IMG/VR virus record: IMGVR_UViG_3300033142_000349
Coordinates: 1-35,617 of that record
Length of the DNA stretch: 35,617 bases
Direction: 5' to 3' (one strand)
Source of the DNA: a virus
The notes under the pieces are model-generated. The model had not been told where the DNA came from, did not search any database, and was given only the letters and a program-made list of their open reading frames with translations. Both the position numbers and the translations under genes were made by a program. Positions 1-35,617 of this stretch are shown here, piece after piece; positions within the stretch are counted from its first letter, which is position 1, and every line of letters starts with the position of its first letter.

Positions 1-1
1 A

Positions 2-1963
2 AAGATTAAGAGTAGGTTCGATTGGGAGAAATACCCAATGGACTTTAGAGAAGAATGGTGGGATTATATAGATGAAGAATTTAAAAGAAGAGATGAAGGG
101 TTTTGGTTTTATAATAATGGTAAACCTACTTATATCACTGGTACTCATTACATGTACTTGCAATGGTCAAAAATTGATGTCGGAGCTCCAGATTATAGAG
201 AAGCCAACAGATTGTTCTTTATTTTTTGGGAAGCCTGTAAAGCAGATTATAGGGCCTATGGAATGTGTTATCTTAAAAATAGGAGATCTGGATTTTCCTT
301 TATGTGTTCCGCAGAGCTTGTTAATCAAGCAACAATATCCAGTGATTCAAGATATGGTATATTATCCAAAACAGGTGCAGATGCTAAAAAGATGTTCACG
401 GATAAAGTTGTACCAATCTCGATTAACTATCCGTTTTTCTTCAAACCCATCCAAGATGGTATGGATCGTCCTAAAACCGAACTTGCCTATAGAGTACCAG
501 CGTCAAAACTTACACGTAGAAAGATTGAGGCAAACGAAGAACTTAGAGAACTAGATGGATTAGATACCACTATAGATTGGAAGAATACAGGAGACAACAG
601 TTACGATGGTGAAAAACTTAAACTATTAGGACACGATGAAAGTGGCAAATGGGAAAGACCTGATAATATAAAGAACAACTGGAAAGTAACTAAAACTTGT
701 TTAAGATTAGGTAGTAGAATTGTAGGTAAATGTATGATGGGATCTACTTCAAACGCTTTAGACAAAGGTGGTCAAAACTTTAAAGATATATACATAGGTT
801 CTAATTGTTTAGAAAGAAACAGAAACGGTCAAACTAAAGAAGGTTTATATTCATTGTTTATACCAATGGAATGGAACTACGAAGGATTTATAGATAGATA
901 TGGTTATCCAGTGTTTGACACTCCATCAGAACCAGTCTTAGGAATAGATGAAAATCATATAGAAGTTGGAGTAATAGAACACTGGGAGAATGAAGCAGAA
1001 GGATTAAAAAATGATCATGACTCTTTAAATGAATTTTACAGACAATTTCCTAGAACTGAACAACACGCTTTTAGGGACGAAACAAAAGATTCTTTATTTA
1101 ATCTTGTTAAAATATATCAACAAATAGATTTTAACGAAGAATATAATAATAGAGCAAACGTAACGCAAGGAAGTTTTATGTGGAGAGAAGGTATAAAAGA
1201 CACAGTAGTAGATTTTATGCCTAGTGCAAATGGAAGATTTTTTGTATCTTGGATTCCACCAGTTAGTATGCAAAACCGATTGGTTGTAAAAAATGGTATT
1301 AAATTTCCGGCTAATGAATTTGCTGGAGCATTTGGACTAGATAGTTATGACATTTCTGGTACAGTAGATGGAAGAGGATCTAATGGATCCTGTCATGGTT
1401 TAACTAAATTCTGCATGGCAGATGTTCCACCTAATCAGTTTTTTTTAGAATATATTTCTAGACCTCAAACGGCTGAAATATTCTTTGAAGATATTTTAAT
1501 GGCGATGGTTTTTTACGGAATGCCTATATTAGCAGAAAATAACAAACCAAGATTTTTATACTATTTAAGACGAAGAGGATACAGAGGTTTTAGTATAAAT
1601 AGACCTGATAAAGTTTGGAATAAATTATCTGTAACAGAAAAAGAAATAGGTGGTATACCTAATTCAAGTGAAGACATTAAACAAGCTCACGCAGCAGCAA
1701 TAGAATCTTATATAGAAACTTACGTAGGATTAATGGAAGATGGTAGTCATGGTAACATGTATTTTCAAAGAACATTAGAAGATTGGGGAAGATTTAATAT
1801 CAGCAGCAGAACTAAACATGATCCATCTATAAGTTCAGGATTAGCTATAATGGCTTGTAATAAAAATAAATACAAACCAGTACGAGACAAACAAATTACT
1901 CCAATACAATTAGGTATGAAGACATATGATAATAGTGGATATATTTCAAAAATAATAAAATAA
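2..1963 (+). CDS. terL: Terminase large subunit (5' end outside window)
   Basis: This is the DNA-packaging motor protein: an ATPase plus headful-type nuclease that docks on the portal and pumps phage DNA into the prohead. The frame is open from base 2, and the residues before the first ATG at 38 (KIKSRFDWEKYP) continue naturally into the protein, so the true start lies left of the window. Counting from that Met, residues 78-90 (YLKNRRSGFSFM) look like the modified P-loop of phage terminases. The later stretch GAFGLDSYDISG (about 1324-1360) and the HDPSISSGLAIMAC region near the end fit the acidic RNase H-like nuclease fold. About 650 residues is normal for the family. The portal start codon follows the stop directly. 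The call comes from motif resemblance and gene order; no alignment was run. Confidence 0.88.
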   Translation, partial: KIKSRFDWEKYPMDFREEWWDYIDEEFKRRDEGFWFYNNGKPTYITGTHYMYLQWSKIDVGAPDYREANRLFFIFWEACKADYRAYGMCYLKNRRSGFSFMCSAELVNQATISSDSRYGILSKTGADAKKMFTDKVVPISINYPFFFKPIQDGMDRPKTELAYRVPASKLTRRKIEANEELRELDGLDTTIDWKNTGDNSYDGEKLKLLGHDESGKWERPDNIKNNWKVTKTCLRLGSRIVGKCMMGSTSNALDKGGQNFKDIYIGSNCLERNRNGQTKEGLYSLFIPMEWNYEGFIDRYGYPVFDTPSEPVLGIDENHIEVGVIEHWENEAEGLKNDHDSLNEFYRQFPRTEQHAFRDETKDSLFNLVKIYQQIDFNEEYNNRANVTQGSFMWREGIKDTVVDFMPSANGRFFVSWIPPVSMQNRLVVKNGIKFPANEFAGAFGLDSYDISGTVDGRGSNGSCHGLTKFCMADVPPNQFFLEYISRPQTAEIFFEDILMAMVFYGMPILAENNKPRFLYYLRRRGYRGFSINRPDKVWNKLSVTEKEIGGIPNSSEDIKQAHAAAIESYIETYVGLMEDGSHGNMYFQRTLEDWGRFNISSRTKHDPSISSGLAIMACNKNKYKPVRDKQITPIQLGMKTYDNSGYISKIIK

Positions 1964-4375
1964 ATGAAGGTTTTTACAAATAGCAATAGTTCTTTTCCAG
2001 ATCAGGTAGTACCAGACGTGGAAAAAGCTACATGGGAATATGGGCTACAAGTAGGTCGAGCAATTGAAGGAGAATGGTTTTGGGCTGGTAGAGGAAGAGA
2101 TAGGTTTCACCAAAATTTCCAAAATTTTCACAACCTTAGATTATATGCGAGAGGAGAACAATCTGTTCAAAAGTATAAGGATGAATTAGCTATTGATGGA
2201 GATTTATCTTATTTAAACTTAGATTGGAAACCAGTACCCATTATTCCTAAATTTGTAGATATTGTTGTTAATGGAATAAATGATAGACATTTTGATATAA
2301 ACGCGTTTGCGCAAGATCCTGTTTGCTCTAGACAAAGAACTGAATATGCTACAGGTTTATTAACTGATATAAACGCAAAAGACTTTTTAACTCAAGTAGA
2401 ACAAACGTTAGGAGTTAATGCTTTTAATTCTGCTGACAGAGATAATGCTCCACAAGATCAAGAGGAGTTAGCAGTGCACTTACAAATGGATTTTAAACAG
2501 TCTGTAGAAGTTGCAGAAGAAGAAGTTATAAGTCAAGTTTTAGAAAAAAATAAATATGATTTAACAAGAGCTAGGTTTAATAAGGATTTAGTAGAAATTG
2601 GCATTGGTGCTTGTAAAACCACATGGAATCAATCTGAAGGAATTGTTGTTGATTATGTTGATCCTGCAACTTTAGTTTGGTCTTACACGGAAGATCCTAA
2701 CTTTGAAGATATCTGGTATGTTGGAGAAGTAAAAGGAATAAGTTTAGCAGATCTTAAAAAACAATTCCCTGAACTTACTGCAGCAGAGTTAGAAGAAATA
2801 GAAAGATATCCTGGCAATCAAAATTATTTACGCAATTGGAATGGTAGGCAAGATGATAACATAATACAAGTTTTATTTTTTGAATATAAAACTTATACTA
2901 ATCAAGTATTTAAAATAAAAGAAAACGATTACGGGTTAGAAAAAGTACTAGAAAAAAGTGATGCATTTAACCCACCAGAAAATGAATTAGGATATGGCAA
3001 ACTATCTAGAGCTATAGAAGTACTTTATTCAGGAGCTAAAATATTAGGACATCCTCAGATGTTAAAGTGGGAGATGGCGGAAAATATGACACGTCCTGTT
3101 GCAGATACAGTAAAAGTAAATATGAATTATGCTATCTGTGCTCCAAGAATGTATAAGGGAAGAATAAACTCTTTAGTAAATAGAGTGACAGGTTTTGCTG
3201 ATATGGTTCAAATCACTCACTTAAAATTGCAACAAGTTCTATCTAGAATGGTACCTGATGGTGTATATCTAGATGTAGATGGATTAGCAGAAGTAGATCT
3301 AGGTAATGGGACGAACTACAATCCTCGTGAAGCTTTAAATATGTACTTTCAAACGGGTAGTGTAGTAGGTAGATCATTGACGCAGGACGGAGATGCTAAT
3401 AGAGGTAAAGTTCCTATACAAGAGTTACAATCTTCAGCTGGACAAGCTAAAATACAGTCACTGATACAAACATATCAGTACTATCTTCAAATGATCAGAG
3501 ATGTGACGGGATTGAACGAGGCGCGTGATGGTAGTATGCCAGACAAAGATTCATTAGTAGGAATTCAAAAATTAGCTGCAGCAAACTCTAATACAGCTAC
3601 TAGACATATATTAGAGGCTAGTTTGTATATAACATTAAGAATGTGCGAAAACATTTCAATGAGAGTTGCAGATTCATTAATGTATCCTACAACAAGAGCA
3701 GCCTTAGAAAATAGTATATCTCAATATAATGTTGGAACTTTAGATGAATTAGCTGAATTAAACATTCATGACTTTGGTATATTTATAAATTTAGAACCAG
3801 ATGAAGAAGAAAAAGCTCAACTAGAACAAAATATTCAAATAGCATTAAAAGAAAATCAAATATATTTAGAAGACGCTATTGATATTAGAGAAGTCAAAAA
3901 CCTCACATTAGCTAATCAATTTTTAAAATATAGAAGAAGAAAAAAGGCTGAACAAGATCAAGCTAATCAAGAGCGAATGATACAAGCCCAAGCTCAGGCT
4001 AGCGCAGAAGCTGCAGAAAAAGCAGCTATGGCTGAAGTTCAAAAACAACAAGCGTTAGTAGAAACACAAGCTCAACTAAAGAAAGTAGAAATGGAATTGC
4101 AAATTCAAAAAATGCAAATTCAACTTAATCACGACATGCAAATGGCGCAACAAAGATTTCAATATGATATGCAGTTAAAAGGTATGGATGATGAAAAAGA
4201 TGCTGCGAGAGAAAAAGAAATTGAAGAAAGAAAAGACAAAAGAACAAGAATACAAGGAACACAACAAAGTAAAATGATAGCACAAAGAACTAATGATAGT
4301 GCTCCAATAGACTTTGAAGCAGGAGGTGGAGCAGGTCAAATGGGGTTTTCTCCAGATGATTTCACTCCAACTTAA
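1964..4375 (+). CDS. Portal protein
   Basis: This is probably the dodecameric portal at the capsid vertex through which DNA enters and leaves and to which the neck attaches. The ATG abuts the terminase stop. At 803 residues it is in the size range of P22-type and crAss-like portals. The middle of the protein is a mixed fold with stretches such as SSAGQAKIQSLIQTYQYYLQ and a ring-facing helix region. From about residue 655 to 765 it becomes a long Gln/Ala/Glu/Lys-rich coiled coil, as expected for a C-terminal barrel or crown helix. It ends in a Gly-rich tail (GGGAGQMG). The position directly after the terminase is the main support; no single diagnostic motif was recognised. Confidence 0.82.
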   Translation: MKVFTNSNSSFPDQVVPDVEKATWEYGLQVGRAIEGEWFWAGRGRDRFHQNFQNFHNLRLYARGEQSVQKYKDELAIDGDLSYLNLDWKPVPIIPKFVDIVVNGINDRHFDINAFAQDPVCSRQRTEYATGLLTDINAKDFLTQVEQTLGVNAFNSADRDNAPQDQEELAVHLQMDFKQSVEVAEEEVISQVLEKNKYDLTRARFNKDLVEIGIGACKTTWNQSEGIVVDYVDPATLVWSYTEDPNFEDIWYVGEVKGISLADLKKQFPELTAAELEEIERYPGNQNYLRNWNGRQDDNIIQVLFFEYKTYTNQVFKIKENDYGLEKVLEKSDAFNPPENELGYGKLSRAIEVLYSGAKILGHPQMLKWEMAENMTRPVADTVKVNMNYAICAPRMYKGRINSLVNRVTGFADMVQITHLKLQQVLSRMVPDGVYLDVDGLAEVDLGNGTNYNPREALNMYFQTGSVVGRSLTQDGDANRGKVPIQELQSSAGQAKIQSLIQTYQYYLQMIRDVTGLNEARDGSMPDKDSLVGIQKLAAANSNTATRHILEASLYITLRMCENISMRVADSLMYPTTRAALENSISQYNVGTLDELAELNIHDFGIFINLEPDEEEKAQLEQNIQIALKENQIYLEDAIDIREVKNLTLANQFLKYRRRKKAEQDQANQERMIQAQAQASAEAAEKAAMAEVQKQQALVETQAQLKKVEMELQIQKMQIQLNHDMQMAQQRFQYDMQLKGMDDEKDAAREKEIEERKDKRTRIQGTQQSKMIAQRTNDSAPIDFEAGGGAGQMGFSPDDFTPT

Positions 4376-4382
4376 TTATTAA

Positions 4383-4400
4383 TTATTATATTATATTATG
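4383..4400 (+). promoter_or_regulatory. AT-only gene leader, copy 1
   Basis: The 18 bases TTATTATATTATATTATG end in the start codon of the scaffold-like gene. The same 18 bases end in the start codon at 7203. There is no Shine-Dalgarno sequence, which fits Bacteroidota-type A/T-rich initiation regions. It could be a translation-initiation leader or contain a -7-like promoter element. Both roles are inference. Confidence 0.35.
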
Positions 4401-5579
4401 TCAGAAGAAACAGTAGGAACGCAAGTACCTCAAGAAGGAGAATTTAAAATGAAAAAGAAACGTGGTAGACCACGAAAACTTGCTAATAAAAAAGATGATT
4501 CTATAAAAGTAGAATTAAATAAAAAAGAAGAAGATGCCGTTCAAGAGCCAATCACAGAGAATAGCGTGCAGAGCACAGGAGAGGAAAGCAAAGAAGAAAG
4601 GAAAGAAGCCGAAGTGGAATTGCAACCTGTGGGAGAGACACACTCCGAAAAACAAACCTCTTCCGATGAGGTTAAAGAAGAAGAAAAAATAGTTGAAGAA
4701 ATTATAGAAACACCTGTAGAAGCTAAAGCTACTACACCCACACCAGAAGCACAACAAGTTAATGTTCCAGAGAATTTGGAAAACTTAGTTAAGTTTATGA
4801 AAGAAACTGGTGGCACTGTAGAAGATTACGTTAATCTAAATAAAGATTATACTAATGTAGATGACAGTAAGGTGTTAAGAGAATATTATTCCAAAACTAA
4901 ATCCCATTTAGATAAAGAAGAAATAGATTTTCTTTTAGATGATAAATTTTCATGGGACGAAGATGTGGATGATGAACGAACAGTTAAAATGAAAAAACTG
5001 TCGTATAAAGAAGAAGTTGCAAATGCTCGTAAATTCTTGGAAGATTCAAAAGGAGATTACTATAAAGAAATCAAGTTGAGATCTAATATAACTCCAGAAC
5101 AACAAGAGGCTATGAAATTTTGGGACACGTACAAACAGAACCAAGAAGAAGCAGCGAAAATGCATGGTCACTTTAAAAGTAAAACTGTAGAATTTTTTAA
5201 AGGAGATTTTAATGGTTTTAACTTTGATGTAGGGGAAAAATCATTTAGGTATAAACTAAATAATCCCGAAGACACTGCTAATCGTCAATCTGATTTGCGC
5301 TCCGTTTTTAAGAAGTTCTTAAATGACAAAGGAGAAGTAATCGATTATTCCGGTTATCACAAAGCTATCTATGCAGCAAGAAATTCTGATTCCATTGCTA
5401 AACATTTTTACGACCAAGGCAAAGCCGATGCGACTAAAGATTTAATGGCAAAATCTAAAAATATAAATGATGGTAAACCTAGGGCAACCTCAGGTGGCGA
5501 TATGTATATTAATGGATTAAAGGTTAAAGCAATTACTGGTGCTGATGCTTCGAAGTTGAAAATTAAAAAAAGAACATAA
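4398..5579 (+). CDS. Scaffold-like head assembly protein with AT-hook
   Basis: Probably the capsid scaffold, judged from its place between portal and capsid genes and its composition. Residues 22-27 read RGRPRK, the core of an AT-hook that binds the minor groove of AT-rich DNA. Residues 30-115 are a low-complexity, Glu/Lys-rich, presumably disordered segment. From about 120 on the protein is helical and charged. It ends in a basic tail (KIKKRT), as scaffold C-termini that touch the capsid protein often do. Met18 at 4449 is preceded by AGAAGGAG eight bases upstream, so a second, shorter product starting just before the AT-hook is possible. No enzyme motif was seen. A nucleoid-binding head protein is an alternative. 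Confidence 0.6.
   Translation: MSEETVGTQVPQEGEFKMKKKRGRPRKLANKKDDSIKVELNKKEEDAVQEPITENSVQSTGEESKEERKEAEVELQPVGETHSEKQTSSDEVKEEEKIVEEIIETPVEAKATTPTPEAQQVNVPENLENLVKFMKETGGTVEDYVNLNKDYTNVDDSKVLREYYSKTKSHLDKEEIDFLLDDKFSWDEDVDDERTVKMKKLSYKEEVANARKFLEDSKGDYYKEIKLRSNITPEQQEAMKFWDTYKQNQEEAAKMHGHFKSKTVEFFKGDFNGFNFDVGEKSFRYKLNNPEDTANRQSDLRSVFKKFLNDKGEVIDYSGYHKAIYAARNSDSIAKHFYDQGKADATKDLMAKSKNINDGKPRATSGGDMYINGLKVKAITGADASKLKIKKRT
4433..4451 (+). promoter_or_regulatory. Internal Shine-Dalgarno and alternative start in scaffold gene
   Basis: AGAAGGAG (4433-4440) lies eight bases before the in-frame ATG at 4449. This is one of the few good Shine-Dalgarno matches in a window where most starts have none. 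If used, it yields a product 17 residues shorter. Flavobacterial ribosomes use such sites weakly, so use is uncertain. Confidence 0.35.
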
Positions 5580-5596
5580 CTTAAAAATTTAAAATT

Positions 5597-7141
5597 ATGA
5601 GTTTAAATCCAGCGTTGGGTCCAAATTTGGAGCCCGCTCAGAAGCGAATGACATTAACTACTAACTATTTGTCTTTTACAGATGGTGATAATGACTTCGC
5701 ACAACAATACCTACCAGAGCTTTATGAGCAAGAGGTAGAAAGATATGGTAATAGAACTATTGCCGGATTCTTAAGAATGGTTGGCGCTGAAATGCCAATG
5801 ACATCTGACCAAGTTGTATGGTCTGAACAAAATAGATTACATGTTGCTTATGAAACATGTGAAGTAATAGATGATACTACAATTAGAGTAGCTATTGACC
5901 CAGATGTTTCTGCAGCTGGTGGTACAGTAGGTAACAAAGAATGTGCTATCAAAATCAACCAAACCTTAGTGGTTTATGGAAATGGTACTACAGGTGCTGG
6001 AATTGGTGAAACAATGAAAGTAATTGTAACTGCTGCTCCTAGCAACTACACAGGTGGTGGTGCTGGTGTAACTAGAGAATGTGACGTAACAGTTGCTCCT
6101 TATACTGCTGCTGGCTTAACAGTTGGTTCTGGTGGTGTTTTCTCTGGATCAGGATCTTCTGGTGGTGTTAACTCTGCTGTAGCTGTATTTGTTTACGGTG
6201 CAGAATGGGTGAAAGGTTCTAACACAGATGCATTAGCTTCTATCGAACCAGATTTCACACAGTATTCTAACTCACCTATAATCATAAGAGATAAGTTTGA
6301 GATCAATGGATCTGATACTGCTCAAATTGGTTGGGTTGAAGTTTCTACTGAAGATGGAACATCTGGATTTTTATGGTATCTAAAGTCTGAATCTGAAACA
6401 AGATTAAGATTTGAAGATTACATGGAGATGGCAATGGTTGAAGGTGAACTTGCTACTGCTGGTTCAGCTGTGGCTGGTATTGCTTTATCTAACGCTGCTT
6501 TTACAGGTAACAAAGGAACTCAAGGTTTATTTGCTGCTGTAAGAGACAGAGGACATGAGTATCAAAATTTCGCAGGTGCTGGCGGTGGTAATGCTGCTTT
6601 AGCTGACTTTGATGAAATTTTAGCTCAGTTAGATTTTGAAGGAGCTATTGAAGAAAACATGATTTTCTGTAATAGATCTTTATCTCTAGCAATGGACAAC
6701 ATGATGGCAAACGTTAACGGATCAGCTCAAGCTGGTGGTGCTAACGGAGCTTCTTATGGTCTATTTGAAAATGATGCTAATATGGCATTGAACTTTGGGT
6801 TTGATGGTTTTAGAAGAGGTTCTTATGACTTCTACAAAACTGATTGGAAATATCTTAACGATGCTTCTACTCGAGGTTTAGCAAAAGATATCGAAGGTGT
6901 TATGGTTCCTGCTGGAACTTCAACAGTTTACGATCAAATGCTAGGTTCAAATATCAGACGTCCATTCTTGCACGTTAGATATAGAGCTTCAGAAACTGAT
7001 GACAGAAGACTTAAGTCTTGGGTTACAGGTTCTGTAGGTGGAGCTTACACATCTTCTTTAGATGCTATGGAAGTTCACTTCCTATCTGAAAGATGTTTGG
7101 TAACACAAGCAGCTAACAACTTTATCTTGTTCACTACTTGA
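5597..7141 (+). CDS. Major capsid protein
   Basis: This 514-residue protein is the best candidate for the icosahedral shell subunit, presumably with the HK97 fold. Support: it directly follows portal and scaffold genes, it is followed by a strong terminator, and its length fits. Its codons use more C-ending forms than neighbouring genes. Residues about 125-205 form a Gly/Ser/Thr/Val-rich block that looks like a beta insertion domain on the capsid surface. The C-terminal part (RRPFLHVRYRASETDDRRLKS) resembles a structured capsid core. It ends in three consecutive in-frame stops (TGA TAA TAA), unlike most genes here, which end in a single TAA. No N-terminal protease-processing site is obvious. 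Confidence 0.8.
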   Translation: MSLNPALGPNLEPAQKRMTLTTNYLSFTDGDNDFAQQYLPELYEQEVERYGNRTIAGFLRMVGAEMPMTSDQVVWSEQNRLHVAYETCEVIDDTTIRVAIDPDVSAAGGTVGNKECAIKINQTLVVYGNGTTGAGIGETMKVIVTAAPSNYTGGGAGVTRECDVTVAPYTAAGLTVGSGGVFSGSGSSGGVNSAVAVFVYGAEWVKGSNTDALASIEPDFTQYSNSPIIIRDKFEINGSDTAQIGWVEVSTEDGTSGFLWYLKSESETRLRFEDYMEMAMVEGELATAGSAVAGIALSNAAFTGNKGTQGLFAAVRDRGHEYQNFAGAGGGNAALADFDEILAQLDFEGAIEENMIFCNRSLSLAMDNMMANVNGSAQAGGANGASYGLFENDANMALNFGFDGFRRGSYDFYKTDWKYLNDASTRGLAKDIEGVMVPAGTSTVYDQMLGSNIRRPFLHVRYRASETDDRRLKSWVTGSVGGAYTSSLDAMEVHFLSERCLVTQAANNFILFTT

Positions 7142-7152
7142 TAATAACCTTT

Positions 7153-7185
7153 ACTAGGGTGTTTCGGCACCCTAGTTTTTATTTT
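7153..7185 (+). terminator. Rho-independent terminator after capsid gene
   Basis: A perfect 9-bp stem, ACTAGGGTG (7153-7161) with CACCCTAGT (7168-7176), closes a loop containing TTCG and is followed by a T-rich run to 7189. It begins 11 bases after the capsid stop, which fits a role in setting capsid transcript levels. Confidence 0.9.
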
Positions 7186-7187
7186 TT

Positions 7188-7205
7188 TTATTATATTATA
7201 TTATG
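7188..7205 (+). promoter_or_regulatory. AT-only gene leader, copy 2
   Basis: The 18 bases TTATTATATTATATTATG here are identical to 4383-4400, again ending in the start codon, in this case the one at 7203. The element immediately follows the T-run of the capsid terminator, so a promoter restarting transcription is possible but unproven. Confidence 0.35.
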
Positions 7206-7958
7206 AAAACAACAGCAACTCCCAAAGATTGGGAAATAAAAGATAGACTTTACACGTTAATCAATAAAAAGCCTTTAACACTAAGATTAAGTTCTAGGCA
7301 CAGTGCTAGATCTCCATTATTATATTTTGATGAAGAATCTGGCGAACAAAGAGAGTTACGATATGCTACTAATATGGCCTCTCCATTTGTAGATGAACAA
7401 AATGGAACCGCGACTATGGGACATATTGTATTTCAAGATGGAAGATTGTTTGTTCCAAAAGAACAGCAAAACTTACAAAAACTATTATCACTTTATCATC
7501 CAAGACGAGAAAGAGAATATAGAGAACATAGGCCACAAATAATAGCACAATACGACATAGAAGATATTGAACTAGAAATTGATGCATTAAATATTGCTAA
7601 AACATTAGATATAGAACAAGCTGAAGCTATAATGAGAGTTGAAGAAGGTTCTAGAGTTAATAAGATGAGTTCTAGAGAGATTAAAAGAGATTTATTAATA
7701 TTTGCTAAAAGAAAACCTAAACTCTTCTTAGATTTAGTTAATGATGAAAATGTACAGCTTAGAAGCACTGCTATAAAAGCTGTTGAAAATAGAATTATTA
7801 AACTTTCTCAAGATAACCGAACATTTAGTTGGGCAAGTAATGGAAAGAAGTTAATGACAATTCCTTTTGATGAAAACCCTTATTCCGCAATGGCGTCCTG
7901 GTTTCAGACTGATGAAGGATTGGAAGTATTTAAATCTATACAGAAAAAACTTTCTTAA
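7203..7958 (+). CDS. Conserved phage protein of unknown function (head/neck region)
   Basis: I do not assign a function. The 251-residue protein is soluble, charged and mostly helical, with no signal peptide or membrane segment. Residues about 120-200 are alpha-helical with an acidic/basic pattern (EDIELEIDALNIAKTL, SSREIKRDLLIFAKRKP). The N-terminal third contains a beta-rich part (LLYFDEESGEQRELRYATN). It sits between two terminators, alone on its transcription segment, between capsid and connector genes. A virion or head-completion protein is therefore the likeliest role, by position only. From memory, similar proteins accompany capsid genes in uncultured marine phages. Confidence 0.6.
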   Translation: MKTTATPKDWEIKDRLYTLINKKPLTLRLSSRHSARSPLLYFDEESGEQRELRYATNMASPFVDEQNGTATMGHIVFQDGRLFVPKEQQNLQKLLSLYHPRREREYREHRPQIIAQYDIEDIELEIDALNIAKTLDIEQAEAIMRVEEGSRVNKMSSREIKRDLLIFAKRKPKLFLDLVNDENVQLRSTAIKAVENRIIKLSQDNRTFSWASNGKKLMTIPFDENPYSAMASWFQTDEGLEVFKSIQKKLS

Positions 7959-7972
7959 CGTGTGATAATAAT

Positions 7973-8001
7973 AAAGGCGGCCTTTGCGCCGCTTTTTTTT
8001 T
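7973..8001 (+). terminator. Rho-independent terminator
   Basis: The stem AAAGGCGGC (7973-7981) pairs with GCCGCTTTT (7988-7996), including one G-T wobble, and has a six-base loop. A run of T residues continues to about 8001. It lies 15 bases after a stop codon and just before the next gene, whose ATG is at 8014. Confidence 0.82.
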
Positions 8002-8013
8002 AAAATATTACAA

Positions 8014-8820
8014 ATGGCTATAAACGTAAACGATGTATATCAAACAGTCTTATTAATTCTTAATAAAGAACAAAGAGGTTATATGACACCTTTTGAATTC
8101 AATAAGATAGCAACTCAAGTCCAAAGGGAAATCTTCGAAAGATATTTTGAAGACTTAAATCTATATTCCCGTACTCCACAAACAGAAATAGAATATGCTG
8201 ATCGGTTGAAAAACACTGAAGAGAAATTAGAAGTATTTAGAACTGAAGAATTTCCTACTTATACAGGTGGAGGTTTTGATATACCTGAAGATTTGTATAG
8301 ATTAGGAGGAGTAACATTTAGAGACTTTTTACTAGTTCCAGGTGTTGCTAATACTTATAACTTTAGTGATGAATATGTTGAGTTACAACCTGTTGATAGG
8401 CATGAATTTAATTTAGTATCTAGATCTAAGTTGACAGCTCCCTCCAAGTCATGGCCTATATATCTTTATGAAAGAAATAAAATATTTGTTAAACCTACTT
8501 CTATTAATTTAGGCAAAAACCTTACAACTATACCACAAATAACTGAAGGTTCAATTCTAATTGATTATATTAGAAAACCAGAAGATGTAGCTTGGGGATA
8601 TACGGTTGGTACATTAGGACAATTTGTATACGCTCCTCCAGGAACATCAGGAGTTGTTACGCCCGCTTCCGGATCTGTTGATTTTGAACTTCATAATTCA
8701 GAGCAAACAGAAGTAGTTATTAACATTTTGTTTTATGCTGGTGTAGTTATAAGAGATCCACAAATAGTACAAGTGGCTACTCAAAAAATTCAACAAGAAG
8801 AAACTTTAGAAAAACAATAA
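8014..8820 (+). CDS. Head-tail connector or neck protein (putative)
   Basis: Probably part of the portal-proximal neck; this rests on position and on resemblance, from memory, to proteins that open with a similar segment (INVNDVYQTVLLILNKEQRGYM) in marine phages. I chose the ATG at 8014 because the longer frame from TTG at 7984 would start inside the terminator hairpin. The product has 268 residues. The N-terminal 60 residues are helical (PFEFNKIATQVQREIFERYFED), as in gp4-type adaptors. The rest is beta-rich, with a Pro/Gly/Ser linker near residues 200-220. The next gene starts three bases after the stop, so the two are probably co-translated. Confidence 0.55.
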   Translation: MAINVNDVYQTVLLILNKEQRGYMTPFEFNKIATQVQREIFERYFEDLNLYSRTPQTEIEYADRLKNTEEKLEVFRTEEFPTYTGGGFDIPEDLYRLGGVTFRDFLLVPGVANTYNFSDEYVELQPVDRHEFNLVSRSKLTAPSKSWPIYLYERNKIFVKPTSINLGKNLTTIPQITEGSILIDYIRKPEDVAWGYTVGTLGQFVYAPPGTSGVVTPASGSVDFELHNSEQTEVVINILFYAGVVIRDPQIVQVATQKIQQEETLEKQ

Positions 8821-8823
8821 GAT

Positions 8824-9990
8824 ATGGGTTTACTAACTGAAACTAATGCACAATACTATTCTGGACAACAACCTTTTTATGTTTCTGCTGGAAAAGAAGT
8901 TTACAATGTAAACTTTAATACGCCTTTAATTAGTGCTTTTGATATTTCTGGTAATCAAATTGCAGAAGCTTCAAATTATAATATTTACGTTATAGATTTA
9001 GCTGGTAATTCTACTTTAATACCACAAGACGAATCTTATGTTTCTGCACCTAATGGTAGTCAAATAACTTGGCCAAATGGAATAGGTGTAGTAAGTTCTA
9101 ACGTAGTTATTCAATTAACAGTACCTACAGTAGAAGACAATTATGGTGGATATGAATATATAAAACTAAATGATATTATAAATAACTTTTTAGTAGCATA
9201 TGTAGGACCAGACAATATAATATCTAGAGTAAGAAGAACTGATGTATTATTTCATGCTAAAAGAGGATTACAAGAATTTAGTTATGACACTTTAAAAAGT
9301 GTGAACTCTCAAGAATTGACTATACCTCCTAGCTGCTCATTACCTCTTCCACAAGATTATGTTAATTATGTAAAATTATCTTGGGTAGATGATGGTGGAG
9401 TAGAAAGAATAATATATCCTACAGTTTTAACTTCTAATCCAACTGAATTACCTTTGCAAGATGACAAAGGTATACCAACCCAAAACTCTTTTAGTAACAA
9501 CAATGAAGCTGCTCAATCGTTAGTAGAAGAACGTTGGAAAAATCAACAATGGGATTGGACTCAAAATTGGCAAAATTATCCATGGGGAGATTATTGGGGA
9601 TATTATCCCTCTCTTAATTGGTATGGAAGAATGTATGGATTAACTCCACAAACAGCACAAATGAATGGTTGGTTTACAGTAAATGAACGAACTGGTACTA
9701 TGTCGTTTTCCAGTAGTTTACAAGGAGCTTTAATAACATTTTCTTATATATCAGATGGACTAGCACTAGACAAAGACACTAAGGTTCCTAAAATGGCTGA
9801 AGAAGCAATGTACATGCATATTGCTTATAGTATTTTATCTACACGTAGAAATATACCGGAACACATTGTACAAAGATTTAAAAAAGACAGAAGAGCAACT
9901 TTGCGAAATGCTAAAATAAGATTACAAAATATTAAATTAGGTGAATTTACTCAAGTGATGAGAGGAAAGTCTAAGTGGATTAAACATTAA
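8824..9990 (+). CDS. Virion connector/ring-type protein (putative)
   Basis: Likely a structural neck or tail-ring protein; the exact role is not identified. The N-terminal 110 residues form a beta-rich, Asn/Ser-rich domain. Residues about 115-215 include YIKLNDIINNFLVAYVGPDN and VLFHAKRGLQEFSYDTLKS, a helical signature typical of phage adaptor proteins that stack under the portal. Residues about 235-270 are strikingly rich in Trp, Tyr, Gln and Asn (WKNQQWDWTQNWQNYPWG). The C-terminus is basic and helical (RFKKDRRATLRNAKIRL). It lies between the preceding neck gene and the large tail gene, with three- and four-base gaps, so it belongs to the same late operon. Confidence 0.55.
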   Translation: MGLLTETNAQYYSGQQPFYVSAGKEVYNVNFNTPLISAFDISGNQIAEASNYNIYVIDLAGNSTLIPQDESYVSAPNGSQITWPNGIGVVSSNVVIQLTVPTVEDNYGGYEYIKLNDIINNFLVAYVGPDNIISRVRRTDVLFHAKRGLQEFSYDTLKSVNSQELTIPPSCSLPLPQDYVNYVKLSWVDDGGVERIIYPTVLTSNPTELPLQDDKGIPTQNSFSNNNEAAQSLVEERWKNQQWDWTQNWQNYPWGDYWGYYPSLNWYGRMYGLTPQTAQMNGWFTVNERTGTMSFSSSLQGALITFSYISDGLALDKDTKVPKMAEEAMYMHIAYSILSTRRNIPEHIVQRFKKDRRATLRNAKIRLQNIKLGEFTQVMRGKSKWIKH

Positions 9991-9994
9991 GTAA

Positions 9995-11866
9995 ATGGCA
10001 GAATCAAAAAATACTTTTATAAAGTCTAAGATGAATCAAGATCTAGACAGTAGATTAATTCCTAATGGTGAATATAGATCAGCATTTAATATCGCAGTAA
10101 GTCAAAGCGAAGGATCTGACGTAGGAACATTAAGAACTGTACTAGGTAACTTAGAAATTAGTGATTTTGGATTCACTGAAGAATGTAATGTAAAAATTAT
10201 AGGTCACTGTGTTGACGATGAAAAGAATTTTATTTATTTATTCTTTACTAACTTTATTGATACTTCTTCTGATAAATTAAGTAATTATCCTTCGGATGAA
10301 GCAATCTGTCAGATTTGGAGAAGAGATCTTGAAACGAGTAGTAATGTAAAATTAGTGGAAGGAAAGTTTCTTAATTTTTCTCTAACACATCCTATATCTG
10401 GTATTAATGTATTAGAAGAATTACTTTTTTGGACAGATAACAGAAATCAACCGAGAAAAATTAATATTAGTAATGCTAATCCTAGTGCTTCTATAAATCC
10501 TACATACTATACTAATGATGATCAAATAAATGTTATTAAATATTATCCTTATGATCCTATTTTATTAATAAATGATTATGTAGTAGATTACACTATAAAT
10601 ACCGGTACAGTTGGGGATTATAGTGCTTATATAGATGATATAGTATATACATTAGGTGGATCAGGTACAGGAATGACTGTAGAAATTACTGAAGCTACAG
10701 GATTTCCTGGACAACTACGTGGAATTAAAATTATAAATCAAGGTGTAGGATATCAAGATGGAGATGTAGTTGAAATAGCACCTAAAATTGGAGATGCCAC
10801 AATCACTCTTCAAATGGAAGTTGGTACTACCATGAAAGACAAGTGTACTGAAAAACTCCCGGTTAATTCTACTTTCACAGTTTCACCACTAGCTGATTTA
10901 GATAATGGGTTGCCTATTGATGTAATTCATGACTCTGGACCAGAGTTAGATGAAGTAGATTATACAGGAGCTTTAGTAAGAATTACTGGAACAAGCGCTA
11001 GTCCTTATTTAGCAAGAGTTACTGGTCAATCTTCGGGAACACCTGATACGTTAACTATTGAATGGCCTAATATAATTCCTACTCAAGTAACTGATGTAGC
11101 GTTAATTGAAGTAGGTATGAATCCTGACTACGATCCTAATTGGCCAGGTGATTGTGAATATTTAAAAGACAAATTTGTAAGATTTGGTTATAGATTTAAG
11201 TTTAATGATAACGAATATTCTCTTATTTCTCCATTTACACAAGCATGTTTTATACCTAAACAAAATGGTTATTTTTTATCTAAAACTAAAGAAGTATTTG
11301 ATGCAACAGGTATAGCGTCCGAAGTATCCATTACAGACACTCAACAAACGTTAGAAAGTACAGAAGTAGAGTTTTTTGAAAATGCCGTTACTAATGTAGA
11401 TTTAATTATTCCTTGCCCAATATTTTTAGATGAAAGTATATCAGGATTTAATAATTTAACAGAACAATTACATGTAGAAGCTATTGAAATAATATATAAA
11501 GATGATGCAGAAACTGTATTAAAAGTAGTAGATGTTATTGATAAAGTATCTTTTTCTAATATAAATTCTAATATATTGTTATATGATTATCAGTCTAGAA
11601 AACCCATAAAAGTATTACCTGAATCTGAAATAACTAGAGTAAGTGATAAAGTGCCTTTAAGAGCTTTAACGCAAGAAGTTGTAGGCAATAGAGTAATGTA
11701 CGGTAACTACATCGATGGTCATTCTAGTTTGAATAGTTTAAATTATGAAGTAAATGCAGGTCCTAAATTTAATCTTCCTGAAAACACATTAAGAAAAGAA
11801 TATCAAAACCATACATTAAAACAAAATAGAAATTACCAAGTTGGAATTGTTTTATCTGATAGATAA
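9995..11866 (+). CDS. Large tail/virion protein, N-terminal piece
   Basis: This is the first 623 residues of the large tail protein. The start (ATG four bases after the previous stop) is well placed. The opening (NTFIKSKMNQDLDSRLIPNG, then YRSAFNIAVS) resembles, from memory, the start of very large tail proteins of marine phages. The protein is beta-rich and Asp/Asn-rich, with no catalytic motif seen. Residues about 221-262 hold a Gly-rich repeat unit ending GVGYQDGDVVEI that recurs in the next piece. The frame stops at TAA after LSDR, but coding continues directly beyond it. In a podovirus-like virion this could be a tail hub, nozzle or muzzle component; that is inference from size and position. 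Confidence 0.65.
   Translation: MAESKNTFIKSKMNQDLDSRLIPNGEYRSAFNIAVSQSEGSDVGTLRTVLGNLEISDFGFTEECNVKIIGHCVDDEKNFIYLFFTNFIDTSSDKLSNYPSDEAICQIWRRDLETSSNVKLVEGKFLNFSLTHPISGINVLEELLFWTDNRNQPRKINISNANPSASINPTYYTNDDQINVIKYYPYDPILLINDYVVDYTINTGTVGDYSAYIDDIVYTLGGSGTGMTVEITEATGFPGQLRGIKIINQGVGYQDGDVVEIAPKIGDATITLQMEVGTTMKDKCTEKLPVNSTFTVSPLADLDNGLPIDVIHDSGPELDEVDYTGALVRITGTSASPYLARVTGQSSGTPDTLTIEWPNIIPTQVTDVALIEVGMNPDYDPNWPGDCEYLKDKFVRFGYRFKFNDNEYSLISPFTQACFIPKQNGYFLSKTKEVFDATGIASEVSITDTQQTLESTEVEFFENAVTNVDLIIPCPIFLDESISGFNNLTEQLHVEAIEIIYKDDAETVLKVVDVIDKVSFSNINSNILLYDYQSRKPIKVLPESEITRVSDKVPLRALTQEVVGNRVMYGNYIDGHSSLNSLNYEVNAGPKFNLPENTLRKEYQNHTLKQNRNYQVGIVLSDR
10655..10779 (+). repeat. Gly-rich beta repeat unit, copy 1 (protein level)
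   Basis: The encoded segment begins GGSGTGMTVEIT and ends NQGVGYQDGDVVEI. The same pattern (GGSG-G-TV ... G-GY--GD---I) occurs at 12179-12311. Such units are common in phage tail and bacterial surface beta structures. Confidence 0.6.
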
Positions 11867-12673
11867 TATGGTAGGCAATCTGATGTTATATTATCTTCTT
11901 TAGATGATGCATTGTCTTTTGCGGCTGGGGAAGCTTTTCTAGGTTCTACTATATATCATCCATATAAACCTGGTGGTTGGTCTAGACAAAATATTATTAC
12001 AGACGGTAATCGTACTTGGCCAGGAGATACTTTAAATGTAAGATTTAATGAGGTTATTCCTACTAATCCTGGAATTCCTGGTTATCCTGGTTTATTTGTG
12101 GGTTCAGATGCACCTAGTATTAGTAGTTTATATGGAGGAGCCGGATATCCATCAGGTCTATTAGGTGTTAGCACAACAGGTGGATCAGGTGTAGGATTAA
12201 CCGTTAATTATACAACTTTTAAACCTACCATATTAAGTAACATAATATCAGTAGAAATAGCTGATCCTGGCTTTGGATATGAACAAGGTGACATTATAAC
12301 TATTAATGGAGGAACGCCTGGTAACGAAGCAACATTTATTTATAATCCTTCTCAAACTCCAAAATTAAATGGGTGGTATAGTTACAAAATAGTTGTAAAG
12401 CAGACTGAACAAGATTATTACAATGTTTATCTACCTGGTATTGTAAATGGAGAAATAAATACTTCGGGTGTAGCAACCGCTTCAACAGCAACGTTAAGTT
12501 TATATGCTGACAATATAAATAAAGTTCCTAGAGATTTAACAGAAGTTGGTCCTACACAAAAAACTTTTAACTCAAGTGTAGAATTATCAATAAGAGTGAC
12601 TAATGATTATCAAATACCTTGGACTAGTAATCAATTTTACCCTGACACAGCTACTGAAAAAGTTTTACATTAA
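11867..12673 (+). pseudogene. Large tail/virion protein, second piece (no own start)
   Basis: This stretch continues the previous frame after a single TAA. It is clearly coding (YGRQSDVILSSLDD, then GGWSRQNIITDGNRTWPGD), yet has no Met codon; the only near-start is TTG at 11912, inside the conserved-looking region and with no ribosome binding site. It therefore makes sense only as part of the larger protein. It carries the second Gly-rich repeat unit. Toward the end, VTNDYQIPWTSNQFYPDTATEK runs into VLH and a stop, while the -1 frame continues with sensible sequence. It is expressed only if the stop and frameshift are artefacts or are bypassed. Confidence 0.65.
12179..12311 (+). repeat. Gly-rich beta repeat unit, copy 2 (protein level)
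   Basis: The encoded segment begins GGSGVGLTVNYT and ends DPGFGYEQGDIITING, matching the layout of the unit at 10655-10779 with about 45 residues per unit. This supports the view that both pieces belong to one modular tail protein. Confidence 0.6.
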
Positions 12674-12759
12674 GAAGAATAACAAAAGACATTAATAGTG
12701 TTCTTGGTGGTGGCACAGGAATAACTTATAATAATTTTTCTGAAGATATTGTAGCTGGC

Positions 12760-14289
12760 ATGTCTGTAATTATTACTGAAAATAATGGTAATATAAGAGT
12801 TCCTTTAAGTGATAATATATATGTTACTTCAACTTATATTAACTCTGGAGCGTTTAATCAAGTTAATTTTAATGAAACTGTTGCAGGTATAGCTGCTACA
12901 GATACTATAACTTTTGGTCCTCCAGGTATAATATATAATTCAAACAATAATCCACTTATAGGTATATTAAGTACTTCTGAGCAAATAGGTGTTGCAGAAG
13001 AAGATGATTTTAAAGTGCAATTAGCCGTTGCTGAAACTCAACCTTTTGAATCTAATTTAGAAGTTTATTATGAAACAACAAGTGCTGGATTAATACAAGA
13101 TCTTAATGTAGCTATACAAGAAGGTGCTGGAGCCGTAGCTGTTCCATTTGCAATTGACACTATAGATACTGCTAGCTGGAACGAATCTCAAACTGGACCA
13201 TTTGCAATTACTAATAATTTTGGTTTGTTAGACGCAACAAACTCCCCATTTGTAGATCCAAATGCTGTTGGAGATTTAGTAAGTGTTTTTGATGGAAATA
13301 ACAATACTAGAGATGGTGAGTTTCAAATAAACAATCTAGGTAATGGTACTTTTAATATATCTACAGTTAAAGCGCCAGGTGAAGGTTTTGTAGTATTACA
13401 AGATGAAAATTTAACAGATTTTACTTTTAATGTATCTATTCAAAGTCAAGGAATAACTTTATTTAAAACTTTCAGTGAATCTATAAATAATGAAAGACCT
13501 GTTTATGGTGGTAGTTATGATGTTCTTTCAATTCCTGGCTACAAACTTCCAGTGGGTTCTGCATATATTTTTCCTACCGATCAAACTCTTCTTCCAACAA
13601 AAGGATCTTTAATAAACGGGAATGATATATTTTCTGCTGTAAACGGAAGCGGAGATGTAAATTTAGAAAAACAAGAATTAAAATGGACTATAATAAGTGC
13701 AATATGTGTTGGTGGAGAAAATAAAACTGAAGTGGAATGGAACGCAGCTCCAGATGGTGGTAATAATGTTGTTGCGTGGCCAGCAAATGGTTGGTGGGGT
13801 CCTTTTCCAAATAGTGTAGACAGTACAGCTATCTATCAAAATAATCCACAATCAAGTGTAGGATATAACAGCTTCCAAATATTGAATGGGGCAAATTATA
13901 TGGAAATGTTTCATTGGGCTCTTTTAAATCCTAGTTTACTTGATCCAACTCAAGATAATCCTAGTGCGACAAATAATAAATGGGGAGTAAACACTGGTGG
14001 ACCGCCATTTGGACAAGTTACAACCTTCAACAATAAAGCAAGATTATGTACGTATAATGGAGTAAATGGAGGATTAGGATCAGGAGGGGGATTAGTATAT
14101 ACTGATCGGCCTGCGAGTAATGCTGGTGTAAACAGTGCTGGTGTTGGCTGGACAAGTACTGGGTATAAAGCTAGTTCTTTCGTTAAGTTTATAGACTTTG
14201 AAGTAAAGATTAAAGTTGAAGATAGAAATGGTCAGGGTTTAACTCCTAACACACAGGAAGTAGTTTTAAACGTTAGATTTCAATATTAA
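12760..14289 (+). CDS. Large tail/virion protein, third piece
   Basis: The frame opens upstream of its first ATG (12760): from about 12664 it encodes RRITKDINSVLGGGTGITYN, so the ATG is not a natural start. The 509 residues after the ATG are beta-rich and full of Asn, Gly, Ser and Thr, with no catalytic motif, as in tail or receptor-contacting structures. A Trp-rich stretch (VAWPANGWWGPFPNS) lies near residues 345-360. It ends VVLNVRFQY followed by TAA, and the next piece continues in the same frame. There is no Shine-Dalgarno before the ATG. If the gene really is split, this piece would need its own initiation. I regard it as the central part of the composite gene. Confidence 0.6.
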   Translation: MSVIITENNGNIRVPLSDNIYVTSTYINSGAFNQVNFNETVAGIAATDTITFGPPGIIYNSNNNPLIGILSTSEQIGVAEEDDFKVQLAVAETQPFESNLEVYYETTSAGLIQDLNVAIQEGAGAVAVPFAIDTIDTASWNESQTGPFAITNNFGLLDATNSPFVDPNAVGDLVSVFDGNNNTRDGEFQINNLGNGTFNISTVKAPGEGFVVLQDENLTDFTFNVSIQSQGITLFKTFSESINNERPVYGGSYDVLSIPGYKLPVGSAYIFPTDQTLLPTKGSLINGNDIFSAVNGSGDVNLEKQELKWTIISAICVGGENKTEVEWNAAPDGGNNVVAWPANGWWGPFPNSVDSTAIYQNNPQSSVGYNSFQILNGANYMEMFHWALLNPSLLDPTQDNPSATNNKWGVNTGGPPFGQVTTFNNKARLCTYNGVNGGLGSGGGLVYTDRPASNAGVNSAGVGWTSTGYKASSFVKFIDFEVKIKVEDRNGQGLTPNTQEVVLNVRFQY

Positions 14290-14316
14290 ATAACAGTAAA
14301 AACAAGTGATTATAAT

Positions 14317-16041
14317 ATGAGTGCTATAGTAGAGGTAAAGTATTTCAATTCATTTTGGTTAAAAAAAGTAGAAAAAACATTTGGAGGAAGTCCTAGTCCT
14401 ACTGAATCAACACCTACTTGGCCTGGAATAGACTGGAATCCATTTGGTTATCCTGCTTTTCCAATTGAAGGAGCACCAAATGCAGAAACTGAATCGGAAG
14501 GTAATTGGTATATAGAAGAAGCTCGAATAAAAGGTGGCTTTAATAACACTATGGTCTCTCAAGGAGTAAGAGCTTATGCTAACGAAGAAAATCCAGTTCA
14601 AGACTTAAGATCATCTTCTATTATTTATTCAGGAATTTACAATTCTAGAACTGACATTAATAGAACCAATGTTTTTTCTTCTAGTGAGGAAATAACCAAA
14701 ACTTTAGATCCATCATTTGGGAGTATTCAAAAGTTATTTGCAGAAGATAACAATCTATTAATGTTTCAAGAAAATAAAGTAAGTAAAGCTTTAATTGATA
14801 AAGATGCTATTTATTCAGCTGAGGGTGGAGGAACTTTAACAAGTTCTAATGTTGTGATTGGAGAAACTATTCCTTATTTAGGAAGGTACGGAATTGGAAG
14901 ATATCCAGAATCGTTTGCTCAGTTTGGTTTTAGAAAATACTTTGCTGATCCAAATAGAGGTACTGTAATGAGGTTATCTAGAGACGGTTTAACGGAAATA
15001 TCTGAATATGGAATGAAAGATTTCTTTAGAGATAAATTAACCGAAATAACTAATAATTATTCTACTGTTAATATTGGTTGGGTTTTTGATGGAATTCCTG
15101 ATCCTAGTGCTGTTACTAGTTTTACAGTAGAAAACTTAGATGCTTGTAATATATTTATAGGAAGTAAAGTGTTTAATGAAGTTGCATCTGCGTTTATAGA
15201 TACGGGTGCCATTGTAACTAATATTGAAGCATTAGGAACTAGTCCAGAAACTTATGCTATAACAGTAAATAAACCTTTTATAGCCCAAGCGTCTGGAGCT
15301 TTTTCATTTGATTATAAAAGTAGAATTATAGGAAGTTGGGATAATTTTAGTAAATACTATACTTTATCCATACAATCAACACCTTCTTTTATAAGTGAAA
15401 CTGAAGATTATTTTACATTATCTTTTGATGAAGGAGTAAAGGGATGGGTTAGTTTTTTCAACTATAAACCGTCAACAGCTTTTAGTTTAAAAGGAAAGTA
15501 TTATACAACCATCAACAATAAATTATACGAACACTACGATCAAAGTATAGGAAATAATTTTGGTATTTTTTATCAAAAAAGTTATCCGTCTACTATTAAT
15601 TTTATTATTAATGCAGAACCATCTCTTAAAAAAGTATTTACCACTATAAATTATGAGGGAGATAATGGTTGGCGAGTTAATGGTATATTAAGTTCTCCAA
15701 CAAGAGTAAATCTTCCTCCTAATGAATCATCTTCAGACTTTACTAATAGTATTTATAGTTATAAAGAAGGTTTATATACTGATGCTCAAGGTTATCCTAT
15801 AAGATGTGGTTTTGATAGAAAAGAAAATTTGTATGTGGCTGCGTTAAAAGATAATTCACTGTTTGAAGATGGACAAGTTTTAGTAGGTAGTAGTACTACA
15901 GGATTAAAAGGATATTTTTTAGATGTCACTTTACAAACAGATGGTAGTATAGATTCATCTGGAGTATATAATGCTGTAACTGATCCAGGAGGATCAAAAG
16001 AAATTTGGTCAGTAGGAACAACTTTTGTTAAATCATCTTAA
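14317..16041 (+). CDS. Large tail/virion protein, C-terminal piece
   Basis: The last 574 residues of the composite tail protein. Nine sense codons between the TAA and this ATG (ITVKTSDYN) are in the same frame and flow into MSAIVEVKYFNSFWLKK, so the ATG is probably an internal Met. A Pro/Gly linker (residues about 25-50) is followed by conserved-looking structural segments: SIIYSGIYNSRTDINRTNVF, SIQKLFAEDNNLLMFQENKV and RYPESFAQFGFRKYFADPNR. From memory these resemble the ends of very large tail proteins in marine flavophages. No enzymatic residues were recognised. It is followed after 10 bases by the cupin gene. Confidence 0.65.
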   Translation: MSAIVEVKYFNSFWLKKVEKTFGGSPSPTESTPTWPGIDWNPFGYPAFPIEGAPNAETESEGNWYIEEARIKGGFNNTMVSQGVRAYANEENPVQDLRSSSIIYSGIYNSRTDINRTNVFSSSEEITKTLDPSFGSIQKLFAEDNNLLMFQENKVSKALIDKDAIYSAEGGGTLTSSNVVIGETIPYLGRYGIGRYPESFAQFGFRKYFADPNRGTVMRLSRDGLTEISEYGMKDFFRDKLTEITNNYSTVNIGWVFDGIPDPSAVTSFTVENLDACNIFIGSKVFNEVASAFIDTGAIVTNIEALGTSPETYAITVNKPFIAQASGAFSFDYKSRIIGSWDNFSKYYTLSIQSTPSFISETEDYFTLSFDEGVKGWVSFFNYKPSTAFSLKGKYYTTINNKLYEHYDQSIGNNFGIFYQKSYPSTINFIINAEPSLKKVFTTINYEGDNGWRVNGILSSPTRVNLPPNESSSDFTNSIYSYKEGLYTDAQGYPIRCGFDRKENLYVAALKDNSLFEDGQVLVGSSTTGLKGYFLDVTLQTDGSIDSSGVYNAVTDPGGSKEIWSVGTTFVKSS

Positions 16042-16051
16042 ATTAAATTAA

Positions 16052-16516
16052 ATGCAAGAAACATTAACTATAAACCACCACGAAAAAGTAAGTCATTTAG
16101 TAAAAATACTTAGTGATATGGAAGACGGAGAATTAGTGGTAGGTAATGGAAAAGAAATAATACATCATGATATAGCACCATTAAAACACTCATTTGCTGA
16201 TCAAATTTATATTAGACAAATGGACATGAAAAAAGGTACTATAATTGTTGGAGCTATTCATAAACATTTACATGTATGGTTTTTATTAACTGGTAAATTA
16301 ACTGTTGTTACAAAAAATGGTGTAGAAGATTTTATCTCACCGTGTTATGTAGTGTCTCAACCAGGTTCTCAAAGAGTTATTTATGCGGACGAAGATTCTA
16401 TCTTTGTCAATATACATAAAAATCCTACTAACACTACTAATATAGAAAAGTTAGAAAAAGAAATTGTAGCTTTAAACAAGGAAGAATATGAAGAATATGT
16501 TAATCAAAAAATTTAA
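16052..16516 (+). CDS. Cupin-fold protein
   Basis: A 154-residue protein with a likely single cupin (double-stranded beta-helix) domain. Residues 68-80 read AIHKHLHVWFLLT, giving closely spaced His70, His72 and His74 as candidate metal ligands. The turn PGSQRVIYA at about 104-112 matches the second cupin motif, where the final ligand usually sits. The C-terminal 30 residues are a charged helix (EKLEKEIVALNKEEYEEYV). Role unknown: it may be a virion component or assembly factor, since it lies inside the structural operon between the tail gene and internal virion proteins. An enzyme acting on sugars is less likely in this setting. Confidence 0.7.
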   Translation: MQETLTINHHEKVSHLVKILSDMEDGELVVGNGKEIIHHDIAPLKHSFADQIYIRQMDMKKGTIIVGAIHKHLHVWFLLTGKLTVVTKNGVEDFISPCYVVSQPGSQRVIYADEDSIFVNIHKNPTNTTNIEKLEKEIVALNKEEYEEYVNQKI

Positions 16517-16519
16517 ATT

Positions 16520-17191
16520 ATGAGTTACGCAACAATAGCTGCTATTGCAGCACCAATCGTAATCGGAGGTATTCAAGCAGCAGTAATGGGTAGTAAAGCT
16601 AGTGATATGGAAAATGATGTACTTAATGCTCAAACTGATGTAGATAATGCTGTTTTAAATAGACAAGATATTTATAATGCAGCTGAAGATATTAGAGGTT
16701 TGAAAAGTGAACTGTCTAATGCATATGCTAATCTAGGAGTAGCTACTCAAGCTGCAGAAATTCAACAACAACAAAGTGATACTGCATTAGCAAACATGTT
16801 AGAAGGACAATTAGCTTTAGGATATGGTGGTGGTGGAGCAACCGCTTTAGCTCAAGCAGCAGCTAAATCTAAACAAGGTATAGCAGCTAATATAGAACAA
16901 CAAGAAGTACAAAACCAAAAATTACGTGCACAAGGAGAAGAAAAAATAAATCAACAAAAGCTACAATTAGAGCAAATGGCTATTGGTGCTGAACAACAAG
17001 CTTGGCAAATGGCAGAAAATAGAGAAATATTCGATATTAATAGACTTCAAGCTGAGGCTGATTTTTTAAGAAATCAACAACAAGCTTACGCTGATGCTCA
17101 AACAGCTGCATGGATGCAAGGAGTGAGTGGAGCAACTAGTGTAGCTTCTTCAGCTGCTGGAAGTGGAGCTTTTGAAAACATGCAATTTTAA
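16520..17191 (+). CDS. Internal virion protein, gp14-like (putative)
   Basis: A 223-residue protein with a hydrophobic N-terminus (ATIAAIAAPIVIGGIQAAVMG, residues 4-24) that could insert in a membrane. A long Gln/Ala-rich coiled coil follows, about residues 28-190, with one Gly-rich break (GYGGGGATAL). This is the composition of podovirus internal core proteins such as T7 gp14, which are ejected first and help form a channel across the envelope. The assignment comes from composition and from position ahead of a 565-residue and a giant protein, the same small-medium-large order as T7 gp14-gp15-gp16. No sequence homology to T7 can be claimed. Confidence 0.55.
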   Translation: MSYATIAAIAAPIVIGGIQAAVMGSKASDMENDVLNAQTDVDNAVLNRQDIYNAAEDIRGLKSELSNAYANLGVATQAAEIQQQQSDTALANMLEGQLALGYGGGGATALAQAAAKSKQGIAANIEQQEVQNQKLRAQGEEKINQQKLQLEQMAIGAEQQAWQMAENREIFDINRLQAEADFLRNQQQAYADAQTAAWMQGVSGATSVASSAAGSGAFENMQF

Positions 17192-17200
17192 AAATAAATT

Positions 17201-18898
17201 ATGGCAACACAACCAAATTTACCTCAATATCAGTTAAGTAAATTACCAGATTTATTAGCTAACAATATTCAAACTGTTACTGCAGCGGGAGTAAATGCTA
17301 TGAATATGTTGGGCACTAGACTTAAAAAAGAAAAAGAAGCTAGGCAAAAACTAATAAAAGAAGGTGACGCTATAGAAGCTAATTTTAATGATTTTTATGC
17401 TAATAAAGCCAAAAGTGGAGTTATAGATGCAGATGCAGCTAATAGAGAGTGGGCTGGAAAAGCAGCTAGTAATTTAAATGCCTTATATATAAAAGCTTAT
17501 GGTTCTAATGGAACAGCTGCTGATAGAGAAGCTTATAAAGAAGCTAAGGCTATAGCAATGGAAGATGTGAATAATTTAGGTACATTTGCAAATTTAGTTG
17601 GAATGAATAATAAAGCTATAGAAAGTGATTTGCTTGCTAGAAAACAAGGTACTAGTGTTGGTAGATTGACTAACAATAGTCTTACAGGTTCGTATAAAGG
17701 TTGGTATGATAGAACTGCTGAATTAAATAATGGAACTGCAACTAATTATAAAGTAAGTAGAGACGGAAATGGGCATCAAATTTTAACATATAACTTGCTA
17801 GATACTGATGGTAAGAGTTTACAGCAAGAGAATGGTAAAGACATAGTAAGAACTGTAGATGTTAACGCATGGGTTAATGAGTTTAATAAAACTGGTAAAG
17901 GACTAGACGCTTTGACAGTTAAACCAGATCAAAGCTTACAAACTGGTGTGGCCGCGAATTTTAAAAAGAAATATTTAGATACAAAATTACTAAATCCTGC
18001 TATTACAAAAGTTGTAAGTAAATATGACAAACAAACCAAATCTCACATAAAAACAAAAGTATTAGATTATAAAGCATTTGACAAACAATTAGAAACAGAC
18101 AATAATTTAAATGCACAATTAGAAAGTGATACAAAGTTATCTTCTTTTCCTCAAACATTTTTTGAATTGCAAAATGAAGGTTATAATAAAGACTATGTCG
18201 GTAATGCTTTACCTTTAGCTGATCAACCTTGGATGGTTGGTAACACTATTAGTGATAAAGAGTTAAAACAGTTTAATACAAATAAAGAGCTTTCGGCGCA
18301 AGATCCTACACCTAATGATGATCTTACTAGAGAAGATTTAAACACTATACAACGTAATAGTGCTAAGAAAATGTTAGCTAATTTTTATACTACACAAACC
18401 CCTATAGGAGAAGTAACCACAGCAGAGTCAGATGTAGAAAGATATCAAAAAACTGTAGACGGAAAAGATTATACCGCTGGACAAAAAACTAAATTCATGA
18501 ATATGCGTCCAGCATACAATGCTATTAATAATGCTTTTGATAAACAAGTTTGGGTTGATCCAACTGATCACCAACAAGGTCTTAAAATAAGTACATTAGA
18601 TGAATATGCAAAATTAATAAATTCAATTGAAAAGACAAAAGCTGGTTCTGGTGGTGTTGTAAAAAATTTATATAAAACAGGAGAATGGTTAAATAATAAT
18701 AACTATGGAACTAACGATCCTAATAAACTATATGCTGTAGTCCCTGATAATAAAGGAGGTATATCAAAAGTATATCCTTCTAATTTTGCTTTAGAAGATT
18801 TACAAGGAGATCCAGAAGATTTATATCAACAAATACTAGCTGAAAATAATCTTGATAATACTGTTACAAGTTGGTTAGATGCAAACTTAAAACCTTAA
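17201..18898 (+). CDS. Internal virion protein, gp15-like (putative)
   Basis: A 565-residue, mostly helical, Lys/Asp/Asn-rich soluble protein without a signal peptide, membrane segment or known catalytic motif. The N-terminal 120 residues are a helical region (MLGTRLKKEKEARQKLIKEG, with DREAYKEAKAIAMEDV). The middle, about 240-330, is highly charged. I infer an ejected core protein because it is sandwiched between the gp14-like protein and the giant protein with gaps of 7-9 bases. A tail-associated structural protein is the alternative. Confidence 0.5.
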   Translation: MATQPNLPQYQLSKLPDLLANNIQTVTAAGVNAMNMLGTRLKKEKEARQKLIKEGDAIEANFNDFYANKAKSGVIDADAANREWAGKAASNLNALYIKAYGSNGTAADREAYKEAKAIAMEDVNNLGTFANLVGMNNKAIESDLLARKQGTSVGRLTNNSLTGSYKGWYDRTAELNNGTATNYKVSRDGNGHQILTYNLLDTDGKSLQQENGKDIVRTVDVNAWVNEFNKTGKGLDALTVKPDQSLQTGVAANFKKKYLDTKLLNPAITKVVSKYDKQTKSHIKTKVLDYKAFDKQLETDNNLNAQLESDTKLSSFPQTFFELQNEGYNKDYVGNALPLADQPWMVGNTISDKELKQFNTNKELSAQDPTPNDDLTREDLNTIQRNSAKKMLANFYTTQTPIGEVTTAESDVERYQKTVDGKDYTAGQKTKFMNMRPAYNAINNAFDKQVWVDPTDHQQGLKISTLDEYAKLINSIEKTKAGSGGVVKNLYKTGEWLNNNNYGTNDPNKLYAVVPDNKGGISKVYPSNFALEDLQGDPEDLYQQILAENNLDNTVTSWLDANLKP

Positions 18899-18905
18899 TA
18901 ACAAT

Positions 18906-21900
18906 ATGGAAAAATTAATGCAAGAGCTCCAACGTAAAGGTTTGTTTCCAGCAGATGGAACTTTACAAGAGTTTGTTAAGCAATATGGTAATAAAGAAGC
19001 TTTAACAAGTTTACACACTGATTTAGTAAGTAAAGAAATACTAGATGATAGTGTAGCTGATTTTGATTCTTTTGTTACAGGTTTTGAATTATCTGAGGTG
19101 GTAACACCTACTGTTTTAGGTGGTGATGATCCTTTTGAAACTACAGGTTTAGAAGAACCTTCTATTCCTAATACGCCACAGTCTATAGCCTCAGATTTAG
19201 ATCAAGATTTGCAACAGTGGTATCAAGGTGAGTTAGAAAAACTAACCTTACCTAATGGTGCTAAAATACCTCAATACGATGCTGCTTTAAAAAGATTAAA
19301 CGCAGAATTAAATACTAGAAGATTAGATAATGCTAGTGTAAATATGGATAATATTGCACAGCAACAAATAATTCCTTATTTAGGTGGAGAAACGTCAAAC
19401 CCAATTATAGAGATTAGTGATCCCTCAGAAGTTGTGTCTGAGCAAAGAGCTGGTGAAGAATTTGTTTATGGTGGACAATCTCAATTAGAAGATAGATATA
19501 ATAGACAAACCACGGATGCTGAAGCTAAACCTCAAACAGGTATTCATTCGTGGATGTTTACAGAAAGTAATGTTAATTTAAAACCGTATGGAGCACCTAG
19601 TTCTCAAGGCGTAAAAGATACGGAATATAAGCTAGCAAATAAACTATGGACGATTAGTGATGAATTTGATGGAAGCATAGATAAAACACTAGTGCCAGTA
19701 CTTGAAAGACAATACCCTGGTTATGAATTTAAATCAGCAAGAGAAAAAGGCTTAAAAAAAGCAGGTACGCTTAACAATATTCATGGTATTCCTATTGAAG
19801 TCACTGCTCCAAATGGTGAAAAAACTACTATACATGGAGGATTAGATCCTTCTGGAGTAGCTAAAAATGTAGACTTAACAAAAACTATAGAAGAGCAAAA
19901 AGTTAAATTAGCAAACTTCATTAACACTCATGGTATAGACTTAACAAAAGTTAAATCTAGTATTCAAAGTACCGCTCAGAGGTATAATGATCTATTAGCA
20001 AAACCATATAATGAAAAGAAAGTTTCTCTTGGTGGTATAGGATTAGATCTTAACCAACAGGCTACAGCTGATAGTTACGGTATAGGTGAATATATAGAAG
20101 ATGAGAACGGTACAGTAAGTTATAAATTTGAATATAATCCAGCTTTATTTCATGATAATTCATATGAAGATTACTTAGCAACTAATGGTGAAGAATTAAT
20201 TTCAAGAGGAGTAATAACTCAAGACGAATTATCAAACCCTGACAGCGAAGAAACTAAAAGTAAAATTAAAAAAGATATCTTAGTTACTCATGGTGAGTAT
20301 GGTGATGATAGAGAATTACAACTCCCAAACTACGGACCTAAAGCTGCCGGTTACAAAGCAATCATCCATGATATAGATTTTGGAAACAAATATATGGCAT
20401 TTTCAAAAGGTAGTAAGGCTTGGGATAATACGGTTAAAGCTTTAGCCCCTGCTTATAATGCTGCTGGTGTAGATTTAGATGATGAGACGATTAAAACACA
20501 TATTGCTCAAAAAGAACATAATAAGTATGTTAATGGTGCGTTAGACGCTAACTTGAATGAATATTTATGGAAGTCTGACAATGATAACAAAACTCAAGCT
20601 TTATTTTCTGTTGCTGCTATAGTTACTAAAGATGTTAAGTTAAATCAAGCTATGGCTTTACAAGGTCTTAATGAAGCTGCTATAGATAACTATAATAAAC
20701 CTACTCCAGATTTAGCTATAGTAGACATGTTTGAAGAAACTTACAATGATCCTTCAGGTTCTTTCAACATAGAGGGATTAAGTGAAGATAATATAGTAAC
20801 ACTTAGAAATGGTAAACAAGTTTCTAAAAAAGATTTTAATGGGTATGTAGCTGCTAAAAGTAGAAGAAACAACCAAATGACAGCTATGCTAGATCGTAGG
20901 TCTAAAGCTTGGGAGTTACAAGATGAAGTTGGAGATATAGATGCTAATATAAAATTATTAGAAAAAAATTATAACGCTTGGAGTTCATCACTAGCTACTT
21001 TAGGATTAGGTTTTAGTGACATTGGAACTGGATTACTTTATTTAGGAGGTAAAGCAGCTAAATACACACCTGTAGGTGCTGGAGCTACTTTCTGGTTGGG
21101 ACAAGCTGCTAACGCTTTTACTGAAGATGGAAATTTTTTAACAGACTTTTGGGATGAGTGGGACAAAGAATGGGCAGATCAGTACGATGATTATAGTTTT
21201 TGGAAAGAAGGAATTAAAAGCCAATACGGTAAAGAAGTAGGTTTTCATAGAGATAGATTTGGAAGAGGAGGAGCATTTTCTCCTGGAAATTTTGGAAGAT
21301 TCGTAGCACAAGAAACTTCTAAACAAATACCTATTTTAGCTACTATGATTGCTAGTGGTGGAACCGCTGCACCTTGGGTTATTGGTGCTTACTCTGCTGG
21401 TCAACATTGGGCAGATGCAGATAGAAAAGAATACGTAACTGGTAAAGTTGAAAACGAGTTTATACAAGGTATGCAATCAATTGGCTATGGTGCTGCTGAA
21501 GGAATTTTTGAAAGACTTACTACTGTGCCTATATTAAGAAGAGGTGGTAAGCTGGTTCAAGGGTTAGGAGAACCTAGTATGTTAAGCTACAGGAATGCAA
21601 TGAAACAATATTTTAAAGAAAATGGAGCGTTTCTAGTTTCTAGTCCTATTGCTGAATCTGCTGCTGAATTTGGTACTCAAATAACACAAAATGCTATTGA
21701 TGGTAGACCAATCATGGAAAATGTAGATCATGCTGCTTTTGTAGGAGGTATGTTTGGTCATGCCATGAGTATAACACCTTTCATGTCAGGCCTTGCTGCT
21801 AGACAATTTAGTGATTATAATTCTTTTTCAGAATACAAAAATAGGCAACAAGAAATAAACGAGCTTGAACAAGAATTAGTTTATGAAACACAAAGGTTTG

Positions 21901-24900
21901 CAATTCCTCAAGATATAGCTTCTATTAAAATGAAGCAAAAAGTTATTGATGATTTAAAAGTAGAGCAAAAAGCTTTTGTTGAAGAAAAGTTTGCCGCTAT
22001 TCAAAATACAATGACTAATAGTGCTTATAACAACTTTGAAGAAGCTTTGAACGAGCAAGCGGACATTAGTGAGGTTGTTAATGATATGTTATCAGTTGAC
22101 AACACTAATACTAACAATAAATTACTTCAAGTATATAAAGATAGATTTGACAACTTACAATATAAAAGAGATGTATGGAGAAGTGCGGCAAATTTCTCTA
22201 ATCAATTTACATTATTAGAAACATCTAATAAAGAAAGATACGACCGTACGGTTAAGCAAGCTAAAGCACAGTTAGCTAAAGATAACGTAGGAAATGTAAG
22301 AGATGATCAAGTTTTACCATTAGCTGAAGAAATATATGTAGGTGAACTAATAGATGAGAACTTTGAATCAGTCGCTAAAAATAAATCTAAAGGTAAAAGA
22401 TATTTAAAATTCGATACTAACGGAGAAGCTTTAACGTATATAGAGGATGTTCTCGCGACCTCTAAGGAGAAAATAAATGCTAAGAAGGATTTAACAGACG
22501 AACAAAAAAAGTCTCGTATAGTTAATCTAGAACGACAGATAAGAGATGTTAAGGATAACGTCAACAAGAAGGAAACTAAAGGTGCGATAACTAGTTTGTT
22601 AGAAGGTAGATTAAGTGGTTGGAATATGACGTTTGATGCTGATGGTATATTAACAACTGATCCAGCGGCTATAAAAAGAAGTGAAGTTTTAGGTTTTAGA
22701 GAAAATGCGATAAGAAACAATGAGACTCAAATATTCACGCATGAAGCAGGTCATGATATTTTTGGAGAATTATTAGGTTATGACTCTAAAGAGTTTAAAC
22801 CTTTAGCTGATGAGATAATATCTTACATGTCAAAGACTAATCCTATGTTATTAAAAGGATTAGCTTTAAAAAGAGGTAGAGAGTTACAGAAGTCAGATGA
22901 AGTAGTAATGAATTTTTTAGAACTTGTTGGACAAAAGAAAATAAACATTGAAGATAAACAAGGTGGATTACTTTCTTCTTCTTTTGGTTTTATAACTAAT
23001 AATATTTTTAAAAACAACAACAAACCCACTATGGAGTTTAATGGACAAAATGGTGCTATTAAATTTCTACATGAATTAGGAACTGCAGTGTCTGAAGGTA
23101 GAGTTACTCCAGAAATGGTAGCTAAATGGAAGAGAGAGGGTGTTATACAAGGAGCTAAAAAGAAATATCAAAAAGCTCAACGTCAATATAAAAAGTTGAT
23201 TGAAGAATCAGCCATAGCATTATTAGATGAAAATATAGATAATTATAAATTTTCCGATACTAAAGATGTTGAAGACGCAAATCAAATCATGAAAGATTTA
23301 TTAGCTTTAGTTGCGGACAATAAAGTTACTCCAGTAAAAAACTATGAAGCTAAGAAAGCAGCATTAACAGCTAAGTATCAAAAACTTAAAAGTGAATCTT
23401 CAGTTGTGGAAACAGTTCCAATATTTGAAGGTAGTATAAGAGATGAATCTGACGCAGCAAGAAAAGAAAGAGTTAATTTAATAGAAAGATCTTTCAGAGG
23501 TAGATTAGAAACTGCACAAGGTGGTAGACCTATGGGGGAAATTCTTAGAGCTTATGAAGGGAAAATTGAAGCACTGTTTAAAAAAGGTGGATACTATGCT
23601 ACAGATTCTTATCAGAGATTTCAAGATATTTCAGAAGCGTTGGAAGAGTTTACTGCTATAACAAATGTAGAACTAATGAAATCTATTCGTGCATTTAAAC
23701 CAGATGTAAATAAAGATTTTGATGCTTACATAATGAGTCCTAAGATCTTGCCTAATAAAGTTAAGTTAGCTAATAAAATTATAGGTAGAGAATCTAAAAA
23801 TGAAGGATTTGACACTGGATTAGAAGCTGCTAGTGGAGTAGCGGTAAGTGAAGATACTACTTTAGAAGAATTTGAAACAACATTAAGAGAAGTATTAGGT
23901 GTAAAGAAAGGTGATCCAATGTATGAAGCAGCTATGACGGCTGTTCAAGATGTAATGCAAAAAGGTTTACCTAAGTTTGAATACACACAAAGAAAGAAAA
24001 GCGGTGGAGGAGAAACTGTAACTCTCGCACAGGTTAGAAAAACATTAAGTACTAATCCCACTGGTGAAGCTAAAAGACAAGCAGAAAGAGATTTAGCTGG
24101 GATAATGAAAAAGGTTAAATCAGAGCTAGAAGCTAGTTATCAACAAGCTTTAGATAAGACCATTAAACAAGAATTTTTAAAAGCCAAAGTGTATGATTCT
24201 TTTTTAAAAGAACATCGTACTGAGTTATTAAAACGTTTACCTATTGAAGATCTAGTAGCTCTAGAAAGATTAGTAAAGCCAGAAAGTAAGATATTTACTA
24301 GTGTCAGAGTGATGGATAAACAAACTGGTAGAACTGTTTTAAATCCTACTGAAGTTAAACAGTATGAAGGATCTGGAAATTTAACTACAGCAACTACTAC
24401 TCAAGGTCCTACTTTATACAATAGAAAAAACCCAAGTGAAAAACAATTTGTAGATTTCTTTAACGTTAGAGGAAGAAAAAATGCTTTAGCTAAAATACTT
24501 AGTAATGTTTTAGGATTAGATGCTACTATGCAAAATATAACTAGTGAAAAGGTTGTTAATGAAGTAGCTGAAGGAAATCCTCAAATTAAAGAACAATTAG
24601 GTGAACAAGCTTTAAAAGATTTTGCGTTATCTATAGGAAGAGGTACTGCTTTTAAATTTTCAATGGCCGAGTCTGTAGGCATGGAAGGTAGATTAGCAGA
24701 AGACTATAATAAGTTGCAACCAAATATTTTAGATCTTATAATTGACATGAATGTGTCTGATCCCATGTCAGTTAATTTAGCGGTAGATGTAGTATTATCT
24801 GAAGGCAAGTATGCTCCATATAGAAGTGCAATTAAAAAGAATTTAAAAAGATTTTTAAGACCTTACGCTAAAGCCGTTGACTCACCGGGTGAAATTCAAA

Positions 24901-27900
24901 TAGATATTAATGAGTACATAACTAGAGAACTTGATAGAACTGAAGATGAAAGTATTCAGAGAATGTGGAATTCAAAACCAATGGCGCAAGCTTTTGCTAA
25001 TCCAACCGATGTTGTACTTCAAAGAGAGTTTGACAATAGGACTATTCAACAAGAACTTTTAAATAAAGCAGGTTATGATAGTAAAGGTAATCAAAATCCA
25101 GTTACAGAGCAAATTAAAATAGACCAAGCTGCTTTAGAGGTAAGATATATGGCTAGGATTCAATCTGGTGTAGAAGTAGTTTCAAAGAAAGCAAGGAACA
25201 TGCTTTACCAAAATATTAGTTCGTTTAAAGCTGATTTCTTAAAATCTAATTTTGGATTCAAAGATTATAACACTTTCAACGTAAAAGATAAAAACGGAAA
25301 ATCTACTAGATATCTAGAGTTTATAAGAGAAGATGGATCACGTACTAAACCAGTGGTTTTTCCTACAAGTCCTTCTCAAAAAGTAGAACTTAATATGATA
25401 GATGGTTCTATGACTCAAGCAGAAGTAGATTTTAGAGAAAAAATGGCTGATGAAGCGTGGAACTTTGTTGTTAATAAATATAAAGCCGCAAAAGAAGTAG
25501 TAGAAAATGACAGTGCTGATGAGTTAAATATAGCAATGTTAATGGCTGGTATGGGTAGTATGATGAAAGGGCCAATTAGAGCAGCTGCTCCTTTTAGATA
25601 TCGACCTGTTGACGCGCCATTTACAACTTTAAAAGATTCTGATGGAAATAAAAATTTCGAATACGAACATGGTATACCAGCTAAAATAGTTAACTTGCTA
25701 ATTGCTGATGCAGTATTCAATCCTGACAGTGATGTTAATCTACAAAAACTAAAAGATTCATATGCGATAGGTGCTATTCCTGTAGATATGAACGAAAACT
25801 TTAGCACGTTTTTTGGAGATAGAATGCAAGACACTTATAAGGTTGGTGACATTGCACCTACAAGATGGTACAATGAATACACTAGAGGTAGAGCTGCTTA
25901 CGCTGTAGAAGATGTTAGAACTAAAGAAAGGTTTGGAGAGAAAGAAGCTCAGTTGTGGAAAGAAGAACAGCAAGCTGCTAATGTTAATAAATTTTCTTTA
26001 TCTAATGATGTAGTTGATATGGACGGGTTAAAACCAGATGAGATATTAAATTACGCAGCAACTATAGATAAGGCTTTACAAATAGCAAGAGATCCTAACG
26101 CCCCTGTCAAGAAGATTAGAGTATTTGATTTTGATGATACACTAGCCACAACAAAAAGTAATGTACTATATACTATGCCTGATGGTACCACTGGTAAATT
26201 AACTGCTGAAGAGTTTGCTAAAAAAGGAGATGAGATGGTAGCTCAAGGAGTTAAGTGGGATTTCTCAGAGTTTAATAAAGTAATGCAAGGTGGTAAAGGA
26301 CCTTTACTTGGAGTTGCTAAATTAATTCAACAAGCGAGAGGAACTAAAGACGTATTCGTGCTCACTGCTAGATCTCAAGAAGCCGCGCCAGCTATTAAAG
26401 AATTTTTAGATAGCGTTGGTTTAAAAATTCCTTTGAAAAATATTACAGGATTAGGTAATAGTTCTCCTTTCGCTAAATCTAGATGGGTTATAGAAAAAGC
26501 TGCAGATGGCTATAATGATTTCTATTTTGCTGATGATCATATGGGTAATGTTAAAGCTGTAGAAGATGCATTGTCAGTTATAGACGTTAAGTCAAAAGTA
26601 CAGCAAGCTAAATTCAAATTTAGTGAAAGTGTTGATAGAGATTTTAACATTATTCTAGAACATTCGCTTGGCATAGAATGGTTCAAAGACTATAGCAAAG
26701 CTAAGGGAGAAATGTTAGGGAAGCAGAATCAAAAAAGAAAAATACATCCTTATTCTGCAGAAGATTTTGAAGGGTTGATATATCCCTTACTAGGAAAAGG
26801 CAAAAGGGGAGATTCCAATTATAAGTGGTTTGAAGAACATTTATTTAAACCATTCTCAAGAGCAATGACTGATCTAGATTCTGCTAGAATAAACTTAATG
26901 GATGATTTTAGAGCTTTAAAGAAAACATTAATCGCTCCTAAAACAATTAAAAAAATAAACTCTACAGGATTTACTAACGAAAATAGTATTAGAGTTTTTG
27001 TTTGGGATAAATTAGGTAAAACTATACCTGGTTTAAGTAAAATTGATTTAGCTGAAATAAATAAAGAAATAGAAAATAATCCTGAATTAAAATTATTTGC
27101 TGAAGAATTAATTAAAATAAACAAAGGTGAGTATAAAGAACCTGGTAAACATTGGCTAGCAGGGACAATCACTACAGATCTTTACGAAGGATTAAATACT
27201 ATAAAGAGAGCAGAATATTTAAAACAATGGAAAGAAAACGTTGACATTATATTTTCTGATAAAAACTTAAACAAACTAGAATCTAAGTTTGGTCCTAAAT
27301 ACATTGAAGCTTTAAAAAATTCTTTGAGAAGAATGGAATCTGGTTCTAACAGATCATTTAGTAATAATAGACTTACTAATCAAGTGTTAGACTATTTAAA
27401 CAATGCTCAAGGAGTTGTAATGTTTTTGAACATGAGATCAGCTTTATTACAAGGTATATCAAATGTCAATTTCTTGAATTGGTCTTTTAATAATCCTCTT
27501 AAAGCTGGTGTTGCTTTTGGTAATATGCCACAATACTCTAAAGATTTTATAGAGTTAATGAACTCTGATTATTTAGTTAACAGAAGGGGTGGATTATCAA
27601 TGGATATACACGCAGATGAGGTTGCTAATAGTGCTAAGACTTCTAAAAATAAAGCTAAAGCAATAATTAGTTATATAATAGAAAAAGGATACACTCCAAC
27701 TAAGTTTATGGATAGTTTCGCTATAGCTTCAGGTGGTGCTACTTTTTATAGAAATAGAATAAACGATTTAGTTAAAAAAGGATTAAGCGAGGAAGAAGCA
27801 AGAGCTCAAGCTTACGAGGAGTTTGTAGAAATATCAGAAAAAAATCAGCAATCATCTAGACCAGATAAAATATCTTCTCAACAAGCTAGTACTTTAGGAA

Positions 27901-28661
27901 GATTAACATTAAACTGGGCTAATACTCAAATGCAGTATGTGAGAATACAAAAGAAAGCAATTCAAGATATAGCTAATAACAGAGGAGATTTTAAAACAAA
28001 TGTTAGTAGAATAGTTTATTATGGAGTTGTACAAAACTTATGGTTTCAAATGGCTCACTCAGCTATGTTTGCATTAGCATTTGGAGAAGATGATGATGAT
28101 CCTACTTTTAAAGAAGATAAGATAGAAAGAACTGCAAATGGAGCTGCTGATAATATTCTAAGAGGATTAGGAATTGGAGGGCATGTATTTTCTGTACTTA
28201 AAAATATGGGTATAAAAATATATAAAGAATCAGAAAAAGATCGACCGCGATATGCAGATCAGTTATGGGAATTATTTAAGTTGTCTCCAGTTATAAGTTC
28301 TAAAGTTAATAGACTTAAGCAAGCAGCTTGGCAATTCGATTCTAAAAAGAGGAGACAAGAAATGATTGATAAAGGATTTGCTTTAGATAATCCCGCTTAT
28401 GAAGCAGGCGCTAAAGTAGTAAGCGCTGTAACAAATATACCTGTAGATAGATTGTTAATTAAGATGCAAAATATAGGAGATGCATTGTCAGAAGAAACAG
28501 ATGCGTGGATGGATATAGCTTTATTACTAGGTTGGCCAAGATGGACTTTAGAAGCAAAGAAAAAAGAAACTTCAAAATGGGGACCTACAAAAGATAAAAA
28601 GAAAGATAGTTGGGGACCTAGTGGATATAAAAAAGAAAAATCATGGGGTCCACAAAAGTAG
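18906..28661 (+). CDS. Giant polyvalent-type internal virion protein with protease and HAD domains
   Basis: A 3,251-residue protein, nearly a quarter of the window. N-terminal short helical domain (1-70), then about 600 uncharacterised residues. Hydrophobic segments lie near residues 693-738, 808-833 and 943-965 and could cross or disturb a membrane. Residues 1279-1283 are HEAGH, the zinc-metalloprotease HExxH motif, in the context IFTHEAGHDIFGELLGYD. A complete HAD hydrolase motif set follows: DFDDT at 2408-2412, Thr2487, Lys2524 and the acidic pair Asp2543-Asp2544, indicating phosphatase activity. A helical C-terminal region leads to a Lys-rich tail with three WGP repeats. This layout matches the large polyvalent proteins of phages, which are thought to be injected with DNA. 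Ejection is inference; no lysozyme motif was recognised. Confidence 0.7.
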   Translation: MEKLMQELQRKGLFPADGTLQEFVKQYGNKEALTSLHTDLVSKEILDDSVADFDSFVTGFELSEVVTPTVLGGDDPFETTGLEEPSIPNTPQSIASDLDQDLQQWYQGELEKLTLPNGAKIPQYDAALKRLNAELNTRRLDNASVNMDNIAQQQIIPYLGGETSNPIIEISDPSEVVSEQRAGEEFVYGGQSQLEDRYNRQTTDAEAKPQTGIHSWMFTESNVNLKPYGAPSSQGVKDTEYKLANKLWTISDEFDGSIDKTLVPVLERQYPGYEFKSAREKGLKKAGTLNNIHGIPIEVTAPNGEKTTIHGGLDPSGVAKNVDLTKTIEEQKVKLANFINTHGIDLTKVKSSIQSTAQRYNDLLAKPYNEKKVSLGGIGLDLNQQATADSYGIGEYIEDENGTVSYKFEYNPALFHDNSYEDYLATNGEELISRGVITQDELSNPDSEETKSKIKKDILVTHGEYGDDRELQLPNYGPKAAGYKAIIHDIDFGNKYMAFSKGSKAWDNTVKALAPAYNAAGVDLDDETIKTHIAQKEHNKYVNGALDANLNEYLWKSDNDNKTQALFSVAAIVTKDVKLNQAMALQGLNEAAIDNYNKPTPDLAIVDMFEETYNDPSGSFNIEGLSEDNIVTLRNGKQVSKKDFNGYVAAKSRRNNQMTAMLDRRSKAWELQDEVGDIDANIKLLEKNYNAWSSSLATLGLGFSDIGTGLLYLGGKAAKYTPVGAGATFWLGQAANAFTEDGNFLTDFWDEWDKEWADQYDDYSFWKEGIKSQYGKEVGFHRDRFGRGGAFSPGNFGRFVAQETSKQIPILATMIASGGTAAPWVIGAYSAGQHWADADRKEYVTGKVENEFIQGMQSIGYGAAEGIFERLTTVPILRRGGKLVQGLGEPSMLSYRNAMKQYFKENGAFLVSSPIAESAAEFGTQITQNAIDGRPIMENVDHAAFVGGMFGHAMSITPFMSGLAARQFSDYNSFSEYKNRQQEINELEQELVYETQRFAIPQDIASIKMKQKVIDDLKVEQKAFVEEKFAAIQNTMTNSAYNNFEEALNEQADISEVVNDMLSVDNTNTNNKLLQVYKDRFDNLQYKRDVWRSAANFSNQFTLLETSNKERYDRTVKQAKAQLAKDNVGNVRDDQVLPLAEEIYVGELIDENFESVAKNKSKGKRYLKFDTNGEALTYIEDVLATSKEKINAKKDLTDEQKKSRIVNLERQIRDVKDNVNKKETKGAITSLLEGRLSGWNMTFDADGILTTDPAAIKRSEVLGFRENAIRNNETQIFTHEAGHDIFGELLGYDSKEFKPLADEIISYMSKTNPMLLKGLALKRGRELQKSDEVVMNFLELVGQKKINIEDKQGGLLSSSFGFITNNIFKNNNKPTMEFNGQNGAIKFLHELGTAVSEGRVTPEMVAKWKREGVIQGAKKKYQKAQRQYKKLIEESAIALLDENIDNYKFSDTKDVEDANQIMKDLLALVADNKVTPVKNYEAKKAALTAKYQKLKSESSVVETVPIFEGSIRDESDAARKERVNLIERSFRGRLETAQGGRPMGEILRAYEGKIEALFKKGGYYATDSYQRFQDISEALEEFTAITNVELMKSIRAFKPDVNKDFDAYIMSPKILPNKVKLANKIIGRESKNEGFDTGLEAASGVAVSEDTTLEEFETTLREVLGVKKGDPMYEAAMTAVQDVMQKGLPKFEYTQRKKSGGGETVTLAQVRKTLSTNPTGEAKRQAERDLAGIMKKVKSELEASYQQALDKTIKQEFLKAKVYDSFLKEHRTELLKRLPIEDLVALERLVKPESKIFTSVRVMDKQTGRTVLNPTEVKQYEGSGNLTTATTTQGPTLYNRKNPSEKQFVDFFNVRGRKNALAKILSNVLGLDATMQNITSEKVVNEVAEGNPQIKEQLGEQALKDFALSIGRGTAFKFSMAESVGMEGRLAEDYNKLQPNILDLIIDMNVSDPMSVNLAVDVVLSEGKYAPYRSAIKKNLKRFLRPYAKAVDSPGEIQIDINEYITRELDRTEDESIQRMWNSKPMAQAFANPTDVVLQREFDNRTIQQELLNKAGYDSKGNQNPVTEQIKIDQAALEVRYMARIQSGVEVVSKKARNMLYQNISSFKADFLKSNFGFKDYNTFNVKDKNGKSTRYLEFIREDGSRTKPVVFPTSPSQKVELNMIDGSMTQAEVDFREKMADEAWNFVVNKYKAAKEVVENDSADELNIAMLMAGMGSMMKGPIRAAAPFRYRPVDAPFTTLKDSDGNKNFEYEHGIPAKIVNLLIADAVFNPDSDVNLQKLKDSYAIGAIPVDMNENFSTFFGDRMQDTYKVGDIAPTRWYNEYTRGRAAYAVEDVRTKERFGEKEAQLWKEEQQAANVNKFSLSNDVVDMDGLKPDEILNYAATIDKALQIARDPNAPVKKIRVFDFDDTLATTKSNVLYTMPDGTTGKLTAEEFAKKGDEMVAQGVKWDFSEFNKVMQGGKGPLLGVAKLIQQARGTKDVFVLTARSQEAAPAIKEFLDSVGLKIPLKNITGLGNSSPFAKSRWVIEKAADGYNDFYFADDHMGNVKAVEDALSVIDVKSKVQQAKFKFSESVDRDFNIILEHSLGIEWFKDYSKAKGEMLGKQNQKRKIHPYSAEDFEGLIYPLLGKGKRGDSNYKWFEEHLFKPFSRAMTDLDSARINLMDDFRALKKTLIAPKTIKKINSTGFTNENSIRVFVWDKLGKTIPGLSKIDLAEINKEIENNPELKLFAEELIKINKGEYKEPGKHWLAGTITTDLYEGLNTIKRAEYLKQWKENVDIIFSDKNLNKLESKFGPKYIEALKNSLRRMESGSNRSFSNNRLTNQVLDYLNNAQGVVMFLNMRSALLQGISNVNFLNWSFNNPLKAGVAFGNMPQYSKDFIELMNSDYLVNRRGGLSMDIHADEVANSAKTSKNKAKAIISYIIEKGYTPTKFMDSFAIASGGATFYRNRINDLVKKGLSEEEARAQAYEEFVEISEKNQQSSRPDKISSQQASTLGRLTLNWANTQMQYVRIQKKAIQDIANNRGDFKTNVSRIVYYGVVQNLWFQMAHSAMFALAFGEDDDDPTFKEDKIERTANGAADNILRGLGIGGHVFSVLKNMGIKIYKESEKDRPRYADQLWELFKLSPVISSKVNRLKQAAWQFDSKKRRQEMIDKGFALDNPAYEAGAKVVSAVTNIPVDRLLIKMQNIGDALSEETDAWMDIALLLGWPRWTLEAKKKETSKWGPTKDKKKDSWGPSGYKKEKSWGPQK
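22722..22766 (+). other. HExxH zinc-protease motif in giant protein
   Basis: Encodes IFTHEAGHDIFGELL. His1279 and His1283 would bind zinc and Glu1280 would act as general base. The residues after the motif match the helical continuation seen in zincins. The third ligand is not certain. Confidence 0.65.
26112..26600 (+). other. HAD-family phosphatase domain in giant protein
   Basis: All four HAD motifs are present in order with normal spacing: KIRVFDFDDTLA (motif I, nucleophile Asp2408 and acid Asp2410), VFVLTARS (motif II, Thr2487), Lys2524 in SPFAKSRW (motif III) and FYFADDHMGN (motif IV, Asp2543/Asp2544). It therefore looks catalytically competent. Confidence 0.8.
28559..28661 (+). repeat. 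WGP tandem tail repeats of giant protein
   Basis: The last 34 residues hold three units of the form Ser-(Lys)-Trp-Gly-Pro separated by Lys-rich linkers (SKWGPTKDKKK, DSWGPSGYKKEK, SWGPQK). The last unit overlaps the start of the next gene. Confidence 0.7.
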
Positions 28662-29305
28662 CATTAGTAACACCAACTAGAGGAGATAGACCTTTATTCA
28701 AGGATCAGTATTGGAATATAATAAAAAATCAAACTAGAAAACCTGATGAAGTTATAGTTGTAGATTATCCTCCTGTTAGTGATAAAAAAGATTTGTCAGC
28801 TAGATATAAAAAAGGTATTAAAGAAGCGGAGGAGAAAGGCTGTAATGTAGTTTTATTATGGGAAGATGATGATTGGTATCACCCGCAATATATTGAATGG
28901 ATCTTAGATCAGTGGGAAAAAAATAAACAACCAGATATATTAGGTGTAGAAGAAACATATTATTATCATATAAAAGTAAATAAATTTAAACATTTAGTAC
29001 ATGGTGGTAGGTCTTCTGCATTTTGCTGTTTACTAAAACTACCTTATAAATATAGTTATCCTCATGATGAAAACATTTGGTTTGATTTACACCTATTTAA
29101 GAATCATGCTAAGAAACATTTGAAAGTTAAAACAATTAAATTTGATGATAAAGTATATGCTATAGGTATAAAACATGGTACAGGTGTGACAGGAGGAGTA
29201 GGACATAAAATAAAGTTTCCTTGGGATAAAAAAGATGGTTTACAATGGTTAAATCAAAACTGTAGTGATAATGAGATTTATCAACAAATTGCTAAACAAA
29301 TATAA
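28643..29305 (+). CDS. Glycosyltransferase, GT2-like (GT-A fold)
   Basis: A 220-residue sugar transferase using a nucleotide-sugar donor. The N-terminus VALVTPTRGDRPLF followed by QTRKPDEVIVVDYPP is the GT2 start (first strand and donor pocket). Residues 74-77 (EDDD in LLWEDDDWYHPQYIEW) are the metal-binding DxD motif. The end part holds GIKHGTGVTGGVGHK. The start codon lies 19 bases inside the giant protein gene, indicating tight coupling. The acceptor is unknown: a glycan on the virion or the host surface are the options, and two more such enzymes sit on the opposite strand. Length is short for the family, so it is the catalytic domain alone. Confidence 0.8.
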   Translation: MGSTKVALVTPTRGDRPLFKDQYWNIIKNQTRKPDEVIVVDYPPVSDKKDLSARYKKGIKEAEEKGCNVVLLWEDDDWYHPQYIEWILDQWEKNKQPDILGVEETYYYHIKVNKFKHLVHGGRSSAFCCLLKLPYKYSYPHDENIWFDLHLFKNHAKKHLKVKTIKFDDKVYAIGIKHGTGVTGGVGHKIKFPWDKKDGLQWLNQNCSDNEIYQQIAKQI

Positions 29306-29419
29306 ATGAAAAAGAAATGTTGGAAAGGCTATGTGGCTAAAGGTAAAAAGAAATCACCTAGTGGAAAGAAGGTTAATGGTAAAATAAAAATGGTTAACAA
29401 CTGCGTAAAGAAAAAGTAA
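29306..29419 (+). CDS. Small Lys/Cys peptide
   Basis: A 37-residue frame starting on the base after the glycosyltransferase stop and ending in TAATG, where its stop shares one base with the next start. The product (MKKKCWKGYVAKGKKK, then SPSGKKVNGKIKMVNNCVKKK) is 43 percent Lys, with two Cys residues framing the body. The exact abutment at both ends makes it a real coupled gene. From memory, similar Cys-Trp-Lys-Gly-Tyr peptides occur in marine phages. Function unknown; a DNA- or virion-associated basic peptide is a guess. Confidence 0.7.
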   Translation: MKKKCWKGYVAKGKKKSPSGKKVNGKIKMVNNCVKKK

Positions 29420-29694
29420 TGGCTAAAAAAAGTGTTAATGCTAGATATGAAAAGCGTAATAAAAAAATGCGTTCAGATCATAAAAAAGAAACAGGTAAGA
29501 CGTTAGGTAAAAGACAAACATCTGGTACGGGTAGTAGAAGAGTTTCTTTTGCTTGTCGATTTGCAGGTATGTCAGGTGGAATGACTAAACCTAATGGAGA
29601 GCCTACTAATTTAAGAATGGCTTTGAAAAAATGGGGATTTAGTAGTAAAGGTGAGGCTAGAAAGTTTTGTAATAAACATAAAAAGAAAAAATGA
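29419..29694 (+). CDS. Small basic protein, DUF6321-like (putative)
   Basis: A 91-residue protein with about one-third Lys plus Arg and no hydrophobic segment. The body GTGSRRVSFACRFAGMSGGM, followed by NLRMALKKWGFSSKG, resembles small basic proteins (DUF6321 type) common in marine phages, where 'RR-SF--R--GM' precedes 'AL-KW'; this is from memory. Strong positive charge suggests nucleic-acid or virion packing. It overlaps the peptide gene before it by one base (TAATG) and the gene after it by four (ATGA), so the set is translationally coupled. A basic Lys tail (KHKKKK) ends the protein. Confidence 0.7.
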   Translation: MAKKSVNARYEKRNKKMRSDHKKETGKTLGKRQTSGTGSRRVSFACRFAGMSGGMTKPNGEPTNLRMALKKWGFSSKGEARKFCNKHKKKK

Positions 29695-30548
29695 AATATT
29701 TATTAACTTTAATATTTACGTTTTTAATATTGATAGGATATTCTCAATGTGATAATGGTACAAACTATTATCCATCGTTCATCTATACACCGGTAGAAGA
29801 CGCTTGGGATTATGCTTCATCTTGTAATTGGGCTGGAGAAGTTATACAACTTAATGTAAAAGCAGGAGATACATATGAGTTTTCTACATGTGATCAATAT
29901 GGATTTGAGCAAGCTAGTTATGATACACAAATAACATTATTAGATGGATTAGGTAATTTGTTAGATTTTAATGACGACTATGGTGGATGTGCAGGGTATA
30001 CATCTTATCTTAGATGGGTTGCTCCTTATAGTGGTACAGTTTATTTACATTTAAACGAGTACTATTGTTTGACTAACTTTACATGTACTACAGTTATGAT
30101 ATACCGTACACCTTCATTTGCTTTACCTATAGAGTTAATATCATTTACTGGTGAAATATTAGGAGGAGATATACATCCTGTAGTAATGATTAATTGGGAG
30201 GTTGCTTCTCAAGTTAATAATGATTACTATGAAGTACAGAGAAGTATAGATGTTGAAACTTGGAATACAATAAACACTGTGACAGGAGCCGGTAATAGTA
30301 ACACCCAAATGTCATACTCTATTTTAGATGATAATCCACTGCATGGAGTTTCTTATTATCGTCTGAAACAAACCGATTATGACGGACAGACCGAATCGTT
30401 TAATCCTATATCAATTATAATCAGTTCAGAAGAAAAGATCATAGATAAAGTTGTAAATTTTATGGGACAAGAAGTAAATGAAAACTATAAAGGAATGGTA
30501 TTAGAAATATACCGTGACGGAACTTATGTAAAGAAAAATTATGAATAA
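29691..30548 (+). CDS. Secreted protein with PPC-like domain and type IX secretion-like C-terminus
   Basis: A 285-residue exported protein. Residues 1-19 are a signal peptide (MKYLLTLIFTFLILIGYSQ) of flavobacterial type. Residues about 40-138 resemble a PPC domain (WAGEVIQLNVKAGDTYEFST, ASYDTQITLLDG, FNDDYGGC). Residues about 145-245 match the beta-sandwich (LPIELISFTGE; NNDYYEVQRS; GVSYYRLKQTDYDGQ) found before the sorting domain in many secreted flavobacterial proteins. The end (VVNFMGQEVNENYKG, then YRDGTYVKKN) looks like the type A sorting signal of the type IX secretion system. It is probably host-derived and would be displayed on or released from the infected cell. It is the last gene of the late operon, overlapping the preceding gene by ATGA. 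Exact role unknown. Confidence 0.8.
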   Translation: MKYLLTLIFTFLILIGYSQCDNGTNYYPSFIYTPVEDAWDYASSCNWAGEVIQLNVKAGDTYEFSTCDQYGFEQASYDTQITLLDGLGNLLDFNDDYGGCAGYTSYLRWVAPYSGTVYLHLNEYYCLTNFTCTTVMIYRTPSFALPIELISFTGEILGGDIHPVVMINWEVASQVNNDYYEVQRSIDVETWNTINTVTGAGNSNTQMSYSILDDNPLHGVSYYRLKQTDYDGQTESFNPISIIISSEEKIIDKVVNFMGQEVNENYKGMVLEIYRDGTYVKKNYE

Positions 30549-30585
30549 AGGAACAATAAGAAATGGGCACCATACCCAAAGTTCC
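30547..30585 (+). other. Two-tier inverted repeat after secreted-protein gene
   Basis: AGGAAC (30549-30554) pairs with GTTCCT further on, enclosing an inner TGGG/CCCA pair. It lies just upstream of the terminator. It may be part of the 3' end structure of the late transcript; function unproven. Confidence 0.35.
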
Positions 30586-30592
30586 TGTAACA

Positions 30593-30625
30593 AAAAAGGG
30601 GATCTCAATACGAGGTCCCCTTTTT
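30593..30625. terminator. Bidirectional terminator between convergent operons
   Basis: The 14-bp stem AAAAAGGGGATCTC (30593-30606) pairs with GAGGTCCCCTTTTT (30612-30625), with a single G-T wobble and the loop AATAC. A-run and T-run on either side give U-tracts in both directions. It sits between the stop at 30548 (plus) and the stop at 30643 (minus). Confidence 0.93.
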
Positions 30626-30642
30626 ATTTATTTTAGATGTGT

Positions 30643-31170
30643 TTATTTATCTTCACCAATCTTTCTTAGTTTATAAATACCATTGTGAGTAGTTATATTT
30701 TCTTCATTTATATTAACAAAACTAGGATATTCACTAAACAGATATTTTGATTTTAAATTAAATAAAGATTTTATATTTTCTTGAACTTTATTAGGATCTG
30801 TTATTAATTCTTCATATTTAACTGTTAAATCTATATAATTTTTATATTTAAAAGCTTGATTCATACAGGCATCATATCTACTTTCATTCACATAATTATT
30901 ATCGGAGAGTAGAACATCTTCTTTATTTCTTACCATATTAACTATATGAATATTTTTTAATAAAGGTAGTTGTTTTTCTATTTCTTGTTCATTTAATATA
31001 GTGGAAAACATTGTTTTAATAGTTCTTTTACCTACATTAAAATCACTTTTTAGAAAATTTATTAATTTTATTTCATCTTTATTATATACTTTTAAATCAA
31101 ACGCGTTGAATAATCTTCTTAATAATGTTGTACCTGTTTTAGCACAACCTGTTATGTATATTTTTTTCAT
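30643..31170 (-). CDS. Sulfotransferase-family protein
   Basis: A 175-residue enzyme that would transfer a sulfate group from PAPS to an acceptor. Residues 8-15 (GCAKTGTT in KKIYITGCAKTGTTLLRRLF) form the 5'-phosphosulfate loop. Residues 78-92 (NMVRNKEDVLLSDNN) match the 3'-phosphate motif, with Arg81 and Ser89. Shorter than typical carbohydrate sulfotransferases (250-350 residues), so it is a compact version. Its start follows the stop of the glycosyltransferase before it without a gap. The natural substrate is probably the glycan made by its neighbours, but this is inference. A kinase-like P-loop is less likely because the motif lacks the GK[ST] core. Confidence 0.75.
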   Translation of the reverse strand: MKKIYITGCAKTGTTLLRRLFNAFDLKVYNKDEIKLINFLKSDFNVGKRTIKTMFSTILNEQEIEKQLPLLKNIHIVNMVRNKEDVLLSDNNYVNESRYDACMNQAFKYKNYIDLTVKYEELITDPNKVQENIKSLFNLKSKYLFSEYPSFVNINEENITTHNGIYKLRKIGEDK

Positions 31171-31833
31171 TTATATAGTATTTAATCCCATTCCGAAGTG
31201 GTTTCTTGTTCCTCTTTTTATCGTAGAAATGTATTTTTTTATATTATCTATTTTAATTAATTCTTCATCAGGAGTATTTAACATAAAATTTAAACAAGGA
31301 GCTCCATGTAATTCAAAATTATATAAGCTTTTATTATATTTATATTTATCTATAACCATCATGGAGGGATGAATATATTTATAACCTTTATTAACATTTA
31401 TACCTTTAGAATTAACATCTATTTTTAATCCTGCAGCTGTAAAGTTTTTTGTTGATAAATAATTTATTATATAATCTAAAGAATTTTTTTCTAACCAACA
31501 GTCAGAGTCTATTATTAACACATATTTAGATCTTATTATTCTGCTTAAAGCTATATGCATTCCTGGACCATGATGTACATTATATCCAAAATTATAGTGG
31601 TTTATGTTATTAGCATTAATTAATTCTTTTTTTAGTTTATTATTTGTTTCTACTATTATATCTCCTCTTTCTATTAATCTATAATCGCTACCGTCTATAA
31701 TATTTATTTCTATATTTTTATCTTCATTTCTAACACTATTGATTAAATTAAAAATAAAATCTGGTGTATTATAGTTAACAGTTAAAATAGATAAATTATT
31801 TCTACTTATTGGCTCATGTTTATTTAAGATCAT
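31171..31833 (-). CDS. Glycosyltransferase family 2
   Basis: A 220-residue GT2-type enzyme. I place the start at 31833 because AAGGAGAAAGA lies just upstream of that ATG; the longer reading from 31869 overlaps the upstream gene by 50 bases, against 14 here. The N-terminus LSILTVNYNTPDFIFNLINS is the classical GT2 start. DSD at residues 109-111 (YVLIIDSDCWLE) is the metal-binding motif. A possible acceptor region is HGAPCLNFML. It lies between another GT2 gene and the sulfotransferase, forming a three-gene glycan-modification unit. Confidence 0.85.
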   Translation of the reverse strand: MILNKHEPISRNNLSILTVNYNTPDFIFNLINSVRNEDKNIEINIIDGSDYRLIERGDIIVETNNKLKKELINANNINHYNFGYNVHHGPGMHIALSRIIRSKYVLIIDSDCWLEKNSLDYIINYLSTKNFTAAGLKIDVNSKGINVNKGYKYIHPSMMVIDKYKYNKSLYNFELHGAPCLNFMLNTPDEELIKIDNIKKYISTIKRGTRNHFGMGLNTI

Positions 31834-32509
31834 TTCTTTCTCCTTTTCCGGCGAGTGGAACTTTAACAAATGGTTCTACTATACAAACTTTATTTGGTAT
31901 TTTATTATGTAATTTACTTATTACTCTAAAGTCTGAACATTTCCATTTATCCCATATCGCAAAGTCTTTATATTTAGAATGAAATATTAAACAGCTTCCT
32001 CCTATACGTGCTAATTGTGGGGTCCATTTTTCTGATCCAAAAGGAAATAATACTTTTCTGTTTTTAATTTCACTAGGAATTTTAATATTTTTACTACCCC
32101 ATTCCATTTGAAAATAAATTAAAGTATCTTCATTATATTTATTTACATGTGTAACTAATTTACTTAAAGAATGTTGATCCACAAAGTAATCATCATCATC
32201 TATATATATTATCCACCCTTCTTTTATTTCTTTATGTACTTCATTAAAGTATAAATTATGAGCAGATAATCTTCCTGTTTTTGGATCTTTAGTTTTATCG
32301 TTTTTAACTAGAGAAATAGGATCATATATATAATATTCTTCTATTCCATTGTTTTTTATATAAGACACATTATCTTTACTATCAGTAATTATAACATGTC
32401 TTATATTTTTATAAGTTTGATTATTGATAGAATTAACATTTCTTTTAAAAAATTCAGGTCTTCCGGAAGTACGAGTTATAACGTTTATTAACGGGTTTTT
32501 ATTTGACAT
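31820..32509 (-). CDS. Glycosyltransferase family 2
   Basis: A 229-residue sugar transferase. Start of fold: PLINVITRTSGRPEFFKRNV, the GT2 pattern with substrate-pocket Arg/Ser. Catalytic centre: residues 104-107 are four Asp in WIIYIDDDDYFVD, covering the DxD motif. The middle stretch (LARIGGSCLIFHSKY) fits the acceptor-side loop. The end is basic (KGERNDLK). The ATG lies two bases beyond the reductase stop and its 3' end overlaps the next GT2 gene by 14 bases, so the two are co-expressed. Acceptor unknown: surface polysaccharide, teichoic-like polymer or capsid glycan are possible. Confidence 0.85.
   Translation of the reverse strand: MSNKNPLINVITRTSGRPEFFKRNVNSINNQTYKNIRHVIITDSKDNVSYIKNNGIEEYYIYDPISLVKNDKTKDPKTGRLSAHNLYFNEVHKEIKEGWIIYIDDDDYFVDQHSLSKLVTHVNKYNEDTLIYFQMEWGSKNIKIPSEIKNRKVLFPFGSEKWTPQLARIGGSCLIFHSKYKDFAIWDKWKCSDFRVISKLHNKIPNKVCIVEPFVKVPLAGKGERNDLK
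31834..31848 (-). promoter_or_regulatory. Shine-Dalgarno deciding the GT2 start
   Basis: On the minus strand AAGGAGAAAGA precedes the ATG at 31833-31831. It lies within the last codons of the upstream glycosyltransferase gene. It is one of the rare strong sites in this window. Confidence 0.6.
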
Positions 32510-32511
32510 AT

Positions 32512-32730
32512 TTATTTTATTTCACAAGCTCCACCAGCACAAGCTAGTTCACCTGATAAGTCCGTGTTATCTTCTGTTTCTGTTATGTTTGATAGATCAA
32601 CTTGTTTTAATGATTGCATTAACTCTTGATACTTACGACACGTTATATCCTCAAAAGGAGCTTGAGTATAAGTTCCACCATTAAATGGTAATACAGATAA
32701 ACCATTATAATGTTCTCTGTTTTCCCACAT
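32512..32730 (-). CDS. nrdJ: Class II ribonucleotide reductase, C-terminal piece
   Basis: This frame continues the reductase after the frameshift: WMWENREHYNGLSVLPFNGG, then TYTQAPFEDITCRKYQELMQ, which is the family's usual end region. The protein closes with CAGGACEIK, the Cys-x4-Cys pair (Cys611 and Cys616 in the joined protein) that carries reducing power to the active site in cobalamin-dependent ribonucleoside-triphosphate reductase. The reading frame is open up to about 32749, so the ATG at 32730 is an internal Met. Without this piece the enzyme could not be re-reduced, so either the frames are joined or the enzyme is dead. Confidence 0.8.
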   Translation of the reverse strand: MWENREHYNGLSVLPFNGGTYTQAPFEDITCRKYQELMQSLKQVDLSNITETEDNTDLSGELACAGGACEIK

Positions 32731-34370
32731 CCATTCACCAGCATCGCCCCTTCTGGTTTCAAACTTACTGTTGCTGAAACATTGTGAGTATTAGATCCTT
32801 TTCTATGACCAGGTGTGACCCACTCTGTGGCAACCTTTTTTATACGTTCAAGTAACTGAAATGGTGACTCAGTCCTAAGTATAGATCCTTCAGGTGCTTT
32901 TTGTGGTATACTTATCACAGCAGTATCATGAGGTCGGAAATACTCATCTTCAATTAGCTCAGGATGATGTTCAGCTAAGTATTTATACATTGATTCGTTC
33001 TTCCCAACTCTGACCCTACGTATGTAATAATCATTATGCCATGCATGAATACCCGATGAAGTTCCTAATGCCAGAGATGTCGTCCCTGCAGGCTTCACGG
33101 TTGTACATCTTGCAGCTTTATTAATCCCAATCAGCTTCGCGACTCTTGTGTTTTCTCTTTTTACTACTTGGGCGGCTTTCTCCATGTCGTATCCTAACAC
33201 CGTGCCACTCCCGATCCCCGTCATGCTCACCCCAATCAGCGCGTCTTTTTCGGTTGTCTCTTGCCATATTTCTCTTAAATAGTGAAAGTCTGTATAGCCA
33301 GCTTGTAATGTTCCAATGAACGCAGCAGCTTTCACTCTGTTGTTTAAATCTTCTTGTGATTCAATATCACTAGCATTTACTTCACATAAGTTACAAAACT
33401 GATATGGTCGTAAAGCTATTTCACAACAAGGATTAGTTCCCCAATCTTTGTCATTGTTGAAGTATATACCTGGTTCACCAGCTCCAGACAATTCCACACG
33501 TTTCCAGAGTTTCATAAAATATTCTTTAGTAATTTTATGTCTCATTAAAACCGCAGAGTTATTAGCTCTACCTCTTTGTGGATTAGTTTCCCACCAATCA
33601 CCAGACTTACATGCTATCATTTCATTGTCATCAGCAGAGAATAAAGATATCAAAGCTGCTCTTCTAATACCACCTGCTAAGACAGCGTCTGCTATATGGC
33701 AAACAATATCATGAACTTCTACAGTTGTCAACTGATCTCCATCTTCTTTTGATTGTAATATTCCTTTAAGCTTTACTAAACATTCTTTTAAAGGTTGTGG
33801 GCCAGGAGCTTTACCTCCTGACGTCACTAGCTGAGCACCTTTAGGTCTTATGTCTGAGTAATCGAAACTAATTCTTGACGATCTTCGATCACCCATATAA
33901 GACTTCATTAGCACTTTAATTGCATCAGCCCAACCTTCAATTGAATCACCAATAAGAAATCTTCTCCTACGTTTTTCATAAGGTTTATTTATAGGAGGTA
34001 ATTTGTTTACATGGTGGTTCTGAACAGAATACCCTACTCCTGTTCCTCCAAGAAGCAAAAACATTACTTCGTGGAAAGAATCTACATGGTCAATAGGGAG
34101 ATAAGCGCAGTTATATACTCTATTAGGAGATATCTCAATCGGCTTGCCGCCGAATTGTAAACTCCGCATGCTTGGTAAAACCTTCTTTTCATATACTAAT
34201 TTATAAACATCATTTATTTGATCCGCTAATTGCGGATATGTTTTAATATGCATTGCTTTATTTCGATCTACTAATTCTTCCCAGGTTTCCCTACGTTTTT
34301 CATTAGGTAGATATTTCGCATATTTCATGTACACTGTAATATTAGATAAGATTTCACTTGCTAATTCCAT
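32643..34370 (-). CDS. nrdJ: Adenosylcobalamin-dependent (class II) ribonucleotide reductase, main piece
   Basis: Makes deoxyribonucleotides from ribonucleotides for phage DNA replication, using a radical generated from vitamin B12 coenzyme, so no separate radical subunit is needed. Active-site residues by family comparison: Cys88 (YNCAYLPID), the thiyl-radical Cys315 (NPCCEIAL) and Cys326 (FCNLCEVN). The 11-residue spacing between the last two equals that in the Lactobacillus monomeric enzyme (Cys408/Cys419). Other landmarks are GTGVGYSVQ, KPAGTTSLALG and the GHRKGSNTHNVSATV region. After KPEG the frame goes wrong. Joining the pieces by restoring one G gives about 619 residues. The start overlaps the upstream gene by 17 bases. 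Confidence 0.9.
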   Translation of the reverse strand: MELASEILSNITVYMKYAKYLPNEKRRETWEELVDRNKAMHIKTYPQLADQINDVYKLVYEKKVLPSMRSLQFGGKPIEISPNRVYNCAYLPIDHVDSFHEVMFLLLGGTGVGYSVQNHHVNKLPPINKPYEKRRRRFLIGDSIEGWADAIKVLMKSYMGDRRSSRISFDYSDIRPKGAQLVTSGGKAPGPQPLKECLVKLKGILQSKEDGDQLTTVEVHDIVCHIADAVLAGGIRRAALISLFSADDNEMIACKSGDWWETNPQRGRANNSAVLMRHKITKEYFMKLWKRVELSGAGEPGIYFNNDKDWGTNPCCEIALRPYQFCNLCEVNASDIESQEDLNNRVKAAAFIGTLQAGYTDFHYLREIWQETTEKDALIGVSMTGIGSGTVLGYDMEKAAQVVKRENTRVAKLIGINKAARCTTVKPAGTTSLALGTSSGIHAWHNDYYIRRVRVGKNESMYKYLAEHHPELIEDEYFRPHDTAVISIPQKAPEGSILRTESPFQLLERIKKVATEWVTPGHRKGSNTHNVSATVSLKPEGAMLVNGCGKTENIIMVYLYYHLMVELILKLLLRI

Positions 34371-34581
34371 TCTCTTTTGCTTTCTTTTTATCTTCTACAT
34401 TTTCCTCCATCTTCTTTTTTAGTTCATCGATGGCGTCTTGATATCCGGGCATTAGTTTTAATGTTTCTAATGATCCGATACTGAGTTCTTTTAAGTGAGT
34501 AGTTTCATTCAACAAGTATTGCATTAACCTTGTTAAAGATTCTACTTTATTTTTCATTTCTAGTAATGTTTGTTCCTTCAT
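34354..34581 (-). CDS. Small coiled-coil protein of unknown function
   Basis: A 75-residue helical protein (LEMKNKVESLTRLMQYLLNE, then charged Lys/Glu repeats in DELKKKMEENVEDKKKAKEN). No signal peptide, no membrane segment, no known motif. Overlaps the ribonucleotide reductase start by 17 bases and the small protein before it by 35 bases, so it is part of the same transcript. It might be a protein-interaction partner in nucleotide metabolism, but nothing supports a specific role. Confidence 0.65.
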   Translation of the reverse strand: MKEQTLLEMKNKVESLTRLMQYLLNETTHLKELSIGSLETLKLMPGYQDAIDELKKKMEENVEDKKKAKENGISK

Positions 34582-34717
34582 GGTATATATTTATACAAAT
34601 ATCAATTAGTGGTAAATAAAAAACATGAGATGTTTTGTTATCTATTTGACCGCCGTAAGTTCTCATACCAATTAATACACCTGGATAAAATCCTATACTT
34701 AAATCCCAATTTCTCAT
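34547..34717 (-). CDS. Small protein (NWDLSIGFYPGVLIG family), unknown function
   Basis: A 56-residue frame, too short for common gene cutoffs, starting ATG at 34717. The product opens MRNWDLSIGFYPGVLIG, then MRTYGGQIDNKTSHVFYLPL, and ends IDICINIYHEGTN. From memory, this is a recurring small protein of marine phages. The mix of aromatic and hydrophobic residues suggests a compact beta fold or membrane association. Its ATG overlaps the stop of the preceding small gene (ATGA), which supports it as genuine. It fills most of what otherwise looks like a 245-base gap. Confidence 0.7.
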   Translation of the reverse strand: MRNWDLSIGFYPGVLIGMRTYGGQIDNKTSHVFYLPLIDICINIYHEGTNITRNEK

Positions 34718-34872
34718 TTGTATTGTTTTTCAAATTCTATTAATTCTCTATATTTCAAATATCCTTTCTGTTCAATACTCCATTTAATAAACTTATCAAC
34801 TTGTCTATTTTTATATTGTATCCTAGCTACTGCTTTTTTCTGGAGAGGATTAGTTCTATAGTTGTGTCGCAC
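34714..34872 (-). CDS. Small basic protein with GTG start (putative)
   Basis: A 52-residue frame starting at GTG 34872; there is no ATG in the open frame, which begins after an in-frame TAA. The product is RHNYRTNPLQKKAVARIQYK followed by NRQVDKFIKWSIEQKG and YLKYRELIEFEKQYK, charged and helical. The stop forms ATGA with the next gene, and the 5' end overlaps the nuclease gene by 46 bases. The clean overlap and protein-like composition argue for a real gene; the start codon is uncertain. Function unknown. Confidence 0.55.
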   Translation of the reverse strand: MRHNYRTNPLQKKAVARIQYKNRQVDKFIKWSIEQKGYLKYRELIEFEKQYK

Positions 34873-35276
34873 TCTTTTTGATTTTGTGGTTTATAAATTG
34901 TAAAACCAGGCAAATACATTTGAACATATCTTTTAAACAACTTCCATCTTATTGGAAAAGATTCATTAGGTCTTCCTTTACATTCGATTATAAAGTCTTT
35001 ACCTACGAAATCTGGAGTATACTTTATTCCTAAAATATTTTTATCTCCTCTGTTTTTATACTCTCCTTTGCTATTTGCACATCTCTCATATACATCACTT
35101 TGAAATTTAAAAGTGTGTATTAGTTCATACGTTTCTCCTTCGTATGTGGCTTTTATGTTAGCTGCTTTTAAAGCTTTATACATATAAGCTTCTAGCCCAG
35201 AGGCAAAAGAAAGACCATCAACGACGGTCTTCTTTGCCCTAACTGGTCCTTTTTTCTTCTTTTTACCCCGCCACAT
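34827..35276 (-). CDS. PD-(D/E)XK endonuclease, endonuclease I-like
   Basis: A 149-residue nuclease. The motif set is Glu29 (SFASGLEAYMYKAL), Asp89 (GIKYTPDFVGK), Glu98 and Lys100 (FIIECKGRP), the metal-binding core of the PD-(D/E)XK fold. This arrangement matches small phage nucleases such as T7 endonuclease I, which cuts branched DNA before packaging and can also degrade host DNA. The N-terminus is very basic (GKKKKKGPVRAKK), fit for DNA binding. The start overlaps the preceding gene by 14 bases. A Holliday-junction or branch-cutting role is the best guess; a DUF1064-type nuclease is the alternative. Confidence 0.8.
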   Translation of the reverse strand: MWRGKKKKKGPVRAKKTVVDGLSFASGLEAYMYKALKAANIKATYEGETYELIHTFKFQSDVYERCANSKGEYKNRGDKNILGIKYTPDFVGKDFIIECKGRPNESFPIRWKLFKRYVQMYLPGFTIYKPQNQKECDTTIELILSRKKQ

Positions 35277-35550
35277 CTGTTACATAATAAGGTAAACCTG
35301 GATTAAAACTGCCTGAGCTAGCTTCTTGTAACTCTTCTTTAGCAGCTTGAATGTATAATATCGCATCCATTAATTCCTCTTGAACATCGTTAAGATATCC
35401 TGTTAGATCTTTATGTCCACCAGTTCTTTCGTCATGTAATGTTTTACCATACTTTTCAAAGCCAACATCTGATCTTGATACAAATTTATCTACTACTCTT
35501 TCAACCACTGGGTCTCTAAATTTAATTGTCTTCTCTTTCATCTTTATCAT
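35263..35550 (-). CDS. MazG-like NTP pyrophosphatase-family protein (putative)
   Basis: A 95-residue helical protein. Residues 29-70 hold VGFEKYGKTLHD and GYLNDVQEELMDAILYIQAA. The EELMD element (58-62) fits the first metal-binding helix (EExxD/E) of the all-alpha MazG-like pyrophosphatases, which hydrolyse nucleoside triphosphates. Many phages carry single-domain versions with the same 'KYG-TL ... EELMDA--YI' pattern. The second acidic helix normally present is not clear, so activity is uncertain. The start may be ATG 35550 or 35541. It sits upstream of nuclease and reductase genes, consistent with nucleotide metabolism. Confidence 0.6.
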   Translation of the reverse strand: MIKMKEKTIKFRDPVVERVVDKFVSRSDVGFEKYGKTLHDERTGGHKDLTGYLNDVQEELMDAILYIQAAKEELQEASSGSFNPGLPYYVTDVAG

Positions 35551-35617
35551 CTTTAATCCACATAAATATCGCGAACAATCCTAGTAAAAACATTGCTCCG
35601 AACATTAAATACATTTG
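35522..35617 (-). CDS. Small single-pass membrane protein (5' end may lie outside window)
   Basis: The frame is open to the window edge; its first visible ATG is at 35614. The visible product is a hydrophobic helix (MYLMFGAMFLLGLFAIFMWI) followed by a charged tail (KDDKDEREDN), a typical one-pass inner-membrane protein with its acidic tail in the cytoplasm. It overlaps the MazG-like gene start by about 29 bases. Role unknown; a holin-type or membrane-anchored accessory peptide is possible but unsupported. Confidence 0.6.
   Translation of the reverse strand, partial: QMYLMFGAMFLLGLFAIFMWIKDDKDEREDN

Follow-up and report, generated by a model that had tools for sequence, protein, structure and literature searches.

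The window, by which is meant the whole 35,617-nt stretch of viral DNA that was analysed (IMG/VR record IMGVR_UViG_3300033142_000349), carries a large structural gene that the first-pass annotation had described as a tail gene and that was identified here as the gene for a crAss-like muzzle protein; a separate gene that follows it encodes the C-terminal muzzle part (Table 1). An in-frame TAA at 11864-11866 closes the ORF given in the window as 9995-11866, and the reading on its two sides is QVGIVLSDR-stop-YGRQSDVILSS. The 268 codons that follow (11867-12670) contain no Met, as had been annotated, and the sole alternative start in the ORF list behind the stop was a TTG at 11912. About 800 bases past the first TAA the frame is lost again, at a TAA located at 12671-12673, by way of a 31-base deletion relative to L005, the relative used for the detailed alignment; this second loss of frame had not been recorded in the earlier annotation of the stop.

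Identification of the muzzle gene was based on profile matches to the two ORFs. The segment upstream of the first TAA matched Pfam PF25731 (crAss_MUZ; E 3.6e-14, 52.3 bits, cut-off 27) and PHROG 14478, a virion structural protein (E 1.1e-43), and the ORF at 14317-16041 matched PF25729 (crAss_MUZ_C; E 8.3e-11, 42.6 bits, cut-off 27) as well as another part of PHROG 14478, a Pfam muzzle model thus being matched by both ORFs. In crassviruses the muzzle serves, according to published work, as the gated tip of the tail (PMC10172136). Structure prediction with AlphaFold gave a weak model, with a mean pLDDT of 57.8, which is too poor for an argument about domains; the only Foldseek match of this low-confidence model below 1e-3 was 7qol_P, a tail chain of phicrAss001 (E 4e-4), with a low TM-score, and PDB sequence searches returned no match. 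Homologues were found in cultured phages, namely Cellulophaga phi38:1 (Pervagoviridae) and the Flavobacterium elemo phages, although none of the cultured phages found was nearly identical to the window. The relatives that belong to genome bins come mostly from Bacteroidota MAGs, and the host is most likely a Bacteroidota bacterium. The window opens inside the terminase gene (1-1963), the profile match to which begins at position 88 of 758, and it is therefore a fragment of a larger genome.

Table 1. Features of the muzzle locus and of the second interrupted gene in the window.
Feature	Position	Strand	Basis
N-terminal segment of the crAss-like muzzle gene	9995..11863	+	623 codons, frame intact up to the stop; PF25731, PHROG 14478; 99% identity to L005
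In-frame TAA, where the window contig alone has 3 extra bases (tandem ATA)	11864..11866	+	L005 alignment; junction codons of relatives; IMG/VR scan
Second segment of the muzzle gene, Met-free, frame unchanged	11867..12670	+	Protein 100% identical to L005, where it is contiguous with the first segment
Site at which 31 bases of L005 are missing, frame shift -1	12661..12662	+	L005 alignment; L001 and other relatives open across the site
Third segment of the muzzle gene, open in the -1 frame up to its natural TAA	12661..14289	+	One ORF in relatives; same end in L001 and L002
Separate C-terminal muzzle gene (conserved split)	14317..16041	+	PF25729; ATG of its own, conserved in ~70 relatives, frame relative to preceding gene varies
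Interrupted ribonucleotide reductase gene (~4 bases deleted near 32751)	32643..34370	-	Relatives intact

Division of the muzzle into two genes is a conserved property of this clade. In about 70 relatives an N-terminal ORF of ~950 to 1870 codons closely precedes a C-terminal ORF whose start is conserved, the spacing between them ranging from a 1-base overlap to a 91-base gap. Homology to the crAss-like muzzle is clear, and the gene arrangement is different. As in gp44 of phicrAss001 (PMC10172136), a crAss_MUZ part, here the N-terminal part, is accompanied by a crAss_MUZ_C part, here the next ORF, but in the clade of the window the two lie in adjacent genes, the first of which is broken twice in the window contig. 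A single polypeptide with ring-joining, propeller, Ig and crass domains was not found, the N- and C-terminal parts being encoded in separate ORFs. The large virion structural protein of phi38:1 and the elemo phages is homologous and lies in the same gene order, whereas in those phages it is encoded by one unbroken ORF of 3975 or 4413 bases.

Readthrough of the TAA at 14287-14289, which ends the first muzzle gene, was considered and rejected. An in-frame continuation past this stop is present in the window, L001, and L002; elsewhere the frames differ or gaps intervene, and the downstream gene has its own conserved ATG. Because the frames and gaps vary among relatives while the ATG is conserved, this TAA is a genuine gene boundary. 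The bases just ahead of that ATG (14290-14316, read as KTSDYN) are conserved in several relatives regardless of their frame to the preceding gene, a pattern that points to a conserved DNA or mRNA element where this downstream gene begins.

The site of the first TAA was compared with its relatives by codon alignment. L005 is 99.07% identical to the window over 11.4 kb, and at 11863 the window has 3 extra bases, ATA, which form a tandem copy and have the same flanks in L005 on both sides; this insertion is the sole difference between the two sequences from 11327 to 12547. The corresponding motif, D-R/K-Y/F-G-R, was uninterrupted, with no stop and no extra codon, in the ~85 relatives that were codon-aligned and in 109 by motif count, so that a stop at the site of the TAA is conserved in 0 of 109 relatives, plain sense codons standing there throughout. 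An exact scan of IMG/VR recovered the plain, uninterrupted form in 11 contigs and the ATA insertion in no second contig. The annotated view that the codons on both sides of the TAA belong to one protein was borne out, as all relatives that span this position have a single open frame there. Of the origins that had been proposed for the stop, the comparison favours an inserted codon or a sequencing error over readthrough, given a 3-base insertion relative to the relatives, no stop in any of them, and a second lesion in the gene.

Over the aligned 11.4 kb the window and L005 differ by three indels: in the window the ATA insertion at 11863 and the 31-base deletion at 12661, in L005 a loss of 17 bases from the scaffold gene. 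The last of these, near position 2742 of L005 (4720-4736 in the window), breaks the scaffold gene and is private to L005, the window being intact there. A survey of gene breaks was carried out on 12 genes at about 90 loci, with homologous coding sequence totalling about 1.2 Mb. The window held the sole broken copy of the muzzle gene among 90 loci, and the ribonucleotide reductase gene, the C-terminal part of which runs on to about 32512 in a different frame, was unbroken in the other 80 relatives (81 loci including the window). Only three further breaks were found in the survey, one in the scaffold gene of L005 and one each in the major capsid gene of L049 and L058. By hand calculation, the 3 breaks in about 34 kb of the window, compared with 3 across about 1.2 Mb, amount to a ~30-fold excess, where about 0.1 would be expected. 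Apparent stops in g278 were discarded from the survey as they lie upstream of the true ATG and represent no lesions. Codons that differ between the window and L005 were synonymous in 7 of 7 cases in the portal, scaffold, and capsid genes together and in 3 of 3 in the second muzzle segment. Since the SNPs relative to L005 are mostly synonymous, purifying selection on the underlying virus is normal and its genome is not decaying.

The two capsid lesions are independent nonsense codons (TAA at L049:4891-4893 and TGA at L058:4861-4863) at the same major capsid codon of two diverged relatives, a codon that corresponds to residue S442 of the gene at 5597-7141 in the window. Their sister contigs, L319 for L049 and L315 for L058, are 99.9% identical to them and have TCA at this codon, and over 8 to 9 kb no difference other than the stop was recognised as breaking a gene. 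Past the stop, 72 residues of the capsid protein are conserved. In the IMG/VR scan this codon was a stop in 2 contigs and Ser or Thr in at least 120.

The TAA at 11864-11866 is best explained as a private, frame-neutral extra ATA in the gene for one continuous muzzle protein, and it would have no programmed function. Together with the 31-base and ~4-base deletions, it forms part of an unusual indel load of the window contig, and these indels most likely arose during sequencing or assembly, from low coverage or from chimeric or amplification-damaged reads. While the insertion itself, its absence from relatives, and the other lesions were observed directly, their cause is inferred, and a technical error at the level of the contig is the probable one. 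If technical indels occur in contigs from this population, the private 17-base scaffold deletion of L005 is as expected. Two observations run against a technical origin: indels of 3, 31, and ~4 bases away from long homopolymers are not the commonest error of any one platform, and the 31-base deletion is flanked by only 2 bases of microhomology. The deletion at 12661 could be a real mutation. Recent real mutations may even account for all of the lesions, in which case the contig would represent a defective or passing genome or a minority variant, slippage and a short deletion having disrupted its muzzle gene and left a non-functional 623-residue product. A tandem copy of ATA is readily produced by replication slippage, and flanks otherwise identical to L005 are what a very young mutation would leave. 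However, a replicating phage would hardly be expected to have three independent indels that disrupt essential genes within a single 35.6-kb contig while showing no further sign of decay, and the scan found the insertion nowhere else; this explanation was accordingly judged unlikely, although it is the most serious competitor to a technical error.

Readthrough or recoding of the TAA, by which the gene would yield a short as well as a long muzzle protein, agrees with the perfect continuation of frame and protein sequence past the stop and with the stop-codon recoding known in some crAss-like phages (PMC7886860, PMC9523058), in which, as here, an in-frame stop lies in a late structural gene of a Bacteroidota phage. 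The published cases, however, involve TAG (to Gln) and TGA (to Trp) (PMC7886860; see also PMC11210395), and the single genome described with a TAA-suppressor tRNA had no reassignment of TAA (PMC7886860). In the window, unlike in these cases, there is a single TAA, private to one contig, the pattern is not genome-wide, and the gene that holds the stop is also frameshifted; no tRNA gene, suppressor or other, was found in the window, itself a genome fragment. TAA is its ordinary terminator, ending 19 of the 24 ORFs, which qualifies the earlier statement that the other genes end in TAA, since 3 end in TGA and 2 in TAG. Among the window genes compared with relatives no other in-frame stop was found, and genome-wide reassignment of TAA was ruled out by the use of TAA as a terminator and by the open frames. 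Even with the TAA suppressed, the full muzzle would not be restored, because the frameshifting 31-base deletion lies in the same gene, and an insertion and a frameshift that are both private to one gene of one contig cannot be a conserved readthrough signal. Programmed readthrough of the TAA is not supported by the comparison and appears very unlikely, and the production of two muzzle proteins from this gene was given only a slight chance. Slighter still is the chance that the phage truly carries both the TAA and the frameshift and builds a working muzzle, either by readthrough combined with frameshifting or by the assembly of fragments made separately. A natural gene end at 11864-11866, with a second protein with its own start behind it, had been named in the first-pass annotation as a case that would refute its reading; it is ruled out at this site by the relatives and is the least credible of the explanations considered. 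The muzzle of this clade is truly split in two genes, but the split lies downstream, at 14289/14317; a boundary at 11864 is present in none of the relatives, whose frame is continuous, and the Met-free stretch argues against it as well.

Were readthrough nevertheless real, recoding of TAA would be unusual for this group, whose published cases concern TAG and TGA; the evidence points against it, and a false lead on TAA recoding is thereby removed. The muzzle and ribonucleotide reductase gene models of the window contig should be used with caution, as both are broken by private indels.

Follow-up and report, generated by a model that had tools for sequence, protein, structure and literature searches.

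A giant virion-operon protein of a flavophage-type podovirus with a predicted gluzincin centre and a HAD phosphatase that appears to serve as an insertion socket in relatives

The giant gene, its operon and its relatives

We analysed an IMG/VR virus record of 35,617 bases from a marine phage (the window, meaning this whole stretch of DNA). The ORF list and translation revealed one exceptionally long reading frame, intact from its ATG start and free of interruption.

18906..28661, + strand: giant ORF, 3,251 aa; terminal gene of the virion operon (position compared with isolates)

Genes for the terminase large subunit, the portal protein and several virion structural proteins precede it on the same strand, and a strand switch follows, with ribonucleotide reductase among the genes beyond. 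The window terminase and portal are related to those of Flavobacterium elemo phages and Cellulophaga phi38:1, Calle and phi18:3, and also to those of Tenacibaculum Gundel, Maribacter Panino and the uncultured podovirus MW202828. The virion operons of elemo, phi38:1, phi18:3 and MW202828 likewise end in a giant gene, of 1,691-3,859 aa. These sequence relationships identify the phage as an apparent flavophage-type podovirus whose virion operon is closed by the giant, in agreement with a preliminary description of this DNA that had placed the protein in the virion operon. That description had also reported HExxH and HAD motifs within a single 3,251-residue protein, and both are indeed encoded there, with HEAGH starting at residue 1279 and DFDDT at residue 2408.

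Database annotation of the protein is sparse. It has no Pfam match above cut-off, including none to LPD or MPTase-PolyVal domains, and its sole significant PHROG match is the HAD (phrog_415 'polynucleotide kinase', E 2e-9), in keeping with the earlier statement that more than half of the length lacks a recognised domain. Neither Pfam nor PHROGs returned an RNA polymerase match, although a distant one could be missed by such searches. The three hydrophobic stretches first reported reduce to a single clear one (808-828) in a Kyte-Doolittle scan (19 residues, cut-off 1.3).

A separate block upstream, window 10079-16030, is strongly diverged, though both of its flanks are 87-95% identical to two relatives, L002 and G004. 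Relatives carry one virion ORF of 1,423 aa there, and the window has three instead (9995-11866, 11912-12673 and 12760-14289). By sequence, this resembles a block exchanged by recombination among virion and tail genes.

The closest giant, in L002, is 95% identical to that of the window. Beyond it, 80 further loci were taken in, first via portal relatives and then via alignment of the C-terminal module. The complete giants among them (n = 77) range from 1,564 to about 3,900 aa and share 40-60% identity across their last 850 residues, being mostly unalignable by BLAST N-terminal of that. The family is very common in IMG/VR, where one module was confirmed in at least 519 of at least 598 pattern-matching stretches; its central enzymes carry no annotation. 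Searches of bacterial and archaeal genome contigs yielded only 12 matches, all in metagenome bins and half of them in Bacteroidota bins, which points to a viral family linked to Bacteroidota. A tblastn search of 50,697 phage records with the first 2,698 residues returned no match at E 1e-5; homology to isolates became visible only with a small set of loci and profiles. Comparison with the L002 giant gave dN/dS values of 0.083 for the whole protein, 0.044 for the zincin region and 0.012 for the HAD, the lowest among all modules, showing purifying selection on the giant as judged from these substitution ratios.

Several relatives have unusual arrangements. One 50-kb contig (IMGVR_UViG_3300025131_000066) carries two kinase-bearing giants on opposite strands (L106:2595-12944 and L107:4289-14848) that are 54-58% identical over their common modules. 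The largest giant seen (L105:5723-19780; 4,686 aa) has about 850 extra residues between the HAD and the C-terminal module and matches DUF6934 weakly in part of its sequence. The MW202828 giant (L084:744-12320; 3,859 aa) contains two HExxH motifs, and its annotation as 'reticulocyte binding/rhoptry protein' is surely a misnomer.

Module architecture and the two enzyme centres

Profiles, structural models and motif scans divide the protein as follows.

18906..20786, + strand: variable N-terminal region, residues 1-627 (three relatives, found only by iterated profile; dN/dS 0.13)
20787..22358, + strand: helical virion module, residues 628-1151 (BLASTP and iterated profile; all-alpha in an AF2 model)
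22287..23168, + strand: predicted gluzincin module, residues 1128-1421 (72 relatives by profile; strand-helix-helix in an AF2 model)
22740..22754, + strand: HEAGH, residues 1279-1283 (predicted two zinc-ligand His and catalytic Glu)
22899..22901, + strand: E1332, predicted third zinc ligand (invariant in 67 profile-aligned and 82 MAFFT-aligned sequences)
23247..23255, + strand: KFS linker, residues 1448-1450, directly past the zincin
23484..24590, + strand: domain of unknown function, residues 1527-1895 (47 relatives by iterated profile)
24654..24662, + strand: KFS linker, residues 1917-1919 (motif scan)
24825..26015, + strand: variable domain, residues 1974-2370 (11 relatives by profile)
25989..25997, + strand: KFS linker, residues 2362-2364, directly ahead of the HAD
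26103..26615, + strand: HAD phosphatase domain, residues 2400-2570 (phrog_415; AF2 model; VIA-align Z 11.9 to 5uj0)
26127..26141, + strand: HAD motif I DFDDT, residues 2408-2412 (D, F, D and T invariant, n = 72)
26178..26198, + strand: C1-cap socket, residues 2425-2431, hairpin turn PDGTTGK (empty here; kinase or ART-like domain in relatives)
26361..26372, + strand: HAD motif II LTAR, residues 2486-2489 (invariant, n = 72)
26616..26624, + strand: KFS linker, residues 2571-2573, directly past the HAD
26622..28535, + strand: conserved all-helical C-terminal module, residues 2573-3210 (41-60% identity among giants, AF2 and BFVD)
28536..28658, + strand: lysine-rich tail (sequence), with three [KS]WGP repeats in 28580-28658

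Of the 77 complete giants, 74 contain a single HExxH, and a few giants, such as that of L151, lack the motif. Given the composition of the window protein, 0.017 HExxH and 0.10 DxD[DG]T motifs would be expected, and neither the HExxH nor the HAD motif set is a chance occurrence. A profile of window residues 1100-1560 matched 72 giants, with HExxH lying inside the match in 71. A MAFFT alignment covered 82 regions excised around HExxH, a selection that fixes H, E and H in advance; in it, the only other invariant residue was the glutamate corresponding to E1332. The profile-based alignment (n = 67), in which HExxH was not imposed, returned H, E and H at 99% and the E1332 column as glutamate at 100%. 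This conservation of H, E, H and a downstream E conforms to the gluzincin pattern, bearing out the HExxH protease centre first proposed and indicating a predicted gluzincin centre with its full set of ligands.

In the AF2 model, HEAGH sits on a helix that follows two strands, and E1332 on a further helix downstream; local confidence is about 90 near the motif. Comparison with solved zincins gave no match: a PDB profile search with the zincin alignment gave nothing significant, and the VIA-align list for a second, zincin-containing model was filled by helical segments. The zincin fold consequently rests on pattern and model and not on a structural match. Pfam M78 matches, all weak, were found in 7 of the 82 zincin regions.

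The second centre has all four HAD motifs, I (DxD), II (T/S), III (K) and IV (DD), on a Rossmann-like fold according to sequence and model, and D2408 and D2410 of motif I are the predicted nucleophile and acid/base, respectively. Alignment columns D39, D41, T118, R120, K155, D174 and D175 are invariant in the 72 sequences compared, so that the HAD motif set (DFDDT, LTAR, K and DD), earlier described as intact, is both complete and conserved in its catalytic positions. The AF2 model containing this domain has a mean pLDDT of 76 (about 80 in the HAD region) and a pTM of 0.66. VIA-align ranked the 3'-phosphatase of T4 Pnkp first (5uj0; Z 11.9, 2.5 A over 120 residues) and T4 Pnkp again second (Z 10.4), with other HAD enzymes from 9.7 down. 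The modelled fold is therefore closest to the T4 Pnkp 3'-phosphatase, a common fold that does not by itself show the substrate.

Outside the two centres, no consistent domain emerged when the central and N-terminal regions of 52 giants were scanned with Pfam. An EHxxP motif (residues 2254-2258) lies in the conserved module at 25665-26015 (residues 2254-2370) that directly precedes the HAD; its E and H are nearly invariant in 52 aligned sequences, and RYxN often occurs further on. The iterated profile of residues 1527-1895 also matched residues 2541-2614 of the same proteins, a match that we took for profile drift over the HAD end and did not use.

Each KFS motif of the window protein lies at most about 30 residues from a profile-defined module end. 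Ahead of the HAD, the extended form [KR]FS[KR][ST] occurs 16 times in 73 non-redundant giants, compared with 0.9 in shuffles (maximum 3), an enrichment of about 18-fold. These linkers could be cutting sites for the zincin or else recombination-friendly linkers.

The helical module at residues 628-1151 connects the window protein to virion proteins of isolates. BLASTP matched it directly to phi38:1 gp101 and Gundel_74 (E about 1e-8), which link on to phi18:3 gp123 (E 1e-8 to 1e-10), and the iterated profile reached both phi18:3 gp123 and elemo gp18. The gp123 record is annotated as found by MS/MS proteomics. Neither HExxH nor HAD motifs are present in phi38:1 gp101, phi18:3 gp123 or Panino, indicating that the virion role does not require the enzymes.

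The model of the C-terminal module matched in BFVD the C-termini of phage proteins described as 'large polyvalent protein', ART-PolyVal and MuF-like (E about 1e-5 to 1e-7). Stronger BFVD matches (E 1e-45 to 1e-60) were to proteins of uncultured viruses, one of them named UDP-N-acetylglucosamine kinase and presumably a kinase-bearing member of this family. A PDB profile search with the module found nothing significant, and Foldseek against PDB gave a best E of 0.45, mostly to transporters and armadillo repeats at about 10% identity, which we set aside as chance helical resemblance. PF18857 (LPD38) was silent on the C-terminus, as it was on its control.

An insertion socket in the HAD of related phages

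The spacing between DDT and LTAR in 172 distinct HADs fell into three ranges: 77-79 residues in 142 (76-78 if counting begins slightly elsewhere), 275-280 in 25 and 209-262 in 5. With a spacing of 77 and no kinase insert, the window HAD belongs to the 142 without an insertion; the other two ranges correspond to a P-loop kinase class (25 HADs) and an ADP-ribosyltransferase-like class (5 HADs). All five examined members of the 275-280 class carry a P-loop kinase that matches AAA_33 at 49 to 69 bits (cut-off 27), with Zeta toxin close behind; polynucleotide kinase families are among the PHROG and Pfam matches of the inserted kinase. Three examined HADs with spacings of 209-216 contain an ART-PolyVal-like domain (E 6e-5 to 9e-4, under the Pfam cut-off), and the single HAD with a spacing of 262 resembles an ART by eye only.

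The inserts lie invariably between the two strands of the flap hairpin, at window residues 2425-2431, a position that we take to be the C1-cap site of HAD nomenclature. In HAD enzymes the cap domain controls substrate choice. Mapped onto a tree of the HAD core with inserts removed, the three states require at least 13 gains or losses, a number whose exact value is uncertain because the alignment is short and the tree method quick.

Matched pairs of relatives reveal cassette gain or loss without recourse to the tree. L236 and L344 are 92% identical in nucleotide sequence over 3,075 bases before the site and 88% over 2,459 bases after it, and differ at the socket by about 600 bases that hold the kinase. 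This local difference of one cassette comes close to a natural experiment. L143 and L127 display the same flank-matched presence and absence for the ART-like domain.

Collectively, these comparisons show the conserved phosphatase to be, across hundreds of relatives, a socket into which a kinase or an ART-like enzyme has been plugged, or from which it has been removed, many times at precisely the same spot. The preliminary description, made from the sequence of this phage alone, could not detect such a role. Together with the Pnkp-like fold, the relatives' kinase suggests nucleic acid ends as the substrate; our guess for the window HAD is 3'-phosphate ends of RNA or DNA, or a nucleotide signal.

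Proposed function and comparison with known systems

The reading that we favour, with some reserve, is that the giant is virion-borne polyvalent cargo of a Bacteroidota-infecting podovirus, with zincin-mediated release and a delivered HAD phosphatase. Helical modules 628-1151 and 2573-3210 would serve capsid packaging and ejection, so that the giant would be packaged as a long polypeptide and ejected together with the DNA, probably into bacteria. The internal gluzincin (1128-1421) may then cut the polypeptide itself, or another target, and free its parts. Among these, the HAD (2400-2570) would be a phosphatase on a polynucleotide 3'-phosphatase fold delivered at the start of infection, its flap hairpin being the socket where related phages place a P-loop kinase or an ADP-ribosyltransferase-like domain. 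We infer packaging, ejection, self-processing and substrate for the window protein, and published support for the packaging, ejection and self-cutting steps comes by analogy.

The polyvalent analogy was already part of the preliminary description, and it is well supported by the operon-end position, the homology of residues 628-1151, a gluzincin with all its ligands and a polyvalent-like helical C-terminus, which together argue for virion cargo of this type. The accompanying suggestion that the protein acts on host or phage proteins and phosphorylated substrates was too loose, since the zincin precedent is polyprotein (auto)processing and the HAD fold is nearest to a polynucleotide 3'-phosphatase.

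Alternatively, the main role of the giant could be structural, as an ejection or inner-core protein comparable to T7 gp16 or the P22 ejection proteins, with enzymes that act only in assembly or DNA entry and no effector delivered. Homologous virion proteins of isolates that lack both enzymes are consistent with this view, as is the helical C-terminal module being the longest conserved part. However, the HAD is the most constrained module and has repeatedly been fitted with other enzymes, and divergence is rapid in the N-terminal and central regions, as it is in conflict proteins; we consider the structural account rather unlikely.

Somewhat improbable, too, is a T4 Pnkp-like role for the HAD as the phosphatase partner in healing RNA ends, whereby tRNAs cleaved by host anticodon nucleases are repaired. 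Its appeal lies in the top fold match to the T4 Pnkp phosphatase, the phrog_415 label 'polynucleotide kinase', the P-loop kinase within the same domain of relatives, with polynucleotide kinase families among its matches, and the use of PNK-HAD proteins for such repair by jumbo phages (PMC7824862). Yet a kinase is absent from the window protein, the one inserted in relatives fits Zeta toxin about equally well, and other phages insert an ART-like domain instead, an alternative at odds with a simple repair pathway. A complete T4-style RNA repair pathway was rejected, as no RNA ligase (PF09414, RtcB) was found in 21 relatives of 59-70 kb, where the controls were positive; the T4 Rnl1 model PF09511 was silent in relatives and in its control. 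Quite unlikely, in our judgement, is an anti-immune HAD that strips phosphate from a nucleotide-derived defence signal or small molecule, a reading consistent with the exchange of the cap site among relatives and with the proposal of signal-targeting enzymes in injected polyvalent proteins (PMC7824862).

An extension of the cargo reading, which we offer tentatively and hold to be doubtful, would make the HAD, a delivered phosphatase, a general cap-exchange platform that evolves rapidly in answer to host defences, each module being bounded by [KR]FS linkers that the resident zincin cuts so as to unpack the polyprotein in the host. If so, the presence of a kinase, an ADP-ribosyltransferase or nothing at the C1-cap site would reset the substrate or the coupled reaction.

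Among known systems, polyvalent proteins resemble the giant in being very long, multidomain products of the phage late region that combine a zincin-like metallopeptidase with other enzymes, as described in Iyer et al. 2017 (PMC5512222). In the window, one ORF holds the predicted gluzincin centre and the HAD and is encoded with packaging and late genes. ART-like domains, carried by some relatives, and the helical C-terminus resembling that of annotated members extend the likeness. The window family differs in that its HAD serves as an insertion socket, and HAD, phosphatase and polynucleotide kinase do not appear in the main text of that study (PMC5512222).

The N4 virion RNA polymerase gp50, a packaged and ejected protein of about 3,500 residues, likewise places an HExxH domain ahead of a large helical domain that has no known homologues (PMC12633501). 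Unlike gp50, the window protein contains a HAD, has no matched RNA polymerase domain and comes from another phage family. T4 Pnkp shares the HAD fold (Z 11.9 and 10.4) and the T-x-R of motif II, and some relatives also carry a kinase in the same protein (25 of 172); the window protein itself, with its spacing of 77 and no Pfam kinase, lacks the 5'-kinase domain of T4 Pnkp. Phage PNK-HAD proteins have been described with an N-terminal kinase (PMC7824862), whereas the relatives' kinase is nested in the HAD flap hairpin. A kinase nested in a phosphatase of the polynucleotide-phosphatase fold thus departs from the usual side-by-side layout, and, within a partial coverage of the literature, we found no paper that describes an enzyme inserted at the cap position of a HAD of this kind.

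Also close to the window giant are gp101 of phi38:1, gp123 of phi18:3, Gundel_74 and elemo gp18, which share its operon-end place and a module homologous to residues 628-1151. None of these four has a HAD motif by the pattern used, and two of them, gp101 and gp123, are also shorter than the giant and have no HExxH. Autoprocessing by the zincins of polyvalent proteins was proposed in Iyer et al. 2017 (PMC5512222); if the embedded zincin does unpack the giant, this would answer the 2017 question on the role of their metallopeptidases. Polyvalent-type virion cargo is already known, and the window giant is probably a new family and architecture within it: a concrete, testable candidate for an injected phage polyprotein that joins one conserved protease and one conserved phosphatase to an exchange site accepting two or more kinds of enzyme.

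Follow-up and report, generated by a model that had tools for sequence, protein, structure and literature searches.

The question raised by this locus is whether the last gene of a phage late operon encodes a cargo protein for the type IX secretion system (T9SS) of the host. The window, that is, the whole stretch of DNA analyzed here, is the 35,617-base viral record IMGVR_UViG_3300033142_000349. It encodes a crAss-like TerL (phrog_6681; E value of 1e-157), a portal protein (E value of 1.7e-142), and a crAss muzzle protein (PF25731; E value of 3.6e-14), and together these genes identify the phage as crAss-like by the criteria for Crassvirales. The gene of interest is the final gene of the plus-strand late operon, and the genes further on are on the opposite strand. 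A previous reading of the sequence alone had placed the gene in an operon with virion genes and coupled it to its neighbor by an ATGA overlap, and both points agree with our analysis. This end of the operon is laid out as follows.

18906-28661, plus strand: giant late ORF of 3251 amino acids, the conserved left neighbor of the cargo gene slot, from synteny
28643-29305, plus strand: glycosyltransferase-like ORF of 220 amino acids (Glycos_transf_2 E value of 3e-4, under the curated cutoff)
29419-29694, plus strand: ORF of 91 amino acids with a DUF6321 match (PF19846; Pfam E value of 2.5e-7)
29691-30548, plus strand: cargo-like gene of 285 amino acids, whose ATG overlaps the TGA of ORF 29419-29694
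30593-30625, plus strand: strong intrinsic terminator at the end of the late operon, with a 14-pair stem, 6 GC pairs, and a T-rich tail

Several features of the neighboring genes are worth recording. The C-terminal third of the giant ORF aligns with relatives, mostly at 28 to 57% identity and at 97% in L002, and the ORF contains a VFDFDDTLA...FADD stretch that has the look of a HAD phosphatase. Between the cargo gene and the ribonucleotide reductase gene, a sulfotransferase-like ORF and two glycosyltransferase-like ORFs are found on the minus strand (30643-32509). Their GC content is very low (0.21 to 0.25 versus 0.325), a tblastn comparison with the loci of syntenic relatives returned no match for them, and the region looks like a variable cassette for changing surface glycans. 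The reductase ORF itself (32512-34370, minus strand) shows a frame change near residue 540 compared with its relatives, while L002 reads through; the expected reductase C terminus is located in another frame, as ORF 32512-32730, and the change is either a sequencing error or a real frameshift.

The 285-residue protein can be divided into four parts, all encoded on the plus strand.

29691-29744, plus strand: Sec-type signal peptide, residues 1 to 18, with the cut assumed to be near YSQ (sequence; helix at residues 2 to 17 in the model)
29745-30119, plus strand: PPC-fold beta domain, residues 19 to 143 (alignment, model, and Foldseek)
30120-30413, plus strand: flavobacterial pre-sorting beta-sandwich, LPIELISF ... 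YYRLKQTDYDG, residues 144 to 241 (alignment and bacterial relatives)
30429-30545, plus strand: short tail of about 38 residues, 247 to 285 (alignment, model, and bacterial C-terminal matches)

The first three parts had been named in the sequence-only reading, and all three are upheld. The signal sequence, MKYLLTLIFTFLILIGYSQ, has a positively charged start and a hydrophobic core, as judged from the sequence; the model places a helix over it, and similar hydrophobic N termini are found in almost every viral relative whose 5' end is complete. A lipoprotein reading was rejected, as Gln precedes the Cys and this Cys is missing in L014 and L018, which have another architecture. The PPC-fold domain contains four Cys residues that are invariant in the alignment, and when modeled alone, it gave a pLDDT of 86 and a pTM of 0.83. 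The top PDB matches of this domain in a Foldseek search were the collagen-binding and pre-peptidase C-terminal domains of collagenase (3jqw and 5sv5), with E values of about 1e-3 and TM scores of 0.50 to 0.60; with these as the best structures, the label "PPC-like" is right, despite the fact that nothing passes when the Pfam PPC model is compared with the window protein. The beta-sandwich follows the general module pattern "LPIxLxSF...YYRLxQxDxDG," which normally precedes a T9SS sorting domain, and its bacterial relatives show up to 54% identity. The model of the full-length protein had a pLDDT of 81.4 and a pTM of 0.48, and a Foldseek search with the whole protein returned only generic multidomain beta-sandwich matches with poor superposition.

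The remaining part, a proposed sorting-domain-like end, held only to some extent: a distinct C-terminal tail is present, but it is not a canonical sorting domain. The tail forms three strands in the full-length model (residues 251 to 256, 268 to 274, and 279 to 284), a Gly in the first loop and the terminal Lys are invariant in the tail alignment, and the 80- to 100-residue, seven-strand Ig-like CTD of type A cargo is absent from the window protein. The profile search with type IX sorting families that had been proposed as a check turned out negative, as TIGR04183, TIGR04131, type C, PF18962, and PF13585 gave no match to the window protein even at E values of up to 5. This covers the type B (TIGR04131/PF13585) and type C signal models, and none of the Pfam and NCBIfam sorting-domain models matched the window protein. 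Furthermore, no significant similarity between the tail and type A domains was found when their profiles were compared with hhalign (probability of 3.9%), and hence, we claim no homology between the two. These results fit a protein that stays in the periplasm, with a role in, for example, lysis or envelope modification and with the tail serving as a folding hairpin of the beta-sandwich: no sorting model matches, the tail is short with no detectable homology to type A, and in L018, the cargo gene abuts an endolysin gene. On the terms of the sequence-only reading, failure of the window protein in the sorting-profile test would refute the idea, and its relatives were therefore examined.

A first scan identified 20 viral relatives. 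About a dozen of these share the location seen in the window, with the giant late ORF on one side of the cargo gene and the ribonucleotide reductase block on the other, and some relatives have an extra middle domain. L014 and L018 have a CUB domain in place of the PPC domain (E value of 1.9e-9), while L016, with PPC domain and module retained, ends in PF18962 (E value of 1.4e-9). The idea that PPC and CUB proteins form a paralogue pair within one genome was dismissed, as each crAss-like record has one copy and the two domains are alternatives instead. A scan with an alignment of the module extended the set to 66 viral loci, 52 with the short tail and 14 with a type A domain as recognized by the bacterial type A profile. 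After removal of near duplicates, 53 distinct viral proteins were left, of which 44 end in the short tail and 9 in type A, with none having both and none having neither; the scan patterns lie in the module, but relatives were confirmed with the window sequence, tail included, so these counts may favor short-tailed relatives. Such a bias leaves the lack of a third class of ending unexplained. The tail and type A profiles behind these counts came solely from bacterial sequences, and 0 of 990 shuffled ends matched in a control. Both endings start at the same junction after the module, where short-tailed viral relatives have 37 to 48 residues, and both are found inside one and the same N-terminal architecture (20 short tails and 3 type A domains in one architecture and 8 and 4 in another). 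As a separate observation, phage records LR745206.1 and LR756504.1 (634 and 636 kb) encode module proteins plus canonical Por_Secre_tail (PF18962) proteins, which indicates several T9SS-cargo-like gene copies per phage.

Bacterial proteins give a similar picture. PF18962 (Por_Secre_tail) follows the module in 48 of the 51 bacterial module proteins whose end is intact; these were picked by patterns close to the phage module. The short tail is limited to one lineage: within the order containing Crocinitomicaceae (genome G003), its profile matches 88 of 199 genomes, and in a phylum-wide sample outside that order, it matches 2 of 297. SprA is encoded in 196 of the 199 genomes and in 230 of the 297, and because nearly all genomes of the order have it, co-occurrence of the tail with SprA is uninformative. 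Among the best matches fetched, the bacterial tail lies 0 to 6 residues before the stop. The module is found 7 to 15 residues upstream of the tail in 23 of 36 bacterial ORFs; the other 13 lack the sandwich and include PHB depolymerases, esterases, endonuclease I, an M14 peptidase, and an arylsulfotransferase. None of 34 bacterial short-tail proteins was matched by the sorting models. In bacterial loci L107 to L141, we noticed many secreted enzymes with this tail at the C terminus that are missed as T9SS cargo by current models.

Its C-terminal position in enzymes and module proteins alike marks the tail as a bacterial C-terminal feature that replaces the type A domain. Taken together with the exchange seen in viral proteins, this bacterial usage makes it probable that the tail acts as a minimal T9SS signal. 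A tail that alternates exactly with type A domains and is also attached to proteins without the sandwich is difficult to reconcile with a folding hairpin, and we therefore regard a purely periplasmic protein as unlikely.

The gene is under purifying selection, with dN/dS values of 0.09 to 0.13 compared with the three closest relatives and 0.29 compared with one more distant relative, and hence, 29691-30548 is not a chance ORF. Its GC content is 0.314, compared with 0.325 for the window, and its GC3 is like that of phage genes. The bacterial origin of the domains and a GC content near the window value could be taken to suggest a host gene captured in transit, or a chimeric contig, of no use to the phage. 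This is already contradicted by about a dozen relatives, assembled independently, in which the gene occupies the corresponding position, by the dN/dS and GC3 values, and by the single copy per record in the crAss-like lineage, and we consider it very improbable.

The gene is missing from five close relatives that share its flanking genes; in these, the slot either is empty or contains other small genes. All 26 TerL neighbors considered lack the module, but most of them are fragments, and the comparison was restricted to the five in which the flanking genes are present. Conversely, the cargo family is also present in phages without this TerL, namely, L005, L019, and the two huge phages. The gene therefore behaves as an accessory gene that is exchanged among phages of related hosts. 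This bears on a further explanation, in which the protein is a virion component, either a decoration or a tail adhesin, with host-like domains that bind cells. Its late-operon location, immediately behind the virion genes, would suit such a function; virions can be decorated with Ig-like, PPC, and CUB domains, and some structural neighbors in BFVD are tail proteins. Virion decoration is nevertheless less likely, because the gene is accessory, a signal peptide is present, and unrelated phages carry the family. The four invariant Cys residues and a C terminus that follows the pattern of bacterial secreted enzymes also speak against it, and we give this explanation only a small chance of being correct.

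The proposal of a T9SS-cargo-like phage gene in a late operon is thus well supported by the relatives and by the clean exchange between tail and type A domain, but it is not supported by the profile test on the protein itself, and the export route is indirect reasoning. With architecture, conservation, exchange of endings, bacterial use of the tail, and accessory status established, we think it likely, though well short of certain, that a crAss-like phage uses 29691-30548, an accessory late gene, to make host-derived T9SS-style cargo, with the tail as a minimal sorting signal and the product as a surface adhesin or shield. We infer T9SS export, the surface location, and the biological role of the protein along the following lines. 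The Sec signal peptide would direct the protein to the periplasm, where the four conserved cysteines can form disulfides. The tail is predicted to form a sheet of three strands, with a GQEV loop and lysines at the end, and the host T9SS would read it instead of the usual type A domain of 80 to 90 residues; transport through SprA would be followed by release or anchoring on the cell surface late in infection. The variable N-terminal binding domain (PPC here and CUB elsewhere) would most likely act as an adhesin or shield; the surface protein may block or mask receptors against superinfection, or it may protect or aggregate infected cells. From the interchangeable binding domains, our guess is a role as an adhesin, receptor mask, or shield.

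In a broader form, the proposal would be that a minimal T9SS signal of about 38 residues, which all current models miss, is common to the Crocinitomicaceae-containing order and its phages, and that the phages display interchangeable binding domains on the surface of infected cells by means of it, using the tail more commonly than the full type A domain; we consider this only somewhat more probable than the opposite. If true, several phage lineages that are unrelated to each other cause infected cells to present proteins of the phage's choosing via the host type IX machinery, and this change of the cell surface late in infection is open to testing. As a natural T9SS signal of very small size, the tail would help to define which features SprA and PorV recognize, and many unannotated secreted proteins would be added in marine Flavobacteriales. 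It would also suggest that this crAss-like lineage infects members of the Crocinitomicaceae-containing order.

Among known systems, the closest architecture is that of T9SS type A cargo (TIGR04183/PF18962), which likewise combines a signal peptide, beta domains, a flavobacterial module, and a C-terminal sorting region. The window tail, however, is 38 residues long, compared with 80 to 100 for the type A domain, and has three predicted strands instead of seven, with no PNP strand and no profile match. The last 22 CTD residues of HBP35 are enough for secretion of GFP (PMC10202324). Short CTDs of 40 to 55 residues with three predicted strands, which are cleaved and glycosylated, have been described only for Prevotella intermedia; according to the authors, no other species has been reported to combine long and short CTDs (PMC11969387). 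By this published description, they resemble the window tail in length and in forming one three-stranded sheet (PMC11969387). In both cases, short and long signals are present together in one organism. The sequence motifs agree in part, with a Gly in the first loop, a Gly before strand 2, and basic residues in the last strand of both, but the GxY of P. intermedia motif D is mostly GxV in the tail family, with GxY in L292, L294, and L299. The window tail differs in that the PT/GI cleavage motif is not recognized and in its occurrence in Flavobacteriales and phages.

Cargo of this kind in a phage had been called unusual in the sequence-only reading. It is uncommon, but it was reported before, in 2019-2020: Cryophage carries a T9SS cargo protein described as a unique occurrence (PMC7468147), and crAss-like cluster 2 encodes T9SS sorting-domain proteins with BACON domains near head genes (PMC6949934). 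As in our case, these are Bacteroidota phages whose proteins combine T9SS sorting ends with variable binding or enzyme domains and a possible function in superinfection exclusion. Those reports concern annotated sorting domains, whereas the ending described here is mostly an uncatalogued short tail, which is joined to PPC, CUB, and other N-terminal domains and is found in crAss-like as well as unrelated large phages. Judging from the open-access literature, three points appear to be new, namely, the uncatalogued short tail, the way in which it trades places exactly with the type A domain in both phages and bacteria, and the occurrence of the family in several phage lineages.

Follow-up and report, generated by a model that had tools for sequence, protein, structure and literature searches.

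A probable glycan-sulfation cassette with a compact PAPS sulfotransferase in an uncultured marine tailed phage

The window described here, the entire 35,617-nucleotide stretch of IMG/VR virus record IMGVR_UViG_3300033142_000349, carries a row of three genes that probably form an accessory phage operon for building and sulfating a short glycan (Table 1). Two of the genes encode GT2 glycosyltransferases, and the third is near certain, from its sequence and predicted structure, to encode a PAPS sulfotransferase, which is very probably a working enzyme. The acceptor is likely a glycan, and the sulfated sugar is probably made on the host surface or on the virion.

A three-gene row at a gene-row boundary

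The contig is an incomplete genome of a tailed phage. Its terminase and portal match PHROGs, and relatives of these two proteins at ~41–65% identity, among the matches listed, come from Flavobacterium and Maribacter phages and one spring-water phage record; Cellulophaga and Tenacibaculum phages are also found among the terminase and portal matches. One structural protein contains a Crassvirales muzzle domain. The phage is marine and of a type infecting Flavobacteria-like bacteria, and host contamination is ruled out by the terminase, portal and virion genes on the contig. A single open reading frame of 3251 aa (18906–28661) encodes a giant phage protein of polyvalent type, whose relatives are ~43–53% identical across 800–1000 residues.

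Table 1. Features of the cassette and of the genes that flank it
Feature	Position	Strand	Description
B12-type ribonucleotide reductase (RNR)	32512–34370	-	phrog_367 in two frames; upstream, in the same gene row
Gene 1, GT2 glycosyltransferase	31820–32509	-	229 aa; PF00535 (E 1.3e-7, above cut-off); DXD-type motif IDDDDY
Gene 2, GT2 glycosyltransferase	31171–31833	-	220 aa; PF00535 (E 1.9e-8, above cut-off); DSD motif, IDSDCW
Gene 3, compact PAPS sulfotransferase	30643–31170	-	175 aa; PF13469/PF00685, alignment, model, fold match to TPST2 with PAP
Hairpin terminator	30593–30625		14-pair stem, T-runs on both sides and strands; between convergent gene rows
Secreted-looking protein	29691–30548		between the 28643–29305 gene and the terminator
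DUF6321 gene	29419–29694		between the 28643–29305 gene and the terminator
Probable third GT-A glycosyltransferase	28643–29305	+	PF00535, 21.2 bits against a cut-off of 23.3; convergent side

The three genes are tightly packed. The ATG of gene 1 lies 2 nt past the RNR stop (32512), gene 2 begins within the last 14 nt of gene 1, and the TAA of gene 2 directly abuts the ATG of gene 3 (31171/31170), so that the row runs from the end of the RNR gene to just before the hairpin terminator. The mechanical open reading frame of gene 2 (31171–31869) begins with TTG, and a better start is the ATG at 31833, which is preceded by AAAAGGAGAAAGAA with the ribosome-binding site AGGAG. A preliminary description of the window had proposed two adjacent, overlapping or abutting GT2 genes and a compact sulfotransferase gene, and this arrangement is borne out by open reading frames at exactly these positions and by Pfam matches above cut-off. 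The RNR gene is frameshifted near 32.73–32.75 kb, and in its relatives it is a single intact open reading frame of 620–622 aa; the split reflects either a fault in sequencing or assembly or a genuine break in the gene.

Both glycosyltransferases pass the Pfam test for GT2 (PF00535 plus a DXD-like motif), and that of gene 1 weakly resembles PglI, WcaA and TuaG in NCBIfam. Viral contigs contained no phage relatives of the two enzymes, and phage records gave a single 72-residue partial match for one (GT2a) and none for the other (GT2b); because they lack close phage relatives, the exact cassette of the window is seen once. The preliminary description had also placed a third sugar transferase across the terminator. 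The gene on the convergent side does look like a glycosyltransferase: it contains the motif EDDDW, and a relative with 36% identity lies two genes upstream of the sulfotransferase in another phage (L004). It falls just below the PF00535 cut-off, however, and two genes separate it from the terminator. The secreted-looking protein next to the terminator appears to have a signal peptide, and its C-terminal end looks like the sorting domains of Bacteroidota; it matches no family, and a search for a T9SS sorting domain in NCBIfam was negative up to E 0.1.

The cassette is most likely an accessory insertion at the gene-row boundary, because relatives lack it at the same junction. In five relatives with the same convergent junction, from the end of the giant open reading frame to the end of the RNR gene, the junction is short and variable, and no glycosyltransferase or sulfotransferase gene was seen there. 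The sulfotransferase was also absent from the records of 27 relatives of the window, many of them fragments, in a search in which three positive controls were detected.

The compact sulfotransferase

The protein encoded by gene 3 matches Sulfotransfer_3 (PF13469, 1.1e-6) and Sulfotransfer_1 (PF00685, 3e-6), both above cut-off, which answers in the affirmative the family search suggested in the preliminary description; the match spans 2–96 of a 216-residue domain. The 5'-PSB loop is K11-T-G-T-T15 (in the context GCA-K-TGTTL), and the pattern GCA-[KR]-[ST]-GTTL is kept in 32 of 32 rows of the alignment with phage relatives. The 3'-PB motif RXXXDXXXS is present as R81NKEDVLLS89 (R81, D85, S89). 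Residues G8, C9, A10, G13, T14, T15, E33, K48, R49 and R81 are invariant in this alignment, and S89 (at least 90%) and Y119 are nearly so. E33 aligns with a Glu of tick TPST in a sequence-profile alignment. These motifs agree with a review of the family, which lists a Lys or Arg in the PSB, the PB motif RXXXDXXXS and, as the base, either Glu or His (PMC11625862).

A model built on the 32 sequences has a pLDDT of 94 and a pTM of 0.90, another model has a pLDDT of 84, and the top fold matches of both are PAP-bound sulfotransferases. The best solved structure is TPST2 with PAP (Z 12.0, 3.0 Å, 163 residues), followed by the sulfotransferase domains of CurM and olefin synthase and by TPST1; SULTs and heparan 3-O-sulfotransferases score about Z 10. 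Shikimate kinase matches with Z 9.8 over 127 residues, all within residues 1–142, i.e. the N-terminal part alone. An unrelated P-loop kinase without a PAPS pocket, the outcome that the preliminary description had set against its own reading, is ruled out by the PAPS motifs and by the position of kinases below TPST2 in the fold ranking; family matches, motifs, conservation across 32 sequences and the predicted fold all left the sulfotransferase assignment standing.

The window protein shares the PSB Lys and GTT loop, the PB motif and the P-loop-like fold with Sulfotransfer_3/Sulfotransfer_1 enzymes such as rhizobial NodH (cited in PMC11625862), but at 175 residues it is without the C-terminal part of the domain. 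The nearest solved chains by sequence profile, as by fold, are TPSTs (~3e-5), and in the profile alignment their Glu and that of the window protein coincide behind the PSB helix. Unlike TPST1 and TPST2, to which it is 14–17% identical, the window protein is much smaller, has no membrane anchor and lies in a glycan-gene neighbourhood.

A scan of uncultured viral contigs yielded 63 loci, and related sulfotransferases are carried by about 60 such contigs, while 50,697 phage records contained no relative of the window protein, and none was found in cultured phages. The window protein groups with other compact proteins in a supported clade (100/99; 13 rows with intact motifs, from diverse phages), ~171–185 residues long with N-terminal extensions trimmed, which end near a Y-x-L-R-x-I segment. 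The other, long-form viral relatives continue for ~40 residues, with SIGK...LKELGY, and it is this C-terminal helix region that the compact clade lacks. A branch with 98/89 support separates every viral row from the bacterial rows found, which are about 21–39% identical; this separation may be sharpened by sampling, since both searches rest on a short peptide pattern. The record of locus L012 contains, next to the main copy, a further sulfotransferase match of lesser strength (E 2.3e-5; G043:C1:13821–14132).

Glycan genes and APS kinase around related sulfotransferases

The link to glycans made in the preliminary description is supported by gene neighbourhoods conserved across phages. Among 103 non-redundant genes at most two places from the sulfotransferase, Pfam identifies 11 GT2, six NeuB, five epimerase, four hexapeptide transferase, three amidotransferase and two UDP-glucose dehydrogenase genes, whereas GT2 does not appear among the top families listed for 103 distant genes (five or more places away), which therefore include at most one. 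Of 23 longer records, 20 have a GT2 gene within 2.5 kb of the sulfotransferase gene, where random placement would give 3.9; with the largest clade collapsed, the figures are 11 of 14 observed and 3.2 expected. In four loci (L002, L003, L007 and L012) a GT2 gene directly precedes the compact sulfotransferase gene, as in the window, with no detectable relatedness between these GT2s and those of the window.

APS kinase makes PAPS. A gene for it (PF01583, E < 1e-43) is present in seven of 30 sulfotransferase-bearing records, 1.6–3.3 kb from the sulfotransferase gene in the six records for which the distance was computed. The order varies between records: a cytidylyltransferase, a deacetylase or formyltransferase, NeuB and GT2 lead to the sulfotransferase, and an epimerase, a UDP-sugar dehydrogenase, a small nucleotidyltransferase and APS kinase follow it. 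The loci in which APS kinase accompanies a long-form sulfotransferase (L038, L040, L048, L054, L055, L058 and L068) belong to large marine phages and have cassettes of the NeuB/GT2/UDP-sugar type. Searching outward from APS kinase gave 14 loci, which are not independent, since many belong to records already reached from the sulfotransferase. This sulfotransferase is present in nine of the 14, and a contig end truncates two more. L227 instead carries a different Sulfotransfer_3 gene, three genes further on, and no sulfotransferase was seen near the kinase in L223 and L229. In L227, the APS kinase is fused to a DUF2061 membrane domain (7797–8522) and is followed by a dehydratase and then by the different Sulfotransfer_3 (10125–10847). 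A small HIGH-type nucleotidyltransferase, similar to NMN adenylyltransferase, is paired with APS kinase in L038 (8431–8829), L055 (8384–8785) and L229 (8508–8939); the L229 pair sits amid replication genes, with no sulfotransferase seen. Neither the window nor the compact-form records that were searched yielded an APS kinase, which would leave the host as the source of PAPS for the window enzyme.

Viral cysC (adenylylsulfate kinase) appears in the literature among the auxiliary genes of the sulfur cycle (PMC12766990). The records analysed here likewise place APS kinase in marine virus contigs, but usually beside a sulfotransferase in a glycan cassette, which suggests a supply of PAPS for sulfation. 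In these sulfotransferase cassettes viral cysC may serve sulfation.

Proposed function and its significance

In the proposed pathway, the two GT-A glycosyltransferases would add sugars to an acceptor, most likely lengthening a sugar chain carried by a lipid or protein, after which the sulfotransferase would move a sulfo group from PAPS made by the host onto a glycan hydroxyl. PAPS would be held by K11, T14 and T15 and by R81 and S89, with E33 as the likely catalytic base. The purpose would most likely be remodelling of the host surface during infection, such as receptor masking or a block to superinfection, and less likely decoration of the virion. The preliminary description had named both altered host receptors and a decorated capsid, and the location of the cassette behind a replication-side gene leans slightly toward the host surface. 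Set against a glycan-sulfation operon are the first place by fold of TPST, which sulfates protein tyrosine, the absence of the long-form C-terminal helix region from the compact clade, the failure to find an APS kinase in the window or the searched compact-form records, the incompleteness of the genome, and the two GT2s without close phage relatives.

An alternative in which the enzymes act on a phage protein, such as a capsid or fibre protein, and thereby give the particle a coat of sulfated glycan is unlikely, though less so than the other alternatives. The cassette does sit between structural and replication genes, and in giant viruses sulfotransferase genes have been connected with the glycans of the particle (PMC11625862), but its co-transcription is with the replication-side RNR gene rather than with structural genes, and the neighbouring cassettes of other phages, with their NeuB, cytidylyltransferase and UDP-glucose dehydrogenase genes, resemble cell-surface glycan pathways. 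A TPST-like enzyme that sulfates tyrosines of a phage or host protein, with the glycosyltransferases as unrelated neighbours, would fit TPST1 and TPST2 being the closest solved structures by both sequence profile and fold. This ranking reflects the shared PAPS core, however, with CurM, olefin-synthase, SULT and heparan 3-O-sulfotransferase structures close behind, and the constant partners across phages are glycan genes and not peptide substrates or proteases; tyrosine sulfation is accordingly very improbable.

There is a similarly slight chance that sugar and sulfate are placed on modified bases of the phage DNA. Nucleotide modification by glycosyltransferases and sulfotransferases in phages is reported in a passage of PMC10829341 that cites Iyer 2013, and in L229 the APS kinase and nucleotidyltransferase pair also lies beside replication genes, but the neighbouring genes make sugar precursors, and no base hydroxymethylase, TET/JBP or thymidylate-synthase-like gene was seen among the scanned open reading frames of the window or the top neighbour families, which come from incomplete contigs. 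Least probable of all is a truncated and inactive sulfotransferase-like passenger. Its case would draw on the ~40 C-terminal residues lost by the compact clade and on the frameshift just upstream in the RNR gene; against it, the compact form is itself a supported clade that keeps its motifs in diverse phages, and model confidence is high until near the C-terminus. The preferred and probable reading remains an operon that builds and sulfates a glycan.

The preliminary description fairly called phage-encoded sulfation little described, although earlier reports of phage sulfotransferases exist (PMC10580990, PMC8290583, PMC12285232) and such enzymes are listed as auxiliary genes (PMC8290583, PMC12285232, PMC13079714). 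Those in OM43 phage contigs and Synechococcus phage S-SRM01, whose function the authors call 'unclear', are of the same Pfam family as the window enzyme and also belong to tailed marine phages; a glycan or APS-kinase neighbourhood does not appear in the parts of that account drawn on here (PMC10580990). The open-access literature yielded no description of a phage module that sulfates glycans and brings an APS kinase of its own, and no paper on a sulfotransferase in crAss-like phages.

The broader proposition is evenly poised: that uncultured marine phages carry their own sulfotransferase family in glycan cassettes, some with APS kinase, sugar-nucleotide and NeuB-type genes, and make sulfated surface glycans themselves. 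With glycan genes around them and APS kinase as a partner, phage sulfotransferases of 'unclear' function become the subject of a testable claim, and the same two features suggest that viral APS kinases counted as sulfur-cycle auxiliary genes may need a different reading. If the proposition is true, the window would carry a minimal version of a phage-encoded glycan-sulfation module, and viral cysC would in many cases serve sulfation instead of sulfur assimilation. Sulfation of surface sugars alters their charge and recognition, and a phage that sulfates glycans could hide receptors from rivals or change how host debris is eaten at sea.
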